This document shows, piece after piece, positions 1-64,000 of a stretch of 64,000 nt of DNA. The first letter of the stretch is position 1. The number at the start of each line of letters is the position of its first letter. The stretch comes from Tepidamorphus gemmatus (GTDB taxonomy: Bacteria; Pseudomonadota; Alphaproteobacteria; Rhizobiales; Tepidamorphaceae): positions 434,001-498,000 of the forward strand of contig NZ_SMAK01000001.1 of NCBI RefSeq assembly GCF_004346195.1, in the 5' to 3' direction. A program made the position numbers and the translations under genes. The notes under the pieces are model-generated. The model made no database searches, was not told the origin of the DNA, and saw only the letters and a program-made list of their open reading frames with translations.

Positions 1-55
1 CGCCGGGGGCGGGCGCGGGCAGGTCGTCGCGGCTTGTGGTGCGGGTATCGGCCAT
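1..55 (-). CDS. N-terminal fragment of an unidentified gene leaving the left edge
   Basis: An ATG on the minus strand opens a reading frame that stays open to the window edge and reads MADTRTTSRDDLPAPAPG. A weak purine-rich stretch (GCAGG) lies a few bases upstream. The Pro/Ala-rich, charged start looks like a flexible cytoplasmic N-terminus, but 18 residues are too few to assign a family. It would be divergent from ade, sharing the roughly 150-bp spacer. It could also be a chance open frame in GC-rich DNA. Confidence 0.4.
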   Translation of the reverse strand, partial: MADTRTTSRDDLPAPAPG

Positions 56-207
56 GACCTGCAGGGGGTGAACAGGTGATTCGACGGAGATTGATCCTAG
101 CCGAATATGCGGCGTCGGCGCGGCGCTGCCTATGTTTGCGCAAGAGGGTTGCGCAGAAGCGCTGAGTTGGCCTTCCCTTGCTTCCTGTCCGTAGCCGAGG
201 AGCTGAC

Positions 208-2001
208 ATGTCACCCATACGTCCCTGGAGCGAGGTCGCGCCGCGGCTGGTCGACGTGGCCACGGGGCGCGCGCCGGCCGATCTGGTGATACGCGGCGGG
301 CGCTGGGTTAACGTGCATACCCGCGAGGTGATCGCCGCGACCGATATCGCGGTCGCCGAGGGGCGCTTCGCCTATGTCGGTCCCGACGCCTCGCACGCTG
401 TCGGCGGCGAGACGAGGATCATCGAGGCAGACGGCGCCTACATGGTGCCGGGTCTGTGCGACGGACACATGCATGTGGAAAGCGGCATGGTGACCGTCAC
501 CGAATTCACCCGTGCGGTGATTCCGCACGGCACGACGACGATGTTCGTCGATCCGCACGAGATCGCCAACGTGCTTGGCCTGAACGGCGTCCGGCTGATG
601 CACGACGAGGCGCAGGCGATGCCGGTCAATGTCTTCGTGCAGATGCCGAGCTGCGTGCCGAGCGCGCCGGGGCTGGAGACCGCAGGGGCCGTGCTCGGAC
701 CCAAGGAGGTGGCCGAGGCAATGACCTGGCCGAACATCATCGGGCTCGGCGAGGTGATGAACTTTCCCGGCGTTGCGGCGGGCGATCCGAAGATGCTCGC
801 GGAGATCGCCGAGACGATGCGGGCGCGCAAGACCGTCGGCGGCCACTATGCCTCGCCCGACCTCGGGCTGATGTTCCATGGCTATGTTGCCGGCGGACCT
901 TCCGACGATCATGAGGGCACCCGGCTCGAGGATGCGGTGGCGCGGGCCCGCCAGGGCATGAGCGCCATGCTGCGGCTGGGCTCGGCCTGGTATGATGTCG
1001 CTGCCCAGATCAAGGCGGTGACCGAGATGGGGCTCGATCCGCGCGGCTTCATCCTGTGCACGGATGACAGCCATTGCGGCACGATCCTCAACGAGGGCCA
1101 CATGAACCGCGTCGTGCGCCACGCCATTCAGCAAGGCTGCCCGCCGATCGTGGCGATCCAGATGGCGAGCCTCAACACGGCGGCGCATTTCGGACTTGCG
1201 CGGGAACTCGGCTCCATCGCGCCGGGCCGTCGCGCCGATCTGATCCTCACCACCGACCTGCCGACCCTGCCGGTCGATCTGGTGATCGGCCGTGGCGTGG
1301 TGCTCGCCGAGCGGGGGCGGCTGTTGGCCGACATTCCAGCCCATCGCTATCCGGACTTCGCCCAAGGTACCGTGCGGCTCGCCCGCCCGATCACCGCCCG
1401 CGACTTCGACATCGCGGCCCCGGCCGGTGCCAACACCGTGACGGCGCGCGTCATCGGTGTGGTCGAGAATCAGGCGCCTACGAGGGCGCTGCAGCGCGAA
1501 CTCGTCGTCGAGAGTGGCCTGGTTGCGGGTGATCCGGCACAGGACGTCTGTCAGATCGCGCTCGTCGAGCGGCATCGTGGCACCGGCAAGGTGGTCAACG
1601 GATTCGTGTCGGGCTTCGGCTATGACGTTCCCTGCGGCGTCGCCAGCACGGTGGCGCACGACTGCCACCACATGATCGTGGTAGGCACGTCCAAGGAGGA
1701 CATGGCGCTGGCGGCGAACCGGGTGGCGGAAGCGGGCGGCGGCGTGGCGGTGTTTTCGCAGGGCCGGCAGCTCGCGCTGGTCGAACTCGCCATCGCCGGC
1801 CTGATGTCCGTCGATCGGGCCGAGACGGTGGCCGACAAGGCCGAGCGGCTGGTGGCGGCGATGCGTGCGTGCGGCTGCAGGCTCAACAACGCCTACATGC
1901 AGCATTCGCTGCTGGCACTGGCGGTCATCCCCGAGCTCAGGATCTCGGACAAGGGGCTCGTCGATGTCAGGACATTCGAGCTGACCGATCTGTTCGTGTG
2001 A
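208..2001 (+). CDS. ade: Adenine deaminase
   Basis: Deaminates adenine to hypoxanthine and ammonia in purine salvage; a cytoplasmic, metal-dependent amidohydrolase of the Ade family (597 aa, usual family length). The metal-binding motif DGHMHVES is at about residues 85-92, FVDPHEIANVLG at about 113-124, and a further conserved block with FILCTDDSHC lies near residue 280. The C-terminal third (about 400-597) is the Ade-specific domain, with GFGYDVPCGVAST and DCHHMIVVG. The start is the ATG preceded by GAGGAG at 8-nt spacing; a TTG thirty bases upstream has no comparable site. It appears monocistronic; the next gene runs toward it. The adjacent ABC importer may be unrelated. Confidence 0.95.
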   Translation: MSPIRPWSEVAPRLVDVATGRAPADLVIRGGRWVNVHTREVIAATDIAVAEGRFAYVGPDASHAVGGETRIIEADGAYMVPGLCDGHMHVESGMVTVTEFTRAVIPHGTTTMFVDPHEIANVLGLNGVRLMHDEAQAMPVNVFVQMPSCVPSAPGLETAGAVLGPKEVAEAMTWPNIIGLGEVMNFPGVAAGDPKMLAEIAETMRARKTVGGHYASPDLGLMFHGYVAGGPSDDHEGTRLEDAVARARQGMSAMLRLGSAWYDVAAQIKAVTEMGLDPRGFILCTDDSHCGTILNEGHMNRVVRHAIQQGCPPIVAIQMASLNTAAHFGLARELGSIAPGRRADLILTTDLPTLPVDLVIGRGVVLAERGRLLADIPAHRYPDFAQGTVRLARPITARDFDIAAPAGANTVTARVIGVVENQAPTRALQRELVVESGLVAGDPAQDVCQIALVERHRGTGKVVNGFVSGFGYDVPCGVASTVAHDCHHMIVVGTSKEDMALAANRVAEAGGGVAVFSQGRQLALVELAIAGLMSVDRAETVADKAERLVAAMRACGCRLNNAYMQHSLLALAVIPELRISDKGLVDVRTFELTDLFV

Positions 2002-2359
2002 CGGTGGGGGAATTGCATCCGACCCGGGGGCAGGCTCCACTTCGGACGGCGCCCGGAGCCCCCTCGTCATCGCAGACGGAGCAGGCGTAGCCGACAGGGT
2101 GCCTTCGGACTGGGAACGGTGGTCCTCGCCGCCACGCTTGGTGGGGCTCGACCTCGGCCTGGTGGGCCGAGGGCGGCGGCTTCATCGGCGGTGGCGGCAG
2201 GCGCGGTCGCCCGTGCGGCGACGTCTGCCGCACCCGGCGTCGGGCAGGCCCGGACCCACGCCGCCGCGGCCCTGCCGGCGACGCCCTGTCCTGCCGATCA
2301 CCGATCGACGGGCCGTTGACCCGCCGTCCGCAATTGCGGGAGTGGTATCGCGATGCCGC
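2002..2359. other. Convergent intergenic region with a possible terminator hairpin
   Basis: About 360 bp between the ends of ade and the ABC permease gene. Open frames here lack ribosome sites and family resemblance. A 6-bp stem (GGCTCC at 2033-2038 with GGAGCC at 2055-2060), flanked by G/C runs that can extend it past a bulge, could slow or end transcription of ade; there is no T-tract. I see nothing else. Confidence 0.35.
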
Positions 2360-3052
2360 CTAACGCGCCAGTCTGAGATGTCGCGTCAGGCGTTGTTCGA
2401 TGCGGTTCCAGATGCGGCGCAGCGTCTCGACCATGATCAGGTATAGAACGGCGGCCCACAGATAGACCTGGAAGTCGAAGGAGCGGGCGAAGGCGAGCCG
2501 GGTCGCGCCCATCAGATCGAACACGGTGATGACGCTTGCGATCGCCGAGCCCTTGATCATTAGCACCACCTCGTTGCCCAGCGGACGCAACGCGATGATG
2601 TAGGCCTGCGGCAGGATCACCTTCAGGTAGATCACCGGCATCCGCAGGCCGAGCGAGAGCGCCGCCTCGGTCTGGCCGCGCGGCACCGCGAGGATCGCGC
2701 CGCGCAGGATCTCCGCCTGATAGGCCGAGGTATTCAGCGTGAAGGTGAAGGCGGCACAGTAGAAGGCGTCGCGGAAGAACCACCACAGGCCGACGGAGTC
2801 GAGCTCGACGCGGAACTGACCGGCGCCATAGTAGACGAGGAAGACCTGCGCGAGCAGCGGCGTGCCGCGGAAGAAGTACACATAGGCGAAGGCGATCCAG
2901 CGCAGAACCGCGATCCGCGAGATGCGTGCCAGCGCGACCGGAAAGGCGATCAGTCCGCCGATGACAATCGAGAGTGCGACGAGCTGCACCGTGACCCAGA
3001 GCCCGTCCAGCATCCGCGGTCCGTAGCGGGCGAGCAGGTCGAGGTCGATCAT
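2360..3052 (-). CDS. Polar amino acid ABC transporter permease (HisM/ArtM type)
   Basis: Inner-membrane permease of a polar amino acid importer (230 aa, typical of the HisM/ArtM/OccM class). It has about five hydrophobic segments, the FRGTPLLAQ motif that follows the second of them, and the cytoplasmic ATPase-coupling loop EAALSLGLRMP with ILPQA behind it at about residues 135-155. The ATG lies inside an ATGA overlap with the upstream permease gene, so the two are translationally coupled. The substrate cannot be read from the sequence; the family takes arginine, ornithine, histidine or glutamine-like substrates. No ATPase gene follows; the next gene is ade on the other strand. Confidence 0.9.
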   Translation of the reverse strand: MIDLDLLARYGPRMLDGLWVTVQLVALSIVIGGLIAFPVALARISRIAVLRWIAFAYVYFFRGTPLLAQVFLVYYGAGQFRVELDSVGLWWFFRDAFYCAAFTFTLNTSAYQAEILRGAILAVPRGQTEAALSLGLRMPVIYLKVILPQAYIIALRPLGNEVVLMIKGSAIASVITVFDLMGATRLAFARSFDFQVYLWAAVLYLIMVETLRRIWNRIEQRLTRHLRLAR

Positions 3053-3762
3053 GCAGCCCTCCGCTCGCCGCGCGCCGCCCAGCGCTCCACCCAGACGATG
3101 CCGATGCTCGAGACGATCGAGAACATCAGGTAGATCATGCAGGCGACGAGATAGAAGAAGAACGGCTGCTTGGTCGCGCCCACCGCGACGTTGGTCATGC
3201 GCAGCAGGTCGTTGAGCGCGATGATGGACACCAGCGAGGTGTCCTTGAGCAGTACCAGCCAGAGGTTGGCGATGCCTGGCAGGGCATAGCGCCACAGCTG
3301 CGGAAAGGTCACCAGCCGCAACGTCTGGAATGGCGTCAGCCCGAGCGCACGGGCGGCCTCGATCTGGCCCTTCGAGATCGCCCTCAGCGCGGCAAGGAAC
3401 ACCTCGCTCGAGAAGGCGGCGAAGACCACGCCGAGCGCGATCATGCCGGCAACGAAGCCGTTGATCTCGACATAGGTCTCGGCGAACACGTTGACGAGCT
3501 TCTGCAGCGCGATCTGGCCGCCATAGTAGATGATGAACAGCGTTAGAAGCTCGGGAAGGCCGCGGAACACGGTGGCGAACGCGTCGCCGAAGATCCTGAG
3601 CGGGGCGTGGCTTGAATCGCGCGCCAGCGCGATCAGGAACCCCAGGAAGAGGCCGAGAGGCAGGGTTGCGACCGCAAGCCGGATGGTCAGCCAGGCGCCC
3701 GCCGCGATCTCGTCGCCCCAGCCGTCAGGCCCGAACTCCAGCAGTGCGAACAGGTCCGCCAT
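3049..3762 (-). CDS. Polar amino acid ABC transporter permease (HisQ/ArtQ type)
   Basis: Partner permease (237 aa) of the downstream HisM-like subunit; the pair would form the heterodimeric membrane channel. About five transmembrane stretches are visible, with FRGLPELLTLF after the second and the EAA loop EAARALGLTPFQTLRL followed by TFPQ. It follows the binding-protein gene by 233 bp that hold a stable palindrome, a spacing often seen where the binding protein is made in excess. A G-rich ribosome site (GAGGGGGA) lies almost against the ATG. It overlaps the next permease by 4 bp. Confidence 0.9.
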   Translation of the reverse strand: MADLFALLEFGPDGWGDEIAAGAWLTIRLAVATLPLGLFLGFLIALARDSSHAPLRIFGDAFATVFRGLPELLTLFIIYYGGQIALQKLVNVFAETYVEINGFVAGMIALGVVFAAFSSEVFLAALRAISKGQIEAARALGLTPFQTLRLVTFPQLWRYALPGIANLWLVLLKDTSLVSIIALNDLLRMTNVAVGATKQPFFFYLVACMIYLMFSIVSSIGIVWVERWAARGERRAA

Positions 3763-3878
3763 TCCCCCTCATCCGGACCGGCGCCGTGGGGGCGCCGCCA
3801 CAACCCAGTCACGCCGGCCGGGGCATGCGCCACAGGCTTGGATCAGGGCGCCTTGCCGTTGACCGCCGTACCGTCCCG

Positions 3879-3909
3879 ATCCCGGATCGGCCCGAAGGCC
3901 GTCCGGGAT
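3879..3909. repeat. Near-perfect palindrome between binding protein and permease genes
   Basis: ATCCCGGATCGGCC at 3879-3892 pairs with GGCCGTCCGGGAT at 3897-3909 with a single bulged base and a CGAA loop. The form (ATCCCGG...CCGGGATGAC) resembles the dispersed palindromic repeats common in Hyphomicrobiales intergenic regions. In transcripts it would form a hairpin 3' of the binding-protein message, likely protecting that segment or damping read-through into the permeases. There is no T-tract, so it is not a classical terminator. Confidence 0.6.
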
Positions 3910-3995
3910 GACCGAGAGGCGGTGCGACGGGCGTCGGCGCGAACTGACGCCGCCGGGCACCGGGCTGCACCCGGTCCGGTATCGGCCCGCTCCGA

Positions 3996-4772
3996 TCAGT
4001 ATATCGAGAAGGGGAAGTACTTCTTGTTGATCTTCTCGTAGGTGCCGTCGGCGAGGATTTCCGCCAGCGCCTTGTTGAACATCTCCTTCAATTCGGGATC
4101 GTCCTTGCGCACGGCGATGCCGGCACCGATGCCGAAATACGCCTCGTCGGTGAGCTTCTCGCCGACGAATTGGCAGCACTTGCCCTCTTCGGTCGACTCC
4201 AGCCAATCATACAGAACGAACGAGTCGGCGAGCACCGCATCGAGACGACCGTTGGCGAGATCGAGGTTTGCTTCGTCCTGGGTGGCATAGAGCTTGATGT
4301 CGGAGTCCGGATACTCGCCCTCGAGATAGTTCGCGTGGATCGTCGCCGACTGGGCGCCGAGCGTCTTGCCCTTCAACGCTTGCGGCGAGATGTCGGTGAT
4401 GCCGCTGTCCTTGCGGGCGACGAAATTCGCCGCCGAGCCGTAATACTTGTCGGTAAAGTCAACCACCTTCAGGCGTTCTTCGGTGATCGACATGGAGGCG
4501 ATGATGGCGTCATACTTGTTTGCCAGCAGCGCCGGAATGATGCCGTCCCAATCCTGCGCGATCAGCTCGCACTCGACCTGCATCTTTTCGCAAAGGGCCT
4601 TGGCAATATCGACGTCGAAGCCCTGAAGCTGGTTGTTGGAATCGAAGAAATTGAAGGGCGGATAGGCGCCCTCGGTGCCAATGCGGACCTTGGTCCATTC
4701 CTTGGCGGACGCCGTTCCGGCCGCCAGCGCGACGACGGCGGCGACGACGGCGAGACGCACGAATTGACGCAT
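3996..4772 (-). CDS. Periplasmic polar amino acid-binding protein
   Basis: Substrate-binding component (258 aa) of the amino acid ABC importer encoded downstream; SBP_bac_3 family. A Sec signal peptide with hydrophobic core VVAAVVALAA ends at TASA about residue 23. Family signatures include IGTEGAYPPFNF, GFDVDIAKALC, QDWDGIIPALL, YDAIIASMSIT and DFTDKYY. Two adjacent Cys (KCCQ) near residue 197, together with the earlier Cys pair, recall the lysine/arginine/ornithine branch. The start is the ATG behind GAGGG at 6-nt spacing; longer in-frame starts precede an unlikely leader. It is first gene of the operon and divergent from the Tat-exported hydrolase gene. Confidence 0.92.
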   Translation of the reverse strand: MRQFVRLAVVAAVVALAAGTASAKEWTKVRIGTEGAYPPFNFFDSNNQLQGFDVDIAKALCEKMQVECELIAQDWDGIIPALLANKYDAIIASMSITEERLKVVDFTDKYYGSAANFVARKDSGITDISPQALKGKTLGAQSATIHANYLEGEYPDSDIKLYATQDEANLDLANGRLDAVLADSFVLYDWLESTEEGKCCQFVGEKLTDEAYFGIGAGIAVRKDDPELKEMFNKALAEILADGTYEKINKKYFPFSIY

Positions 4773-4979
4773 CGGATTCCCTCTGATGGTTCTTGACGTG
4801 GTTAGGCAGTCCGGTTCCAGCTCCGTCCTTGCGGACGGCGTGCACCATCTTCCCACCAATATTCATTGACGCGCAACCGTGTGCATGGCGTGCCGGATGT
4901 CAGCCTCGCATGCGAATGTCGCGCCGGCTGTGCTAGTCTGCCGCAGGAACGGCGGGTTTGGGTACGGAGCTGTAACGGA

Positions 4980-5969
4980 ATGGAGTTGACGAGGCGAAAC
5001 TTGCTTGCGGCCTGCGCTGGTGGCCTGGCACTGGCTGCCGGCCTCGGGCTGGCGGATGCGCGGCGGCGGCCTGCTGCCGCGGCGCAGCCGCGCGCCGCGC
5101 ACCAGGTTCCGGGCATCTACCGGCTGTCGATCGGCGACGACATCGAGGTGACGGCGCTGCTCGATGGCTACATCGACCTCGGCACCAACCTGTTCCGCGG
5201 CGCGCCGGAGGAGGAAGTCCGCCGCCTGCAGGAGGCGGCCTTCGTGCCGGTCGGCCCCGCGGTGCGCAGCGGCGTCAATGCCTTCGCGGTGAATGCCGGC
5301 GGCAGGCTGGCGCTGATCGACGCGGGCGGGCGCAATCTCCTTGGCCCAACGCTCGGCCGCCTGCCGGGCAACCTCAAGGCGGCGGGGATCGACCCGGCCG
5401 CGGTCGACCTGGTCGTCGCCACCCATCTGCATCCCGACCATGTCGGCGGACTGGTGACCGGTGACGGCGCGGCGGTCTTTCCGAACGCCGAGCTCGTCGT
5501 GCATGAGGCCGACTGGAATTTCTGGACCAATGCCGACCTGATGGCCAAGGCCAACGAGCAGGGCAAGATGTTCTTCCAGGCCGCCCAGGCCGCCATCACC
5601 CCCTATGCCAAGCGGACGCGGTTGATCGGCGACGACGAAGAGGTGATGCCCGGCCTGCGCTCGATCGGGCTGCCTGGCCACACGCCGGGGCATACCGGCT
5701 TCGTCGTCCACTCCGGACCCGATACCCTGCTGATCTGGGGCGATATCGTGCATTCGGCGCTGTTGCAGGTCCCGCATCCGGACTGGTCGATCGCCTTCGA
5801 CATCGGTCCGGACCTGGCGGTCGCGACCCGCCGGAAGGCCTTTGCCATGGCGGCGAGCGATCGGCTGCTGGTCGCGGGCATGCACCTGCCGTTTCCCGGC
5901 ATCGGCCGGATCCTTGACGAAGGCGGGGTCTATCAGTACCAGCCGGAACCCTGGCGCTTCGAGCCCTGA
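4980..5969 (+). CDS. Tat-exported metallo-beta-lactamase-fold hydrolase
   Basis: A 329-aa metallo-hydrolase predicted to be exported folded: the N-terminus MELTRRNLLAACAGGLALAAG is a twin-arginine signal. The di-zinc motif THLHPDHVGG is at about residues 146-155, a later metal ligand in GLPGHTPGHTGF, and an Asp ligand in IWGDIVHSA. This is the quorum-lactonase-like / AidC-like branch of the MBL superfamily, but no specific substrate can be assigned. The start is the ATG placing the twin-arginine motif at residue 5. It lies divergent from the amino acid-binding protein gene and convergent with mobB; probably monocistronic. Confidence 0.85.
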   Translation: MELTRRNLLAACAGGLALAAGLGLADARRRPAAAAQPRAAHQVPGIYRLSIGDDIEVTALLDGYIDLGTNLFRGAPEEEVRRLQEAAFVPVGPAVRSGVNAFAVNAGGRLALIDAGGRNLLGPTLGRLPGNLKAAGIDPAAVDLVVATHLHPDHVGGLVTGDGAAVFPNAELVVHEADWNFWTNADLMAKANEQGKMFFQAAQAAITPYAKRTRLIGDDEEVMPGLRSIGLPGHTPGHTGFVVHSGPDTLLIWGDIVHSALLQVPHPDWSIAFDIGPDLAVATRRKAFAMAASDRLLVAGMHLPFPGIGRILDEGGVYQYQPEPWRFEP

Positions 5970-6067
5970 GCGGTGTCTTCCCCCAAGAGCGACCGGTCCA
6001 CGACGCTGGCGGACCTGTCGCGGTCGTGGCTGTTGCCGTCGCTGGCGCGCAGATGCATCGGCACCGG

Positions 6068-6625
6068 TCAGCCTTGCGGCCCGCCAACCTGACCGGTTCG
6101 GATGGGATCGCCGGCGAGCGCCGCGGCAAGGCCGAGATGCCCGGCGATGAAGCCGGCGATCCCTGCAACGTCGTCGAGATGAAACACAGGCAGACCGCCG
6201 CCGTCGACCGGGAAGTCGGCTGCGATGGCGACGATGGTCGGATCCTCGGCGCTCAGCGGCGTCGCCTTGCGGCCGGCCTGCCGGCGACATTCGATCTTGG
6301 GGTGGCGCTCCCGCTTGTAGCCCTCGATCAGCAGCAGGTCGGCCGGCGCCATCCGCGCGACGATATCCTCGAGGCGGGGTTCCGCATCCTCGCGCAGTTC
6401 ATGCATCAGCGCCCAGCGGGTCCCGGAGATGAGGGCGACCTCGGTCGCGCCGGCCTCGCGGTGGCGGAAGGAATCGGTGCCCGGCACGTCGATGTCGAAG
6501 GCATGATGGGCATGCTTTACCGAGTTCACCCGCAGGCCGCGCCCGACGAACTCGGCGATCAGGCGGGTGACGAGCGTGGTCTTGCCGGAGTTCTTCCAGC
6601 CGGTGACGCCGAACACCGGGGTCAT
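6068..6625 (-). CDS. mobB: Molybdopterin-guanine dinucleotide biosynthesis adaptor MobB
   Basis: P-loop GTPase (185 aa) that assists MobA in attaching GMP to molybdopterin. The Walker A motif GWKNSGKTT is at about residues 9-17, followed by VNSVKHAHHAFDID and PGTDSFRHREAGA, all typical of MobB, and LLLIEGYKRERHPKIE. It overlaps mobA by 4 bp (ATGA), so the pair is translationally coupled. Convergent with the hydrolase gene to the left. No molybdoenzyme gene is seen in the window, so the partner enzymes are elsewhere. Confidence 0.93.
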   Translation of the reverse strand: MTPVFGVTGWKNSGKTTLVTRLIAEFVGRGLRVNSVKHAHHAFDIDVPGTDSFRHREAGATEVALISGTRWALMHELREDAEPRLEDIVARMAPADLLLIEGYKRERHPKIECRRQAGRKATPLSAEDPTIVAIAADFPVDGGGLPVFHLDDVAGIAGFIAGHLGLAAALAGDPIRTGQVGGPQG

Positions 6626-7305
6626 CGGGAGAGCTCCTCAGCCAGAACCTCGGCGACGTCGATGTCCTCCGGCGTGTTGACGTTGAAAAAGGGGTCGATC
6701 TCGATCCCGTCGACCACCGGACCGCGGAAGATCACCTCGACATTTGGATGGCGGTGCACCCACACCAGCACCTTGCGCAGGTCCTCTCCACGGATCGCCG
6801 CCTCGAGATCGTCGGCCAGCATGACCGGCCACAGGCCGAATACCGGATGCACCCGGTCGCCCGACCTGGCGAGCGCGATCATCGTCTCGATATGACCGGC
6901 GGCGCCGACCAGCCGTGCGACGAGATCGTCCGGGAAGAATGGCGTGTCTGTGGCGACCGTTACCACCCAGCGCGCCGACGGCGCGTGCCGCTCGGCCCAG
7001 CGCAGACCGGCGAGGATGCCGGCGAGCGGGCCGAGATGGCCGGGTAGCGTGTCGGCGACAACCGGGTATCCGAAGCCCGAGAACCGGGCGGGATCGCCGT
7101 TGGCGTTGATGATGACCCTGCCGACCTGCGGCGCGATCCGGGTGATGACCCGTCCGACCAGAGACGTGCCCGCGATCTCGCGCAGCGCCTTGTCGCCACC
7201 GCCCATCCGCCGCGACAGTCCGCCCGCGAGTATGCAGCCGACCGTCATCGACGCCCAGCGGGCATTGTCGTTGATGAAACTTTCGTCCTGGCCGGTAATG
7301 CTCAT
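6622..7305 (-). CDS. mobA: Molybdenum cofactor guanylyltransferase MobA
   Basis: Transfers GMP from GTP to molybdopterin to give the MGD cofactor (227 aa, cytoplasmic). The nucleotidyltransferase signature LAGGLSRRMGGGDK is at about residues 26-39, with LPGHLGPLAGILAGL and DTPFFPDDLV further on, and NVNTPEDI near the C-terminus. The chosen ATG has GGAG eight bases upstream and gives about 19 extra residues before the conserved start MTVGCILAGG; an ATG at that point lacks a ribosome site, so the longer form is preferred with some doubt. Divergent from mrp across 159 bp. Confidence 0.92.
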   Translation of the reverse strand: MSITGQDESFINDNARWASMTVGCILAGGLSRRMGGGDKALREIAGTSLVGRVITRIAPQVGRVIINANGDPARFSGFGYPVVADTLPGHLGPLAGILAGLRWAERHAPSARWVVTVATDTPFFPDDLVARLVGAAGHIETMIALARSGDRVHPVFGLWPVMLADDLEAAIRGEDLRKVLVWVHRHPNVEVIFRGPVVDGIEIDPFFNVNTPEDIDVAEVLAEELSR

Positions 7306-7464
7306 GCATGGGCTCCGCAGGGCCGTCCTATTGACGTGATGGGCCGATCCGCACCGCCGTCCCAGCGCGCTGTCCCGTCCGCGGGTTTGACCGCAGCCGC
7401 GACCGGATTAGATAGTCGGCAAGCCGGGGCGACGGCAACCGGCGTCATCGGACAGCGGGGCGAT

Positions 7465-8625
7465 ATGGCACTCAGCAAGGACACCGTCCTCGAGGCGTTG
7501 CGGACGATCGGCGGGCCGGATCTCTCCGGAGACATCGTCTCGCTCGGCATGGTCTCGGAGGTCGTCATCCACGGCGGGCGCGTCTATTTCGCGCTGACGG
7601 TCGATCCGGCGCGGGCGCGGGAACTCGAACCGCTGCGCGAGGCGGCCGAGCGGGCTGTTGCAGCCTTGCCAGGTGTCGAGAAGGCGATGGTCACGCTCAC
7701 CTCGGAGACCGCGGCGGGACGGTCCGTGCCCCCGCCCGCACCCCAGCATCGCGGCCATCCGCATCCTCATTCCCATCCGCAACCGCAACCGCCGCGTCGT
7801 CCGGCGCCGACCCGCCAGGCGGTGGCGGTGCCGGGCATCCGCCACATCGTTGCGGTGGCGTCCGGCAAGGGTGGCGTCGGCAAGTCGACCGTGGCGGTCA
7901 ATCTTGCGCTTGGCCTGAAGCAGCTCGGTCTGAAGGTCGGCATGCTCGATGCCGACATATACGGGCCCTCGCAGCCGCGGCTGCTCGGCGTCAGCGGCCG
8001 GCCGCAAGCGGTCGAGGGCAGGGTGCTCAGACCGCTAGAGGGCCACGGGCTGAAGGTCATGTCGATGGGCTTCCTCGTCGAGGAGGACACCCCGATGATC
8101 TGGCGCGGGCCGATGGTGATCTCGGCGCTGACCCAGATGCTGCGCGAGGTCGAGTGGGGCACGCTCGACGTGCTGGTGGTGGACATGCCGCCGGGGACCG
8201 GGGACGCCCAGCTCACCATGGCCCAGCAGGTGCCGCTGTCGGGGGCAGTCATCGTCTCGACGCCGCAGGATCTCGCGCTGATCGATGCGCGCAAGGGCAT
8301 CAACATGTTCCGCAAGGTCGACGTGCCGATCCTCGGCATCGTCGAGAACATGAGCTACTTCCTGTGTCCCGCCTGCGGTACGCGCTCGGACATCTTCGGT
8401 ACCGGCGGTGCCCGCAGGGAGGCAGAGCGACTCGGCGCCGCGTTCCTCGGAGAAGTGCCGCTGCACATGGCGATCCGCGAGACCTCGGACGCCGGCCGCC
8501 CGGTGGTTGCGACGGAGCCGGACGGAACGCACGCGCGGATCTTCGTCGAGATCGCGGCGAAGGTGCAGGCCGCCGTGGAGGGAGCCGCCGGTCGCCCCGC
8601 CCCGAGGATCATCGTCGACTCCTGA
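7465..8625 (+). CDS. Mrp/NBP35-type Fe-S cluster carrier ATPase
   Basis: P-loop scaffold/carrier thought to deliver Fe-S clusters to apoproteins (386 aa; Mrp/ApbC family). An N-terminal MIP18-like domain (about residues 1-85) is joined by a Pro/His-rich linker (about 90-115) to the ATPase. The deviant Walker A SGKGGVGKST is at about residues 132-141, DADIYGPSQPRLLG, DMPPGTGDAQLT and the cluster-binding CPAC motif (NMSYFLCPACG) follow. The start has GGGG eight bases upstream. Divergent from mobA and convergent with the transglycosylase gene, 13 bp apart. Confidence 0.93.
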   Translation: MALSKDTVLEALRTIGGPDLSGDIVSLGMVSEVVIHGGRVYFALTVDPARARELEPLREAAERAVAALPGVEKAMVTLTSETAAGRSVPPPAPQHRGHPHPHSHPQPQPPRRPAPTRQAVAVPGIRHIVAVASGKGGVGKSTVAVNLALGLKQLGLKVGMLDADIYGPSQPRLLGVSGRPQAVEGRVLRPLEGHGLKVMSMGFLVEEDTPMIWRGPMVISALTQMLREVEWGTLDVLVVDMPPGTGDAQLTMAQQVPLSGAVIVSTPQDLALIDARKGINMFRKVDVPILGIVENMSYFLCPACGTRSDIFGTGGARREAERLGAAFLGEVPLHMAIRETSDAGRPVVATEPDGTHARIFVEIAAKVQAAVEGAAGRPAPRIIVDS

Positions 8626-8638
8626 GGCCCCCCACACA

Positions 8639-9841
8639 CTACCGCAGACGCTGGATCAGCTCCGGGGTCGGGTAGGAATCGGCCGGCAGGCCGAGCTGCA
8701 TCTGGACGGTCTTCACTGCGGCGCGGGTGCGCTCGCCGAGAATGCCATCGACCTTGCCGACGTCGTGACCGCGCGCTGCGAGCAGCTTCTGGAGGTCGAT
8801 GATCTGGTTGCGCGACAGCGCCGGCGCGTTGCCGCGGGCGACCTTCGGCGCGCCGGCAAGGCGGGTTGCGAGATAGGCGGCCGTCGTCGCATAGACGAGC
8901 GACTGGTTCCACTGCAGGTACACATCGAAATTCGGATAGGCGAGGAAGGCCGGTCCGTTGCGGCCCATGGGCAGCAGGAGCGAGGCCTGCAGGCCGTCGG
9001 CCGGCAGCGGCGACCCGTCGGCGTAGGTGACACCGAGCCGGGCCCACTCCGCGCGGGAATGGCGGATGGCGATGTCGGCCTGATCCCAGGGAAGGGCGGT
9101 GGGAACCCTGACCTCCTGCAGCCAGGGCTCGCCCGGCCGCCAGCCATGGGCGCGCAGCAGCGCGGCGCAGGACGCGAGCGCGTCGGCCGAGCTCCTGATC
9201 AGGTTGCGCTTGCCGTCGCCGTCGAAGTCGACGGCGGTGTCGAGATATTCCTTGGCCATGAACTGGGTCTGGCCGATCTCGCCGGCCCAGGCGCCACGCA
9301 TCTCGCCAACGGTCAGATCGCCGCGCTCGACGATCAGCAGCGCGGCAATCAGCTGTTCGCGGAACAGCTGCGGGCGTCGGCAGTCATAGGCGAGGGAGGC
9401 GAGGGCAGTGATGGTCGGGAAGTCTCCGTTGTTGGCGCCGAAATCGGTCTCCAGCGCCCAGAACGCCACGACGACGGGCCCCGGTACCCCGAACTGCTGT
9501 TCGATGCGGTCGAACATCGCCTTCCTCTCGGCGAGGTGGCGCGCGCCGTGTTGCAGCCGGTAGGAGTTCACCATCCGGTCGGAGAATTCGAGGAAGTTCT
9601 GCGAGAACACCCCCTGACCGCGGTCGCGGTTGACGATCGACTGGTCGAACCTGAGGGCCGGTGCCGCAGCCTGCAGGGTCGCCGCCGAGACGCCTCTGGC
9701 CATCGCCTCGGCCTTGACGCCCTCCAGCCACTGGCTGAAGCTCGCGCCGCCATGACAGGACGCTGCCCGCGCCTCGCCGCGAGCCGCCACCATGGCGACC
9801 GCCACCACCGCGATGGCGATCAGACGATTGCATCCACGCAT
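8639..9841 (-). CDS. Lytic murein transglycosylase (MltB type) with peptidoglycan-binding domain
   Basis: Exported cell-wall enzyme (400 aa) that cleaves MurNAc-GlcNAc bonds forming 1,6-anhydro ends. A signal peptide (about residues 1-27, IAIAVVAVAMVAARGEARA) is followed by the SLT_2/MltB catalytic domain; the catalytic Glu lies in FWALETDFGANNGDFPT, with GEIGQTQFMAKEYLD further on. A PG_binding_1 repeat (NQIIDLQKLLAARGHDVGK) closes the protein. The start is fixed by GGAGG six bases before the ATG. It shares no operon with mrp, whose end faces its own. Confidence 0.92.
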   Translation of the reverse strand: MRGCNRLIAIAVVAVAMVAARGEARAASCHGGASFSQWLEGVKAEAMARGVSAATLQAAAPALRFDQSIVNRDRGQGVFSQNFLEFSDRMVNSYRLQHGARHLAERKAMFDRIEQQFGVPGPVVVAFWALETDFGANNGDFPTITALASLAYDCRRPQLFREQLIAALLIVERGDLTVGEMRGAWAGEIGQTQFMAKEYLDTAVDFDGDGKRNLIRSSADALASCAALLRAHGWRPGEPWLQEVRVPTALPWDQADIAIRHSRAEWARLGVTYADGSPLPADGLQASLLLPMGRNGPAFLAYPNFDVYLQWNQSLVYATTAAYLATRLAGAPKVARGNAPALSRNQIIDLQKLLAARGHDVGKVDGILGERTRAAVKTVQMQLGLPADSYPTPELIQRLR

Positions 9842-10363
9842 CCAGACCTCCGTGGCATCCTGCGGATTCGACCGGTGCGGAGTGTGGTGGCCGGTCAGGG
9901 CGGTTTCAAGGCGCGCCGGACGTGGTGGCCTGGTGCGGTCGGCGATCGATGCAAGAGGTGGGTATCGGCCGGGCAATACTGGTATCGATTGCCCGGTGAT
10001 GACAAGCTGCCGTTACGTAAACCATCTGTATTCGCTCGCCGCCTGATCTGTCGCCAGGGTTGTGATGACACCCGCTGACAGATTCCGATCTGCCCATGAA
10101 TTCCGGAGGCGAGATGCTGGGCATTGGCGATATTGATGCCTGATGACCTCAATATTTGAAGTATTGTCCATCCGATCATCAGCATCCCGACCCGTTAAAC
10201 TACGACTCGTCCAGATTGTCGTGATCTGATAATTCTTGCTGTGCCATCAGTCTGCGGGTGGGCCCGGCAGGACTCGTCGGGCATGGCGCCGCTTTGCGCG
10301 GCGTGTCGGGAGGGTTGTCGGGAGGGTGAGGCAGTCGCGCCCTCTCGCATTTTGGAGGAAGGC
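9842..10363. other. 522-bp gene-free, AT-richer region upstream of the protease pair
   Basis: No convincing gene. The central part (about 9990-10240) is visibly richer in A+T than its surroundings and holds nested inverted repeats around 10130-10166. It probably contains the promoters of the transglycosylase (left) and of the first serine protease (right). A divergent regulatory region is the simplest reading; remnants of a lost gene or mobile DNA cannot be excluded. Confidence 0.5.
10130..10166. promoter_or_regulatory. Nested inverted repeats, possible operator
   Basis: ATATTGA at 10130-10136 is repeated in inverse as TCAATAT at 10149-10155 (12-bp spacer). The right arm overlaps a second pair, CAATA at 10150-10154 with TATTG at 10162-10166. 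Two interlocking AT dyads in otherwise GC-rich DNA suggest a protein-binding site about 200 bp upstream of the protease gene. Which regulator binds is unknown. Confidence 0.35.
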
Positions 10364-11308
10364 ATGCGTTCTGAAGCATTGGGACTTCTGGTCGGGGCGA
10401 CACTCGCAATCGTAGCGACCAGCGGGCCGGTTTCGGCCCAGCAACTTGACCGCTCCGTGTCGGACGACGGACTTGGCCTGCAGGCTTCAGCGGCCGGAGG
10501 CGTCTCCGGCACCATGGTCACGGCCTTCGCGGGTACCGGCATCGCGCTGCCGGACGCGGATGTCGCGGCGGAGTCGGCGGCGGAGGTATGGGCGCTTTGG
10601 GCGCTTGAGCCGAAGACGGCGCCGCTCGGGCGGGAATCGATCATCGGCGCCGACAATCGCGTCCTCATCAGAAATACGAGACAGTTCCCATATCGGGCGA
10701 TGGTGCTGATAACGTTCGAGAGTTCGCGCTGCACCGGATGGATGATCGGCGCCGACACGGTGGCGACGGCCGGTCACTGCGTGCATTCCGGCGGCTCGTC
10801 GGGGCGCTGGTACCAGCGCAGCACCTACCGAATCTATCCCGGCCGCAACGGCAATGCGAGCCCGTACGGCTCCTGCACGGCCAAGCGGCTCTATTCGGTC
10901 AACGGCTGGACGAGGAACGGGGCCGACGATTTCGACTATGGTGCCATCAAGCTCAACTGCACGGTCGGCAACACCGTCGGCTGGCTGGGCTTCTTCTGGC
11001 AGACGGCAACGCTCACCGGTCTGCCGACCATCATCTCCGGCTATCCGGGCGACAAGCCGCTGACCCAGTGGCGCAGCACCGACAAGGTGCGGGTGACGCA
11101 GCAGCGGCGGGTATTCTATAGGAACGATACGGTCGGCGGGATGAGCGGCTCGGCCGTCTATTACAATCGCTCCGGCTGCGGCAACTGCGCGATGGCGATC
11201 CACGCCTACGGCGTCTACGGCAGCCCGCCGTTCAGCAACAACAATCACGGCACCCGCATCACCAAGGCGGTGTACGACAATCTGGTGACGTGGCGCAACG
11301 CTCCCTGA
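10364..11308 (+). CDS. Secreted V8/trypsin-like serine protease, copy 1
   Basis: A 314-aa exported serine endopeptidase of the S1B (glutamyl endopeptidase-like) group. The signal peptide ends near VSA (residue 25). A propeptide-like region follows, including EVWALWAL at 74-81, then SIIGADNRVLIRNT, the segment that precedes the mature domain in this family. The triad reads His138 (TAGHCVHS), Asp191 (DDFDYGAI) and Ser261 (GGMSGSAVY). Several Cys (R-C-TGW, HC, GSC, LNC, CGNC) suggest disulfides. TTGGAGGAAGGC before the ATG is a strong ribosome site. A paralogue follows 187 bp downstream. Cleavage specificity is not shown by sequence. Confidence 0.88.
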   Translation: MRSEALGLLVGATLAIVATSGPVSAQQLDRSVSDDGLGLQASAAGGVSGTMVTAFAGTGIALPDADVAAESAAEVWALWALEPKTAPLGRESIIGADNRVLIRNTRQFPYRAMVLITFESSRCTGWMIGADTVATAGHCVHSGGSSGRWYQRSTYRIYPGRNGNASPYGSCTAKRLYSVNGWTRNGADDFDYGAIKLNCTVGNTVGWLGFFWQTATLTGLPTIISGYPGDKPLTQWRSTDKVRVTQQRRVFYRNDTVGGMSGSAVYYNRSGCGNCAMAIHAYGVYGSPPFSNNNHGTRITKAVYDNLVTWRNAP

Positions 11309-11495
11309 TTACTGTCTGACTCAGGTGCGGCCGGGGAGCGCCCCCGGCCGCTGCGATCGCGCGGCGTGGCGGTCACCGATCACCATCGGCGAGGGTATCG
11401 CGGGTTGATCAAGCCGGATCAGTGGCTAGAGTGTCCCGGTTGACGTCGACTTCAGGGGATTCAGGTCCCTCTGCGGCCAGACGGGGAGAACGCCG

Positions 11496-12467
11496 ATGCC
11501 GGGTTCGCGATGGCTCGTCCTGCTCGCCGCAACCTGCCTTGCTGCAACCTGCCTCGGTGGGGCGATCACGGCGACGGCCCAGAGCCTCAGCCGTTCGGTA
11601 TCCGACGACGGGCTGCCGCGAGTGCTGGCCTATCCGCAATCGGGCCGGATGCTGCCAAGCCATCCCGGCACAGGTCGGCCGGCCGCCGCCACCGGTGGCG
11701 CGGGGCAGGCGGAGTTCGGTGCGAGGGCAGAGACCGCGCAGGAGGTGTGGGCGCTGTGGGCGCTGCAGGGCGTCGAGCCGCCGGTCGGGCGTCAGTCGAT
11801 CATCGGTCCCGACGAGCGTATCCGCGTGCGCGAGACGACGGCGTTTCCATTCCGTGCGACTGTGCTGATCACGTTCGGCGCCGGCCGCTGCTCGGGCTGG
11901 CTGATCTCACCGGATACGGTCGTCACGTCGGGCCATTGCGTGCATTCCGGCGGACCCTGGGGAGATTGGTACGACAGGAACTCTTACATGATCTATCCGG
12001 GCCGGGACGGGCCGCGCGCGCCGTTCGGCTCGTGCTCGGCGCGGAGGCTCTTCTCGGTGGTGGGCTGGACCGAACGGGGCCGCGACGATTTCGATTACGG
12101 TGCCATCAAGCTCAACTGCACGATCGGTTTCAGCACGGGCTGGTTCGGTCTGTTCACTGCATCCGGCTCGCTTCAGGGGGTGCCAACCCGGATCGCCGGC
12201 TATCCGGGCGACAAGCCGTTGACCTTGTGGCGCAGCAGCGGCCGGGTGACGGTCTCGCAGCCGCGGCGGGTGTTCTACCGCAACGATACCGTTGGCGGCA
12301 TGAGCGGTTCGCCCGTCTATTACCAGCGTGCGGGCTGCGGCTTCTGCGCCATGGCCGTGCATGGCTACGGCATCTATGGGCGGCCGCCTTTCAGCACCAA
12401 CAACCACGGCACCAGGATCACCGCGCAGGTGTTCCGCAATCTCGATGCCTGGCGTCTGAATCCGTAA
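11496..12467 (+). CDS. Secreted V8/trypsin-like serine protease, copy 2
   Basis: Paralogue (323 aa) of the preceding gene, more than half identical by eye across the protease domain and sharing even the non-catalytic landmarks: SRSVSDDGL after the signal peptide, EVWALWAL, the PGDKPLT loop and VFYRNDTVGGMSGS. Triad: His147 (TSGHCVHS), Asp200 (DDFDYGAI), Ser270. The N-terminal linker is longer and Pro/Gly/Ala-rich. A ribosome site (GGGGAGAA) precedes the ATG. The arrangement indicates a tandem duplication followed by divergence of the linker and surface loops; a cascade or differing specificity is possible but unproven. Confidence 0.87.
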   Translation: MPGSRWLVLLAATCLAATCLGGAITATAQSLSRSVSDDGLPRVLAYPQSGRMLPSHPGTGRPAAATGGAGQAEFGARAETAQEVWALWALQGVEPPVGRQSIIGPDERIRVRETTAFPFRATVLITFGAGRCSGWLISPDTVVTSGHCVHSGGPWGDWYDRNSYMIYPGRDGPRAPFGSCSARRLFSVVGWTERGRDDFDYGAIKLNCTIGFSTGWFGLFTASGSLQGVPTRIAGYPGDKPLTLWRSSGRVTVSQPRRVFYRNDTVGGMSGSPVYYQRAGCGFCAMAVHGYGIYGRPPFSTNNHGTRITAQVFRNLDAWRLNP

Positions 12468-12595
12468 TCGGCGGCGCTTGTGGACGTCCGACTTGTCCGA
12501 CGGGCAGGCTCGGATAGGATCGAGCTGCCGTGCGACCGGCCCTTGGTCCGGCAGGGCGATTGGGCCGCGCCGGCGGGGCAGAGGAGCGCAAGCAG

Positions 12596-12982
12596 ATGAC
12601 GTCGGCCATTCGTGCGATCTGGCTGGTGGCGTTGATCCTGATTGCGATGCCGTCTGCCTGTGCGATGTGGAACGAAGATGCGCCGGTTTCCGACGATCAT
12701 GCGGGCGCGCCCGCCGGCATGCGGCAGGGCGCGACGGGGATGGTCGTCGATGCCGCCGGCAAGCCGGTCGCCGGCGCGATGATCGCCGTGCGATCGCTCG
12801 ACATGCCGGCGCGCCCGGTCCCGGAGATTGCGGTTCTGTCCGGCGAGGACGGCCGCTACGCGTGGCCGCTGCCGGCGGGGCGCTATCAGTTCGCCGCGCT
12901 GGTTGGCGGCCGTACCGGCCCCGCCGTTGCGGTCAGGGTTCCCGATGGCGGCATTGTCCGGGTCACGCTCACCGCCCCATAG
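12596..12982 (+). CDS. Small exported carboxypeptidase-regulatory-like (beta-sandwich) protein
   Basis: A 128-aa exported protein. Hydrophobic segment AIWLVALILIAMPSACA (about residues 6-22) is a signal peptide; the Cys after PSA could be lipidated, though Pro at -3 is atypical for a lipobox. From about residue 44 the pattern GMVVDAAGKPVAGAMIAVRS, then SGEDGRYAWPLPAGRYQFAAL is the transthyretin-like CarboxypepD_reg fold found in secreted and cell-surface proteins. AGAGGAG lies upstream of the ATG. It follows the two proteases in the same direction and may be co-expressed; whether it is their substrate, inhibitor or anchor is unknown. Confidence 0.7.
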   Translation: MTSAIRAIWLVALILIAMPSACAMWNEDAPVSDDHAGAPAGMRQGATGMVVDAAGKPVAGAMIAVRSLDMPARPVPEIAVLSGEDGRYAWPLPAGRYQFAALVGGRTGPAVAVRVPDGGIVRVTLTAP

Positions 12983-12995
12983 CACCAACCGCCAG

Positions 12996-13040
12996 CACGT
13001 TCGACCCCGGCACGTTCGACCCCGGCACGTTCGACCATGG
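12996..13040. repeat. Three tandem 15-bp repeats
   Basis: CACGTTCGACCCCGG occurs at 12996-13010 and 13011-13025, followed by a third copy CACGTTCGACCATGG at 13026-13040 with two changes. The repeats sit just beyond the stop codon of the small exported protein gene, in the 222-bp gap before the end of dctM. Likely replication slippage; a role in transcription termination is not evident. Confidence 0.8.
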
Positions 13041-13204
13041 TTCCGCAAGCCGCGTCAGCGTCCATCGCCGATCGGGGAAGGTCGTGCCGGCCCTGCCAAT
13101 GGGCACCGGTTCTCTTGCGCTCGCTGCGAGGGTTCGACCGGGACGACGGCAGGTGGCAGGGATGGTCACCACACATATGGCCCCATCCCTCGGATCCCCA
13201 GCCG

Positions 13205-14485
13205 TCAGCGGTAGATCAGCGTCGGCAGCCACATCGACAGGCCCGGGATCAGCGTCACCAGCAGCAGCACGGTGACGAGCGGCACCAGGAACGGCGCGGT
13301 GGCGACGACGCAGCGCTCGAACGGCAGCTTGGCGACGCGGGACAGCACGTAGAGCACCATGCCGATCGGTGGCGTCAGCAGCCCGATCATCAGATTCAGC
13401 ACCATGATGACGCCGAAATGTACCGGATCGACACCGACCTTGACGACGACCGGTAGAAGCACCGGCACCAGGATGGTGATCGCCGCCACCGTCTCCAGGA
13501 AGCAGCCGACCACGAGCAGGATCAGGTTGATCAGCAAGAGGACGATGATCGGATTGTCCGAGATGGTCAGGATCAGCGCCGCGAACTGCTCGGTGACCCG
13601 CGTCGAGGTGAGGATCCAGGCAAAGATCGAGGCGCCGCCGACGATGAACAGCACCACCGCCGTGGTCTCGATGGTGTCGAAGGAAACCCGCAGGAACCGC
13701 CGCCAGGTCAGTGTCCGGTAGATCACGAGGCCGAGGAACAGCGCCCAGAAGCAGGCTGCGATTGCCGCCTCGGTCGGCGTGAACAGGCCGAACAGGATAC
13801 CCCCGACGATGATCACCGGCGTGAGCAGCGACAGGAAGGCGCGCGCGAAGGACTGGCCGAGCACCGAGATGCGGAAGGCCTGGTCACGCGGATAATTCCG
13901 GATGCGCGCGTAGATGAACACCATCACCATCAGCGCCAGCGCCATCAAGAGCCCCGGGATGAAGCCCGCCGCGAACAGCTGGCCGATCGAGGCGCCGGCC
14001 ATGACGCCGTAGATCACCATCGGCAGCGACGGGGGAATGATCGGCCCGATGGTCGAGGAGGCGGCGGTGACGCCGACTGCGAAGCCCGGGTCGTACTTGG
14101 CGTCGCGCATGGCCTTGATCTCGATCGAGCCGAGACCGCCGGCGTCGGCGACCGCGGCGCCCGACATGCCGGCGAAGATGACCGAGGCGCCGATGTTGAC
14201 GTGGGCAAGCCCGCCGCGCATCCAGCCGACCAGCGCCTTGGCGAATTCGAAGATGCGCTCGGTGATCCCCGCCGTGTTCATCAGGTTGCCGGCGAGAATG
14301 AAGAAGGGGATTGCCAGCAGCGGAAAGGAGTCGACGCCGTTGATGACGCGATGCATCACCACAACGTCCGGGACGCGACCCGACAGCAGGATGTAGACGG
14401 CCGACGAGCCGATCAGCGCCACCGCCACGGGGAAGCCCAGCAGGATCATGCCGAGCAGCAGGACGAAAAGAAGGGTGAGCAGCAT
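13205..14485 (-). CDS. dctM: TRAP transporter large permease (DctM)
   Basis: The 12-TM-type channel subunit (426 aa) of a sodium-driven tripartite ATP-independent periplasmic transporter. Almost the whole sequence is hydrophobic segments. Family motifs include PLLAIPFFILAGNLM, GGLAHVNIGASVIFAGMSGAA, TAASSTIGPIIPPSLPMVIYG and, in the second half, LLTPPIGMVLYV. It follows dctQ with 3 bp between stop and start and ends the dctPQM operon. The substrate is an organic anion in this family; which one cannot be told from the permease. Confidence 0.93.
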   Translation of the reverse strand: MLLTLLFVLLLGMILLGFPVAVALIGSSAVYILLSGRVPDVVVMHRVINGVDSFPLLAIPFFILAGNLMNTAGITERIFEFAKALVGWMRGGLAHVNIGASVIFAGMSGAAVADAGGLGSIEIKAMRDAKYDPGFAVGVTAASSTIGPIIPPSLPMVIYGVMAGASIGQLFAAGFIPGLLMALALMVMVFIYARIRNYPRDQAFRISVLGQSFARAFLSLLTPVIIVGGILFGLFTPTEAAIAACFWALFLGLVIYRTLTWRRFLRVSFDTIETTAVVLFIVGGASIFAWILTSTRVTEQFAALILTISDNPIIVLLLINLILLVVGCFLETVAAITILVPVLLPVVVKVGVDPVHFGVIMVLNLMIGLLTPPIGMVLYVLSRVAKLPFERCVVATAPFLVPLVTVLLLVTLIPGLSMWLPTLIYR

Positions 14486-14488
14486 CGG

Positions 14489-15046
14489 CTATTCCATGCT
14501 CGGGGCGGTTTCGGCGGGCCTGTCGGGATCGATCAGGCGGCTGGTGCCGGTACTCACGTGGCGCCAAAGCGTGATCAGTGCATAGACCGTCATCGCCATG
14601 AAGCAGACTGCCACGATCCAGTAGACGAACGCCTTGGGAATATCGATCGAGACCATGAGTCCGTTGGTCCGCTGCGCAAGTCTGGCAGTGATCCATGCCA
14701 TGTAGGCGTAGAAGCCGCAGCAGACGGCATCGACCGTATACTGCAGGATCTTGCGGACCGGGCGCGGCATCCAGCGGTAGAACACCTCGACGGCGATGTG
14801 ACTGTCTTTGCGGGTCGCCATCACGCAGCCGATGAAGGTGACGCCGATCAGCAGATAGCGGGCGATCTCCTCTGTCCACCCGAGCGAGCTGTTCAGCACG
14901 TAGCGCGTGAAGAACTGGAGAAACACCACGAATGCCAGTATCCAGAACACGACGAGGACGATGCTGTCGTCCCATCGCAGGTCGGACAGGTCGATCTCCT
15001 CGTCGTCCGGGTCGGCAAGGTCCGGGCGCGGGTCAAGCGTTGCCAT
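14489..15046 (-). CDS. dctQ: TRAP transporter small permease (DctQ)
   Basis: The four-helix small membrane subunit (185 aa) that bridges the binding protein and DctM. Four hydrophobic segments are visible (about residues 28-48, 63-80, 105-122 and 140-162), with the family motif LGWTEEIARYLLIG in the first loop. The N-terminus carries an acidic extension (DDEEIDLSDLRWDD). It lies 69 bp behind dctP, a gap with a stable hairpin, and 3 bp before dctM. Confidence 0.9.
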   Translation of the reverse strand: MATLDPRPDLADPDDEEIDLSDLRWDDSIVLVVFWILAFVVFLQFFTRYVLNSSLGWTEEIARYLLIGVTFIGCVMATRKDSHIAVEVFYRWMPRPVRKILQYTVDAVCCGFYAYMAWITARLAQRTNGLMVSIDIPKAFVYWIVAVCFMAMTVYALITLWRHVSTGTSRLIDPDRPAETAPSME

Positions 15047-15077
15047 GACGGGTTGCGTCCGATCGTCGGGGATGGGG

Positions 15078-15100
15078 AGGCGGCCGACCGGCGGCCGCCT
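15078..15100 (-). promoter_or_regulatory. Hairpin between dctP and dctQ
   Basis: AGGCGGCCG at 15078-15086 pairs perfectly with CGGCCGCCT at 15092-15100 around a 5-nt loop. No T-run follows on the minus strand. As in many TRAP and ABC operons, such a stem after the binding-protein gene would stabilise that message or attenuate the permease genes. Confidence 0.55.
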
Positions 15101-15115
15101 CGTAACGGATTCGGT

Positions 15116-16105
15116 CTACTGGATCGCCTGAAGGCGATCGTAGATCGCCTTGTCCCAGGTGGCGTCGGGGCCGTTGTGCGCCGGGATCACCGCTTCGCGG
15201 AACGGCGTGCGATCGACCTCGATGACGGTCTTGCCCTGGGCGCGGAACCAGTCGGCCAGCTCCTTCTCCTTCTTGATGATGTCGTCGGTCGCCTTGGCGG
15301 CTGCCTCCTTCAGCACCTCGACCAGGGTGTTGCGGTCGGCCTCGTCCATCGAATCCCAGGTCGGGCCGCCGATGATGGTCAGAAGCGCGTCAGTGATGTG
15401 GCCGGTCAGGACGATGTAATCCTGGACCTCGTAGAACTTCTTGGCCTCGATGGTCGGCAGCGGGTTCTCCTGCGCATCGACCACGCCCTGCTGCAGGGCC
15501 AGATAAACCTCGGCAAAGGCGATCGGCGTCGGGTTGGCGCCCACGGCCTTCGGGAACATCATGTAGATCGGCGCGTCGGGTACCCGGATCTTGAGATCCT
15601 TCATGTCGGCCGGGCTGTTGATCTCCTTGTTGGAGGTCACATGCCGCTCGCCGTAGTAGGTCATCGCCACGACATGGTTGCCGGTCGCATCCTTGTAGCC
15701 CTGCGCGAGCTCGTCGAACAGGTCGGAGTTGCAGAAGGCGTTCCAGTGGTCGAAATCCCGGAACATGTAGGGCGCGCCGCCGATGGCGAGCGGACCGTAG
15801 GAGCGGCCGGCGAAAAGCTGGCCAGTGTAGATGATGTCGACGGTACCGAGGCCGAGCCCCTCGTTGATGTCGGATTCCTTGCCGAGCGAGGAGGCCGGGA
15901 ACACCTCGATCGTATAGCGCCCGTCGGTACGCTTGTTGAACTCGTCCGCCGCCCACACCGCCCAGGTGTGATAGGGCTCGGAGGTCTCGTAGACGTGCGC
16001 CCACTTGAGCGCCGTCTGTGCCATCGCGCCGCCGACCGCGAGGGTCAGGATCGCGGCGGAGGACACGAGTCCGGTCAGAAGTCTGCGAGCGAAAGCTCCT
16101 TGCAT
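15116..16105 (-). CDS. dctP: TRAP transporter periplasmic binding protein (DctP family)
   Basis: Solute receptor (329 aa) of the TRAP transporter. Signal peptide about residues 1-29 (AAILTLAVGGAMA). Hallmarks: LKWAHVYETSEPYH, the GLGTVDIIYTGQ segment, MKDLKIRVPDAPIYM with the conserved Arg that clamps a ligand carboxylate, GANPTPIAFAEVYLALQQGVVDAQENP, and YIVLTGHITD. The Arg in KIRVP and the Asn in QENP support an organic acid ligand. First gene of dctPQM. Its upstream region holds a GTATAC palindrome at 16146-16151 and GTGG-T-CCAC at 16152-16160, which could be part of a GntR-type operator; weakly supported. Confidence 0.92.
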   Translation of the reverse strand: MQGAFARRLLTGLVSSAAILTLAVGGAMAQTALKWAHVYETSEPYHTWAVWAADEFNKRTDGRYTIEVFPASSLGKESDINEGLGLGTVDIIYTGQLFAGRSYGPLAIGGAPYMFRDFDHWNAFCNSDLFDELAQGYKDATGNHVVAMTYYGERHVTSNKEINSPADMKDLKIRVPDAPIYMMFPKAVGANPTPIAFAEVYLALQQGVVDAQENPLPTIEAKKFYEVQDYIVLTGHITDALLTIIGGPTWDSMDEADRNTLVEVLKEAAAKATDDIIKKEKELADWFRAQGKTVIEVDRTPFREAVIPAHNGPDATWDKAIYDRLQAIQ

Positions 16106-16275
16106 GCGCTGTCTCCCTCAGTGCCGTGAGCGGTTTTGGTAATGTGTATACGTGGTCCACAAGGATGGTGCGATCCGGCCGATCGCGCAAGCCAATTTGT
16201 ACGATGAAAGATCGCCGGCAGCTGGCCGCGTGCCGGCGGCCGCGGCGCCCGCCCGAATCGGATCGCGAACCGGTC

Positions 16276-16650
16276 TCAGGGACGCCGGCGGCGGATGGTC
16301 AGGGCGGCGAGCGCGAGCAGCAGCCAGCCGATGATCGTCAGTGTTCCGCCGGCCGGCGCCGCCATCGGGGCGAGCCTCAGTCCGTAGAGCCCGCGCAGGG
16401 CAAGATCGACCGAGAACAGCAAGACGCCGATCGCGATTGCTGCACCCGCCAGGCCGACCAGCCGGGGCGCGGGAGACAGGGACAGCGATAGCGCCACCAG
16501 GGCAGCGAGGGCGCCCGCATGCATGATCAGGAACGGTCCGACGACATCCAGATGGGCAATGCCGCCATGCGCACCGGCTGCGGCGCCGGCGACGCCGGCG
16601 GCGCCGAACAGTCCTGCCAGGACAAGGCCGATCTGCTCACCAGGTCGCAT
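16276..16650 (-). CDS. DUF423 (YgdD-like) membrane protein
   Basis: A 124-aa integral membrane protein with four predicted helices. The family marks are GAAAGAHGG near residue 30, FLIMHAGALAALVALSL, and the C-terminal LAPMAAPAGGTLTIIGWLLLA. Members such as E. coli YgdD have no settled function. The ATG with GGAGAG eight bases upstream is taken as the start. It stands alone on the minus strand, divergent from the phosphonate-type ABC operon across 230 bp. Confidence 0.8.
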   Translation of the reverse strand: MRPGEQIGLVLAGLFGAAGVAGAAAGAHGGIAHLDVVGPFLIMHAGALAALVALSLSLSPAPRLVGLAGAAIAIGVLLFSVDLALRGLYGLRLAPMAAPAGGTLTIIGWLLLALAALTIRRRRP

Positions 16651-16880
16651 GTCGACTCTCCGCGCCTCGGGTGATCGCGTTCGCAGGGCAGCTGGCCGGG
16701 CGCAAGCCGCCACGATGCCGCAGCCGCCACAGCGTGACGGACAGCCAGGTTCCGGAATGCAGCATACACAGCAGAGGTCTTTCCACGGGGATGGTTGTCA
16801 CGTTACAGTCACATGACAGTAGGATGACGCTGCGGCGCACGCGTCGGAACAGCCCAGAACAACCAGGGGAGACTAGCATA

Positions 16881-17930
16881 ATGGCTGGCATGACAAGGAT
16901 GATGACGACGACACGCAACCGGGCGCTCCGCGTCGGGGCAGGCCTCGTTCTGGCGGCGCTGGTGGCGGCCCTGCCGGGCACCGCGGATGCCGGCAAGATC
17001 ACCGTGTACACCTCCTACGAGGAAGACGAGCTCGCCTCGTTCCTCGAAGCGATGAAGAAGGACGTGCCGGACGTCGAGGTGGATGTGTTGCGCCTGTCGA
17101 CCGGCGATCTCAAGGCCCGCATCCTCGCCGAGGCGAGCAATCCCAAGCATGACGTCATCTGGGGCTGGGCGGCGACCTCGATGGTCGATCCGCGCATCCT
17201 GGCGATGATCGAACCATACACCCCGGCCGGCATCGAGAAGGTGCCGGAGCGGTTCCGCGACAAGGATGGCCGCTGGTTCGCGACCACCGGCTACATGGGT
17301 GCATTCTGCGTCAACAACGAGATCATGGCCAAGGAAGGACTGCCGATGCCGTCCTCCTGGCAGGATCTGATCAAGCCCGAATACAAGGGCAAGCTGGTGA
17401 TGCCGAATCCGGCAAGCTCGGGTACCGGCTACCTGCACATCGCCTCGATCCTGCAGATGATGGGCGAGGAGAAGGGGTGGGCCTATCTCGACGAGCTCGA
17501 CAAGAACATCGACCAGTACATCAAGAGCGGGTCGAAGCCCTGCAACGTCGCCAGCGCCGGCGAATTTGCCATCGGCCTGTCCTTCGCGCTCAGGGCGATC
17601 AAGAACATCGACGAGGGCTATCCGATCACCATGGTGATCCCCTCCGAAGGGGCCGGCCACGAGCTCGAGGCGAACGCTCTGATGGCCTCGTCACAGAACA
17701 AGGAAGACGCGAAGAAGTTCCTCGACTGGACTCTCTCCAAGAGTGCCGAGGAGCAGTACAACAAGTGGAAGTCGATCGTCACGATGCAGGGCCGGACCAT
17801 GCCCGAGAAATTCAAGAAGGCCGGTCTTCCTGACGATATCTCGACAGTGCTGTTCGAGATGGACTACGCTTGGGCGGCGGCAAACCAGGAGCGCATCGTC
17901 GCCGAGTGGCAGAGGCGCTACGAGAAATAG
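16881..17930 (+). CDS. Putative 2-aminoethylphosphonate ABC transporter, periplasmic binding protein
   Basis: Exported binding protein (349 aa) of the extracellular solute-binding family 1/iron type. The signal peptide ends near TADA (residue about 35). ITVYTSYEEDELASFLEAM, STGDLKARILAEASNP and DVIWGWAATSM match the PhnS2-like branch annotated for 2-aminoethylphosphonate uptake; related ferric-iron binding proteins carry two adjacent Tyr near the C-terminus that I do not see here. GGGGAGA precedes the ATG. First gene of a three-gene import operon; no phosphonate-degrading enzyme (phnW, phnX, phnA) is in the window, so the substrate remains a family-based prediction. Confidence 0.8.
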   Translation: MAGMTRMMTTTRNRALRVGAGLVLAALVAALPGTADAGKITVYTSYEEDELASFLEAMKKDVPDVEVDVLRLSTGDLKARILAEASNPKHDVIWGWAATSMVDPRILAMIEPYTPAGIEKVPERFRDKDGRWFATTGYMGAFCVNNEIMAKEGLPMPSSWQDLIKPEYKGKLVMPNPASSGTGYLHIASILQMMGEEKGWAYLDELDKNIDQYIKSGSKPCNVASAGEFAIGLSFALRAIKNIDEGYPITMVIPSEGAGHELEANALMASSQNKEDAKKFLDWTLSKSAEEQYNKWKSIVTMQGRTMPEKFKKAGLPDDISTVLFEMDYAWAAANQERIVAEWQRRYEK

Positions 17931-17988
17931 CGGGGCAAGGGGGGTGGCGCCGCCGCTCCCCGCCGCGTCCTGCATCCGGGCCGCCGCG

Positions 17989-18993
17989 ATGTTCCTCAGC
18001 CTTCGTGGCGTCACCAAGCGCTTTGGCGAGGTGACCGCCGTCGACACTGTCGATCTCGACATCGCCGAGGGGGAGTTCGTCTGCTTCCTCGGTCCCTCGG
18101 GCTGCGGCAAGACCACGCTGCTGCGCCTCGTCGCCGGTTTGGAGCACCTGACATCCGGCGAGATCCTGCTCGGCGGCACCGATCTGGCGGCGCTGCCAGC
18201 GCGCAAGCGCAATTTCGGCGTCGTCTTCCAGTCCTATTCGCTGTTCCCGAACATGACGGTGGCGCGCAACGTCGCCTATGGCCTGGAATGCCGGAAGTGG
18301 CCGCGCGACCAGATCGACGCCCGGGTGCGCGAGATGCTCGACCTCGTCCATCTGGGCGTCCACCGCGACAAGTATCCGCACGAACTGTCCGGCGGCATGC
18401 AGCAGCGCGTCGCGCTCGCCCGGGCGCTGGCCCCGCGCCCGGCCGTGCTGCTGCTCGACGAGCCGCTGTCGGCGCTCGACGCCAAGGTGCGCGAATCGCT
18501 GCGCGGCGAAATCCGCGACCTCCAGAAGAGTCTCGGCATCACCACCATCATGGTCACCCATGACCAGGACGAGGCGATGGAAATGGCCGACCGGATCGTG
18601 GTGATGAACCGTGGCCGGATCGAGCAGGTCGGTGCCGCAGACACGCTCTACTGGGCGCCGCAGACACGATTTGTCGGCGAGTTCATCGGCCGCATCAACA
18701 TCATCGAGGCGCCGGCGCTGCGCGCCGCGGCGCCGGACACGACGGAGGAGGTGCTGGCGATCCGTCCCGAACACATCGTGGTCCTGGCCGACGGCGAGGA
18801 CGGTCGGGGCATCGAGGCGACGGTGCGCAAGGTGGCGTTTCTCGGCAACACGCGCCGGGTCAGCGTCGAGGCGGGCGGGCAGTTGCTCGAGGTGGAGCTG
18901 CACGGCGGCAAGGGGACGGTTCGACCCGGCGATAGGCTTCGCCTCGTCCTCCCGGCCGACCGCATCCGCCGGCTGGCGGATACCCGTCCATGA
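17989..18993 (+). CDS. Putative 2-aminoethylphosphonate ABC transporter, ATP-binding protein
   Basis: ATPase (334 aa) powering the importer. Walker A GPSGCGKTT at about residues 35-43, Q-loop VFQSYSLFPNMTV, ABC signature LSGGMQQRVALARAL, Walker B VLLLDEPLSALD and the switch His in MVTHDQDEAM. A TOBE-type regulatory domain occupies about 240-334 (AIRPEHIVVLA; VRKVAFLGNTRRVSVE). Lies 58 bp behind the binding-protein gene and overlaps the permease gene by 4 bp. The weak ribosome site suggests partial dependence on upstream translation. Confidence 0.88.
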   Translation: MFLSLRGVTKRFGEVTAVDTVDLDIAEGEFVCFLGPSGCGKTTLLRLVAGLEHLTSGEILLGGTDLAALPARKRNFGVVFQSYSLFPNMTVARNVAYGLECRKWPRDQIDARVREMLDLVHLGVHRDKYPHELSGGMQQRVALARALAPRPAVLLLDEPLSALDAKVRESLRGEIRDLQKSLGITTIMVTHDQDEAMEMADRIVVMNRGRIEQVGAADTLYWAPQTRFVGEFIGRINIIEAPALRAAAPDTTEEVLAIRPEHIVVLADGEDGRGIEATVRKVAFLGNTRRVSVEAGGQLLEVELHGGKGTVRPGDRLRLVLPADRIRRLADTRP

Positions 18994-20681
18994 GTTGGAC
19001 CGGCACCGCGGCCGGCGCGGTGCGCGCCCGGCTTGCGTCCGGCTGGGACATCGACCGGGTGTTCGGCCTCGCGGTCGTCGCCGTGTCCGGCATCCTGCTG
19101 GTCACCTTCGTGCTGTGGCCGATCTGGGCGATCCTGCGGTTCTCGTTCGTCACGCCGGACGGCATCGGCCTCGACAATTACCTGCGCTACTTCTCCAATG
19201 CGCGCTTCGTCGGCGTCGTCGGCAACACCTTCACGGTCGGCATCTCGGTGACGGTGGCGACGCTCGTGCTCGCCTACGGCTTCGCCTATGCGATCGAACG
19301 GACCTGCATGCCGCTGAAGCCCGTGCTCCGGTTGATCGCGCTCACGCCGATCTTCTCGCCATCGCTGGTCCAGGCACTCGGGTTGCAGTTCCTGCTCGGC
19401 CGCAACGGCCTCGTCAACCGCGCCTTCGGCACCTCGATCGACATCTATGGCTTCTGGGGCATCTTCATCGCCGACCTCGCCTATGCCTTTCCGCACGCCT
19501 TCCTGATCCTGTCCACGGCGCTGAAGGTGGCGGATGCGCGGCCCTACGAATCGGCGACCTCGCTCGGCGCGGGACCCTGGCGCGTCTTCCGGACGGTGAC
19601 GCTGCCCGCCACGCGCTACGGCCTGGCGTCCGCCGCTTTCGTGGTGTTCACCATCGTCATCACCGACTTCGGCAACGCGGTGGTAATCGGCGGGAACTAT
19701 TCGGTGCTGGCCGTCGAGATCTACAACCAGGTCTCCGGCCAGGCCAACTTCGCCATGGGAGCGGTCGTCGGCGTTCTCCTGCTCTTGCCTGCCGCGCTGG
19801 CCGTCGTTGCGGAGAAATGGATCGCGCGTCGACAGTTCGCGGCGGTCACCGCGCAGTCGGTACCGCTGGTACCGCAGCCGCAGCGGCTGCGCGACGCGCT
19901 GTGGTTCGTCTATGCGCTTGTCGTCGCGCTGGCGATCCTGTCGCTGGTGGCGATTGTCGTCTATGCCAGCTTCGTCCGGCTTTGGCCCTACAATCTCGCG
20001 TTCACGCTGCGCCACTATGCATTCGACGTCCAGAACGGCATCGCGCCGCTATGGACCAGCATCAAGGTTGCGCTCGTCACGGCCGTCATGGGCATGGTAC
20101 TGGTGACGGTGGCGGCCTATGCCAACCACCAGTATCACAATCGGGCGACGCGGCTGTTGTACTTCCTGGCGATCCTGCCGGCGGCGGTGCCTGGCATGGT
20201 GCTCGGGCTCGGCTACATCCTCGCCTTCAATACGCCCGGCCATCCCGTCTACCTCATCTACGACACGATCTGGATCATCGCGCTCTGCAATCTCTACCAC
20301 TACCACGCCCAAGGCTTCCTGCTGGCGACGACCAGCATGAAGCAGATCAGCACGACCTTCGACGAAGCCTCGGCGACGCTGGGCGCGACCCGCATCACCA
20401 CGCTGACGCGCGTCGTGCTGCCACTGATCTGGCCGAGCGTGATGAGCGTCGGGGTGTTCTTCTTCATGCGTTCGATGGTGACGCTGTCGGCGGTCATCTT
20501 CCTGATCACGCCGGCAACCCAGCTCGCCGCCGTCTCGGTCCTCTACCTGGATGATCGAGGCGCGGTAAACCAGGCAGCGGCGTTCGCCGTCTGCATCATC
20601 GCGACCGTGATCGGCTTCCTAATCGTTGCGCAGCTTTTGCTGCGGCTTCTGGGCGTCAGGGGGGTGAGCCTGATCCGGTAG
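18990..20681 (+). CDS. Putative 2-aminoethylphosphonate ABC transporter, fused double permease
   Basis: A 563-aa inner-membrane protein with two permease modules in tandem, the architecture of the PhnU2-like and ferric-iron (FbpB) permeases. Each half has about six hydrophobic helices and its own ATPase-coupling loop: YESATSLGAGPWRVFRTVTL at about 190-209 and DEASATLGATRITTLTRVVL at about 455-474. ATGA overlap couples it to the ATPase gene. Its stop lies 11 bp from the convergent end of cobS, so transcripts of the two units nearly collide. Confidence 0.86.
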   Translation: MSWTGTAAGAVRARLASGWDIDRVFGLAVVAVSGILLVTFVLWPIWAILRFSFVTPDGIGLDNYLRYFSNARFVGVVGNTFTVGISVTVATLVLAYGFAYAIERTCMPLKPVLRLIALTPIFSPSLVQALGLQFLLGRNGLVNRAFGTSIDIYGFWGIFIADLAYAFPHAFLILSTALKVADARPYESATSLGAGPWRVFRTVTLPATRYGLASAAFVVFTIVITDFGNAVVIGGNYSVLAVEIYNQVSGQANFAMGAVVGVLLLLPAALAVVAEKWIARRQFAAVTAQSVPLVPQPQRLRDALWFVYALVVALAILSLVAIVVYASFVRLWPYNLAFTLRHYAFDVQNGIAPLWTSIKVALVTAVMGMVLVTVAAYANHQYHNRATRLLYFLAILPAAVPGMVLGLGYILAFNTPGHPVYLIYDTIWIIALCNLYHYHAQGFLLATTSMKQISTTFDEASATLGATRITTLTRVVLPLIWPSVMSVGVFFFMRSMVTLSAVIFLITPATQLAAVSVLYLDDRGAVNQAAAFAVCIIATVIGFLIVAQLLLRLLGVRGVSLIR

Positions 20682-20692
20682 CCTCAGAGGGG

Positions 20693-21451
20693 TCATGTAA
20701 CGGCAATGATCGCCGCCAGCGCGGCGCATTCGGCGGCGATGCCGGCGGCACCCAGCACGTCACCGGTCTGGCCGCCGATCTGGCGGCGCGCAAGCATCGC
20801 AACGGCGGCCGCTGCGAGGGCGGCGGCGAGGACTGCCGCGACGGCGGTCCAGGCCGGGAGCAGAAGCAGGGCCGCCAGCGCGCCGAGCGCCAGCGCCTCG
20901 CAGGCGGCGCGGTCGGGCGGCGTGCCGACGCGGGCCGACAGGCCGCCGGGACGGGCATTCGGCAGACGCCACATCAGCGTGACCATGGCTGCCCGCGACA
21001 GCGCCGCCGAGGCGACGAGCGCCGCGCCCACAGACAGCGGTGTCGCGAGATCGGTGACGGCGCCGAACCGGATCGCAAAGGCGACGATCAGCGCCAGGAC
21101 GCCGAAGCTGCCGATACGGCTGTCGCGCATGATCGCGAGCTTGCGGTCGCGGTCCGCACCGCCGCCGAAGCCGTCGGCGGTATCGGCGAGCCCGTCCTCG
21201 TGCAGGCCGCCGGTCGCCAGCAGCATCGTGCCAAAGGCGAGTGCGGCGGCGACGAGAGCCGGCAGACCGATCCACCAGGACAGTCCATAGACGGCACCAC
21301 CGACCATCCCGACGATGATTCCCGCGAGCGGGTAGGCCCAGGTGGCGCGGGCCGGATCGAGGCCGGCGGCATTGCCCGTGCTGATCGGCAGACGTGTCAG
21401 CAGGCCGATGGCTGTCACGATGTCGTCGGCGCGCCGGTGCACCGGTTTCAT
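20693..21451 (-). CDS. cobS: Adenosylcobinamide-GDP ribazoletransferase (cobalamin synthase; CobS/CobV)
   Basis: Membrane enzyme (252 aa) joining adenosylcobinamide-GDP with alpha-ribazole (phosphate) to make (adenosyl)cobalamin. The active-site motif GGLHEDGLADTADGFGGG is at about residues 81-98, after IGLLTRLPI near the N-terminus. About six hydrophobic segments place it in the inner membrane. It is called cobV in the Pseudomonas denitrificans naming, where cobS denotes a chelatase subunit. Last gene of the long minus-strand cob run; it overlaps cobT by 4 bp. Confidence 0.93.
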   Translation of the reverse strand: MKPVHRRADDIVTAIGLLTRLPISTGNAAGLDPARATWAYPLAGIIVGMVGGAVYGLSWWIGLPALVAAALAFGTMLLATGGLHEDGLADTADGFGGGADRDRKLAIMRDSRIGSFGVLALIVAFAIRFGAVTDLATPLSVGAALVASAALSRAAMVTLMWRLPNARPGGLSARVGTPPDRAACEALALGALAALLLLPAWTAVAAVLAAALAAAAVAMLARRQIGGQTGDVLGAAGIAAECAALAAIIAVT

Positions 21452-22467
21452 TCCTTTCCGTCGACACCGGCTTCGGCGAAGGTCGCCATGCCGGCGTGGC
21501 AGGCAACCGCCGCGCGCAGGATCGGCACCGCAGCGGCGGCTCCGGAGGCTTCGCCGAGCCGCATGCCAAGATCGAGCAGCGGCTCCTTGCCGAGCGCTGC
21601 GGCGAGCTTGCGGTGGCCCGCCTCGGCCGAGGCGTGGGCGATCACCGCATGGTCGAGACCGCCCGGGGCGAGGCGGGCGAGCGGGGCGGCGGCGGCCGTC
21701 GAGACGAAGCCGTCGAGCAGCACCGGGACGCCGGCATGGCGGGCGGCGAGCACCGCGCCGAGGATCGCGGCGAGCTCGCGACCGCCAAGCGCGGCGGCGG
21801 CGGCGAGCGGGTCGGACAGCGCCGCGGCATGGCGCGCGAGCCCGGCGTCCACCGTCGCGCGCTTGCGGGCGAGACCCGCGTCGTCGACGCCGGTGCCGCG
21901 GCCGGCCCAGTGTTCACCGTCACCGCCGAACAGCGCGGCGGCGAGCGCCGCGGCGGTGGTTGTGTTGCCTATCCCCATCTCGCCGACGCAGAGCAGGTCG
22001 ATGTCTGCGGATACGGCGCCGTAGCCGGTCGCGACCGCAGCGAGAAACTCCGCTTCGGTCATGGCGGGCGCCTCGGTGAAATCGGCGGTGGGCGCGTCGA
22101 GGTCGAGCGCCGTGACGCGCAATTCGGCGCCCGCAGCGGCGCAGAGCTGGTTGATGGCGGCGCCACCGGCGGCGAAATTCGCCACCATCTGCGCGGTGAC
22201 GCTCGCCGGGAAGGCCGATACGCCACGTCGGGTGATGCCATGATTGCCGGCGAAGACGAGCACCAGCACCCGCTCGAGTCGTGGGACGGGGCGCCGCTGC
22301 CACTCGGCGAGCCATTCGGCAAGCCATTCGAGGCGACCGAGGCTGCCTGGCGGCTTGGTCAGTACGGCCTGGCGGGCGCGTGCCGCGGCGCCAGCGCCCT
22401 TGTCGGGGGCGGGCAGGTTCGCGCACGCGGAACGCAGGGCATCGAGCGAAGCGAATCGGTCGGTCAT
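21448..22467 (-). CDS. cobT: Nicotinate-nucleotide--dimethylbenzimidazole phosphoribosyltransferase (CobT/CobU)
   Basis: Activates the lower ligand of B12: dimethylbenzimidazole plus nicotinate mononucleotide gives alpha-ribazole 5'-phosphate (339 aa, cytoplasmic). KPPGSLGRLE is near residue 38, FAGNHGITRRGVSAFP about 73-88, the phosphate-binding GEMGIGNTT about 163-171, and the catalytic Glu in GMRLGEASGAA about 302. Called cobU in P. denitrificans naming. It overlaps cobS by 4 bp and starts 15 bp after cobB, so it is in the operon. No bluB (which makes dimethylbenzimidazole) is in the window. Confidence 0.95.
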   Translation of the reverse strand: MTDRFASLDALRSACANLPAPDKGAGAAARARQAVLTKPPGSLGRLEWLAEWLAEWQRRPVPRLERVLVLVFAGNHGITRRGVSAFPASVTAQMVANFAAGGAAINQLCAAAGAELRVTALDLDAPTADFTEAPAMTEAEFLAAVATGYGAVSADIDLLCVGEMGIGNTTTAAALAAALFGGDGEHWAGRGTGVDDAGLARKRATVDAGLARHAAALSDPLAAAAALGGRELAAILGAVLAARHAGVPVLLDGFVSTAAAAPLARLAPGGLDHAVIAHASAEAGHRKLAAALGKEPLLDLGMRLGEASGAAAAVPILRAAVACHAGMATFAEAGVDGKE

Positions 22468-22482
22468 CGGGATGGCTTCTCG

Positions 22483-23826
22483 TCAGAGGGAACGGGGCCG
22501 CGGCGGTGCAGGGTCTGTGACCGCGGCGATGGCGTGGAAGAAGGTGCCGGACACCAGCCCGCGCCGACCGCCTGCCATTCCGAGCGGTCGGCCCTGTCCG
22601 TCGGCGAGGCGGACGAGAGGATCGTCGGTGCCCGGATCGGTCAGCGTCGTGTAGTGGAATTCGTGGCCGCGCACGAGGCTGCCGGCGGGTCCGATCGGGC
22701 AGTCGCCGATCAGCTCCGCCTCGCGGTAGCCGAGGTTCATCCTGCGGCGGGCAAAGCTGGTCGAATGGCCGAGCAGGCCGGCCATCTCGTGGCACCGTCC
22801 AGCCGCATCCTCGAGCCCCGCGCCGAGCACCATGTAGCCACCGCACTCGCCGTGGACCGGGCGGGTCTCGGAAAAGCGCCGCAGCCCCTCGCGGAACCGG
22901 CGCGCCGCCGCCAGCGCGCCGGCGTGCAGCTCCGGATACCCGCCAGGAAGCCAGCAGACGTCGCAGTCCTCGGGCGGCGGCACGTCGGCGAGCGGCGAGA
23001 ACGGGATGATCTCGGCGCCATGGCGTCGCCAGCCCTCGATCAGGTGCGGATAGGTGAAGGTGAAGGCGGCATCGCGCGCAAGTGCGATCCGCTGTCCCGG
23101 CGGCGGCAGGGCAGCGGGCGCTGCGGCGGGCGCCGTGAGCGGGGTGGCGAGCCCGGCGATCAAGTCGAGGTCGAGCGAGTCCTCGGCCATGTCCGCGAGG
23201 CGTTCGAGCAGCGTGTCGAGATCGCCGTGCTCCATCGCCTGCACCAGGCCGAGATGGCGCTCGGGCAGGGTGATCGCCGGTTGGCGCAGCATCGCCCCGG
23301 CGACTGGCATGCCGATCTCGTGCATCGCGCCGACCACCTGCTCGCGGTGGCGTTCGCTCCCGACCCGATTGAGAACGACCGCGCAGATCTTGACGTCGGG
23401 GTCGTGAGCGGCAAATCCACGGGCGATCGCTGCCGCCGACTGCGACTGGCCACTGACATCGATGACCAGCAGCACCGGCAGCGACAGCCGTGCCGCCAGA
23501 TCGGCGCCAGCCCCGCGCCGACCCCTTGCCAGCGCCAGACCATCGAACAGGCCCATGGAGGATTCCACGATGACGATGTCGGCGCCCGTCGCCGCCTCGG
23601 CGACGAGACCCTCGATCAGCGCAGGGGGCATCGCCCAGCTGTCGAGGTTCGGGCTCGGCCGGCCGGTCGCCGCGGTGTGGAAGGCAGGGTCGATGTAGTC
23701 TGGGCCCGACTTGGCGGCCGAGACTCTGAATCCGCGTCGGCGCAGCGCCACGATCAGCCCCAGCGTCACGGTGGTCTTGCCGGAGCCTGACCGCGGCGCC
23801 GCGATCATCAGGCCGCGCGCGGTCAC
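22483..23826 (-). CDS. cobB: Hydrogenobyrinic acid a,c-diamide synthase CobB
   Basis: Glutamine-dependent amidotransferase (447 aa) that amidates the a and c carboxylates of (hydrogeno)byrinic acid using ATP. The N-terminal DTB synthetase-like P-loop APRSGSGKTT is at about residues 9-18, with AKSGPDYIDPAFH. The class I glutaminase domain holds the nucleophilic Cys in HGECGGYMVLG at about 325 and the His/Glu region in GHEFHYTTL. It overlaps cobA by 4 bp. Its product feeds cobaltochelatase CobN in the aerobic order of the pathway, which agrees with cobN further upstream in the run. Confidence 0.95.
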   Translation of the reverse strand: MTARGLMIAAPRSGSGKTTVTLGLIVALRRRGFRVSAAKSGPDYIDPAFHTAATGRPSPNLDSWAMPPALIEGLVAEAATGADIVIVESSMGLFDGLALARGRRGAGADLAARLSLPVLLVIDVSGQSQSAAAIARGFAAHDPDVKICAVVLNRVGSERHREQVVGAMHEIGMPVAGAMLRQPAITLPERHLGLVQAMEHGDLDTLLERLADMAEDSLDLDLIAGLATPLTAPAAAPAALPPPGQRIALARDAAFTFTYPHLIEGWRRHGAEIIPFSPLADVPPPEDCDVCWLPGGYPELHAGALAAARRFREGLRRFSETRPVHGECGGYMVLGAGLEDAAGRCHEMAGLLGHSTSFARRRMNLGYREAELIGDCPIGPAGSLVRGHEFHYTTLTDPGTDDPLVRLADGQGRPLGMAGGRRGLVSGTFFHAIAAVTDPAPPRPRSL

Positions 23827-24635
23827 GGAACCGGCTCCATCAGCGTCCGGGCGAGACCGGCGAGCTGTTCGCGCAGGGCGACGATGCCGCCGATTGCGAC
23901 GATCGCCGGCGGCGACAGCCTGGCCTGATCCGCCTCCGCGGCGATCCGCTCCAGCGTCGAGACCAGTACCTGCTCCTCGGGCAAGGTGGCGGAAACGACA
24001 ATCGCCGCCGGCGTGTCGGCGGCAAGCCCGCCTGCCATGAGCGCGCCGGCGATGCGGCGGAGGTTCTTCATCGCCATGTAGAGGATCACCGGAAAGCCGG
24101 TGCGGGCGACCGCGGCCCAGTCGATGTCACCGGCGGAGTCCGCGGCGTGGCCGGTCGCGAGGATCACTGCCTGGTTGACACCACGGTGCGTTGCCGGGAT
24201 CGAGGCAAGCGCGAGGCCGGCAAGCCCCGACGTGACGCCGGGAACGATCCGGAACGGAATGCCTTCGCGCGCCAGTGTCAGGGCCTCTTCGCCGCCGCGT
24301 CCGAACACGAAGGGATCGCCGCCCTTCAGCCGCAGCACGCGCCGGCCGGCGCGGGCAAGCTCGACCAGCCGGCGCGAGATGTCGGCCTGGGTGGCCGACG
24401 GCCTGCCGCCGCGCTTGCCGGCGAATTCGAGCACGGCTGCCTCGTCCTTGAGCGCGAGCACGCGCGGATCGACGAGCGCGTCATGGACGATGACGTCGGC
24501 CTGGGCGAGGCCGGCAATGGCGCCGAGCGTCAGATGCGCCGGATCGCCCGGCCCGGCGCCAGCCAGCCAGACGTGACCGGGCACGAGCCGCGGCACCGGA
24601 CCCATCAGGCGGCGGAGGGCGTCGATCGTCTTCAT
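23823..24635 (-). CDS. cobA: Uroporphyrinogen-III C-methyltransferase (CobA)
   Basis: First dedicated step: two SAM-dependent methylations of uroporphyrinogen III to precorrin-2 (270 aa, single methyltransferase domain, no CysG-type oxidase part). The SUMT signatures [16 protein letters not shown] (about 22-37), [30 protein letters not shown] (about 102-116) and [23 protein letters not shown] are complete. The ATG lies in a 4-bp overlap with the end of cobM. Its inclusion inside the cob run suggests dedication to B12 rather than siroheme. Confidence 0.95.
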
Positions 24636-25396
24636 CGCTCGGTCCGGCCCCGGAATCGGCGCTGGTAGCCGGCGTCGTAGAGCGCACTGTCGCGGAAATC
24701 GTCTGTCGCGAGCACGCTGCCGACGAGAATCAGCGCGGTGCGTTCGATCGGCGCGGCGGCGACCGCTGCGACGATCGTCGCCAGCGTCCCGGCGACGATC
24801 CGCTCGTCGGGCCAGCTGGCGCGGTACACGATCGCCACCGGGCAGTCCGGCCCGTAATGGGGCAGAAGCTCGGCGACCACCCGGTCGAGCGCATGGATCG
24901 ACAGATGGATCGCCAGCGTCGCGCCGGTGCGGGCGAAGGCATCGAGCCTCTCGCCCGGCGGCATCGCCGACGCACGGCCGGAGGTGCGGGTCAGCACCAC
25001 CGACTGGCCGACCTCGGGCAGCGTCAGCTCGCGGCCGAGCGCGGCGGCGGCTGCGGCGAAGGCGGGCACCCCGGGCGTGACCGTGTAGGGAATGCCGAGC
25101 GCCTCCAGCCGGCGTACCTGTTCGCCGAGCGCGCTCCACACCGAGAGGTCGCCGGAATGCAGCCGTGCGACGTCCTGACCTGCCGAATGGGCGCGCTCGA
25201 ACTCGGCGACGATCTCATCGAGGCTCATCGGTGCGGTATCAACGATCCGGGCGCCCGGCGGGCAATGGCCAAGGATCGCGGGGTTCACCAGCGAGCCGGC
25301 GTACAGGCAGACCGGGCAGCGGGCGATCAGATCGCGCCCGCGCAGGGTGATCAGATCGGGCGCGCCGGGACCCGCGCCGATGAAGTGCACCGTCAT
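24632..25396 (-). CDS. cobM: Precorrin-4 C11-methyltransferase (CobM)
   Basis: SAM-dependent methyltransferase (254 aa) that converts precorrin-4 to precorrin-5. The N-terminus [20 protein letters not shown] is the usual CobM start; [50 protein letters not shown] and the [12 protein letters not shown] block specific to C11 methylases follow. Overlaps cobE and cobA by 4 bp each. The next enzyme of the aerobic path, CobF, is not encoded nearby. Confidence 0.95.
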
Positions 25397-25776
25397 CGCG
25401 GCCTCCGTTCTGCGAGCGCGCAGGTGGCCGCGGCGCTCTTGATGCGCGCCAGTACCAGCCGGCCCCCGGGTCCGGCGGCGGCAAGCGCGGCCGCTTCCGC
25501 AATCGAGGCTTGGCCTGTGGCGGCGAGGGCCGATGCCGAGCGGGTCGGACAGTCCGCCTGCACCGCCGTGAGCCGGTCGTCGCCGACATGGAACAGCGGC
25601 AGCGCGAGAATGTCGGCAGCCGCGCGGAGGCCAGGCTCGTCGCGCTTGAAGGAAGGGGCGGCGAGTGCCGTCAGCCGGCAGTGGGCCGCGCCGGCCTCTT
25701 CCATGGCGCGGCGCACCAGCGCGACGATCTCGTCGGCGGTACATCCCCGGCGGCATCCGATACCGGCCACGATCAT
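25393..25776 (-). CDS. cobE: Cobalamin biosynthesis protein CobE (CbiG C-terminal-like)
   Basis: A 127-aa protein of the CobE/CbiG_C family, needed for B12 synthesis in P. denitrificans but of uncertain biochemical role in the aerobic route (the homologous CbiG domain acts in ring contraction of the anaerobic one). The start [18 protein letters not shown] is typical, followed by [13 protein letters not shown] and FHVGDDRL. The ATG overlaps the cobL stop by 4 bp; an in-frame ATG six codons upstream is possible. It sits between cobL and cobM. Confidence 0.88.
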
Positions 25777-26999
25777 GGCTTGCGCGCCGCCCATTGCGTC
25801 ACCGTCATCGCCGGCCGGAAGCCCTGGCGCCCGCCGATTCGCTCGAGTCGCTCCACTGACAGTCGGGTGAGCGTCCCGCCGCATCTGCCGTGCGCCTCGA
25901 TCAGCCGTGCCTCGGTCTCCAGCGTCACGGAATTGACCACGATGCGTCCGCCGCGTCGCAGCGCCCGCCAGGCCGCCTCGATCACGCCGTCCGCCTGTCC
26001 GCCGCCGCCGATGAATACGGCATCCGGTTCCGGCAGTCCGGCAAAGGCGCCGGGCGCTTCGCCGGTGACCACCTCGAGCCGTGGCACGCCGAGACTCGCT
26101 GCATTGCGGGCAGCACGGGCAGCGCGATCCGCATCGCGCTCGATGGCGATGGCCCGGTTGGCCGGATGCCGGACAAGCCATTCAATCGACACCGAGCCGG
26201 ACCCCGCACCCACGTCCCACAGGCATTGGCCGGCCATCGGCATCAGCGCGGACAGCGTCACGGCCCGGATCTCCCGTTTGGTCAGCTGCCCGTCCGACTC
26301 GAAGAAGTCGTCGGGAAGGCCGCCCGACAGCGGCATGACGCGCGCGTCGGGACCGGCAACGACCTCGAGCGCCACGAGGTTGAGCGGGTCGATGTCGGCG
26401 AGGTCGAAGCCGGCCGCCGTCGTCCCACGCAGCCGCTCGCGCGGGCCGGCGAGCGCCTCCATCACGTGGACCAGCGAGCCGCCGAAACCGTATCGGGCAA
26501 GGAGCCGGGCGACTGCCGCCGGTGTGGAGGCATCGGCCGAGAGCACGAGCAGCCGACGGTCCGGCTGCAGGTGCGGCAGGATCGCCTCGACGGGCCGGCC
26601 GCAGCATGACAGGGTGGCGACCTCCTCCAGCGGCCAGCCGAGCCGCGCGGCGGCGAGAGAGAATGCCGAGGGAGCCGGGATGGCGATGGTCTCGTCGGCG
26701 GCAACATGCCGCGCCAGCGCACCGCCGATGCCGAAGCAATAGGGATCGCCGGAGGCGAGGATCGTCACCGGGGTGCCGCGCAGCCCGGCGATTGCGGCAA
26801 AGGCGTCGGAGATCGGGCTCGGCCAGGCCCGAGCCTCGCCGCTGATCAGCGATCCGGCGAGCTTCAGGTGGCGGGCTCCGCCATAGACGATCCGGGCATT
26901 TGCCACCAATGCGCGGGCGGCGGGGCCGAGGGCCTCGACACCATCCTCTCCGATCCCCACGATGGCGAGCCAGCGGCCGGGAGAGGTCCCGCCGCTCAC
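25773..26999 (-). CDS. cobL: Precorrin-6Y C5,15-methyltransferase (decarboxylating) CobL
   Basis: Bifunctional enzyme (408 aa): the N-terminal CbiE-like half (about 1-205; [29 protein letters not shown]) methylates C5, and the C-terminal CbiT-like half (about 215-408; [13 protein letters not shown], the SAM site) methylates C15 and decarboxylates the acetate at C12, giving precorrin-8. The fusion is normal for the aerobic pathway. Its ATG is only 14 bp from the divergent cobK ATG, leaving no room for a promoter between them. It is followed by cobE with a 4-bp overlap. Confidence 0.95.
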
Positions 27000-27013
27000 G
27001 ACAGGGCTCCCGC

Positions 27014-27796
27014 ATGACGATGCATCGGCTGAAGGTCCTCATTCTGGGCGGTACCAGCGAGGCGAGCGCGCTGGCGCGCCGTCTCGCCGGAGATGTCCGC
27101 TTCGAGACAGTGCTGTCGCTCGCCGGCGTGACGAAGGCGCCGGCCGCCCAGCCCGTCCCGGTGCGCCGCGGCGGTTTCGGCGGCGCCGGGGGCTTGGCCG
27201 ATCACCTGCGTCAGGCAGGCTTCGGGGCGCTGGTCGATGCGACCCATCCGTTCGCGGACCGGATAAGCGCCAACGCGGCCGAGGCCGCCCGCATCGCCGG
27301 CGTGCCGCTCCTGGCCGTCCGGCGCCCGGCCTGGCAGCCGCAGGCCGGCGACCGATGGTGCGAGGTCGCCGACATGACGGCGGCGGCCGCCGCCCTCGGC
27401 ATCGCCCCGAAGCGGGTGCTGCTGACGGTCGGGCGGCAGGATCTGGCCGCGTTCCTGACCGCTCCGCAGCACCGCTATGTGGTGCGCAGTGTCGATCCTC
27501 CCGCCGCGGAGCTCCTGCCCCCCGATGCCGAGGTGATCACCGCGCGCGGGCCGTTCGACGAGGCCGGCGAGCGCGCGCTGATGACGGCACACGGCATCGA
27601 GGTGCTGGTCACGAAGAACTCCGGGGGCGCGGCGACCCGTGCCAAGCTCGGCGCCGCGCGGGCGCTCGGCATCCCGGTGGTGATCGTCGCGCGGCCGCCG
27701 GAACCTCCGGTCGAGACCGTCATCGGCGCAGACGAGGCGTATGCCTGGCTCGAACGACGTCATGGCGAGTCCTGCGGGGCGCTGCGCGGCGTATAG
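27014..27796 (+). CDS. cobK: Precorrin-6A reductase (CobK)
   Basis: NADPH-dependent reductase (260 aa) converting precorrin-6A to precorrin-6B. The nucleotide-binding start LKVLILGGTSEASALARRL is at about residues 6-24; GFGALVDATHPFADRISANA, VRRPAWQP, LLTVGRQDLAAF and VLVTKNSGGAATRAKL are CobK signatures. It is the only gene of the cob island's left part on the plus strand: its start is 14 bp from cobL's and its end overlaps the 3' end of cobJ by 37 bp. A separate promoter would have to lie within the cobL coding region, and read-through from cobJ to cobL would be antisense to it. Confidence 0.93.
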   Translation: MTMHRLKVLILGGTSEASALARRLAGDVRFETVLSLAGVTKAPAAQPVPVRRGGFGGAGGLADHLRQAGFGALVDATHPFADRISANAAEAARIAGVPLLAVRRPAWQPQAGDRWCEVADMTAAAAALGIAPKRVLLTVGRQDLAAFLTAPQHRYVVRSVDPPAAELLPPDAEVITARGPFDEAGERALMTAHGIEVLVTKNSGGAATRAKLGAARALGIPVVIVARPPEPPVETVIGADEAYAWLERRHGESCGALRGV

Positions 27797-28524
27797 ACCC
27801 AGGGTTGCCCGGACGGGCGTGCAACGAGCCGGGTCGCCGACGAGCCGATCAGCACCAGTGTGCGCATGTCGGCGCGTGCGGGATCGGCGGCCCGCAGATC
27901 GGCGATCTCGATCGTCTCGTCGGGTCGACTGACGGCAGTGGCGAAGATCACCGGCGTGGCCGGCGGGCGGTGCGCGCGGGCGAGGTCGAGGGCTGCACCG
28001 AGCTGCCACGGGCGCGCCTTCGAGACCGGATTGTAGAGGGCGATCACGAAGTCGGCGGCAAGCGCCGCCTCGAGCCGGCGGACGACCGTCTCCCAGGGTT
28101 TGAGGTTGTCGGATAGCGAGATCACGCAGAAATCGTGGCCGAGCGGCGCGCCGAGCCGGGCAGCGGCGGCAAGCATCGCGGAGATGCCCGGAACAACGAT
28201 CACATCGACATCGCGCCAGACCGGATCGCCGGTCTCGATCGCCTCGAATACGGCGGCAGCCATGGCGAAGACACCCGGATCGCCCGAGGAGACAATCGCC
28301 ACCTCGCGGCCGGCTGCTGCAAGTTCGAGGGCATGGCGGGCGCGGGCGATCTCCTCGCGGTTGTCCGAGGCATGGCGCTGCTGGCGGGGACGCAGCGGAA
28401 CGCGGGCGAGATAGGTGGTATAACCGAGGACGTCGCTCGCCCGCGCGAGTTCGGCGTTGGCCTGCGGAGTCAGCATCTCGCCCGCACCCGGCCCGAGCCC
28501 GACGATGGCAAGCCGGCCGGTCAC
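27760..28524 (-). CDS. cobJ: Precorrin-3B C17-methyltransferase (CobJ)
   Basis: Ring-contraction enzyme (254 aa): methylates C17 of precorrin-3B with SAM to give precorrin-4. The N-terminal GRLAIVGLGPGAGEMLTPQA, DVLGYTTYL, AIVSSGDPGVFAMA, VVPGISAMLAAAARLGAPLGHDF and DNLKPWETV blocks are complete. The start is GTG in a GTGTGA overlap with the cobI stop, behind GGAGGA. The last 37 bp overlap the end of cobK on the other strand. In the aerobic pathway it acts after CobG, whose product it consumes. Confidence 0.95.
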   Translation of the reverse strand: MTGRLAIVGLGPGAGEMLTPQANAELARASDVLGYTTYLARVPLRPRQQRHASDNREEIARARHALELAAAGREVAIVSSGDPGVFAMAAAVFEAIETGDPVWRDVDVIVVPGISAMLAAAARLGAPLGHDFCVISLSDNLKPWETVVRRLEAALAADFVIALYNPVSKARPWQLGAALDLARAHRPPATPVIFATAVSRPDETIEIADLRAADPARADMRTLVLIGSSATRLVARPSGQPWVYTPRSAPQDSP

Positions 28525-29240
28525 ACCGTCCTCCGTCGCGTCGGCACCAGGACGAGCGAAAAATAGGCGCCGGAATCGCCGGCTTCGGCGAGCGGCAGGA
28601 TGCGTTCCTCGGCCATCGTGCCGCGTTCGACGAAGACGGCTTCGTCGAGCCGCCCGGCGGCGGCGAGCGCGGCGCGGATCTTCGGCAGGTGGCGACCGGC
28701 CTTCATCACCACGGCGGCGTCGGCGAGGGCCAGCCGTTCGGCGAGACGGGCAGCCTCCAACGTCCCCGGGACGACCGCCAGCACGTCGTCGCCGCGGGTC
28801 ATCGGCCGACCCAGGCGGCTCCAGCAGCCGGACATCGCCGTGATCCCGGGCACCACCTCGGTCCGGTAACGCCCCGCCAACCGGTCGTGCAGATACATGT
28901 AGGAGCCGTAGAACAGCGGATCGCCCTCGCACAGCACGGCGACATCTGCGCCGGCATCGAGACGGGCGGCGACTTGCCCCGCAGCCTCGTCGTAGAAGGC
29001 CGCCATGCGCGGATGATAGTCCGGATCGGAGACCTTCACCTCGACCGTGAACGGGTATTCGAGCCGCAGCTGTTCCGCATTCCCGAGGAGGCCATCGACG
29101 ATGGTGCGGGCATTGCCGGCCTGGCCGCGCTTGGCGAAATAGGCGATCGCGCCGGCCATGCGCAGGATGCGGGCCGCCTTCAAGGTCAGCAGCTCCGGAT
29201 CGCCGGGACCGACGCCGACGCCATAGAGGGTTCCGGTCAT
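28521..29240 (-). CDS. cobI: Precorrin-2 C20-methyltransferase (CobI)
   Basis: SAM-dependent methyltransferase (239 aa) converting precorrin-2 to precorrin-3A. It starts MTGTLYGVGVGPGDPELLTL, the standard family opening, followed by AIAYFAKRG, LCEGDPLFYGSYMYLHDRL (SAM site) and VVPGITAMSGC. The ATG overlaps the cobH stop by 4 bp, and its own stop overlaps the GTG of cobJ. It precedes the CobG step biochemically. Confidence 0.95.
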   Translation of the reverse strand: MTGTLYGVGVGPGDPELLTLKAARILRMAGAIAYFAKRGQAGNARTIVDGLLGNAEQLRLEYPFTVEVKVSDPDYHPRMAAFYDEAAGQVAARLDAGADVAVLCEGDPLFYGSYMYLHDRLAGRYRTEVVPGITAMSGCWSRLGRPMTRGDDVLAVVPGTLEAARLAERLALADAAVVMKAGRHLPKIRAALAAAGRLDEAVFVERGTMAEERILPLAEAGDSGAYFSLVLVPTRRRTV

Positions 29241-29869
29241 TCGGCCTCGCTGGCAAGCGCGTTGACGGCGGCGACCGCCATGGCGCTGCCGCCGCGCCGC
29301 CCGTGCAGGGTGAGGAATGGCAGGCGGCCGTCCCCGGCGAGCGCCTGCTTGGACTCGGCCGCGCCGACGAAACCGACCGGCAGGCCGATCACGGCGGCGG
29401 GCAACGGCGCGCCGGCGTCGATCATCTCGAGCAGATGGAACAGCGCGGTCGGGGCGTTGCCGATGGCGACAACCGCCCCCGCCATCCGGTCGCCCCACAG
29501 ATGCATGGCCGCGGCGGTGCGGGTGTTGCCGATCCGTGCGGCGATGCCGGGGACGGCCGGATCGGACAGCGTGCAGACCACCTCGTTGCCAGCGGGCAGG
29601 CGGGCGAGCGTGATGCCGTTGGCGACCATCTTCGAGTCGCACAGGATGGGCTTGCCGGCGAGCAGGGCGGCGCGGGCCTTCGTCGCGAAGTCCGGCGAGA
29701 ACACCAGATCGCGGCCGATCTCGACCATGCCGCAGGCATGGATGATCCGCACCGCGATCCGGGCCTCGTCCGGCGCGAGGTGGTCGAGGTCCGCCTCCGC
29801 CCGGATTGTGGCGAAGGAACGCCGGTATATCTCCGCCCCGTCGCGGATGTAGTCGTAGCGGCCGGTCAT
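29237..29869 (-). CDS. cobH: Precorrin-8X methylmutase (CobH)
   Basis: Isomerase (210 aa) that moves a methyl group from C11 to C12, giving hydrogenobyrinic acid. The catalytic His lies in RIIHACGMVEIGRDL at about residue 43; ILCDSKMVANGIT, GNTRTAAAMHLW, AIGNAPTALFHLLEMID and GLPVGFVGAAESK are family signatures. Coupled by 4-bp overlaps to cobG upstream and cobI downstream. Confidence 0.95.
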   Translation of the reverse strand: MTGRYDYIRDGAEIYRRSFATIRAEADLDHLAPDEARIAVRIIHACGMVEIGRDLVFSPDFATKARAALLAGKPILCDSKMVANGITLARLPAGNEVVCTLSDPAVPGIAARIGNTRTAAAMHLWGDRMAGAVVAIGNAPTALFHLLEMIDAGAPLPAAVIGLPVGFVGAAESKQALAGDGRLPFLTLHGRRGGSAMAVAAVNALASEAE

Positions 29870-31065
29870 CGGCTGGCAGTCTCCGAACGCGATGAGACGG
29901 GCCAGGGGCCCTTCTCGAAGGGATATCCGGGCAGAGCGCGGCGCGGATCGGCGCCATCGACGATCAACCCGAGGCGGATCGCCGTCTCCGCCACGGCGCC
30001 GGCATCGCGCACGGAAATGCCAGGCAGCGCCAGCGCACGCCAGGGGGTCGTGCGCAGCGTCGCATCGCCGAAGCGGTCGGCAAGGTCGGCGAGCACGCGC
30101 AGGGCGGCCGCCTCGAGCCGCCCACGCGGCACACCGACGACGAAGACGCCGGTCTCGCCGCAGCGCAGGTAGCCGACGGGGCTGTTCGTCTCCGGCGCGG
30201 CGTACATGGGCTTGGGAGATGCCGCCGCGACGACGGAGCCAGATGCCCGGAACCCGTCCGGATGCGACGTCGAGGAGGCTGCAGCCCTTGCAGACGAGGC
30301 CGCGGTCGAGGTCGTTATCGCGTCGCCACCTGTGCCGCCGCTTGCCGCCTCATTCTCGCCAGGCCCGGACTTGAGCCGGAAATCTTCGGCGACTCCGGCG
30401 GCGGCGAGGACCGCATCCTCGCCGACCGCGGCCACCAGGTCGCGCATCCTGAAGGGCGCCACCTCCGCAGGGCCGGCGAGGGCGAGGAAGGCACGGGCCA
30501 GACGGCGGGCAAGCGCGGGGGCATCCGCGGCTGCGGCCGTGAGCCGGACCGAGCCGCCGTCGAGCGTCAGGTCAAGTTCGTCGCCGAGCGCGCGGAGCAT
30601 GATGTCGGTCGTTGCGTCCGGTATCGGCAGCGCGACACCGCAATCGACGAGGAAGCCGAACTTCGGCGGCAGCGCCCGCAGGCGCGGATCTTCTGCGAGA
30701 AGCGCCTCGATCCCGCGCGCGATGGCGTGGGAATCGACGGCAGCGCCCGGATCGTCGGGGCCGAGCGGATCGCACGTCACATTGCGGACGGTCTCGACGG
30801 CGTCGTCCGCGGCAGCAAGGCCGTGGGCGCGGGTCATCGCTGCGAAGTCCGCCACGGATGCGGTGCGCAGCCCGCGAAACTGCAGGTTCGACCGACTGGT
30901 CAGGTCGATCAGTCCGTTGCCGCAGTCTGCCGCGGCATCGGCCAGCGCTCTCGCGGCATCGGCGGGAAGGGTCGCGGCTGGCGGCTTGACGCGCACCAGC
31001 AGCCCGTCGCGGGCGGCCATCGGCGTCGCGATGCTCGGGCACCAGCCGTAGCGTTGCGCGGTCAC
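29866..31065 (-). CDS. cobG: CobG-like precorrin-3B synthase, apparently lacking the C-terminal Fe-S module
   Basis: Nitrite/sulfite-reductase-like protein (399 aa). In other organisms CobG uses O2, a non-haem iron and a [4Fe-4S] cluster to hydroxylate precorrin-3A. The N-terminal ferredoxin-like region is present (YGWCPSIATPMAARDGLLVR; CGNGLIDLTSRSNLQFRGL), as is a second one near 300-370 (LRCGETGVFVVGVPRG). Between them, at about 231-288, is a Ser/Ala/Thr-rich linker. The chain ends about 20 residues after IVDGADPRRAL, where family members continue into Cys-x5-Cys and Cys-x3-Cys cluster ligands; neither pattern occurs here, and no frameshifted continuation is visible. Start is GTG behind GGAGGG, overlapping the cobN stop by 4 bp. 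Confidence 0.8.
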   Translation of the reverse strand: MTAQRYGWCPSIATPMAARDGLLVRVKPPAATLPADAARALADAAADCGNGLIDLTSRSNLQFRGLRTASVADFAAMTRAHGLAAADDAVETVRNVTCDPLGPDDPGAAVDSHAIARGIEALLAEDPRLRALPPKFGFLVDCGVALPIPDATTDIMLRALGDELDLTLDGGSVRLTAAAADAPALARRLARAFLALAGPAEVAPFRMRDLVAAVGEDAVLAAAGVAEDFRLKSGPGENEAASGGTGGDAITTSTAASSARAAASSTSHPDGFRASGSVVAAASPKPMYAAPETNSPVGYLRCGETGVFVVGVPRGRLEAAALRVLADLADRFGDATLRTTPWRALALPGISVRDAGAVAETAIRLGLIVDGADPRRALPGYPFEKGPWPVSSRSETASR

Positions 31066-34000
31066 GATGCCCTCCGGTCGAGGATTGCGGCCACCGTGTT
31101 GCGGCGGGGACGCCACAGGCCGCGGCGGATCGCCTCGTCGAAGCGATCGGCCATCGCCGACCGTGCGGCCGGATTGGCATCGCTGAGGAAGCGATCGACG
31201 GTCTCATCGCCGAGCGTGGCGTCGAAGAGCAGATCGAACTGCCGGTCGAGCCGCTCGGGCAGGGTGGCGGCGAAGCCGTAGAGTCCCTCGAGACCGCGCG
31301 CGATCTCGGCGGCGCCGCGATAGCCGTGGCGCATCATGCCGGCGATCCAGGCCGGATTGGCCGCTCTTCCCCGCACGACACGCCGCACCTCCTCGGCAAC
31401 GGTTCGCGTTCTCGGCGCCTCGGGCCTCGAGGTATCGGCATGATACAGTGCCGGGGCATTGCCGAGGCTGCCGGCGGCCGCCGCGAAGCCCCCCTCGTGG
31501 GCGGCGAAATCGACCGTGTCGAGCAGGTCGATCTCGGCGTGATCCTGCTGATGCACGAAGGCATCGGCAACGCGGACGCGCTCGGCGAAGCCCTCGTCGT
31601 CACGGGTACCGTCGAGGCCCTGGCCGTAGGCATGGGCAGAGGCGGCGAGATAGGCGCGGCCGAGATCGTCGCGGCTGTCCCAGGCGCCGGCCTCGACGAG
31701 ATGGGTGACGCCGGCGCCGTAGCCACCGGGCGCGGCGCCGAAGATGCGCGTCGTGGCCCTCCTGAAGGCCGCGCCGGACGTTCCGCGCGCCGAGGCGGCG
31801 AGCGGGTTCCACTCCGCCTCGTCGGACCGTTCCGCGATCGCCCGCACCACCGCGTCGAACAGGGCGATCTGCGTCTCGAAGGCATCGCGGAACAGGCCGG
31901 AGATGCGCAGCGTCACATCGACGCGGGGCCGGTCGAGCAGGGCGAGCGGCAGGATCTCGAAACCGGAAACGCGGTTCGAGCCTTCGTCCCAGATCGGCCG
32001 GGCGCCCATCAGCACCAGCGCCAGTGCCAGATCCTCGCCGCCGGTGCGCATCGTGGCCGAGCCCCACAGGTCGATGACCAGGCTGCGCGGCCAGTCGCCG
32101 TGATCCTGCATGTGGCGACGCACCAGATCTTCCGCCGCCTTCTCCGCCAGCATCATCGCCGAGCGGGTCGGCACCGCGCGCGGATCGACGGTGTATAGGT
32201 TGCGTCCGGTGGGCAACACATCGGCGCGGCCGCGCGTCGGCGCACCGGCCGGACCGGGTGCGACGAAGCGGCCATCGAGCGCGGCCAGCAACGCCGCGCG
32301 CTCCGCATCGGCGGATGCGTCGAGACGGCCTGCCAGCTCAGCGTGCGCAATGCCGGGCGACGCGGCCGTCAGCGCCTGATGCAGGGCGGCGCGGCAGTGT
32401 CTGTCCGGCGCACGGCCGAACACGTGCAGTCCGTCGCGGATCTGCAGATCCTTCACGTCGCACAGATAGGCATCGAGCCGGGCGAGGCGGTCGTCATCAC
32501 TCGTCGCTGCCGAGGCGCCACTTTCGGCAAGAAGCCCGGCATCCTCGGCGCGGTCGAGGATCGTTCGCCGGAGGATCTGCGTGCGGCGGCGGTCGAGGCC
32601 GTCGGCGGCGGCGTATTCGTCGATCAGCCGCTCCAGCTCGGCGGCTGCGCCATGGCTGCCGGCAGCCTTCAGCGGTGGCGTGAGATGGCCGATGGTCACC
32701 GCGCCGAGGCGGCGCTTGGCGGCGGCGGCTTCGCCGGGATTGTTGACGATGAAGGGATAAATGACCGGCAGCCCGCCGATCAGCGCCGCCGTCGCGCAGG
32801 ATTTCGACAACGCCACCGCCTTGCCCGGCAGCCATTCGAGCGTGCCATGGGTGCCGAGATGGATCATCGCGTCGATACCGGCGACCTCGCGCAGCCAGAG
32901 ATAGAAGGCGACAAACACATGGCGCGGCGGCAGGTCGGGGTCGTGGTAGTCGGCCTTGCGGTCGAGGGCGTTGCCGCGATCGGGCTGGATGGCGAGGATG
33001 ATGTTGCCGCACCGGACGACGCGGTGGGCGAACACCCGGCCGGCTCCCAGCTTGCCCGCCACTGCCGCCTCATCTCGGGCAGCCGCAGGCTGATCCGGGA
33101 TCTGGGTGGCTGCACCGGTCAGCACATCCCCGATCCCGGTTCTCGACTCACGCTCCGGCCAGGATGACGCCTCACGGACGGGAGCAGGAACGACGGCGGG
33201 GTCCTCCCGAGGTTCGCCCCACGCTGCGAGAATCTGCGTCCGTGTCGCCTCCGGCAGCGTATCGAACAGGCGGCGATAGGCGTCGAGCGACAGGAACGGT
33301 GCCGGCTCGGCATCGCAGAGGGCGGCGACGATCTCGCGGCCGGTCGGCGCAACGGGGCCGGTGTCGTAGCCCTCCTTGCCCAGCAGGCGCACGATCTCGG
33401 CGGCGCTCTCGATGGCGTCGAGGCCGACGGCATGGGCCGCCTGACCGGCCGCGCCGGGATAGTCGGAGAGGATCAGCGCCAGCCGGCGGTCGCGGCGCGG
33501 CGTCGCGGCGAGCCGCGCCCAGCCCGCCGCGCGGGCGGCGGCAAGGGCGATGCCAGCCGGATCGGGACGGTGCACCGTACGGGCGTATTCCAGGCCGGGC
33601 ACTTCGATCTCGTCGGCCTTGAAGGAGACCGCGGTGGCAAGCAGCCGGCCGTCGAGTTCCGGCAACACCACCTGCATGGCGAGATCGGCCTGGCCGAGAC
33701 CGCGCGGCGAAGCCTCCCAGGCCTCGCGTGACGAGGTGGCGAGCACGACCTGCAGGACTGGCGCACCGGCGGCTTCGAGCGGCGAGGGCCCGTCGTCGAG
33801 GCGGGCGGAGAAGCCGGTGGCGTTGAGGACGACCGCCGGCCGCAAGTCGCGCAGCGTGTCGGCTACCCAGCGTGCCGTTTCAGGACCCTTCAGGCTCGTG
33901 ACATGGAGCGCGCGCACGTCGAGCCCGCGCCGGTCCAGCTCGGCCGCGAGCGCGTCGACCGGCGCCAGATCGCCGGCAAGCAGCCAGGCACGGTAGAAGA

Positions 34001-34598
34001 CGATCACGGCAAGCGGGCGGGTAGCGTCCTTGCCGGCACGCGGCGACAGGGTTCGGGGTACGTACTCCCCATGCAGGGCGACCGGTTGTGCCCGGACGCC
34101 ATCGTCGTCACCGAGACCGGCAAGATGGCTGAGCAGCCGCAGGGCCGCGCGCATGTTGGCCGGGCCACCCTCCGCCAGCAGCGTGTCGAGGCGGCTGCGG
34201 ATGGCCGGATCGACGGTCGAAAGGTCCCGGAGCCGTGCATCCTCGCGGCCGTCGCCGGGCATGAACACCACCGGGATGCCCCTGTCCCGGCAGGTCCGGG
34301 CGATCTCCTCGCAGCCATAGCGCCAGTAATCGAGGCCGCCGAGCAGCCGCACCGCCACGCAGCGCGCGGCGGCGACGACCTGCTCGACATAGAGATCGAC
34401 CGACATCGGATGCCGCAGCCGGCCGATGTTGGCCAGTCTGAGCTGCGGCAGATCGCCGGCCGCCTGCCAGGCCGTGGCGGCGCTGCCGAGATCGGAATCA
34501 GAGAAGGACAGGAACACCAGCGGCGCAGGCGACTGGCCGAGATCGACCGCCGTCTCGACATCGTCGAGCGATCGTGTCTCCCGGACCAGGATGTGCAT
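31062..34598 (-). CDS. cobN: Cobaltochelatase large subunit CobN
   Basis: ATP-dependent cobaltochelatase catalytic subunit (1178 aa, slightly short of the usual size) that inserts Co(II) into hydrogenobyrinic acid a,c-diamide. Homologous to Mg chelatase BchH/ChlH. Recognisable blocks include the MHILVRET start, ADYHDPDLPPRHVFVAFYLWL, IHLGTHGTLEWLPGKAVALS, YPFIVNNPGEAAAAKRRLGA, LPTGRNLYTVDPRAVPT and DLWGSATMRTGGEDLALALVLMG. A poorly conserved, low-complexity stretch sits at about 463-515, where the DNA contains an inverted repeat. The CobS/CobT partner ATPase subunits are not in the window. Starts 2 bp after cobW. Confidence 0.95.
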   Translation of the reverse strand: MHILVRETRSLDDVETAVDLGQSPAPLVFLSFSDSDLGSAATAWQAAGDLPQLRLANIGRLRHPMSVDLYVEQVVAAARCVAVRLLGGLDYWRYGCEEIARTCRDRGIPVVFMPGDGREDARLRDLSTVDPAIRSRLDTLLAEGGPANMRAALRLLSHLAGLGDDDGVRAQPVALHGEYVPRTLSPRAGKDATRPLAVIVFYRAWLLAGDLAPVDALAAELDRRGLDVRALHVTSLKGPETARWVADTLRDLRPAVVLNATGFSARLDDGPSPLEAAGAPVLQVVLATSSREAWEASPRGLGQADLAMQVVLPELDGRLLATAVSFKADEIEVPGLEYARTVHRPDPAGIALAAARAAGWARLAATPRRDRRLALILSDYPGAAGQAAHAVGLDAIESAAEIVRLLGKEGYDTGPVAPTGREIVAALCDAEPAPFLSLDAYRRLFDTLPEATRTQILAAWGEPREDPAVVPAPVREASSWPERESRTGIGDVLTGAATQIPDQPAAARDEAAVAGKLGAGRVFAHRVVRCGNIILAIQPDRGNALDRKADYHDPDLPPRHVFVAFYLWLREVAGIDAMIHLGTHGTLEWLPGKAVALSKSCATAALIGGLPVIYPFIVNNPGEAAAAKRRLGAVTIGHLTPPLKAAGSHGAAAELERLIDEYAAADGLDRRRTQILRRTILDRAEDAGLLAESGASAATSDDDRLARLDAYLCDVKDLQIRDGLHVFGRAPDRHCRAALHQALTAASPGIAHAELAGRLDASADAERAALLAALDGRFVAPGPAGAPTRGRADVLPTGRNLYTVDPRAVPTRSAMMLAEKAAEDLVRRHMQDHGDWPRSLVIDLWGSATMRTGGEDLALALVLMGARPIWDEGSNRVSGFEILPLALLDRPRVDVTLRISGLFRDAFETQIALFDAVVRAIAERSDEAEWNPLAASARGTSGAAFRRATTRIFGAAPGGYGAGVTHLVEAGAWDSRDDLGRAYLAASAHAYGQGLDGTRDDEGFAERVRVADAFVHQQDHAEIDLLDTVDFAAHEGGFAAAAGSLGNAPALYHADTSRPEAPRTRTVAEEVRRVVRGRAANPAWIAGMMRHGYRGAAEIARGLEGLYGFAATLPERLDRQFDLLFDATLGDETVDRFLSDANPAARSAMADRFDEAIRRGLWRPRRNTVAAILDRRAS

Positions 34599-34600
34599 GC

Positions 34601-35650
34601 CTACCCCCGGATTGCCGCCTCGATGGCCGCCCTGTCGAAGCCGGTCTCTGCGATCACCACCAGGCGCCCGGTGCGCGCCTCGCCGGGCGCCCAGGGCCGG
34701 TCGAAGGTGTGATGGAACCGGTTGCCGACACCCTGTACCGCGAGCCGCAACGGCTTGCCGGCGACCGCGACGAAACCCTTGATGCGCAGGATATCGTGGG
34801 TCTCGGCGGCCGTCTTCAGACGGGCCACCAGCCGCTCCGGCTGGTCGATCTCGCCGATCTCGACGACGAACGTGTCGAAGTCGTCGTGCTCGTGGCCATC
34901 CTCGCCATCGTGATGCGACGGGCGGGCGTCGAGATCATCCTCGGCGGCCGCGCCGATCCCCAGCAGTACGGCCGGATCGATGCGGCCCTCACGGGTCGCC
35001 ACGACCTTCACGGCGCGCGGCAGGGATTCGGCGATGGCGCGGCGCAGCATGTCGAGCTCACCCTCGTGCAGCAGGTCGGCCTTGTTGAGCAGCACGAGGT
35101 CAGCTGCCATCAGCTGGTCCTCGAAGACTTCGGCCAGCGGATTGTCATGATCGAGCGATGGGTCTTCGGCGCGCTGGCGAGCGACCTTCTCGGGATCGTC
35201 GGCGAAGCGTCCGGCCGCGACCGCCGGGCCATCGACGACGGTTATGACACCGTCGACCGTCATGCGCGAGCGGATGGTTGGCCAGTCGAATGCCTTGATG
35301 AGCGGCTTCGGCAGGGCGAGACCCGAGGTCTCGATCAGCACATGCTCGGGTGGCTGCGGCCGGTCGAGCAGTGCCTGCATCGTGGGCAGGAACTCGTCGG
35401 CCACCGTGCAGCAGATGCAACCATTCGCGAGTTCGACGATGTCCTCCTCAGAGCAGTCGGCGATCCCGCAGCTCCTCAGCAGCTCTCCGTCGATGCCGAG
35501 CGAGCCGAACTCGTTGACGATGATCGCGATGCGGCGGCCGTTCGCGTTCTGGAGCACGTGTCGCACCAGGGTCGTCTTGCCGGCGCCGAGAAAGCCGGTG
35601 ATGACGGTTGCGGGAATCTTGCCGGCGGCCGGACGGGCGGTTGCGGTCAT
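34601..35650 (-). CDS. cobW: COG0523 GTPase / metallochaperone CobW
   Basis: G3E-family GTPase (349 aa) believed to deliver cobalt to the CobN chelatase. Walker A GFLGAGKTT at about residues 19-27, the metal-site CXCC motif NGCICCT at about 76-82, LIETSGLALPKPL and the GTP-specificity motif LNKADL. A His/Asp-rich linker (HHDGEDGHEHDD, about 259-270), often seen in metal-handling members, joins the CobW_C domain. It lies immediately before cobN and overlaps the DUF1636 gene by 4 bp, under control of the upstream B12 riboswitch; the context fits cobalt delivery rather than zinc. Confidence 0.93.
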   Translation of the reverse strand: MTATARPAAGKIPATVITGFLGAGKTTLVRHVLQNANGRRIAIIVNEFGSLGIDGELLRSCGIADCSEEDIVELANGCICCTVADEFLPTMQALLDRPQPPEHVLIETSGLALPKPLIKAFDWPTIRSRMTVDGVITVVDGPAVAAGRFADDPEKVARQRAEDPSLDHDNPLAEVFEDQLMAADLVLLNKADLLHEGELDMLRRAIAESLPRAVKVVATREGRIDPAVLLGIGAAAEDDLDARPSHHDGEDGHEHDDFDTFVVEIGEIDQPERLVARLKTAAETHDILRIKGFVAVAGKPLRLAVQGVGNRFHHTFDRPWAPGEARTGRLVVIAETGFDRAAIEAAIRG

Positions 35651-36063
35651 TCGGCGGCGTCCTTCAGCGGTGGTTGCGGAGCGGCGAGATGCAGCGGAAA
35701 GCGCCCGATGATCGCATGCCGCAGCGACTCGGGACGGCCGGAGCGCAGGACGGCTCCTGTCTCCGATCGCGCATAGGCGATGGCGTAGTCGATCAGGTCG
35801 TCGGCGTGTTCCGGGCCGAGATCGCCAACCATGTAGGCCCACTTGCCGGGCTGGGAGATCGCCGCCGAACAGCCGCGCTCGCAGTTGGCGAAGCAGACGA
35901 CCGGGACGATCGCCGGGGCATCGGCGCCGAGCGCCCGCGCCGCGGCACCGGTCGCCTCGAACAGCAGCTGGCCGGCACGCGGCACATCTTCGGCCGACGG
36001 CGGATCGCCCGCCCGCCGGCAGGTTGTGCAGACATAGAGCGTCGGGCGCGAGTCGCCGGCCAC
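35647..36063 (-). CDS. DUF1636 Cys-rich, ferredoxin-like protein
   Basis: A 138-aa cytoplasmic protein of DUF1636. Cys pattern: C-x2-C near the N-terminus (LYVCTTCRRAG, residues 12 and 15) and VVCFANCERGCS at about 56-66, reminiscent of thioredoxin-like [2Fe-2S] ferredoxins or a metal-binding site. Family members accompany cobW/cobN or cobalt transport genes; the function is unproven. It is the first gene behind the minus-strand cobalamin riboswitch and overlaps cobW by 4 bp. Its leader contains a small hairpin 20-35 bp before the ATG. Confidence 0.8.
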   Translation of the reverse strand: MAGDSRPTLYVCTTCRRAGDPPSAEDVPRAGQLLFEATGAAARALGADAPAIVPVVCFANCERGCSAAISQPGKWAYMVGDLGPEHADDLIDYAIAYARSETGAVLRSGRPESLRHAIIGRFPLHLAAPQPPLKDAAE

Positions 36064-36082
36064 CGCTTGTTCCCCAAGTCAC

Positions 36083-36098
36083 GGCGCAGGATTGCGCC
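36083..36098 (-). promoter_or_regulatory. Leader hairpin before the DUF1636 start
   Basis: GGCGCA at 36083-36088 and TGCGCC at 36093-36098 form a 6-bp stem with a 4-nt loop in the message between the riboswitch and the DUF1636 start codon. It could be part of the expression platform that links B12 binding to ribosome access; that role is inferred from position only. Confidence 0.4.
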
Positions 36099-36207
36099 TG
36101 TCGGGGTGCGTGGTCCCGCCCGCGTGCGACATCGCCGGGACGGTCGCCGACGGGATCGCCGGTTTCCGCAGCGCCGGCGCACCCCGCCCGGCTTGCGGTC
36201 AGTCCGT

Positions 36208-36378
36208 TGCGACGGCAGGTCTCCTGGCTCGCGGTTCAGATCGCCTTCCGTCACCTTCCCGGGCGCGGACCCAGTGGCATCCGACGGGTGGCTCACCGCC
36301 TACAGTTGCGGGGGCAGCCGCGGCATGGGGCCTGGTCCGACATGTCCGGCCCGGCACCGCGTTCCCTTTTCACCTTCG
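36208..36378 (-). promoter_or_regulatory. Cobalamin riboswitch for the DUF1636-cobW-cobN-cobGHIJ operon
   Basis: Read on the minus strand, the leader shows the conserved cobalamin riboswitch landmarks in order: GGGAACGCGGTGC (about 36354-36366), CCGCGGCTGCCCCCGCAACTG (about 36300-36320), GCCACYGGG-like GCCACTGGGTCC, CGGGAAGG, and the B12 box GCGAGCCAGGAGACCTGCC (about 36214-36232). It precedes DUF1636 by about 145 nt. High adenosylcobalamin would shut down the downstream operon, by the usual mechanism in this group of occluding the ribosome site or terminating transcription. How far the control extends past cobJ is unclear, because of the cobK inversion. Confidence 0.93.
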
Positions 36379-36410
36379 TCCCGCTTGCGCCGGGGCGAAG
36401 GACCGTCACG

Positions 36411-36444
36411 GATTGACTATTGGTTCGTCCGGGGCGAGTCAATC
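36411..36444. promoter_or_regulatory. Symmetric divergent promoter region between the riboswitch operon and cobP
   Basis: GATTGACT at 36411-36418 is repeated in inverse as AGTCAATC at 36437-36444 with 18 bp between. Each strand therefore presents a TTGACT -35-like hexamer directed outward: rightward toward cobP (ATG 36484) and leftward toward the riboswitch leader. Two back-to-back promoters or a dimeric regulator site would both explain it. Confidence 0.45.
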
Positions 36445-36483
36445 GCGGACGGGCCCGGCAGGGGATTCCCGGAGGGCGTGACA

Positions 36484-36996
36484 ATGACGGTGACTTTCGT
36501 GCTGGGCGGAGCCAGGTCGGGGAAGAGCCGCTACGCGGAAAGCCTGGTGACCGCATTGCCGCCGCCCTGGACCTTCATTGCGACCGCCGAGATCCACGAC
36601 GACGAGATGCGCCAGCGGATTGCCGAGCATCGCGCCCGGCGTGGCGAGGGCTGGTACACGCTGGAGGCGCCCGTCGACATCGTCGGGGCGCTGCGGTCGG
36701 CGCCGGCGGGTGCGCCCGTCCTGGTGGACTGCCTGACGCTGTGGCTGTCCAATCTGATGCTGGCCGACTATGACGTCGTCACCGCCGTCGACGACCTGGC
36801 CCGGGCGCTCAGCGAATCGTCGGCGCCAGTCGCCATCGTCTCGAATGAACTGGGGCTCGGCATCGTGCCCGACAATGCGCTCGCCCGGCAGTTTCGCGAC
36901 GCGCACGGCCGGATGAACCAGCGCATTGCGGAGGTGGCCCACTCGGTGGTGTTCATGCTGGCCGGTCTGCCGATGCCTGTGAAGGTGGCGCGATGA
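36484..36996 (+). CDS. cobP: Adenosylcobinamide kinase / adenosylcobinamide-phosphate guanylyltransferase (CobP/CobU)
   Basis: Bifunctional nucleotide-loop assembly enzyme (170 aa): phosphorylates adenosylcobinamide and then transfers GMP from GTP. Walker A FVLGGARSGKSRYAE at about residues 5-19; the guanylate-accepting His is in RIAEHRARRG near 49; CLTLWLSNLM and SNELGLGIVP follow. The ATG is behind GGAGGG. Divergent from the riboswitch operon and not itself preceded by a riboswitch on its strand. Overlaps cobO by 4 bp. Confidence 0.95.
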   Translation: MTVTFVLGGARSGKSRYAESLVTALPPPWTFIATAEIHDDEMRQRIAEHRARRGEGWYTLEAPVDIVGALRSAPAGAPVLVDCLTLWLSNLMLADYDVVTAVDDLARALSESSAPVAIVSNELGLGIVPDNALARQFRDAHGRMNQRIAEVAHSVVFMLAGLPMPVKVAR

Positions 36997-37601
36997 GCGG
37001 ACCGGATGCGGCGGCGCGGCATCGCGCCAAGATGGAGAAGCGGAAGGCGGTTCAGGACGCCGAAGTGGCGTCCAAGACGATCGAGAAGGGCCTGCTGATG
37101 GTCCATACCGGCGCCGGCAAGGGCAAGTCCACCGCTGCCTTCGGGCTGGCGCTCCGGATGGTCGGGCGGGGGCGCAAGGTCGGCGTGGTGCAGTTCATCA
37201 AGGGCGCTTGGTCGACCGGCGAGCGTGGCGCGCTCGAGAGCTTCGGCGCGCTCGTCGAATGGCATTCGATGGGCGAGGGCTTCACCTGGGAGACGCAGGA
37301 CCGCGACCGCGACATCGCCGCCGCCCGCCGCGCCTGGACGAAGGCGCTGGAGCTGATGGACGACCGCTCGGTCGCGCTGCTTGTCCTCGACGAGCTCAAC
37401 ATCGCGTTGCGCTACGACTACCTGCCGATCGACGAGGTGGTCGGCGCGCTCGCCGCCCGCCGTCCCGACCTGCACGTCGTCGTCACCGGCCGCAACGCGA
37501 AACCGGAGCTGATCGAGGCGGCCGATCTCGTCACCGAGATGACGCTCGTCAAGCATCATTTCGCCGCGGGCGTTAAGGCGCAGGAGGGCATCGAGTTCTG
37601 A
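36993..37601 (+). CDS. cobO: Cob(I)yrinic acid a,c-diamide adenosyltransferase (CobO)
   Basis: Attaches the 5'-deoxyadenosyl group to cobalt (202 aa; CobA/CobO/BtuR family). The P-loop VHTGAGKGKSTAAFGLALR is at about residues 37-55, followed by GVVQFIKGAWSTGE, MGEGFTWETQDR, LVLDELNIALRYDYL and VVTGRNAKPELIEAADLVTE. Coupled to cobP by an ATGA overlap. A 199-bp gap with a degraded palindrome separates it from cobQ. Confidence 0.95.
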   Translation: MSGPDAAARHRAKMEKRKAVQDAEVASKTIEKGLLMVHTGAGKGKSTAAFGLALRMVGRGRKVGVVQFIKGAWSTGERGALESFGALVEWHSMGEGFTWETQDRDRDIAAARRAWTKALELMDDRSVALLVLDELNIALRYDYLPIDEVVGALAARRPDLHVVVTGRNAKPELIEAADLVTEMTLVKHHFAAGVKAQEGIEF

Positions 37602-37630
37602 GCGCGATGTCTGGCCATCTGCCGTGCCGT

Positions 37631-37664
37631 CATTCCGGTCGAGCCGAGCGCGTGCCGGGACCGG
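37631..37664. repeat. Degenerate palindrome between cobO and cobQ
   Basis: CCGGTC at 37635-37640 and GACCGG at 37659-37664 form an inverted repeat in a context (GTCATTCCGG...) resembling dispersed palindromic repeats of Hyphomicrobiales. Otherwise the 199-bp gap between cobO and cobQ shows no gene. Confidence 0.4.
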
Positions 37665-37800
37665 GGCGCTTCGACATCGCCGATCCAATCCTCCCGATCG
37701 CGAACAGCCGCTGGTGCGGCTGCCGCGATGAGGGGCCGATTGTGGCTGCGAGCGGGATTGGAGGACGCCGCGCCGAAGCCCTGGCGCGGCCGGCTGCGCC

Positions 37801-39264
37801 ATGACAGCCCGCGCAATCATGTTTCAGGGGACCGGCTCGAATGTCGGCAAGTCGCTGATCGTGGCGGGGCTGTGCCGGGTGCTCAGGCGTCGGGGGATCG
37901 CAGTCGCGCCGTTCAAGCCGCAGAACATGTCGAACAATGCTGCCGTCACCGCCGAGGGCGGCGAGATCGGCCGGGCGCAGGCGTTGCAGGCCCGCGCGGC
38001 GGGGTTGCGGGCCTCGGTGGACATGAACCCGGTGCTGCTCAAGCCGCAGAGCGAGACCGGCGCGCAGATCGTGCTGCACGGCAAGGTGATCGGCACGGCG
38101 AAGGCGCGCGAATGGCAGGAGATCAAGCGCGGACTGATGCCGGCGGTGCTGGAGAGTTTCGGCCGGCTCAAGGAGACCGCCGAGATCGTGCTGGTGGAGG
38201 GGGCCGGCAGCGCCTCGGAGATCAATCTGAGGGCCAACGACATCGCCAACATGGGCTTCGCTCGGGCCGCCGACGTGCCCGTCGTGCTGATCGGCGACAT
38301 CGACCGCGGCGGCGTCATCGCCAGCCTGGTCGGCACCAAGACGGTCGTCGCGCCCGAGGACGCGGCGATGATCGAGGGCTTCATCGTCAACCGGATGCGT
38401 GGCGATCCGGGGCTGTTCGAGGCGGGAATGCGCGAGATCGCGCGCAGGACCGGCTGGGCGCCGCTCGGCCTCGTCCCGCATTACGACGCGGCGCGCCGGC
38501 TGCCGGCCGAGGATGCCTACGACCTCGCCGAGCGGACCGGCTCGCGAGGCGCGGGCGGTCGCCTGCGGATCGCGGTACCGGTGCTGCCGCGGATCGCCAA
38601 TTTCGACGATCTCGACCCGCTTGTCGCCGAACCGGATGTCGATCTCGCGATGATCGAACCGGGACGGGCGCTGCCGGTCTGCGACCTTGTCATCCTGCCG
38701 GGCTCGAAGGCGACGATCGCCGATCTGGCGGCGCTGCGCGCCGAAGGCTGGGACATCGACATTGCGGCGCATGTGCGGCGCGGCGGGCGGGTGCTCGGGC
38801 TGTGCGGCGGCTACCAGATGCTTGGCCGGTCGATCGCCGACCCCGCCGGCATCGAGGGGCCGGCAGGCCGGGTGGACGGGCTCGGGCTGCTCGATGTCGA
38901 GACGGTGCTCGCCGGCGACAAGCATCTGGTGGAGGTGGCCGGCGTGACAATCGCCGACGGGCTGCCGCTTGTCGGCTACGAGATGCACATGGGGGTGACG
39001 ACAGGGCCGGGCACCGGGCGCCCGCTGGTGCGCCTCGCCGACGGACGGACGGATGGGGCAGTCTCGGCGGACGGTTTGGTCGCCGGCACCTATGTGCACG
39101 GCTTCTTCGCCGATGACCGGCAGCGCGCCGCCTGGCTTGCGCGGCTCGGCGGCACAGCGTCCGGCGCTGACTACGAGGCCGGCGTGGAGGCCGCGCTCGA
39201 CGGACTTGCCGCCCATCTGGAAAGGCATATCGACATCGGCCGGCTCATGTCGCTAGCCCGATGA
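37801..39264 (+). CDS. cobQ: Cobyric acid synthase (CobQ/CbiP)
   Basis: Amidates side chains b, d, e and g of adenosylcobyrinic acid a,c-diamide using glutamine and ATP (487 aa). N-terminal P-loop [20 protein letters not shown] at about residues 7-26, NMSNNAAVT, and [20 protein letters not shown]. The C-terminal glutaminase has the nucleophilic Cys in [12 protein letters not shown] at about 335 and the His of TYVHGFF near 434. No strong ribosome site precedes the ATG, which is 199 bp after cobO. Its 3' end overlaps the convergent cobD end by 20 bp. Confidence 0.94.
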
Positions 39265-40231
39265 GGGCTGCAAGCGCCAGTACGAAGATGCCCTGTGCAA
39301 TGCAGGCGGTGCGGTAGAGGTCGAGCGCCCGGCGGATGTCCGCGGCCGTCAGGTCGGCGCGTCCGTCGCCCATCCAGCTGTCCTCGACACGGATGCCGCC
39401 ATAGACGCGTGGTCCGGCGATCCGGATGCCGAGCGCGCCGGCCATCGCCGCCTCCGGCCAACCGGCATTCGGCGAGCGGTGACGGCGGGCATCCCGCTTG
39501 ACCGCCCGCAGCGCCGCGGCCGCATCCGCCTCGCGGATCAGTGCGGCGAGGACGATCCAGCCGGCCGCCAGCCGCGAAGCCGGCAGGTTGACCAGATCGT
39601 CGAGGCGGGCAGCGGCGCGGCCGAAGTCGCGGTAGCGCTCGGTGCGGTGACCGATCATCGAATCGGCGGTGTTGACGGCCTTGTAGGCGGCGATCCCCGG
39701 CAGGCCGAGCAGCGCGCACCACAAAGCCGGCGCGACAACCGCGTCGGAGAAGTTCTCGGCGAGGCTTTCGATCGCCGCGCGGCAGACGCCGGACTCGTCG
39801 AGTGCCGCCGGATCCCGGCCGACGATGTGCGCGACGGCCGCGCGGCCGGCGTCGAGGCCGCCGGTCTCCAGTCCTTCGGCCACCGCCTCGACATGGTTCC
39901 AGAGGCTGCGCTGGGCGATCAGGCTCGAGGCGATCGCGGCAGTCAGGATGAGCGCGAGCAGCGACGGCAGCAGTGCCAGCAGAACCATCTGCACCAGCAG
40001 CGCCGGCACGACAGCGGCGATGAGGAGTGCGATCAGCGTCACGACACCGTTGAAGCGGCGAGTCTCGACGGTCATGTCCGGCCGGTTGAGCATCGCCTCG
40101 AGCCAATCGATCAGCGTGCCGATCCACACCACTGGATGACGGAGCACGGCGTAGAGCGGCCGCGGATAGCCGGCGGCGGCCTCGATCGCGAGGGCGGCGA
40201 ACAGGACGTAGAGGTTTGTCGACAGCGTCAT
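39245..40231 (-). CDS. cobD: Adenosylcobinamide-phosphate synthase (CobD/CbiB)
   Basis: Membrane enzyme (328 aa) that attaches (R)-1-amino-2-propanol or its phosphate to cobyric acid. Family landmarks: [42 protein letters not shown] (in parts), [21 protein letters not shown] and [19 protein letters not shown]. Several helices place it in the inner membrane. It runs convergent to cobQ and divergent from the cbtB riboswitch; its promoter must lie in 40232-40340. The amine-donor enzyme CobC is not in the window. Confidence 0.93.
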
Positions 40232-40344
40232 TGCCGGATCGATATCACGTCGCCCACCGGCGAGGCAGTGGCGGATCGGACGGCCGCCGCCATGTCGCAA
40301 TCGCACTCGACGGGTCCGGGACCATCCGGTAGTCTCGCCTCCGG

Positions 40345-40512
40345 ATCGGTCCCGAAAGGGCGAAGAGGGAACGCGGTGCCGGATCTCGTTCCGAAAGCCG
40401 CGGCTGTCCCCGCAACTGTAGGCGCCGAGCCGCCCCTCCAGCGAACCCACTGGCGCAAGCCGGGAAGGGGGAGGGCGGCGGTAGGCAGGCGCGAGCCAGG
40501 AGACCTGCCGGT
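40345..40512 (+). promoter_or_regulatory. Cobalamin riboswitch for cbtB-cbtA
   Basis: The plus strand shows the same ordered landmarks as the riboswitch at 36.2-36.4 kb: GGGAACGCGGTGCCGG (about 40368-40383), CCGCGGCTGTCCCCGCAACTG (about 40398-40418), CCCACTGG, GCCGGGAAGG and the B12 box GCGAGCCAGGAGACCTGCC (about 40491-40509). About 50 nt separate it from the cbtB ATG; within them CTCCA/TGGAG and GCCGC/GCGGC can form competing small stems near the ribosome site, consistent with translational control. It should reduce cobalt uptake when B12 is plentiful. Confidence 0.93.
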
Positions 40513-40562
40513 CCATGGGGCAACTCCAAGGCCGCCGGTGGAGCGGCAGATCGGATGACGAG

Positions 40563-40742
40563 ATGACTGAGACAACGACTTCCCTTTCGCAACCGGCAGC
40601 GGTCTCTTCGCGGCTGACGGTGGCCTCTGTGGTATTCCTGATGGGTGCGGCCGTCGTCTTCGTGACCGGCTTCGCGCATCCGCAGGCGCTGCACGACGCG
40701 GCGCACGATGCGCGCCACGCACTCTCCTTCCCCTGCCACTGA
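40563..40742 (+). CDS. cbtB: Predicted cobalt transporter small subunit CbtB
   Basis: A 59-aa membrane protein with one transmembrane helix (VASVVFLMGAAVVFVTGF, about 21-38) and the diagnostic C-terminal His-rich tail (HPQALHDAAHDARHALSFPCH, in part) proposed to bind cobalt. Length and tail match CbtB, predicted from B12-riboswitch comparative genomics to import cobalt with CbtA. Starts about 50 nt behind the riboswitch. The stop lies 7 bp before cbtA. Confidence 0.92.
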   Translation: MTETTTSLSQPAAVSSRLTVASVVFLMGAAVVFVTGFAHPQALHDAAHDARHALSFPCH

Positions 40743-40749
40743 TCGCGCC

Positions 40750-41436
40750 ATGCTGAAGCGGATTCTGGCCGCGGGCCTCGTGGGAGGCATCGCCGGCGGA
40801 CTGATCGTGGCCGCGATCCAGTCGGTCACGACGGTTCCGATGATCCTCCATGCCGAGGAATTCGAGGAGGTCGCCACCACGGGCCTGACAATCCTCGCGC
40901 ACGCGCACGGCGACCACGCGCTTGGCGAGCACGGCGACGGGATGCGGACCATCCTCACCTATGTCGCCACCATCGCTGTCGCGGTGGGCTATGCCTGGAT
41001 GCTGCTGGCAGTGATGTACGCCAGGGGCGCCCGGATCGACGTCAGCTCGGTGATCCCGTTCGCCATCGCAGGCTTCTTCGCCACCGGCCTCGCCCCCGCG
41101 CTCGGGCTCGCGCCGGAGCTGCCGGGGGTTGCGGCGGCCGATCTTTACGCGCGGCAGCTCTGGTGGGCGTTCACGGCCTTCGCCACAGCCATCGGGATCG
41201 GCGCGATCTATTTCGGCCGCAGCGCTCCCTGGGTGATAGGCGGGCTCGTGCTGATCGTGCTGCCGCATGTGGTCGGCGCGCCGCAGGCCGACGGCATGAC
41301 GAGCGCCGTGCCGGCCGAACTCGCCGCACATTTCGCCGCGACGTCGCTCGTCATCCACGCGCTGATGTGGATCGTTCCTGCGGCGATCGCCGGTTACGCG
41401 ATGTCGCGGATGAGCCTGGCCGACCGGACGGTCTGA
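40750..41436 (+). CDS. cbtA: Predicted cobalt transporter CbtA
   Basis: A 228-aa inner-membrane protein with about five helices, partner of CbtB. It begins LKRILAAGLVGGIAGGLIVAAIQ, has a His-rich periplasmic-type segment AHAHGDHALGEHGDG (about 64-78), and later LPHVVGAPQ and HAAH-like AAHFAATSLVIHAL segments. Cobalt specificity is a genomic-context prediction for the family and is supported here by the B12 riboswitch and the neighbouring cobaltochelatase operon. Followed by a 10-bp perfect hairpin. Confidence 0.9.
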   Translation: MLKRILAAGLVGGIAGGLIVAAIQSVTTVPMILHAEEFEEVATTGLTILAHAHGDHALGEHGDGMRTILTYVATIAVAVGYAWMLLAVMYARGARIDVSSVIPFAIAGFFATGLAPALGLAPELPGVAAADLYARQLWWAFTAFATAIGIGAIYFGRSAPWVIGGLVLIVLPHVVGAPQADGMTSAVPAELAAHFAATSLVIHALMWIVPAAIAGYAMSRMSLADRTV

Positions 41437-41440
41437 GGCT

Positions 41441-41473
41441 CCGGGCCGGCCGGACGTCTTGCCGCCGGCCCGG
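41441..41473 (+). terminator. Strong GC hairpin after cbtA
   Basis: CCGGGCCGGC at 41441-41450 pairs perfectly with GCCGGCCCGG at 41464-41473 around a 13-nt loop, 5 bp after the cbtA stop. No T-tract follows, so it may be a pause or 3'-end stabilising element or a Rho-assisted terminator. Confidence 0.5.
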
Positions 41474-41685
41474 CCTGGCCGCCGCGTCCTCGACCGCCTC
41501 TGCGAGCCGCGATGGGCAAGGCGTGGCGGGAGCGGTGTTGCGCCCCGATCCCGGCTCCGCGCGTCGTTCCGGCCGGAACGGCGCGCCTGGTGCCGGCGCC
41601 CGGGCCCGCCGATCGGGCAGGGTTCATCGTCTCCTCGAGGAATGTCACTCTCGTCGTCGGTCGATGATTCGCGCGAGGTGACGGC

Positions 41686-42177
41686 ATGGTTTCCTTCGTT
41701 CCCATTCTTGCCTGGGTCTTGGCGCTCGTCGCCGCGGCCGCCGATATCGCGCGGGCCCCGCGTCCGCTCGGCGCGCGGCTGGTCGCGGACCGGCTGCTCC
41801 GGTGGATCTTCTTCTTCGTCATCGGCTTGATGAGCCTGTGGGCGTTCATGGGCCATGTCTTCTTTCCTGCCGAAGCGGCCGCGGCGATCGGCTGGCAGAC
41901 GAGTCCGTTCCAGTTCGAGGTCGGGGTCGCCAATCTCGGCATCGGGCTGGCCGGCGTGGTCGGCGCCTTCTGGGGACGACTGGGATTCCGCACCGCCACA
42001 TGGATCGTGGTGGCGTCGTTCCTCGGCGGGGCCGCGATCGGCCATTTGCGGCAGATCGCGGAGACGGGCAATCTGGCGGCTGGCAATGCCGGACCGATCC
42101 TCTATACCGACATCCTGACGCCGACGGTCGTGGCGGTGCTGCTGCTGGTCGCCTGGAAGGCGGATCAGAAGGCGTAG
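41686..42177 (+). CDS. Small integral membrane protein (DUF6790-like)
   Basis: A 163-aa protein with four hydrophobic segments (about residues 5-20, 37-57, 78-100 and 105-120, with a further one near the C-terminus). The blocks MSLWAFMGHVFFPAEAAAAIGW, in part, and FQFEVGVANLGIGLAGV resemble DUF6790 proteins, which have no known function. GAGGTGACGGC precedes the ATG. Its 3' end overlaps the convergent ybaK-like gene by 13 bp. The 250 bp upstream contain the cbtA hairpin and no gene. Confidence 0.7.
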   Translation: MVSFVPILAWVLALVAAAADIARAPRPLGARLVADRLLRWIFFFVIGLMSLWAFMGHVFFPAEAAAAIGWQTSPFQFEVGVANLGIGLAGVVGAFWGRLGFRTATWIVVASFLGGAAIGHLRQIAETGNLAAGNAGPILYTDILTPTVVAVLLLVAWKADQKA

Positions 42178-42638
42178 GTCGTGGCCGAGGCGGCGCGGGC
42201 GAGCGCGGCCGGATCGACCGCGAACACGCAGCGCGGCGTGCCTGCCGCCGCCCAGACGACCTCGTATGTCAGGAGCCTCGCGTCGATCAACGTGCGCATC
42301 GGTTCGGGATGGCCGATCGGCGGAATGCCGCCAATCGCATAGCCGGTGATCTCGCGCACGCGGCGGCCGTCGGGACGGACCAGCGGCTCGCCGAGTTCCG
42401 CCGCGACCGCCATCTCGTCGACCCGGTTGGCGCCGGAGACCAGCAGCAGGTAGGGTTGGCCGCTCGCCGCTCCGACGAACACGAGCGACTTGACAATCTG
42501 CGCCACCTCGCAGCCGCAGGCCCGGGCCGCCTCCTCGGCGGTGCGGGTCGAGTCCGGCATCTCGACAACGTTCACCGCAAGACCGGCGGCCGCGGCGGCG
42601 GCGGCGACACGGCGGGCACTTTCGGGAAGCTGATCCAT
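42165..42638 (-). CDS. YbaK/EbsC-family aminoacyl-tRNA editing protein
   Basis: A 157-aa stand-alone editing domain of the INS/YbaK family, which deacylates mischarged tRNA such as Cys-tRNA(Pro). The conserved Lys lies in EVAQIVKSLVFVG at about residue 51; SGANRVDE, GYAIGGIPPIGHPEPM and VWAAAGTPRCVFAVDP are typical of the YbaK/ProX group. Start chosen as the ATG giving MDQLPESARR, the usual family opening; a further in-frame ATG 14 codons upstream is less likely. Monocistronic. Confidence 0.88.
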   Translation of the reverse strand: MDQLPESARRVAAAAAAAGLAVNVVEMPDSTRTAEEAARACGCEVAQIVKSLVFVGAASGQPYLLLVSGANRVDEMAVAAELGEPLVRPDGRRVREITGYAIGGIPPIGHPEPMRTLIDARLLTYEVVWAAAGTPRCVFAVDPAALARAASATTYAF

Positions 42639-42782
42639 GACGGGCGCCCTTATAGCAGCGGGCGCAGGCAGGGTCATCAGGGAGAGGCGATCCGCGTCGA
42701 CCGGGATAGAAGCCTGATTTCTGCGAGCGATCATGGTAAACTGGTCGTTAATGGGCCGAATCTTCCGGAGACGGAGCTGCCA

Positions 42783-43385
42783 ATGTCGGAAGAGACGATC
42801 ATCGAGGCGCCGATCAAGCAGGCGGAGACGAGCCGCCTGCGCGCGGCGCTGCGGCGTGCCCGTCAAACCGAGGCCGAGCGCTCGGACGTCATCGTCGATC
42901 TGCGCGAGGCGGAGATCGCCCGCCTCGAACTGCTGCAGGATGCGCTTTCGGACGTCTTCGACGAGATTCCGGAAGGAACCGACCTGCTCGAATGCGCTCT
43001 GATTCCGGGTACCCCGCCGCGGTTGTGGATCGACGTGCTGGCCCATGTGGTGATGGCGCGTGACAAGCGCACCTACCGTTTCCTGAAGGACACCCGGCAC
43101 GGACGGCAGGTCATCCTCGAGACGACCAGCATCGACGAGATGGCGAACCGCGTCACCGATTATGTCGCGCACCGGCTGATCGAGCGCGAACGGGCGCTGG
43201 AAAGCGACTCGGAAGGCAAGGCGATCGTGTCGCTCGCCGCCCGACAGGCGGAGGACAAGGCGATGACGGTTGAGCGGACCGTGCGGCGCTTCGGCTGGGG
43301 AAGCCTGATCACCGCCTTCGTACTCGGGGTGTTGATCGGCGCCGTCGGACTGTTCGTCGTCGGCGTGACGTTCAGCCTGCCCTAG
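42783..43385 (+). CDS. Unknown protein with helical N-terminus and C-terminal membrane anchor
   Basis: A 200-aa protein I do not recognise. Residues 1-60 are charged and alpha-helical in character (ALRRARQTEAERSDVIVDLR); the middle (about 60-125) reads like a small folded domain (ALIPGTPPRLWIDVLAHVVM; TYRFLKDTRHGRQVILETT), followed by another charged helix. The last 24 residues, LITAFVLGVLIGAVGLFVVG, are one transmembrane helix, so the bulk should face the cytoplasm with the tail in the membrane. A good ribosome site (CGGAGACGGAGC) and consistent codon use support a real gene. Its 3' end overlaps the metallophosphoesterase gene by 14 bp. Confidence 0.75.
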   Translation: MSEETIIEAPIKQAETSRLRAALRRARQTEAERSDVIVDLREAEIARLELLQDALSDVFDEIPEGTDLLECALIPGTPPRLWIDVLAHVVMARDKRTYRFLKDTRHGRQVILETTSIDEMANRVTDYVAHRLIERERALESDSEGKAIVSLAARQAEDKAMTVERTVRRFGWGSLITAFVLGVLIGAVGLFVVGVTFSLP

Positions 43386-44307
43386 GAGCTGCAGCGCACG
43401 GCGCGACCTCGTCCCGGCCGGTACGGAGCTCCTGCTCGCACAGTGTGTGGAGGACGCCCCCGTCAAAGCCGCGCACGATCATCCGGCACGACCAGGCGCC
43501 GGCCATCCCGGAAATGTCGAACAGGTTGTACTGGGCAGCCGGCCGGCCGCTGTGCTCCAGCGCCGAAGCCGAGGGTACGCCGACCACCGGTATCGGCGCG
43601 ACCGGGCCGGGCAGCCAGCGCAGCGTGGCGCGGTGCTCGTGACCGTGCAGGATCAACTCGGCGCCGGCGCGCTCCAGTGCCGCTGCGACCTCGCGCGCGT
43701 CGAGAAGCCGGCGAAAGCGGTCGCCGGGCTCGCGCGTCGGCGGATGATGGATCATAACGACTCGGAACCAACCCTCGCGGCCGAGGCGGGCGAGAAGCAT
43801 TTCGAGCCGCGCGAGCTGGTCGCGGCCGACCTTCCCCGTCGCCAGGAACGGCGCAGTGACAATCGCCGAGGAGCACCCGACCAAGGCCAGCGGACCGCGC
43901 CGCCTGAGATAGGGAAATCCGCCATGCGCCAGGGTGTCCGGGTCGCCGGCCATGTATTCGCGCCAGGCGAGTTCCGTACCCGTCACGGCGCGGCGCACAT
44001 AGGTGTCGTGATTGCCGGGCACCAGCGAGACCTTGTCCGGTGGCCCGATGTGATCGAGCCATGCCCGGCAGGCGCGCCATTCGGCCGGCGTCGAGACGAT
44101 GGCAAGATCGCCGGTTACCGCGATATGATCCGGCGCATGGGTGTGGATGTCGCCGGTAACCGCATCGAGGACATGGCGGACATGAACGCGGCGGCGGTTG
44201 CGCTGCCAGTTCACCCAGCCGATCGCTCGCTGCGACAACAGGTCGCGTCGGCGCGGCGGTCCGTCGGGCGGGACGTGGGGGTCGGAGAGATGGGCAAGCC
44301 TGAACAT
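43372..44307 (-). CDS. Calcineurin-like metallophosphoesterase
   Basis: A 311-aa cytoplasmic di-metal phosphohydrolase. All five family motifs are present: DPH in LAHLSDPHV (about 7-15), AVTGDLAI (about 63-70), VPGNHDTY (about 95-102), MIHHPPT (about 186-192) and LHGHEHRATLRW (about 219-230). This is the cyclic-nucleotide-phosphodiesterase-like/COG1409 branch; the substrate is unassigned. Next to its start on the same strand is a 35-codon gene candidate. Confidence 0.88.
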   Translation of the reverse strand: MFRLAHLSDPHVPPDGPPRRRDLLSQRAIGWVNWQRNRRRVHVRHVLDAVTGDIHTHAPDHIAVTGDLAIVSTPAEWRACRAWLDHIGPPDKVSLVPGNHDTYVRRAVTGTELAWREYMAGDPDTLAHGGFPYLRRRGPLALVGCSSAIVTAPFLATGKVGRDQLARLEMLLARLGREGWFRVVMIHHPPTREPGDRFRRLLDAREVAAALERAGAELILHGHEHRATLRWLPGPVAPIPVVGVPSASALEHSGRPAAQYNLFDISGMAGAWSCRMIVRGFDGGVLHTLCEQELRTGRDEVAPCAAAPRAG

Positions 44308-44381
44308 TGCCCGCGCTTTCTAGCGGCGGCGGGCTGCGATGGCCAGACGGACGGACCCGAACGCGGGGTGGTCGACCCGCC

Positions 44382-44489
44382 TCAGTTGGGCGCGAAGGTC
44401 ATCAGCGCGGCCGCGATGCGGCCGTCGCGGAGATCGAGCGCCGGGCGCCAGACATAGGCGCCGCGACGGCGGAACAGCAGACGAAGCAT
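44382..44489 (-). CDS. Candidate 35-residue basic protein
   Basis: A short frame beginning MLRLLFRRRGAYVWRPALD and ending ALMTFAPN. GGAG lies eight bases before the ATG, most third codon positions are G or C as in neighbouring genes, and the amphipathic, Arg-rich composition looks protein-like. It lies 74 bp upstream of the metallophosphoesterase start, on the same strand, and just behind a strong hairpin. I know no family for it; it may be a true small protein, a leader peptide or a chance frame. Confidence 0.45.
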   Translation of the reverse strand: MLRLLFRRRGAYVWRPALDLRDGRIAAALMTFAPN

Positions 44490-44505
44490 GACAGGCTCCA
44501 GGCAA

Positions 44506-44533
44506 AAGGGTTCAGCTGCATCGCTGAACCTTT
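44506..44533. promoter_or_regulatory. Strong hairpin in a divergent intergenic region (terminator-like on the minus strand)
   Basis: AAGGGTTCAGC at 44506-44516 pairs with GCTGAACCTTT at 44523-44533 (eleven pairs including one G-T) around the 6-nt loop TGCATC. On the minus strand the stem is followed by CTTTT, the layout of an intrinsic terminator, yet no gene ends here. It lies just upstream of the 35-codon frame, so it may be an attenuator or the 3' end of a small RNA started to the right. Confidence 0.5.
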
Positions 44534-44684
44534 CCCATCCACCTAGTGGACGTCATCGTCCGGGTCAGCCAGCCCGCGCGCGGGGAGGGGTTGCAGTGCA
44601 CGCATGGCGGGTTGACGGCCGATCGGCCTGCCCGGCGCACACCGGTTGCCGCACCGGTTCGTTCCCCGCGGTAGGGAGGGCGGG

Positions 44685-45143
44685 GTGCGCCGAGTGCTGA
44701 CCCACCTCGTGTTCCGGCCATGGTGGCGCCTGAGCCGCGGCATGACGCTCGGCGTGCGGGGCATCGTCATCCGCGACCCGCAGCAGGTCCTGCTGGTCAG
44801 GCACAGCTACGTGCCGGGCTGGTACCTGCCCGGCGGTGGCGTCGAACGCGGCGAGACGGTGTTCGACGCGCTCGGGCGCGAGCTCGACGAGGAAGGGGGC
44901 GTCCAGCTGACCGGGGTGCCGCAGCTGCACGGCATCTTCTGCAACGATGCCGAGCACCGCGGCGATCATGTCGTTGCATTTCTCGTCAGGGACTGGTCGC
45001 AGGCGCGGACCGTGAGTGCGAACCTGGAGATCGTCGCCGCCGAGTTCTTTCCGGCGGATGCGCTGCCGGACGGCACCACGCCGGCCACCCGGCGGCGCGT
45101 CGCCGAGGTGTTCCAGGGAGCGGCGACCAGCCCCTACTGGTAG
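44685..45143 (+). CDS. Nudix hydrolase
   Basis: A 152-aa nucleotide-diphosphate hydrolase. The Nudix box reads GGGVERGETVFDALGRELDE followed by EGGV, matching G-x5-E-x7-R-E-x2-E-E-x-G with the terminal hydrophobic residue, at about residues 50-73. Preceding YVPGWYLPGG is typical. The substrate cannot be predicted. Start taken as GTG because AGGGAGG lies five to six bases upstream; a TTG 13 codons earlier has no such site. Convergent with the hydroquinone reductase gene, 22 bp apart. Confidence 0.85.
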   Translation: MRRVLTHLVFRPWWRLSRGMTLGVRGIVIRDPQQVLLVRHSYVPGWYLPGGGVERGETVFDALGRELDEEGGVQLTGVPQLHGIFCNDAEHRGDHVVAFLVRDWSQARTVSANLEIVAAEFFPADALPDGTTPATRRRVAEVFQGAATSPYW

Positions 45144-45165
45144 GCTGCCGCAGGGCAGGAAACGG

Positions 45166-46146
45166 TCAGGCGGCGCACAGCCGGTCGCGGTCGTGCGGCG
45201 CGTCGAGATCGAGATCCGGACCGACCGGGACGATGCCCGTCGGGTTCACGCCGCGGTGGCTCGCATAATAGTGCAGCTTGATGTGCGGGATATCGACCGT
45301 CCCGGCGATGCCCGGCATCTGGTAGAGCGCGCGCAGGTAGTTGGAGAGCGCTGGATAATCGGTGATGCGGCGGATGTTGCACTTGAAGTGGCCGACATAG
45401 ACCGCATCGAAGCGCACCAGCGTCGTGAACAGCCGCCAGTCGGCCTCGGTGATCCGGTCGCCGACCAGATAGGGCTGGCGCGACAGCCGCCGGTCCAGCT
45501 CGTCGAGGGTGGCAAATAGCGCATGGACCGCTTCCTCGTAAGCTTCCTGCGAGGCGGCGAAGCCCGCCTTGTAGACCCCGTTGTTGACGGTCTCGTAGAT
45601 CATGTCGTTGACGGCGTCGATCTCCCGGCGCAGCGGCTTCGGATAGAGGTCCACCGTCGTATCCGCGCCGACGCCATCGAACGCGGAGTTCAGCATGCGG
45701 ATGATCTCGGAGGATTCGTTGGAGACGATGGTGCTGCGCAGCTTGTCCCAGAGCACCGGTACCGTCACCCGGCTGGTCACCTGCGGATCGGCCGCCTGAT
45801 AGACCTCGAAGAGCCGGCTGCGGCCGGCCAGATGGTCGGGGAACGCTGCGGAGAACTCCCACCCCTCGTCGCGCATGACGGGAGCGACGATGCTCACCGA
45901 CACGATGCTCTCCAGCTTCTTGAGTCGGCGGACCACGAGGGTGCGATGCGCCCAGGGGCAGGCGAGCGATACATAGAGATGATAGCGGCCGGGTTCCGCA
46001 GGGAAGCCGCCGTCCCCGCTCGGTCCGGGCGATCCATCGGCGGTCACCCAGTTTCGGAACCGTGTCTCGCTGCGCTGGAAACGCCCGTCGGCCGATCGAA
46101 GCGCGCTGTCATCCGATGTCCAGCGGCCGTTCACAAGCATGCCCAT
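45166..46146 (-). CDS. Glutathionyl-hydroquinone reductase (YqjG/Xi-class GST)
   Basis: Xi-class glutathione transferase (326 aa, usual length) that reduces glutathionyl-hydroquinones, part of quinone or chlorophenol detoxification. The catalytic Cys is in YVSLACPWAHRTLVVRRLK near residue 62, after FRNWVT; RVTVPVLWDK and IVSNESSEIIRML are glutathione-site blocks, and LVGDRITEADWRLFTTLVRF lies in the C-terminal helical domain. Start chosen for AGGAGGA nine bases upstream. Divergent from a LysR gene, its probable regulator, across 119 bp. Confidence 0.92.
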   Translation of the reverse strand: MGMLVNGRWTSDDSALRSADGRFQRSETRFRNWVTADGSPGPSGDGGFPAEPGRYHLYVSLACPWAHRTLVVRRLKKLESIVSVSIVAPVMRDEGWEFSAAFPDHLAGRSRLFEVYQAADPQVTSRVTVPVLWDKLRSTIVSNESSEIIRMLNSAFDGVGADTTVDLYPKPLRREIDAVNDMIYETVNNGVYKAGFAASQEAYEEAVHALFATLDELDRRLSRQPYLVGDRITEADWRLFTTLVRFDAVYVGHFKCNIRRITDYPALSNYLRALYQMPGIAGTVDIPHIKLHYYASHRGVNPTGIVPVGPDLDLDAPHDRDRLCAA

Positions 46147-46207
46147 GTGATGTCTCCTCCTGTCCTCGATGTGCGCCGCGACCGTCCGTCTGTCGGTGCA
46201 TCTAGGC

Positions 46208-46267
46208 ATTGTTCACGTCCTGCAAAGGCCGTATGACGGCAGGGATTGTTGCGTGAGGATGAACAAT
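46208..46267. promoter_or_regulatory. Inverted repeat spanning the LysR / hydroquinone reductase promoter region
   Basis: ATTGTTCA at 46208-46215 recurs in inverse as TGAACAAT at 46260-46267, the right copy touching the LysR start codon. Such dyads between a LysR gene and its divergent target are typical operator positions, though the arms are 44 bp apart rather than the usual T-N11-A spacing. A further ATTGTT lies at about 46245-46250. Confidence 0.4.
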
Positions 46268-47201
46268 GGATCGGCTAGCCGAACTGGAGACCTTCGTCCA
46301 CGTTGCCGATGCCGGCGGGATCGGGGCTGCGGCGGACCGGTTGGGCGTGGCGAAATCCGCTGTCAGCCGCCGGCTCAAGGATCTCGAGGAACGGCTCGGC
46401 GTCCGGCTGGTCAACCGCACGACACGCCAGCTCAGCCTGACCGACACCGGTCGCGCCTATTACGAGCGGGCCGTCCAGTTGCTTGCCGATCTGGAGGAGG
46501 CGGATCAGCAGGCGGCGATGGTACACGGCGCACTGACCGGCCGTCTCAAGGTCGCCGCACCGCTGTCGTTCGGTCTGATGCATCTCGCGCCCGCCGTGCG
46601 GCAGTTCCTTGCCGACAATCCGGCCCTGTGGATCGACCTCGATCTCAACGACCGCCGCGTCGATCTGGTGGACGAGGGCTTCGATGTCGCGGTGAGGATC
46701 GGCCAGCTCGAGGATTCGAGCCTCATCGCGCGGCGCCTTGCCGTGGTGCGCAACGTCTGCTGCGCGAGTCCCGACTATCTCGCCCGCCACGGCAGGCCGC
46801 AACGGCCGGAGGATCTGGCATCGGGCCACGTCGCGCTGCGCTACACGAACGTGCCCGAGCGCCGGGCCTTCACGTGGGTCGATGCGGAGGGACGCGAGCG
46901 CTCGGTCTCCGTGCCGGCCAGGCTTGCCTCCAACAATGGCGAGATGCTGGTCGATGCGGCCGAGGCCGGGCTTGGTATCATCCTCCAGCCAACCTTCCTT
47001 GCCTACCGGTCGATCGAGGCCGGGCGGCTGGTGCCGGTGCTGACCGATGTCGCGTGGCGCGAGGTCGCCGCCTACGCCCTCTATCCACCGGGGCGGCATC
47101 TGTCCGCCAAGGTGAGGGCCTTCGTAGACCATCTCGGCCGCTGCTTCGGCGATCCGCCCTATTGGGATGCCTGTCTCAGGACGGCCGCTGCCCGGGCCTG
47201 A
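46266..47201 (+). CDS. LysR-family transcriptional regulator
   Basis: A 311-aa regulator with an N-terminal winged helix-turn-helix (about residues 1-60; MDRLAELETFVHVADAGGIG, AAADRLGVAKSAVSRRLKDLEERLG, in parts) and a LysR substrate-binding domain. It resembles the CrgA/DsdC-like group often acting on oxidoreductase genes. Divergent orientation and a shared dyad suggest control of the glutathionyl-hydroquinone reductase, with quinone-type inducers plausible. GTGAGGA lies upstream of the ATG. Confidence 0.92.
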   Translation: MDRLAELETFVHVADAGGIGAAADRLGVAKSAVSRRLKDLEERLGVRLVNRTTRQLSLTDTGRAYYERAVQLLADLEEADQQAAMVHGALTGRLKVAAPLSFGLMHLAPAVRQFLADNPALWIDLDLNDRRVDLVDEGFDVAVRIGQLEDSSLIARRLAVVRNVCCASPDYLARHGRPQRPEDLASGHVALRYTNVPERRAFTWVDAEGRERSVSVPARLASNNGEMLVDAAEAGLGIILQPTFLAYRSIEAGRLVPVLTDVAWREVAAYALYPPGRHLSAKVRAFVDHLGRCFGDPPYWDACLRTAAARA

Positions 47202-47257
47202 ATGCGCTGTACCGCTGCGGCGATCACGATCGTTGGAGGCGGCCAGGGTCGTTTAAT

Positions 47258-47286
47258 TTGACTTTGAAAGTTGGGAATTGTATCTG
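47258..47286 (+). promoter_or_regulatory. Sigma-70-type promoter for bfd
   Basis: TTGACT at 47258-47263 and TATCTG at 47281-47286 are separated by exactly 17 bp in a locally AT-rich stretch, 64 bp before the bfd start. This is among the best consensus matches in the window. Confidence 0.6.
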
Positions 47287-47349
47287 AGTGGGCGGCCGCG
47301 TCGCCAAACCCTCGCGCGGCCGCGTTCGAGTCGTTGCGGATCCCGTTAC

Positions 47350-47691
47350 GTGATCGTCTGTTCCTGCAATGTCCTCTCCGACCATGACGTGAGGTCCTGC
47401 CTTACGCCGGGTCCCGATTGTCCGTTCACGCCGGCCCAGGTGTACCGTTGCCTCGGGTGCAGCCCGCAATGTGGGCGCTGCGCACGTACAATCCGCCAGA
47501 TCATGAACGAGGCGCTGCCGGCCGTGCACGGCGCCTGCACGAGCCGGTGCAGTGCCAGATGCCCGCTGTCCGACGCAGCCGGAGCGGTCGGGGAAACCGT
47601 CGAGCGCGGCACTCTGTTCGCAGTCGGCAGGTCGGGCGCGACCGTCGATATCGGCGAAGCGGCCGATATCCGGGAGGTCGTTGGCGTCTGA
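47350..47691 (+). CDS. bfd: Bacterioferritin-associated ferredoxin (Bfd-like)
   Basis: A [2Fe-2S] ferredoxin (113 aa) that reduces bacterioferritin cores to release iron. The start VIVCSCNVLSDHDV gives the first ligand pair C-x-C (residues 4 and 6); the second pair is in CLGCSPQCGRCARTI (41 and 44). Extra Cys occur at 17, 24, 34 and 37, and the tail has C-x3-C-x3-C (63, 67, 71), more than the classic 64-aa Bfd. The GTG start has a poor ribosome site; a TTG 24 codons upstream is the alternative. Followed by a hairpin and then bfr. Confidence 0.85.
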   Translation: MIVCSCNVLSDHDVRSCLTPGPDCPFTPAQVYRCLGCSPQCGRCARTIRQIMNEALPAVHGACTSRCSARCPLSDAAGAVGETVERGTLFAVGRSGATVDIGEAADIREVVGV

Positions 47692-47712
47692 CGCGCGCCG
47701 GCGATCGGCCAA

Positions 47713-47739
47713 CCGGCTGCGGCGGGATAGCGCAGCCGG
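47713..47739 (+). terminator. Hairpin between bfd and bfr
   Basis: CCGGCTGCG at 47713-47721 pairs perfectly with CGCAGCCGG at 47731-47739 around a 9-nt loop, followed by CGTTTGG. It lies 21 bp after the bfd stop and before the separate bfr promoter, so it likely ends the bfd message. Confidence 0.55.
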
Positions 47740-47742
47740 CGT

Positions 47743-47780
47743 TTGGCGTTGTCCGACTTAATCTCTAGAATCATTCTAAA
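47743..47780 (+). promoter_or_regulatory. bfr promoter overlapped by an Irr-box-like palindrome
   Basis: TTGGCG (47743-47748), a 17-bp spacer and TAGAAT (47766-47771) form a plausible promoter. The -10 lies inside TAGAATCATTCTA (47766-47778), and the extended TCTAGAATCATTCTAAA (47764-47780) differs at only one defined position from the iron-control element of rhizobial Irr, recalled as TTTAGAA-N3-TTCTAAA. Irr bound here would block transcription when iron and haem are low, matching an iron-storage gene. Confidence 0.65.
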
Positions 47781-47909
47781 AGATGCGGTAGGGTGTCGTC
47801 GGCGTCGGGCTCGGCGGGGCGCATTGGCGCTGCCGCCGTTCCCGGGACAGCAACGGTGGACCGCTCCGGTGGAGATGCCAGCGGCGGTGATACAAGAGGA
47901 GAGGGTTCC

Positions 47910-48389
47910 ATGAAAGGCGATTCCAAGGTCATCGAGTACCTGAACAAGGGGCTGCGTTCCGAACTCACCGCAGTGAGCCAGTACTGGCTGCACTACCGCT
48001 TGCTCGAGGATTGGGGCTATACCGGTCTGGCGAAGAAGTGGCGCGCCGAGTCGATCGAGGAGATGCATCATGCGGACAAGTTCATCGCGCGGATCATCTT
48101 CCTGGAAGGCTTCCCCAACCTTCAGGAACTGAATCCGCTGCGCATCGGCCAGAACGTCAAGGAGATCCTTGAGGTCGATCTGGCCGGCGAGTACGAGGCG
48201 CGCAGTCTCTATCTGGAGGCAGCCGCCTATTGCGCGTCGATCAATGACCGCGTGTCGAAGAACCTGTTCGAGGAGCTGGCCGAGGACGAGGAAGGCCATA
48301 TCGATTTCCTCGAGACGCAGCTCGATCTGGTCAAGCAGATCGGACTGGAGCTCTACGCCCAGAAGCACGTCAACGAGTTCGACGACTGA
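47910..48389 (+). CDS. bfr: Bacterioferritin
   Basis: Haem-containing ferritin (159 aa) forming a 24-mer shell that oxidises and stores iron. It opens [20 protein letters not shown]; ferroxidase ligands are Glu18 (SELTAVSQY), Glu51 and His54 in [12 protein letters not shown], and later EYEARSLY and [11 protein letters not shown]. Met52, the axial haem ligand, is present. AGAGGAGAGGG precedes the ATG. Own promoter with an Irr-like operator; bfd lies upstream as separate unit. Confidence 0.95.
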
Positions 48390-48538
48390 GCCGCGCAGCC
48401 GACACTGGACGATCCGGGGCGGCCCATGCTATTGGGCCGCGTCCGATCGACGGATTGTGGATCATGACGGGCATCATGCTGCGACGACGAGCCGAGGCGC
48501 GCATTCGCGCGCATCGATCCGTCGCGCCCTGTCATACC

Positions 48539-48554
48539 CGCCTCGTGTGAGGCG
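48539..48554. terminator. Palindrome after bfr
   Basis: CGCCTC at 48539-48544 and GAGGCG at 48549-48554 make a perfect 6-bp stem with loop GTGT, 150 bp after the bfr stop, in a GTCATACCCG context akin to dispersed palindromic repeats. It may end bfr transcription; no T-run is present. Confidence 0.35.
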
Positions 48555-48622
48555 AGACCAGCTCGACAAACTGCCCGAAAGGCGGCTGCGGGGCGCCCGA
48601 ACTGAGGGAACGGGAGCCCGCC

Positions 48623-49285
48623 ATGTCGCCTGCAGCCAGCGTCGTCACCATCGAGCTCGAACAGCCCGGCCACGGGCCCCAGATCGATGCCCTTGCCGAG
48701 GCCGCCTTCGGGCCGGGCCGCTTCGCCAAGACCGCCTACCGGCTGCGCCGCGGAACGGTGCCGATCCCCGACCTGTGCTTCGTGGCGCTCGCCGATGGCC
48801 GGCTGATCGGCTCGGTGCGGCTGTCGCCGATCACCATCGGCGGTACGCCGGCATTGCTGCTCGGGCCACTGGTGGTCGATCCGGACTACAAGAACCGCGG
48901 CCACGGCCTGGCCCTGCTGAAGGCCTCGATCACTGCGGCGCGGCAGGCCGGGCACAGGCTCATCATCCTGGTGGGTGACGCGCCCTACTATGCGCGTGCC
49001 GGCTTCCGCCCGATTCCGCGCGGCCAGGTGCGGTTGCCGGGGCCCGTCGATCCGGACCGGCTGCTGGCCCTCGAACTGGTGGAGGGTGCGCTCGCAGGCG
49101 CGACCGGCATGGCGCGCCCTGCGCCGGCCGAGGCTTCAACGCCCCTCTCGATACCATGCGGCGGTGAGCGCGGCGAGGAGCAGAACCAGTCCGGCGAGTC
49201 CGGCCAGCAGCGGCAGCGCCCGGACACCGCGCAGAACGGACGCCTCGGACGTCTTCAGCCCGATCCAGTCGCTGCCGTGAAGTGA
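48623..49285 (+). CDS. GNAT-family N-acetyltransferase with an antisense-overlapping tail
   Basis: A 220-aa acetyltransferase related to YhbS. The acetyl-CoA site is PLVVDPDYKNRGHGLALLKA at about residues 82-101, followed by LVGDAPYYARAGFRPIPRG. The fold should end near residue 165; the remaining 50 or so residues (about 171-220), polar and Gln/Gly/Arg-rich, are encoded by DNA that is the 3' end of the convergent membrane protein gene. The reading frame thus seems to have lost an earlier stop and runs on for 150 bp. Substrate unknown. Confidence 0.82.
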   Translation: MSPAASVVTIELEQPGHGPQIDALAEAAFGPGRFAKTAYRLRRGTVPIPDLCFVALADGRLIGSVRLSPITIGGTPALLLGPLVVDPDYKNRGHGLALLKASITAARQAGHRLIILVGDAPYYARAGFRPIPRGQVRLPGPVDPDRLLALELVEGALAGATGMARPAPAEASTPLSIPCGGERGEEQNQSGESGQQRQRPDTAQNGRLGRLQPDPVAAVK

Positions 49286-51205
49286 GGTCGCCGCGTGCAT
49301 CGGCAGCACGCGCGGCAGTGACACCGAGCCGCGCTCGGCGATGCGGAACACGCCGCCGCCGGTTGCACGCGCGAGCGGCGCCAGCTGCTCCGTGTCGGAG
49401 CGCACCTCCGCGAACTCGCGCGGATTGTCCGGGCCGATGCTGGCCAGCGTCGTGAGGTCGCCGTTGGCGATGCGGTAGATGCCGAGGTCGCGGATCGGCG
49501 TCTCGCCGCGCCACAGACCCGGCTCGACCTCGGTCAGCCCGACCTCGACCGTTTCGCCGGCCGGCGTCTCGACGAGGGCAGGCGGCACGGACTCCGACAT
49601 GGTCCGCCGCTCGATCATCAGCTCGTCGCCGCGGCCGGTGGCGGTCAGCGCCTCCTCCTCGAGATCGGTCTCCTTCATCAGCCAATGGGCCAGCCGGCGC
49701 AGCAGCGGGATATAGGGGCCGCCGCCCTCATAGCCGCGCGCCCACAGCCAGGCGTGATCGGACAGCATCAGCGCGACACGGCCCTGGCCCTCCCGGTCCA
49801 CCACCAGCAGCGGCCGGCCGTCGGGACCGGTCATCAGCGTCTCGCCGCCCTCGACGGTGGCATCGACCAGCCGGAACCAGCGGCTCCAGGTCGGCTCCTC
49901 GCCGCCATTCACGAGGTCCCGGGTGATCGGATGGCGACCGCCCGCCTCCGACAAGGCCGCCCTGTACGGCTGTTCGACGATGCTGCCGGTCGGGACCGCC
50001 GGCAGCACCGGTCCGAGCGGTGTGCGGAACAGACTGCCCTGCTCGGCGTATTCCGGGCCGGCGGCGACCAGCACCGCGCCCCCGTTGGCGACGTAGCGGG
50101 CGATGTTGTCGTAATAGAGCACCGGCAGCACGCCGCGGCTCTGGTAGCGGTCGAAGATGATGAGATCGAACTCGTCGATCTTCACCGAGAACAGCTCGCG
50201 TGTCGGAAAGGCGATCAGCGAGAGCTGCGAGATGGGCGTCCCGTCCTGTTTTTCCGGCGGCCTGAGGATGGTGAAATGCACGAGGTCGACGGCTGCATCC
50301 GATTTCAGGATGTTTCGCCAGGTACGCTCGCCGGCATGCGGCTCACCCGACACCAGCAGGACGCGAAGGTTGTCGCGGATGCCGGCGACGGTGACCACGG
50401 CGCGATTGTTGAGCAAGGTCAGCTCGCCCGGCAGGGCTTCCGCCTCCAGCTCGACGATGTTCCTGCCGCCATGGGCGATCTCGACCGGAACGGTGACGTT
50501 CTCGCCGACCGTGACGCTCATCGTCGAGACCGGGTCTCCGTCTCGGGAAATGGTCACCTGCGCGCGCCGGGGGGAGGCCGCGGCAACGGGGCCGAAATCC
50601 TCCAGCCGGAAGGTGATCGGCTGGTCCTGTCCGACGATGCCGAAGCGCGGCGAGGCGTGCACCACGAGGCGGCGGTCGATCTCCTCGCGGTTGCCTGTGA
50701 CGAGGGCGTGCACCGGCGCGTCGAAGCCGAGCTGTTCGCGGCGCTCGGGAATGTCGTGCACCTGCCCGTCAGTGATCAGTACGACGCCGGAGATGCGCTC
50801 GGAGGGAACGTCGGCGAGCCCTCGCTCGAGCGCCGAGAACAGTTCGGTGCCATCGGTGCCCGCCGAGCCGACCTCGATCCAGCGGGGCTCGAAGCCGCGT
50901 AGCCGTGCCAGCCGCGCCTCGAGGTCGGCGCGCGCCGCCGCCGTCTCCGCGGCGCGTTCGCCGAGAGTCTGGCTCGCCGACGTGTCGATGACGATGGCGA
51001 CCACCCCCGGCAGGATCTCCCTGTCCTCCTGCTTGAGGGCGGGATCGAGGAGCGCAAGGACGAGCAGCGCGGCGGCCAGTGCACGCAGCCACGCGCCCGG
51101 CATCTGTCGGATCAGGCCGATCACCGAGACGATGGCGGCGGCGACCGCCAGCGCGGCGATCAGGCGCCAGTCGATCAGCGGAGTGACGTCGACGGACCAG
51201 CTCAT
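49136..51205 (-). CDS. Large membrane protein with von Willebrand-like and glutamine amidotransferase-like regions
   Basis: A 689-aa envelope protein, last of the moxR-DUF58-DUF4159 cluster. Two N-terminal helices (about 15-32 and 37-55) precede a VWA-like segment, VVAIVIDTSASQTLG, with the metal-site pattern D-x-S-x-S, and VVLITDGQVHD. A long beta-rich periplasmic region and a class I amidotransferase-like section (FDLIIFDRYQSRG; VANGGAVLVAAGPEYAEQG) follow; a C-terminal helix (about 660-682) ends it. Starts 1 bp after the DUF4159 gene stop. Molecular role unknown; related Bat-type clusters are linked to envelope or stress functions. Confidence 0.78.
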   Translation of the reverse strand: MSWSVDVTPLIDWRLIAALAVAAAIVSVIGLIRQMPGAWLRALAAALLVLALLDPALKQEDREILPGVVAIVIDTSASQTLGERAAETAAARADLEARLARLRGFEPRWIEVGSAGTDGTELFSALERGLADVPSERISGVVLITDGQVHDIPERREQLGFDAPVHALVTGNREEIDRRLVVHASPRFGIVGQDQPITFRLEDFGPVAAASPRRAQVTISRDGDPVSTMSVTVGENVTVPVEIAHGGRNIVELEAEALPGELTLLNNRAVVTVAGIRDNLRVLLVSGEPHAGERTWRNILKSDAAVDLVHFTILRPPEKQDGTPISQLSLIAFPTRELFSVKIDEFDLIIFDRYQSRGVLPVLYYDNIARYVANGGAVLVAAGPEYAEQGSLFRTPLGPVLPAVPTGSIVEQPYRAALSEAGGRHPITRDLVNGGEEPTWSRWFRLVDATVEGGETLMTGPDGRPLLVVDREGQGRVALMLSDHAWLWARGYEGGGPYIPLLRRLAHWLMKETDLEEEALTATGRGDELMIERRTMSESVPPALVETPAGETVEVGLTEVEPGLWRGETPIRDLGIYRIANGDLTTLASIGPDNPREFAEVRSDTEQLAPLARATGGGVFRIAERGSVSLPRVLPMHAATSLHGSDWIGLKTSEASVLRGVRALPLLAGLAGLVLLLAALTAAWYREGR

Positions 51206-51206
51206 G

Positions 51207-54014
51207 CTACTGCCCCAGCCGTTCGAGCAGGGCCGGTACGTGGACCTGGTCGGCCTTGTAGTTGCCGGTCAGCGTGTACATGACGATGTTGACGCCGGAG
51301 CGGAACGCCATTTCGCGCTGCATCTCGCCGCCCGGCGCCACCGGGAAGAGCGGGCGCCGGTCCTCGTCCAGCGCCCAGGCACCGGCCAGATCGTTCGAGG
51401 TGATGATGATCGAGGAGACGCCATCGGCGTTGCGCGCCGGACGCGCCACCTCGTCGGGATCGCGCAGCGAGGCCTCCACCCAGAGCGTGCCGCCTTGCCA
51501 GCGGCCGGGAAAGTCCTGCAGCAAGTAGAACGCCTTGGTAAGCACGTGATCGGCCGGCACCGGCTCCAGTTCGGGAATGTCGAGGCCGCGCAGTAGCGTG
51601 CGTAGCCGCAGCATGCCGGGTCCCGCCGAGGCGCCGTCGAGCCCCGGTCGCGCCTCCAGTTCGTCGCGCGTGTCGAACAGGATGGTGCCGCCCTGCTTCA
51701 TGTACGCGTCGATCCTGGCCAGCACCTCGTTGCCGGGCGGTTCGGCGGCCGGATCGATCGGCCAGTAGAGCATCGGGAAGAAGGCCAGTTCGTCCCGGGT
51801 GATGTCGACACCGAGCGGGGCGGCAGGCTCGAGCGCGGTGCGCTCGGCGAGGATGCGCGTCAGCCCCTCGAGGCCGGCGCGGCTGGTCTCGTCGATGTCG
51901 CGGTTACCCGTCAGCACGTAGGCGAGGCGCGTATCGAGCGTTGCCTCCAGCGCAAGCCGGTCGGCGGGATCGAGGTCGTCCTGCGCCGCCGCCCGGTCGG
52001 CCGACGTGCCGACAAGGGCGAGCGCCACCGCCAGCCCCGCCGCGCCGCGGGCAGCCGGACGCAGCCTGAAGCCGCGTCCGGTCATCGCCAGCACGATGAT
52101 GCCGTCGACGATCAGGAGAATCACGGCAGCCGCGAGCAGCCATGGCCCGAGCGTGCGCGGCTCGGCATCCGGGTAGAACACCGTCGCGAGGCCGGTTGTC
52201 TCCAGCGCGGTGTGGGTCGTCGTCTCGTCGAGGACATTGATTGCCCGGAACGCATCCGGTTCGCCATAGAGCCCGGGCGGATGTTCGCGGCCGGGGCGGG
52301 TCGTTTCGAAAGCCTCCGCCGGGATCGGCCGGGCCTGCGGCGGAGGCGAGCCGAGCATGCCGGTGGCATCGAGCGCGCGCAGTGGCCGCAGGACGCCGCC
52401 GGGCACCCCTCGCGAGGAGCCCTCGGCAGACGTCGTGTTCGACAGCTCGACGATGCGCCTCAGCATCTCGACGAATACACCGGTCAGGGGCAGATTCGAC
52501 CACGCCGCATCGGCGGTGACGTGGAACAGCACGATCCAGCCGTCGCCACGCCGTTCGGAGGTCACCAGCGGCGTCCCGTCCTCGAGATTGGCCCAGGTCT
52601 TCTCGGCCAGGTCGATCGACGGCTCGGCGAGAACCTGCCGCGTCACCCGGACGTCCGAGGGAACCTCGAGCCCGGCGAAGGGACTGGTGGCCGGGAAGGC
52701 GGCGATCGGCTGCGGCTCGCTCCACGACAGCGTGCCGCCGAGCGAGCGGTCGCCGCTGCGAAGATTGACCGGCACCAGCACGTCATCCTCGGCGCCGGCC
52801 AGGCGAGGTCCGGCGAAACGGATCAGCACGCCGCCGTCATTGATCCATTTTTCGAGCCGCCCGGTCGCGTCGCCGACCAGGGTGCCGATATCGGCCAGCA
52901 CCAGGGTCGACACGTTTTCGGCGAGCAGGCGGTCGAGTGCTACGGCGAGATTGGTGTCGGGTGGCTCACGCAGATCGGCGAAAGGCGCCAGCGCCCGTGT
53001 GATGTAGTAGAGCGGCGACAACAGCGGCTGGGCGCGCTCGCGCGATTCGCCGGAGATCAGACCGACCACGCGGCGGCGCCAGCGGTCGTCGAGGAGCTGC
53101 ACGGCGCCGGCCGTGCGCTGGTCGGCGATCTCAAGCCGCCCAATCTCATTGCGAAGCTCTGCCGGCAGGTCGATGACCGTTTCGGCCCGGTTGGCCGACG
53201 CCTCGAAGGTGAACGGCGTCTCGCCGATCACCCGGCCCTTCAGATCGCGGGCGCGCAGCACCCCGAACGGCGGCGCGGCAGTGGTCGGCCGGAGGATCGT
53301 CGCCTTCAGGCCGGCGGTCTCGTTGGCGGCCGGGGCGAGCGCCAGCGGCAGCGACGACGCCTCGGGCACGACCACCTCGACATCGGCGATGCCGGTTTCG
53401 CTCAGGGCGGCGGCGAAGCCGGCACCATCGGCATAAGCGAGGCCATCCGACAGCCAGACGATCTCGCCCACATCGTAGCGTGCCACCGCCTCGGCGATGG
53501 CTGGCGCCAGCGCCATGCGCGCGGGCGCGTGGGGGACGGGCGCGATTCCGGCCAGGCGCCGTCGCACGTCGGCCGCATCGGCCGGTGGCGACGGCGCGGT
53601 GTCGGTCGCCGTCGCGACGATCAGCGCCGTCCGTCCGGCCCATGCCGTTTCGGTCAGCACCTCCTCCGCAGCGCGCGCCATGCGCTCCCAGTGCGGTGCC
53701 GATCCCCAGCCGTTGTCGATGACGACCAGCACCGGGCCGGATCCTCCGGTGGTGACGACCTGGGGATTGAGCACCGGTCGGGCCAGCGCCAGGATCACCA
53801 GGGCCGCGATCAGCATGCGCAGCAGCACGAGCCACCACGGGGTCTTGGCGCGGCTGTCCTCCTGCTGCTCGATCTCCAGCAGGATGCGCGTCGGCGGGAA
53901 GGCGATGCGGGTCGGCCGCGGCGGCGTGAAACGCAGCAGCAGCCAGATCGCCGGCAAGAGCACGAGCGCCAGGAGGAGCCAGGGCTGGATGAAGGCGAGC
54001 GGAAGACCGGACAT
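51207..54014 (-). CDS. BatA-like, DUF4159-domain membrane protein
   Basis: A 935-aa membrane protein. The N-terminus is the aerotolerance-regulator type: helix PWLLLALVLLPAIWLLLRF (about 11-29), FPPTRILLEIEQQ, then helix WLVLLRMLIAALVILALA. A VWA-like segment (VLVVIDNGWGSAPHW) and amidotransferase-like regions follow, then a helix pair near 650-720 and a C-terminal DUF4159 domain (TRDELAFFPMLYWPI; MKQGGTILFDTRDE). Its ATG shares a base with the DUF58 stop (TGATG), so translation is coupled. Function unproven; probably works with MoxR and DUF58 proteins in a membrane complex. Confidence 0.82.
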   Translation of the reverse strand: MSGLPLAFIQPWLLLALVLLPAIWLLLRFTPPRPTRIAFPPTRILLEIEQQEDSRAKTPWWLVLLRMLIAALVILALARPVLNPQVVTTGGSGPVLVVIDNGWGSAPHWERMARAAEEVLTETAWAGRTALIVATATDTAPSPPADAADVRRRLAGIAPVPHAPARMALAPAIAEAVARYDVGEIVWLSDGLAYADGAGFAAALSETGIADVEVVVPEASSLPLALAPAANETAGLKATILRPTTAAPPFGVLRARDLKGRVIGETPFTFEASANRAETVIDLPAELRNEIGRLEIADQRTAGAVQLLDDRWRRRVVGLISGESRERAQPLLSPLYYITRALAPFADLREPPDTNLAVALDRLLAENVSTLVLADIGTLVGDATGRLEKWINDGGVLIRFAGPRLAGAEDDVLVPVNLRSGDRSLGGTLSWSEPQPIAAFPATSPFAGLEVPSDVRVTRQVLAEPSIDLAEKTWANLEDGTPLVTSERRGDGWIVLFHVTADAAWSNLPLTGVFVEMLRRIVELSNTTSAEGSSRGVPGGVLRPLRALDATGMLGSPPPQARPIPAEAFETTRPGREHPPGLYGEPDAFRAINVLDETTTHTALETTGLATVFYPDAEPRTLGPWLLAAAVILLIVDGIIVLAMTGRGFRLRPAARGAAGLAVALALVGTSADRAAAQDDLDPADRLALEATLDTRLAYVLTGNRDIDETSRAGLEGLTRILAERTALEPAAPLGVDITRDELAFFPMLYWPIDPAAEPPGNEVLARIDAYMKQGGTILFDTRDELEARPGLDGASAGPGMLRLRTLLRGLDIPELEPVPADHVLTKAFYLLQDFPGRWQGGTLWVEASLRDPDEVARPARNADGVSSIIITSNDLAGAWALDEDRRPLFPVAPGGEMQREMAFRSGVNIVMYTLTGNYKADQVHVPALLERLGQ

Positions 54015-54964
54015 CAGACCGAAGCCTCCCGGCCAGCGGCCGCCGATGCGCCGGCGCGGGGGTTGCTTCCTCCGGACAGGCGCGCGTGCAGCGCCAGGAC
54101 CGGCTGCTGCGCCGGGTGGTCGGTATGGTGGACGGTGCACGACCAGCCGAGCCGGTCCGACAGTGCGCGCAGCCGGCGCCGACGCTCGGCCATGCGGGCG
54201 AGATAGGCGCCGCGGATTGCTTCCGCCCGACCGGCCGTATAGGTCAGCCCGCTGGCGGCATCGTGGAATTCCGTTCGGCCGGCAAAGGGGAAGGTCTCCT
54301 CGGCCGGATCTAGGATCTGCACGACGTGGCCGTGCACCTGCCGGCCGGCGATGCCGGTCAGTCCGGCCTCCAGCGTCTGCAGGGGTTCGAGCAGATCGCC
54401 GAGGATCACGAGATCGGAGAAGCGGCCGAACGGCACCTCAGTCGGCAGGCGGTCCTCGCCGATCGGATCGTGCGCGATGAGCTGCGCGGCGGTCTCGATG
54501 GCATTGCGCCGGGCGGACGGGGCTATCAGTCCGACCAGCCCGACCCGCTCGCCGCCGCGGATCAGGAGATCCGTCAGCGCCAGCCCGATCACCACCGCAC
54601 GCTCGATCTTGCGCGCCTGGCCGAGCTGCGAGCGGAAATACATCGACGGCGAACGGTCGATCCAGATCCAGACCGTGTGGGCGGCCTCCCACTCCTTCTC
54701 CCGAACATAGAGATGATCATCGCGCGCCGAACGCCGCCAGTCGATGCGCTTGGCGGGCTCGCCGCTCTGGAAATGGCGGAACTGCCAGAACGTCTCGCCA
54801 GGGCCGGCCCGCCTGCGCCCGTGGATGCCGTGGGCGATGGTATTGGCGACGAGTCGCGCCTGGATCAGCAGGTCGGGCATGCGCGCCGACAGTTCAGCGG
54901 CCTGGCGGCCGATGTCGGCTGCCGCGGGCGGGGTGGTATCGAGTTCTGGCCGGGCGACCACCAA
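54014..54964 (-). CDS. DUF58 (VWA-fold) protein
   Basis: A 316-aa cytoplasmic protein of the DUF58 family, usual partner of MoxR ATPases. Key blocks: GIHGRRRAGPGETFWQFRHF, GEPAKRIDWRRSARDDHLYV and VREKEWEAAHTVWIWIDRSP; the D-x-S-x-S pattern in IDRSPSMYF is the metal-binding site of a VWA-like fold. It begins 6 bp after moxR and overlaps the DUF4159 gene by one base. Likely acts as adaptor between the ATPase and the membrane proteins. Confidence 0.88.
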   Translation of the reverse strand: MVVARPELDTTPPAAADIGRQAAELSARMPDLLIQARLVANTIAHGIHGRRRAGPGETFWQFRHFQSGEPAKRIDWRRSARDDHLYVREKEWEAAHTVWIWIDRSPSMYFRSQLGQARKIERAVVIGLALTDLLIRGGERVGLVGLIAPSARRNAIETAAQLIAHDPIGEDRLPTEVPFGRFSDLVILGDLLEPLQTLEAGLTGIAGRQVHGHVVQILDPAEETFPFAGRTEFHDAASGLTYTAGRAEAIRGAYLARMAERRRRLRALSDRLGWSCTVHHTDHPAQQPVLALHARLSGGSNPRAGASAAAGREASV

Positions 54965-54970
54965 TGCGGA

Positions 54971-55975
54971 CTATCCGAGCTGCGCAACGAAACGGTCGAT
55001 CAGGGTACCGACGTCGATGCCATCCGCGCGGGCCGCGAAGGTGACGGCCATGCGATGCTGCAGGATCGGGCGGGCCAACGCGGCCACATCATCCACCGAC
55101 GGTGCCAGGCGCCCCTGTACCAGCGCCCGCGCCCGAACCGCAAGCATCAGCGCCTGACTGGCCCTTGGACCTGGGCCCCAGGCGATGTTGGCATCGACCC
55201 CGGCATCACCCTCGCCGGGCCGGGCGGAGCGCACCAGCTTCAGGATTGCCTCAACCACGGTCTCGCCAACCGGCATGCGGCGGACCAGCCGCTGGGCCGC
55301 CATCAGCTCCTCGGGCGTCATCACCCGCCGCAGCTCCGCTTCGGTCGAGCCGGTCGTCTCGAACAGCATCCGCCGCTCCGACGCGAGGTCCGGATAGCCG
55401 ACATCGACCTGCATGATGAACCGGTCGAGCTGTGCCTCCGGCAGCGGGTAGGTGCCTTCCTGCTCGAGAGGGTTCTGGGTGGCGAGCACGTGGAAGGGGC
55501 GCGGCAGGTCGTGCCGCAGGCCGGCCACCGTCACATGATGCTCCTGCATCGCCTGCAGCAGCGCCGACTGGGTGCGGGGGCTCGCCCGGTTGATCTCGTC
55601 AGCCATCAGAAGCTGCGAGAAGATTGGCCCGGGAATGAAGCGGAACGAGCGTCCGCCACCCGGGGCCTCTTCCAGCACTTCCGCGCCAAGGATGTCGGAG
55701 GGCATCAGGTCGGGGGTGAACTGGATGCGGCGCGCGTCGAGGCCGAGGACGACGCCCATGGTCTCGACGAGCTTGGTCTTGGCGAGGCCGGGGACGCCGA
55801 CCAGCAAGGCATGGCCACCGCTCAGCAGCGTCACGAGCGCCTTCTCGACCACCTCGTCCTGCCCGAAGATGACCTTGCCGATCTCGGCGCGGACAGTGGC
55901 GATTCGGTCGGAGACGGCATCGGCGGTCGCCACGATGTCCTCGGCGGCCGGGACAGTCTGATTGATCGTGCTCAT
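54971..55975 (-). CDS. MoxR-family AAA+ ATPase
   Basis: A 334-aa chaperone-like ATPase. Walker A is GVPGLAKTKLVE (about 78-89; the MoxR variant with Ala before Lys-Thr), the next block is RIQFTPDLMPSDILG, Walker B is LLMADEINRASPRTQSALLQAM (in part) and sensor motif ATQNPLEQEGTYPLPEAQLDRF (in part). First gene of a four-gene operon whose other members carry VWA-like folds, the typical MoxR partners. Divergent from the DUF1285 gene across 146 bp. Confidence 0.93.
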   Translation of the reverse strand: MSTINQTVPAAEDIVATADAVSDRIATVRAEIGKVIFGQDEVVEKALVTLLSGGHALLVGVPGLAKTKLVETMGVVLGLDARRIQFTPDLMPSDILGAEVLEEAPGGGRSFRFIPGPIFSQLLMADEINRASPRTQSALLQAMQEHHVTVAGLRHDLPRPFHVLATQNPLEQEGTYPLPEAQLDRFIMQVDVGYPDLASERRMLFETTGSTEAELRRVMTPEELMAAQRLVRRMPVGETVVEAILKLVRSARPGEGDAGVDANIAWGPGPRASQALMLAVRARALVQGRLAPSVDDVAALARPILQHRMAVTFAARADGIDVGTLIDRFVAQLG

Positions 55976-56121
55976 GCGTGGAACTATATGGCCCCCATGT
56001 CGGCCTCAGAAAGTGGACACTGCTCACAGGCCCGTGATCGTCGGGTCCCCGGTGAGGCCGGCACGGCAATGCCCGCCAACGCGAGGCCGTCAGCGGCGGG
56101 CCGGTCCACGACAGGGACTCG

Positions 56122-56775
56122 ATGACGCCGGTCGAGATGGGCAGAACTATGACCGCAAACGCACCGCAACCCGAGGCTGCGCCAGTCGGACGGTCAACCG
56201 AAGGCCTCGCCGCGCTGGAGCAGGCGGCGCGGGCCGCGGCCGGCCGCGGCATCCCGCCGGTCGAGCGGTGGAACCCGGCGTTCTGCGGCGATCTCGACAT
56301 CCGCATCGCGGCCGACGGCACCTGGTACTATCTCGGCTCACCGATCGGCCGCAAGCCGCTGGTGCGGCTGTTCTCCACGGTGCTGCGCAAGGACGCCGAC
56401 GGGCGGACCTATCTGGTGACGCCGGTCGAGAAGATCGGCATCCGCGTCGACGATGCGCCGTTCCTGGCCGTCGAGATGGCGGTCGGGAGGGCGGGCGACG
56501 AGCAGGTGATCGGCTTCCGCACCAATGTCGACGACTATGTCGAGGTCGATGCCCATCATCCGCTGCGATTCGAGCGGGAGCCCAGTTCGGGTGGCCTGAA
56601 ACCCTACGTTCTGGTGCGTGGGCGACTGGAAGCGCTGGTGACGCGGGCGGTCTTCTACGACCTGGTGGAACTCGGTGAGGAACGCGAGGTCGGCGGGGCG
56701 CGGATGTTCGGAGTGCGCAGCCATGGGACCTTTTTCCCGATGGCGTCCGCCGAGTCGCTGGAGGGGTTGCGATGA
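56122..56775 (+). CDS. DUF1285 protein
   Basis: A 217-aa protein of DUF1285, found widely in alphaproteobacteria with unknown role. Typical segments: WNPAFCGDLDIRIAADGTWY, YLGSPIGRKPLVRLFSTVLR, YLVTPVEKIGIRVDDAPFLA and PYVLVRGRLEALVTRAVFYD. A second ATG nine codons in is equally possible, since neither has a clear ribosome site. It leads the operon DUF1285-nudL-DUF6111-cca with overlapping genes. Confidence 0.85.
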   Translation: MTPVEMGRTMTANAPQPEAAPVGRSTEGLAALEQAARAAAGRGIPPVERWNPAFCGDLDIRIAADGTWYYLGSPIGRKPLVRLFSTVLRKDADGRTYLVTPVEKIGIRVDDAPFLAVEMAVGRAGDEQVIGFRTNVDDYVEVDAHHPLRFEREPSSGGLKPYVLVRGRLEALVTRAVFYDLVELGEEREVGGARMFGVRSHGTFFPMASAESLEGLR

Positions 56776-57461
56776 CCGGAATGATCGGGTCGGCGAACGG
56801 CACGGTGCAGTCCGCTCCGGCCCTGTTCGCGCCTGACGCGGTCCGCAGTCTGGCGCGGCAGCGGCTCCTGCGGCATCCGCCGGCGGAGGATCTCGATCCG
56901 GAGCGCCCGGCGATCTGCGGCGATCACGTGCTCAACGACGGCACCATCGACCGCTTCAGTCCGGGGCCGTTGCGGCGGGCGGCCGTCCTGATTCCCATCG
57001 TCGCGCGCGAGGACGGGGCGACGATCATCCTGACCCGAAGGACCGACCATCTGCCCGCGCATCCCGGCCAGGTGGCGTTTCCCGGCGGCAAGATCGAGGC
57101 GCGCGACGCCTCACCGCTGGCTGCGGCGCTGCGCGAGACTCAGGAAGAGATCGGCATTCCCCCCGACCGGTTCGAGCCGCTCGGCTATCTCGACCTCTAC
57201 CAGAGCGGTTCGGGCTACCGGATCGTGCCGGTCGTTGCCATGATCGGCCCCGAGTTCGAACTCGCCGTCGACGCCGACGAGGTCGCGGCCGTCTTCGAGG
57301 TGCCGCTGTCGTTCCTGATGTCGCCGGCCAACCACAGGCGGGAGACGGGCGTGTTCCGTGGCCTGACGCGCAACTACTACGCGATCTCCTATGCCGACCA
57401 GACCATCTGGGGCGTGACCGCGGGCATCATCCGCAGCCTGTACCAGCGGGTGTACGCCTGA
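56772..57461 (+). CDS. nudL: CoA pyrophosphatase (NudL-like Nudix hydrolase)
   Basis: A 229-aa Nudix enzyme that hydrolyses coenzyme A to phosphopantetheine and 3',5'-ADP. The CoA-specific UPF0035 motif ILTRRTDHLPAHPGQVAFPG is at about residues 82-101, directly joined to the Nudix box GGKIEARDASPLAAALRETQ, EEIGI. Overlaps the DUF1285 gene by 4 bp, and its stop shares a base with the DUF6111 ATG. Confidence 0.92.
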   Translation: MTGMIGSANGTVQSAPALFAPDAVRSLARQRLLRHPPAEDLDPERPAICGDHVLNDGTIDRFSPGPLRRAAVLIPIVAREDGATIILTRRTDHLPAHPGQVAFPGGKIEARDASPLAAALRETQEEIGIPPDRFEPLGYLDLYQSGSGYRIVPVVAMIGPEFELAVDADEVAAVFEVPLSFLMSPANHRRETGVFRGLTRNYYAISYADQTIWGVTAGIIRSLYQRVYA

Positions 57462-57724
57462 TGGTCAGGGTTCTCGGCATGCAGCTGGCGCTGTTCCTGC
57501 TGCCGTTCGTGGTTTACGGACTGTATCTGTATTTCAGCAGGGTGGACCCGCTCGACAGGGCTTCCTGGAAAGGCGGTCCGGTGTACTGGCTGGCCATCGC
57601 CGGGCTGCTGATCGCGATCGCAGCCTTCGTGCTGACGGCAACCTACAGCGGGGCGCCACCCGGTGCCGACTACACGCCGGCGCAACTGCGCGACGGCCGC
57701 ATCGAGCCGGGTCGTCTCGAATGA
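57461..57724 (+). CDS. DUF6111 small membrane protein
   Basis: An 87-aa protein with two transmembrane helices (about residues 4-24 and 41-60; LALFLLPFVVYGLYLYF and YWLAIAGLLIAIAAFVL) and a conserved polar tail YTPAQLRDGRIEPGRLE. Found between nudL and cca in many Hyphomicrobiales; function unknown. Start and stop overlap its neighbours (TGATG and ATGA), so it is translated as part of the operon. Confidence 0.82.
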   Translation: MVRVLGMQLALFLLPFVVYGLYLYFSRVDPLDRASWKGGPVYWLAIAGLLIAIAAFVLTATYSGAPPGADYTPAQLRDGRIEPGRLE

Positions 57725-58959
57725 GCGATGCGGCGCCGCCCGCCCTGCCGGACGCAGGATGGCTGCGCACACCGCCATTGAGCGATGTGCTCGCCGCCCT
57801 CAACGATGCGGATGTCGAGACGCGGGTGGTTGGCGGCGCGGTGCGCAACGCGCTTCTCGGCGAGCCGATCGGCGATGTCGATCTTGCCACCACCGCCGAG
57901 CCGGCGGAGGTGATCCGTCGCGTCGAGGCGGCCGGACTGCGGGCGGTTCCTACCGGCATTGCACATGGAACGGTGACGGTCGTCGCCAGTGGCCATCCCT
58001 TCGAGGTGACGACGTTGCGCCACGATGTCGAGACGCATGGCCGCCATGCGACGGTCGCCTTCGGCGCCGACTGGCTGGAGGATGCCCGGCGCCGCGACTT
58101 CACCATGAACGCGCTCTATGCCGCTGCGGACGGGTCGCTGCATGATCCGGTCGGCGGTTACCGCGACATCCTCGCCCGGCGGGTGCGGTTCATCGGCGCG
58201 GCCGACACCCGTATCCGTGAGGATTATCTCAGGATCCTCCGCTTCTTCCGGCTGCACGCGCAGTACGGCGTCGGCGACCCCGATCCGGAGGGCCTGTCGG
58301 CGGCGATCCGGCTGCGCGCCGGGCTCATGGCCCTGTCGGGGGAACGGCTGCGCCAGGAGACGCTGCGTCTGGTGGTCGCGCCCCGGGCCGTCGAGACCGT
58401 GACCATCGCCGCCGAATGCGGCATCATCGGGCTGGTGACCGGGGGCGTTCCCTATCTCGCCGCCTTCGAGCGCATGGCGGCGTGCGAGGCCGCTGCAGGG
58501 GCGGCCGCAGAACCGCTGCTGCGGCTGGCTGCGCTGTGTGTCGCCGTGCGCGAGGACGCGATGCGCCTGTCCGAACGGTTCCGGTTGTCGAACGCACAGG
58601 CCAGGCGGCTGGCCGTTGCTGCCGAGGCTTGGCGTGGCCTGCGGCCAGACACGGACGAGGCGGCACTGCGGCGCATGCTGTACCGGCTCGGACCGGAGAG
58701 CTACCGCGACAGCGCCCGGCTGGCCTTCGCGTGCCGGGGCGGCGACCGCGATGGCTGGCGTGGAATCCTCGATCTGCCGGACCGCTGGACGGCTCCGACC
58801 TTTCCGCTGAAGGGCGGCGACCTGCGCAGTCTCGGGATTCCGGCTGGGCCTGCGATCGGTAGGCTGCTGGCCGAGCTCGAGGCCGAATGGATCGCCGGCG
58901 GCTTCGCCGGCGACCGCACCGCGCTGCTGCGGCTGGCCCGTGAGCGGGCCGGCCCTTAG
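57721..58959 (+). CDS. cca: CCA tRNA nucleotidyltransferase / poly(A) polymerase-family protein
   Basis: A 412-aa class II nucleotidyltransferase that adds or repairs the 3' CCA end of tRNAs. The NTase motif VVGGAVRNALLGEPIGDVDL, with its catalytic Asp pair (DVDLATT), is at about residues 37-58; RRRDFTMNALY, RFIGAADTRIREDYLRILRF and GERLRQE are head/neck-domain signatures. No HD phosphohydrolase motif is evident. Overlaps DUF6111 by 4 bp and ends the operon; convergent with hemF. Confidence 0.92.
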   Translation: MSDAAPPALPDAGWLRTPPLSDVLAALNDADVETRVVGGAVRNALLGEPIGDVDLATTAEPAEVIRRVEAAGLRAVPTGIAHGTVTVVASGHPFEVTTLRHDVETHGRHATVAFGADWLEDARRRDFTMNALYAAADGSLHDPVGGYRDILARRVRFIGAADTRIREDYLRILRFFRLHAQYGVGDPDPEGLSAAIRLRAGLMALSGERLRQETLRLVVAPRAVETVTIAAECGIIGLVTGGVPYLAAFERMAACEAAAGAAAEPLLRLAALCVAVREDAMRLSERFRLSNAQARRLAVAAEAWRGLRPDTDEAALRRMLYRLGPESYRDSARLAFACRGGDRDGWRGILDLPDRWTAPTFPLKGGDLRSLGIPAGPAIGRLLAELEAEWIAGGFAGDRTALLRLARERAGP

Positions 58960-59063
58960 AAGGGGCCATCGCCTCTCGCAAGCAAGGATTGCCCTCACTT
59001 CCCGTCGAGTCGCATCCGGCGAGGATGGACCTGCATCCGCTTGTCACGGACCTGCGCCAATCG

Positions 59064-59960
59064 TCAGGGCCACTTCACCACGGGCGGCAGCGACGACAGG
59101 ATCGACTCGACATTGCCGCCGGTCTTCAGGCCGAACACGGTGCCGCGGTCATAGAGCAGGTTGAACTCGACGTAGCGGCCGCGCCGGACCAGCTGTTCCT
59201 CGCGGTCGGCTTCCGTCCAGGCAAGCGCGAAGTTGCGCCGCACGAGGCGCGGATAGACATCGAGAAACGCCTCGCCGACCGCGCGCGTGAAGGCGAAGTC
59301 GGCGTCCCAGTCGCCGGTATCGAGGTAGTCGTAGAAGATGCCGCCGATACCGCGCGGCTCGTTGCGATGGGCGAGCCAGAAGTAACGGTCGCACCAATCC
59401 CGATACTCCTCCCAGGGGCGGCCGTTCGCCTCGCAGGCAGCCCGCATCGCCTGATGGAAATCCTCAGAATCGGGATCTTCCCGGGTTCTCCGGCGATCGA
59501 GCACCGGGGTCAGATCGGCGCCGCCGCCGAACCAGCCCTTCGTCGTCACCACGAAGCGGGTGTTCATGTGGACGGCCGGCACGTTCGGATTATGCAGGTG
59601 GGCGATCAGCGAGATGCCGCTTGCCCAGAAGCGCGGATCCTTGTCGGCGCCCGGAATCTGGTCGCGGAACTCCGGCGCGAATTCGCCGTGTACGGTGGAG
59701 ACGTGTACGCCGACCTTCTCGAATACCCGTCCGTGCATCGTCGACATGACCCCGCCGCCGCCCGGCGCGCCGGTATGGTCGATGCGCTGCCAGGGCTTGC
59801 GGAGGAAGCGGCCGGCCGGACGGTCCGATTGCGGCAGGCCGGCGGGAAGTTCGTCCTCCAGCGCCTCGAACGCCGCGGTGATCCGGTCGCGCAAGGATTC
59901 GAACCATGCGCGGGCGGTGTACTTGCGATCCTCGAGGGTACGGGTTGCGGCCACCGTCAC
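59064..59960 (-). CDS. hemF: Oxygen-dependent coproporphyrinogen III oxidase (HemF)
   Basis: Decarboxylates coproporphyrinogen III to protoporphyrinogen IX with O2 (298 aa, cytoplasmic). Conserved blocks: [75 protein letters not shown] and [18 protein letters not shown], including the active-site His and Arg positions of the family. The start is GTG with GGGGGAG upstream; no better ATG exists. It follows trmL by 67 bp on the same strand. Haem output matters to the nearby petABC and bfr genes. Confidence 0.93.
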
Positions 59961-60027
59961 TGTCGTTCTCCCCCGTCGCCCCAGCTGTTCGCCCCAGCTA
60001 ACGGAATCGGCAGCGACAGGGCAACCG

Positions 60028-60507
60028 TCACGTCGGCGCAGCCGCGGGGAAGCCGCCGGTCTGGCGCAGCGCCTCGCCGAGCACCATGGCGGCGGCGACG
60101 GCGACGTTGAGCGATCGCAGCCCCGGCCGCATCGGGATGATGACGCGAGCGTCGGCGGCAGCATGGACCGCTTCGGGGACGCCGCAACTCTCCCGGCCGA
60201 GCACCAGCGTGTCGAACGGCGAGAAGGCGAAGTCCGGATACGGCGTCTCGGCCCTCGTCGACAGCAACACCAGACGACGACCGGCCGCCTTGCGGGCCGT
60301 CTCGAACGCCTCGAAGGAAATGTGCCGCTCGAACGAGGCGAGAGCCACATAGTCCATGCCGGCGCGCCGGAACCGCGCCTCGGAGAAGGCGAATCCGGCC
60401 GGCTCGATGATGTCCACTGCGACGCCGAGACAGGCGCCGAGTCGCAGGATGGTGCCGGTGTTCTGGGGGATGTCCGGCTGGTAGAGCGCCAAGCGGATCA
60501 ACGACAA
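60028..60507 (-). CDS. trmL: tRNA (cytidine/uridine-2'-O-)-methyltransferase TrmL
   Basis: SPOUT methyltransferase (159 aa) that 2'-O-methylates the wobble base of tRNA-Leu species. Family motifs: [20 protein letters not shown] (about 8-27), [14 protein letters not shown] (about 101-114) and the knot-forming [20 protein letters not shown] (about 124-143). Divergent from petA across 176 bp, which must hold promoters for both. Confidence 0.93.
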
Positions 60508-60683
60508 AGCTCGCAGTCTGGAATGATTCGCGACAATTGGCCCCGGATAGCTCTGCTGCGCTGGACAAGGCGGATCAAGAGTGCAAAAAGGAGCGCGCCC
60601 GCCAAGGCGGCGGGTGCGTCCGTACCCGGCCCCCGCGGGGCGGCAGGGCGGAACGCGTCATTCCTATATCCGGGGATTTGGAC

Positions 60684-61244
60684 GTGGCCCACACGCATCC
60701 GCACGCCGAAGAGCCGACGCGTCGTGACTTTCTCTACATCGCCACCGGCGCGGTCGGCGCAGTCGGTGTCGCCGCCACCCTGTGGCCCTTCATCGACCAG
60801 ATGAATCCCGATGCCAGCGTGCAGGCACTCGCCTCGATCGAGGTCGATATCAGCTCGATCGAGGTCGGCCAGGGCATTACGGTGATGTGGCGCGGCAAGC
60901 CGGTCTTCATCCGTCATCGCACCGAGGCCGAGATCGCGGAGGCCCGCGCGGTTCCGGTCGATTCGCTTCCTGATCCGTTTGCGCGCAATGATGCACTGCC
61001 CGCCGATGCGCCGGCCACCGACGAGAACCGGGCGCCGCGCGAGGAGTGGCTGGTGCAGGTCGGGGTCTGCACGCATCTGGGCTGCGTGCCGCTCGGCGAG
61101 CAGGGCGACTACGACGGCTGGTTCTGCCCGTGCCACGGATCGCATTACGATACTGCCGGACGCATCCGACGCGGCCCTGCTCCGCGTAATCTCGAGATCC
61201 CGGTCTACGAGTTCGTTTCGGACACGCTCGTCAGGATAGGCTAG
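60684..61244 (+). CDS. petA: Cytochrome bc1 Rieske iron-sulfur subunit
   Basis: The [2Fe-2S] subunit (186 aa) of ubiquinol:cytochrome c reductase, in the inner membrane with its cluster domain in the periplasm. A Tat-type N-terminus ([20 protein letters not shown]) doubles as membrane anchor. Cluster ligands are in [10 protein letters not shown] (about 128-137) and CPCHGSHYD (about 148-156). Start taken as GTG, giving [16 protein letters not shown], preceded by GGGGA; longer frames would add an implausible basic leader. First gene of petABC. Confidence 0.93.
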
Positions 61245-61270
61245 GCGGACCGGGGGCTGGAAGAATCGTC

Positions 61271-62551
61271 ATGAGCGGACACTCGACCTATCACTACAAG
61301 AACCCGGTGGTGCGGTGGATCGACTCCCGCCTGCCGATCATCAGCGCGATGCGGAGCAATGCGCTGGATTTCCCGACGCCCAAGAATCTGAACTATTTCT
61401 GGACGTTCGGCGGGATCCTGACGCTGTTCCTTGCCATCCAGATCGTGACCGGCATTGTGCTCGCGATGCACTACACGCCGCATGTCGATCTGGCCTTCGC
61501 CAGTGTCGAGCACATCATGCGCGACGTGAACTACGGCTGGCTGATCCGATACATGCACGCCAATGGTGCGTCATTCTTCTTCATCGCGGTGTACATCCAC
61601 ATCTTCCGCGGCCTGTACTACGGCTCCTACAAGGCGCCACGCGAATTGATCTGGATGATCGGCGTGGTCATCCTGCTGCTGATGATGGCCACGGCCTTCA
61701 TGGGCTATGTCCTGCCATGGGGGCAGATGAGCTTCTGGGGCGCCACCGTCATCACCAACCTGTTCAGCGCCATCCCGCTGGTCGGGACGAGCATCGTCGA
61801 GTGGCTGTGGGGCGGCTTCGCGGTCGGAAACCCGACCCTGAACCGGTTCTTCTCGCTGCACTACCTGCTGCCCTTCGTGCTCGCTGCCGTGGTGTTCCTG
61901 CATATCTGGGCGCTGCATGTTCCCGGCAACAACAACCCGACCGGCGTCGACGTGAAGTCGAAGAAGGACACCGTGCCCTTCCATCCGTACTACACGGTGA
62001 AGGACCTGTTTGCGATTGTCGTGTTCCTGGTCTTCTACGCGGCCTTCGTGTTCTACATGCCGAATTTCCTCGGCCATCCGGACAACTACATCCCGGCGAA
62101 TCCGCTGGTGACGCCGGCGCACATCGTGCCGGAATGGTACTTCCTGCCGTTCTACGCGATCCTGCGCGCGATCCCCGACAAGCTCGGCGGCGTCCTGGCG
62201 ATGTTCGCCTCGATCGGCGTGCTGTTCCTGCTGCCGTGGCTCGACACCTCGAAGATCCGGTCGGCGACGTTCCGCCCGCTGTACCGGCAGTTCTTCTGGA
62301 TCCTCGTGCTGGTGTGCATCGGGCTCGGCTATCTCGGTGCCATGCCGGCGGAAGGCGGCTATGTGATCGCCGCTCGCATCCTGACCACATACTACTTCGT
62401 GCACTTCCTCGTGATCCTGCCGTTGCTGGGAATTTTCGAGAAGACCAAGCCGCTGCCGCCATCCATCTCGGAATCGGTTCTGGCGAAGGGTGGCGGAGCC
62501 GGATCGGCTGTGGCCACAGGGGCCGCCGCGGCACCGGAAAGACAAGGCTGA
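61271..62551 (+). CDS. petB: Cytochrome b subunit of the bc1 complex
   Basis: The 426-aa di-haem membrane core that oxidises ubiquinol and carries electrons across the membrane. Haem-ligating His lie in the second and fourth helices ([20 protein letters not shown] and [19 protein letters not shown]); [17 protein letters not shown] is the Qo-site helix and PEWY ([17 protein letters not shown]) the conserved Qo motif. Eight helices are visible. 26 bp after petA, 18 bp before petC. A short Gly/Ala-rich tail closes it. Confidence 0.96.
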
Positions 62552-62569
62552 GGCTCGAGGGCGTCGACG

Positions 62570-63382
62570 ATGTATCCTTCTTTCGTGATGAAGGCCGGGC
62601 TGATCCGGACCACCGCTGCGGCACTCGTGGCTGTCGCCCTGTCGGCCGTCGCACAGCCGGCCTGGTCGGCCGGCGACGCGTTGCCGCCGAAGTCGGTCGA
62701 CTTCAGCTTCCACGGGCCGTTCGGACTGTTCGATCGGGCACAGCTGCAGCGCGGCTACAAGGTGTTCGTCGAGTCATGCTCAAGCTGTCATTCGATGAAC
62801 CATGTGGCGTTCCGCAATCTGAGCGAACGCGGTGGGCCCGGCTTCACGCCGGCGCAGGTACGCGTGCTTGCCGCGGAGTTCCCGCGCCAGGTCATCGACG
62901 GCCCGGATGATTTCGGCGACATGTTCGAGCGGCCCGGCCGGCCGGCCGACCGCATTCCGCCACCGTTCCCGAACGAGGCGGCGGCGCGTGCCGCCAACAA
63001 TGGTGCCTATCCGCCCGATCTGTCGGTGATCGCGAAGGCGCGGCCGGGAGGGCCGGAGCACATCTACTCGGTGCTCACCGGCTATCAGGATCCACCGCCG
63101 AATGTCGAGGTTCGGGCAGGCAGCTACTACAATCCCTACTTCCCGGGTGGCCAGATCGCGATGCCGCCGCCGCTGTCGGACGAGGTGATCGAATATACCG
63201 ACGGTACTCCGATGACGGCAGAGCAGTACGCCAAGGATGTCGCGGCGTTCCTGATGTGGACGGCCGAGCCGAAGATGGAGGACCGCAAGCGGATCGGCTT
63301 CCAGGTCATGATCTTCCTCATCGTGTTCGGCGTGCTGCTGTACTTCACCAAGCAGAAGCTGTGGCGGGCGGTCGAACACTGA
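62570..63382 (+). CDS. petC: Cytochrome c1 subunit of the bc1 complex
   Basis: Periplasmic c-type haem subunit (270 aa) anchored by a C-terminal helix. Signal peptide about residues 1-33 (ending PAWSA); haem attachment CSSCH at about 69-73; the axial Met is expected in GGQIAMPPPLSD near 203; anchor GFQVMIFLIVFGVLLYFTKQ at about 243-262. Start is the first ATG, behind GAGGG; an ATG six codons in lacks a ribosome site. Followed by a strong terminator hairpin. Confidence 0.96.
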   Translation: MYPSFVMKAGLIRTTAAALVAVALSAVAQPAWSAGDALPPKSVDFSFHGPFGLFDRAQLQRGYKVFVESCSSCHSMNHVAFRNLSERGGPGFTPAQVRVLAAEFPRQVIDGPDDFGDMFERPGRPADRIPPPFPNEAAARAANNGAYPPDLSVIAKARPGGPEHIYSVLTGYQDPPPNVEVRAGSYYNPYFPGGQIAMPPPLSDEVIEYTDGTPMTAEQYAKDVAAFLMWTAEPKMEDRKRIGFQVMIFLIVFGVLLYFTKQKLWRAVEH

Positions 63383-63404
63383 GCGGGGTCCGTCTGTCGG
63401 ACCG

Positions 63405-63428
63405 GAAGGGGCCCTGCGGGGCCCCTTC
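63405..63428 (+). terminator. Terminator hairpin after petC
   Basis: GAAGGGGCCC at 63405-63414 pairs perfectly with GGGCCCCTTC at 63419-63428 around the 4-nt loop TGCG, followed by GCATTTGG. It lies 22 bp after the petC stop. The stem is strong though the T-run is short; a petABC terminator is the clear reading. Confidence 0.8.
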
Positions 63429-63605
63429 GCATTTGGTAGGGGCAGAGGGACAGGCAGGTCGCGTCATGCGGCCACTGACGGTCGTGCCGGCCGACGCCAT
63501 CACCGGGCCGGATTCGCCTGGATCGCCCGAGCGGCGTCCGCCGAGCAGGCTGTACCGGCCGTTGCCGTCAGGCTAACTAGGCTTGCGCAAGAAGGGGGGG
63601 CGAGC

Positions 63606-64000
63606 ATGGCGCGATCGCGACTGGGCATCATCGGTGGCTCGGGCGTCTACGACCTGCCGGGACTGAAGGGGGCGCGTTGGGAGCATGTGCCGACACCCTG
63701 GGGCGAACCTTCCGACCAGCTGCATTTCGGTGAACTGGACGGGCTCGAGCTCGTCTTCCTGCCACGGCACGGCCGCGGCCATCGTCTGCCGCCCGGCGCA
63801 ATCAACTATCGCGCCAATATCGACGCGCTGAAGCGCGTGGGGGTCACCGACGTGGTGTCCCTGTCGGCGGTCGGCTCGTTCCGCGAGGCGCTCAGTCCGG
63901 GCACCTTCGTGCTGGTCGACCAGTTCATCGACCGGACCTTCGCGCGCGAGAAGAGCTTCTTCGGGCCAGGCTGCGTCGCCCATGTGGCGTTCGCCGATCC
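63606..64000 (+). CDS. mtnP: S-methyl-5'-thioadenosine phosphorylase, 5' part
   Basis: The first 131 codons of a purine nucleoside phosphorylase-family gene that leaves the window. It splits methylthioadenosine, a polyamine by-product, into adenine and methylthioribose-1-phosphate. The phosphate-binding GIIGGSGVYDLPGL is at about residues 8-21, FLPRHGRGHRLPPGAINYRA (about 51-70) and VVSLSAVGSFREALSPGTFV (about 83-102) are diagnostic. AAGAAGGGGGG precedes the ATG. Its product adenine is a substrate of the adenine deaminase at the other end of the window. Confidence 0.93.
   Translation, partial: MARSRLGIIGGSGVYDLPGLKGARWEHVPTPWGEPSDQLHFGELDGLELVFLPRHGRGHRLPPGAINYRANIDALKRVGVTDVVSLSAVGSFREALSPGTFVLVDQFIDRTFAREKSFFGPGCVAHVAFAD

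Follow-up and report, generated by a model that had tools for sequence, protein, structure and literature searches.

CobG, the enzyme that makes precorrin-3B in the aerobic B12 pathway, is reported to contain an Fe-S center together with a mononuclear iron, and to our knowledge the division of work between the two is not settled. The Fe-S center was reportedly described by Schroeder et al. in 2009. We know of no description of CobG as a siroheme enzyme. CobZ of Rhodobacter capsulatus performs the same reaction as CobG (PMC7242693). Judged by titles and abstracts, literature searches, one of them dominated by unrelated papers, gave no paper about a cluster-less CobG, and a search on DUF1636 gave none in which this name occurs. 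In the window, which is the whole stretch of 64,000 nucleotides from Tepidamorphus gemmatus analyzed here, the short CobG is a form of this known enzyme that lacks the cluster module.

The short CobG and its operon

The cobG gene of the window lies on the minus strand in an operon with the order DUF1636-cobW-cobN-cobG-cobH-cobI-cobJ, followed by further cob genes and positioned below a cobalamin riboswitch. The features are as follows.

36197..36422, minus strand: cobalamin riboswitch upstream of DUF1636-cobW-cobN-cobG-cobH (RF00174, 112.4 bits, gathering cut-off 31.5)
35647..36063, minus strand: first operon gene, for a DUF1636 protein that has C-x2-C and C-x3-C motifs and is a speculative electron donor (PF07845, 89.4 bits)
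34601..35650, minus strand: cobW (PF02492, PF07683)
31062..34598, minus strand: cobN, cobaltochelatase large subunit (TIGR02257, 1225 bits, cut-off 822)
29866-31065, minus strand: cobG, 399 aa, GTG start, ending before the [4Fe-4S] module (open reading frame, Pfam, TIGR02435, motif scan)
29237..29869, minus strand: cobH, precorrin-8X methylmutase (PRK08285, 338 bits, cut-off 276)
28521..29240, minus strand: cobI, precorrin-2 C20-methyltransferase, which makes the CobG substrate (TIGR01467, 243.6 bits, cut-off 163.25)
27760..28524, minus strand: cobJ, precorrin-3B C17-methyltransferase, which uses the CobG product (TIGR01466, 290.9 bits, cut-off 246.35)

The cobG frame overlaps both cobN (end 31062) and cobH (start 29869) by 4 bp. 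A second cobalamin riboswitch (40330-40526) is found elsewhere in the window, upstream of cbtA (40750-41436).

The window protein matches the CobG profile TIGR02435 over positions 2-326 of 388 with 185.4 bits, which is below the curated cut-off of 234.8 bits. PF03460 (NIR_SIR_ferr) matches in 2 stretches (90.5 bits), representing both ferredoxin-like half domains, and Pfam NIR_SIR covers only the beginning of its domain at a sub-threshold score (16.4 bits, cut-off 27). Along the protein the following parts were distinguished.

30835..31011, minus strand: first ferredoxin-like half domain, NIR_SIR_ferr, residues 19-77 (Pfam; model pLDDT mostly about 90 or more)
30637..30795, minus strand: residues 91-143, similar to the beginning of the first NIR_SIR domain and including the conserved LPPKFGF (Pfam, sub-threshold; conserved positions)
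30202..30366, minus strand: disordered linker, residues 234-288, varying in length among the four short CobGs (pLDDT <50; alignment)
29971..30177, minus strand: second ferredoxin-like half domain, residues ~297-365 (NIR_SIR_ferr stretches; strands and helices 298-364 in the model; alignments)
29869..29931, minus strand: short disordered tail, residues 379-399, in place of the C-x5-C...C-x3-C module of relatives (alignments, model, motif scan)

A first-pass annotation of this DNA had claimed that CobG stops before its expected Fe-S module and that the alternative frames of the cobG/cobH junction do not encode the cluster cysteines. Both observations are confirmed: besides the early end of the profile match, a motif scan of the whole window protein found neither C-x5-C nor C-x3-C, and neither motif was seen in the three sense frames across the junction. 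The protein has five cysteines (positions 9, 48, 98, 142, and 302), and Cys-9 and Cys-142 alone are common to all four short CobGs described below, which are too few for a four-Cys site. Both motifs are present in 21 of 21 other CobG frames covering the region. These frames come from L003-L028, which are 26 of the 30 loci that the search gave; the weakly scoring L029-L032 were regarded as paralogues and left out, and L019 was not counted because its frame runs off the contig. The 24 full-length CobGs of the comparison set likewise all carry C-x5-C followed by C-x3-C. The assignment of the missing cysteines as cluster ligands is supported by the ACTGNQFC and GCPNSC columns of an alignment between the CobG profile and solved nitrite reductases; in the reductases these cysteines bind the cluster. 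The lost C-terminal [4Fe-4S] module comprises ~60-70 residues.

Distribution and single origin of the short CobG

Searching 61 genomes with the window protein identified three more family members (G004, G006, and G007) with a CobG ending at the same place. Together with the window genome (G000), the short-CobG genomes thus number four, all of one family, with completeness of 99.96% (G000), 98% (G004), 86% (G006), and 85% (G007). The CobGs of the three relatives score 193.4, 185.0, and 187.4 bits against TIGR02435, all below the cut-off, and across the short CobGs the match ends at position 325-328 of 388. The relatives' proteins are 49-54% identical to that of the window, and the frames are open in all four genomes. 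The order cobN-cobG-cobH-cobI-cobJ is the same in the four short-CobG genomes and also surrounds the full-length CobG of Rhodobium orientis (L061) and of a MAG labeled Rhizobium sp. Q54; the cobalamin riboswitch above the operon is present in the window, G004, and G006. The four short CobGs form one clade in a tree of the CobG core (support 0.998) and in a tree of six neighboring proteins (support 1.0), indicating one old loss. The Q54 sequence adjoins this clade with a support of 0.994 in the six-neighbor tree and only 0.204 in the CobG-core tree. Gene order in short and full-length genomes, together with the tree, places the short CobG in the orthologous position and line of descent of CobG. 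The earlier suggestion of a settled state rather than a fresh frameshift is therefore upheld by four genomes of one clade with the same ending in the same operon. The first-pass annotation had also considered related functional CobGs with this ending; three relatives that end in this way do exist, though none is known to function.

Wider surveys were carried out at the level of the order and the class. Among the matches listed for 199 genomes of the order, a sample from which G006 and G007 fell out by completeness, an early-stopping CobG occurs in G000, G004, G079, G132, and G089. The last three were rejected as independent losses. The short match in G079 (L068, G079:C10:366000-379000, cobG at ~6068) loses its frame at the first cluster cysteine, in the manner of a recent frameshift or an error of sequencing; the match in G132 lies at a contig edge; and that in G089 (L070, G089:C1:2746000-2758000) has GC-rich tandem repeats (PHPSPLP...GARG) in the linker. 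A match over positions 7-358 in G180 was likewise set aside, being a reductase-like frame by reading in a genome that also has a 2-388 match. Among 212 genomes surveyed in the class, a match at E <= 1e-47 was present in 25, and the window's is the only one of these to stop before position 380. No other clean case of a short CobG was found among the matches listed in these surveys of 199 order and 212 class genomes. In G025 (L013), CobG and CobH lie in one open frame of >630 aa and may be fused.

Conservation and predicted structure of the core

The 24 full-length CobGs were aligned with the four short ones. Outside the module, 36 positions show at least 90% conservation among the full-length proteins; all four short CobGs are unchanged at 33 of them, the exceptions being window positions 19, 186, and 224. 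None of the 14 near-invariant module positions is kept. The rate of the CobG core relative to six neighbors was 1.92-2.14 for the 6 short pairs compared with 1.42-2.50 for 276 full-length pairs (medians of 2.05 and 1.70, respectively), placing the short pairs in the upper half of the full-length range; twenty listed closer full-length pairs gave 1.55-2.50. Raw CobG dN/dS values were 0.32, 0.45, and 0.47 for three short pairs compared with 0.22-0.35 for four full-length pairs; among the latter, G101-G025 (0.22) has a frame that continues into cobH. When divided by the mean of cobH, cobI, cobJ, and cobM, the values were 1.8-1.9 for the three short pairs and 1.6-2.0 for three full-length pairs, leaving out G101-G025. 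The relative rates and dN/dS values indicate constraint about as in normal CobG, perhaps slightly looser. On the stem branch of the short clade, the length is 0.25 for CobG compared with 0.093 for the neighbors, a ratio of ~2.7, as if the protein had readjusted after the loss. This long stem, the upper-half rates, and the raw dN/dS values would suit some shift of constraint or role. The proposal of the first-pass annotation that this CobG is a relic fits poorly with 33 of 36 positions kept and with the relative rate. The core has been retained largely as it is in normal relatives, which hints that an enzyme with no cluster of its own might carry out the oxygen-using step.

The predicted structure of the window CobG (mean pLDDT 78.5, pTM 0.76, 218 residues at 90 or above) shows both half domains and the part between them with confidence, and the linker (residues 234-288) and tail (residues 382-399) are disordered. 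In the model of the full-length R. orientis CobG the module is in place (mean pLDDT 87.2, pTM 0.87). Among solved structures, NirA and plant nitrite reductases resemble the short core most closely, with NirA (1zj8_A) giving a Z of 28.6 and an rmsd of 3.0 over 321 aligned residues. The profile alignment places CobG Arg-25, Arg-58, Gln-62, and Lys-135 on siroheme-contacting columns of the reductases, and each of the four short CobGs retains these residues.

Candidates for precorrin-3B synthesis

The four genomes need precorrin-3B, since they contain CobJ, CobT, and CobF or CbiD and lack CbiG_N. CobT, for late cobalt insertion, occurs in all four; for precorrin-5 methylation the window genome has CobF (314 and 318 bits) and the other three have CbiD; and CbiG_N, which marks the oxygen-independent route, was absent from all four, although absences in G006 and G007 are weak because of their lower completeness. 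The cobF of the window genome (L097, G000:C2:346001-366000, 9860-10768) lies apart from the cob cluster and adjoins an integrase-like gene and phage-like structural genes, by reading of the sequence; the short-CobG relatives have cbiD inside the cob cluster instead. G003, a genome of the same family with CbiD, has CbiG_N fused ahead of CobJ (L098, G003:C323:1-6492, 2572-4383) and no CobG match better than a reductase-like one, so the family seems to hold two routes.

The first-pass annotation had proposed a CobZ-like replacement enzyme, and a TcuA/CobZ-N-like flavoprotein is indeed present in the window genome (PRK08274, 590 bits, cut-off 369). With 267.5 bits, however, it falls below the cut-off of TIGR02485 (CobZ/TcuA, 372.55), which is passed in none of the four short-CobG genomes and is passed in G005. 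Its gene lies in another neighborhood, next to a further flavoprotein, a TPP-type enzyme (by reading), and transporter-like genes, with no TcuB. TIGR02484, the profile of the TcuB half, matches nothing at E <= 0.001 in G000, G006, and G007 and gives a weak partial match of 33 bits in G004, and profile searches of all four genomes (G006 and G007 being incomplete) found no complete CobZ pair. The best TIGR02485 match in G004 is just 118 bits, and G002, which has a full-length CobG, holds a flavoprotein comparable to that of the window genome (228 bits). With the short CobG core also conserved, we consider it very unlikely that CobZ performs the step and has left the short CobG as a remnant. A [4Fe-4S] module acting in trans, donated by a nitrite/sulfite reductase or by a protein too diverged for the profile, is very unlikely as well. 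The window genome does contain a NirA-type reductase with both motifs, but such reductases occur in 8 of 8 genomes of the family and hence do not track the module loss. At E < 1e-5 the module profile, for which G002 served as a positive control (its full-length CobG matched at 5e-35), found only nitrite/sulfite-reductase-type frames of 643-884 aa in the four genomes, and apart from these no match there was better than E 0.1 (best, G006:C58, E 0.104, positions 10-28). There is similarly little to recommend a broken pathway with a decaying cobG. The lost module is thought necessary and dN/dS is somewhat raised, but the frame has stayed open in four genomes, at 49-54% protein identity to the window CobG, the core is conserved, and neighbors and riboswitches are intact. 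In the near-complete G000 and G004, these searches leave the short CobG as the sole recognized candidate for precorrin-3B synthesis.

The main rival explanation is that a protein escaping recognition took over catalysis and that the short CobG became a precorrin-binding partner subunit, handing substrate to that protein or to CobJ. In its favor, most conserved core positions are kept although the redox cofactor is gone, and the surge of change along the stem branch would be in keeping with a new partner. A clade-specific conserved Y-A...S-P-x-G lies before the second half domain, and Cys-142 is new to the short clade within the comparison set. Against it, the compared cob cluster stretches show no extra gene relative to full-length clusters, and clade-specific invariant cysteines are spread thinly over the cob proteins, with one each in CobG, CobL, CobB, and CobE (CobQ and CobU were compared on few sequences), so no relocated cluster site is evident. 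CobE (25393-25794) was considered as a new cluster carrier, having five invariant cysteines including a C-x3-C in the four short-CobG genomes, and rejected, as some genomes with full-length CobG also have the C-x3-C and just one cysteine is specific to the clade. We judge the partner-subunit explanation unlikely on balance and favor a CobG that runs without the canonical cluster.

The short CobG has lost its module once, within the same operon and under the same riboswitch, with its core conserved and no recognized substitute. In the explanation we prefer, the C-terminal [4Fe-4S] module was removed once, on the stem branch of a small clade of Tepidamorphaceae type, and the core of two half domains would still bind precorrin-3A and yield precorrin-3B with O2, probably using a mononuclear non-heme iron as reported for canonical CobG. 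A separate protein would supply the electrons that canonical CobG would pass via its own cluster. One possible donor is the DUF1636 protein encoded in this operon; genomes with full-length CobG have it equally, with the same cysteine pattern, and it is therefore not singled out. As the most likely reading, at about even chances, the short CobG still makes precorrin-3B with electrons from another protein. More tentatively, and at somewhat less than even chances, this naturally cluster-less CobG may be an active precorrin-3B synthase, which would make the [4Fe-4S] cluster of CobG a dispensable electron relay, outside oxygen activation and ring hydroxylation. The Fe-S center reported for CobG speaks for a role of the cluster and would count against cluster-free activity.

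A lineage without the module and with a kept core amounts to a natural domain-deletion experiment on the roles of the CobG cluster and iron, and a short cluster-free CobG could be of use for constructing aerobic B12 pathways. Genomes of this kind would be scored as having no CobG under HMM cut-offs, since the short form falls below the curated value. Compared with canonical CobG (TIGR02435, e.g. R. orientis), the short form shares operon position, both ferredoxin-like half domains, nearly all conserved core positions, and vertical descent, but differs in ending before the C-x5-C...C-x3-C module and in its sub-cut-off score. It resembles the siroheme nitrite/sulfite reductases NirA, NiR, and SiRHP in the fold of its core, whereas it is much shorter and has none of their [4Fe-4S]/siroheme cysteine ligands. 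CobZ of R. capsulatus would carry out the CobG reaction, but is an unrelated flavin/heme/Fe-S protein with no complete counterpart found in the four short-CobG genomes.
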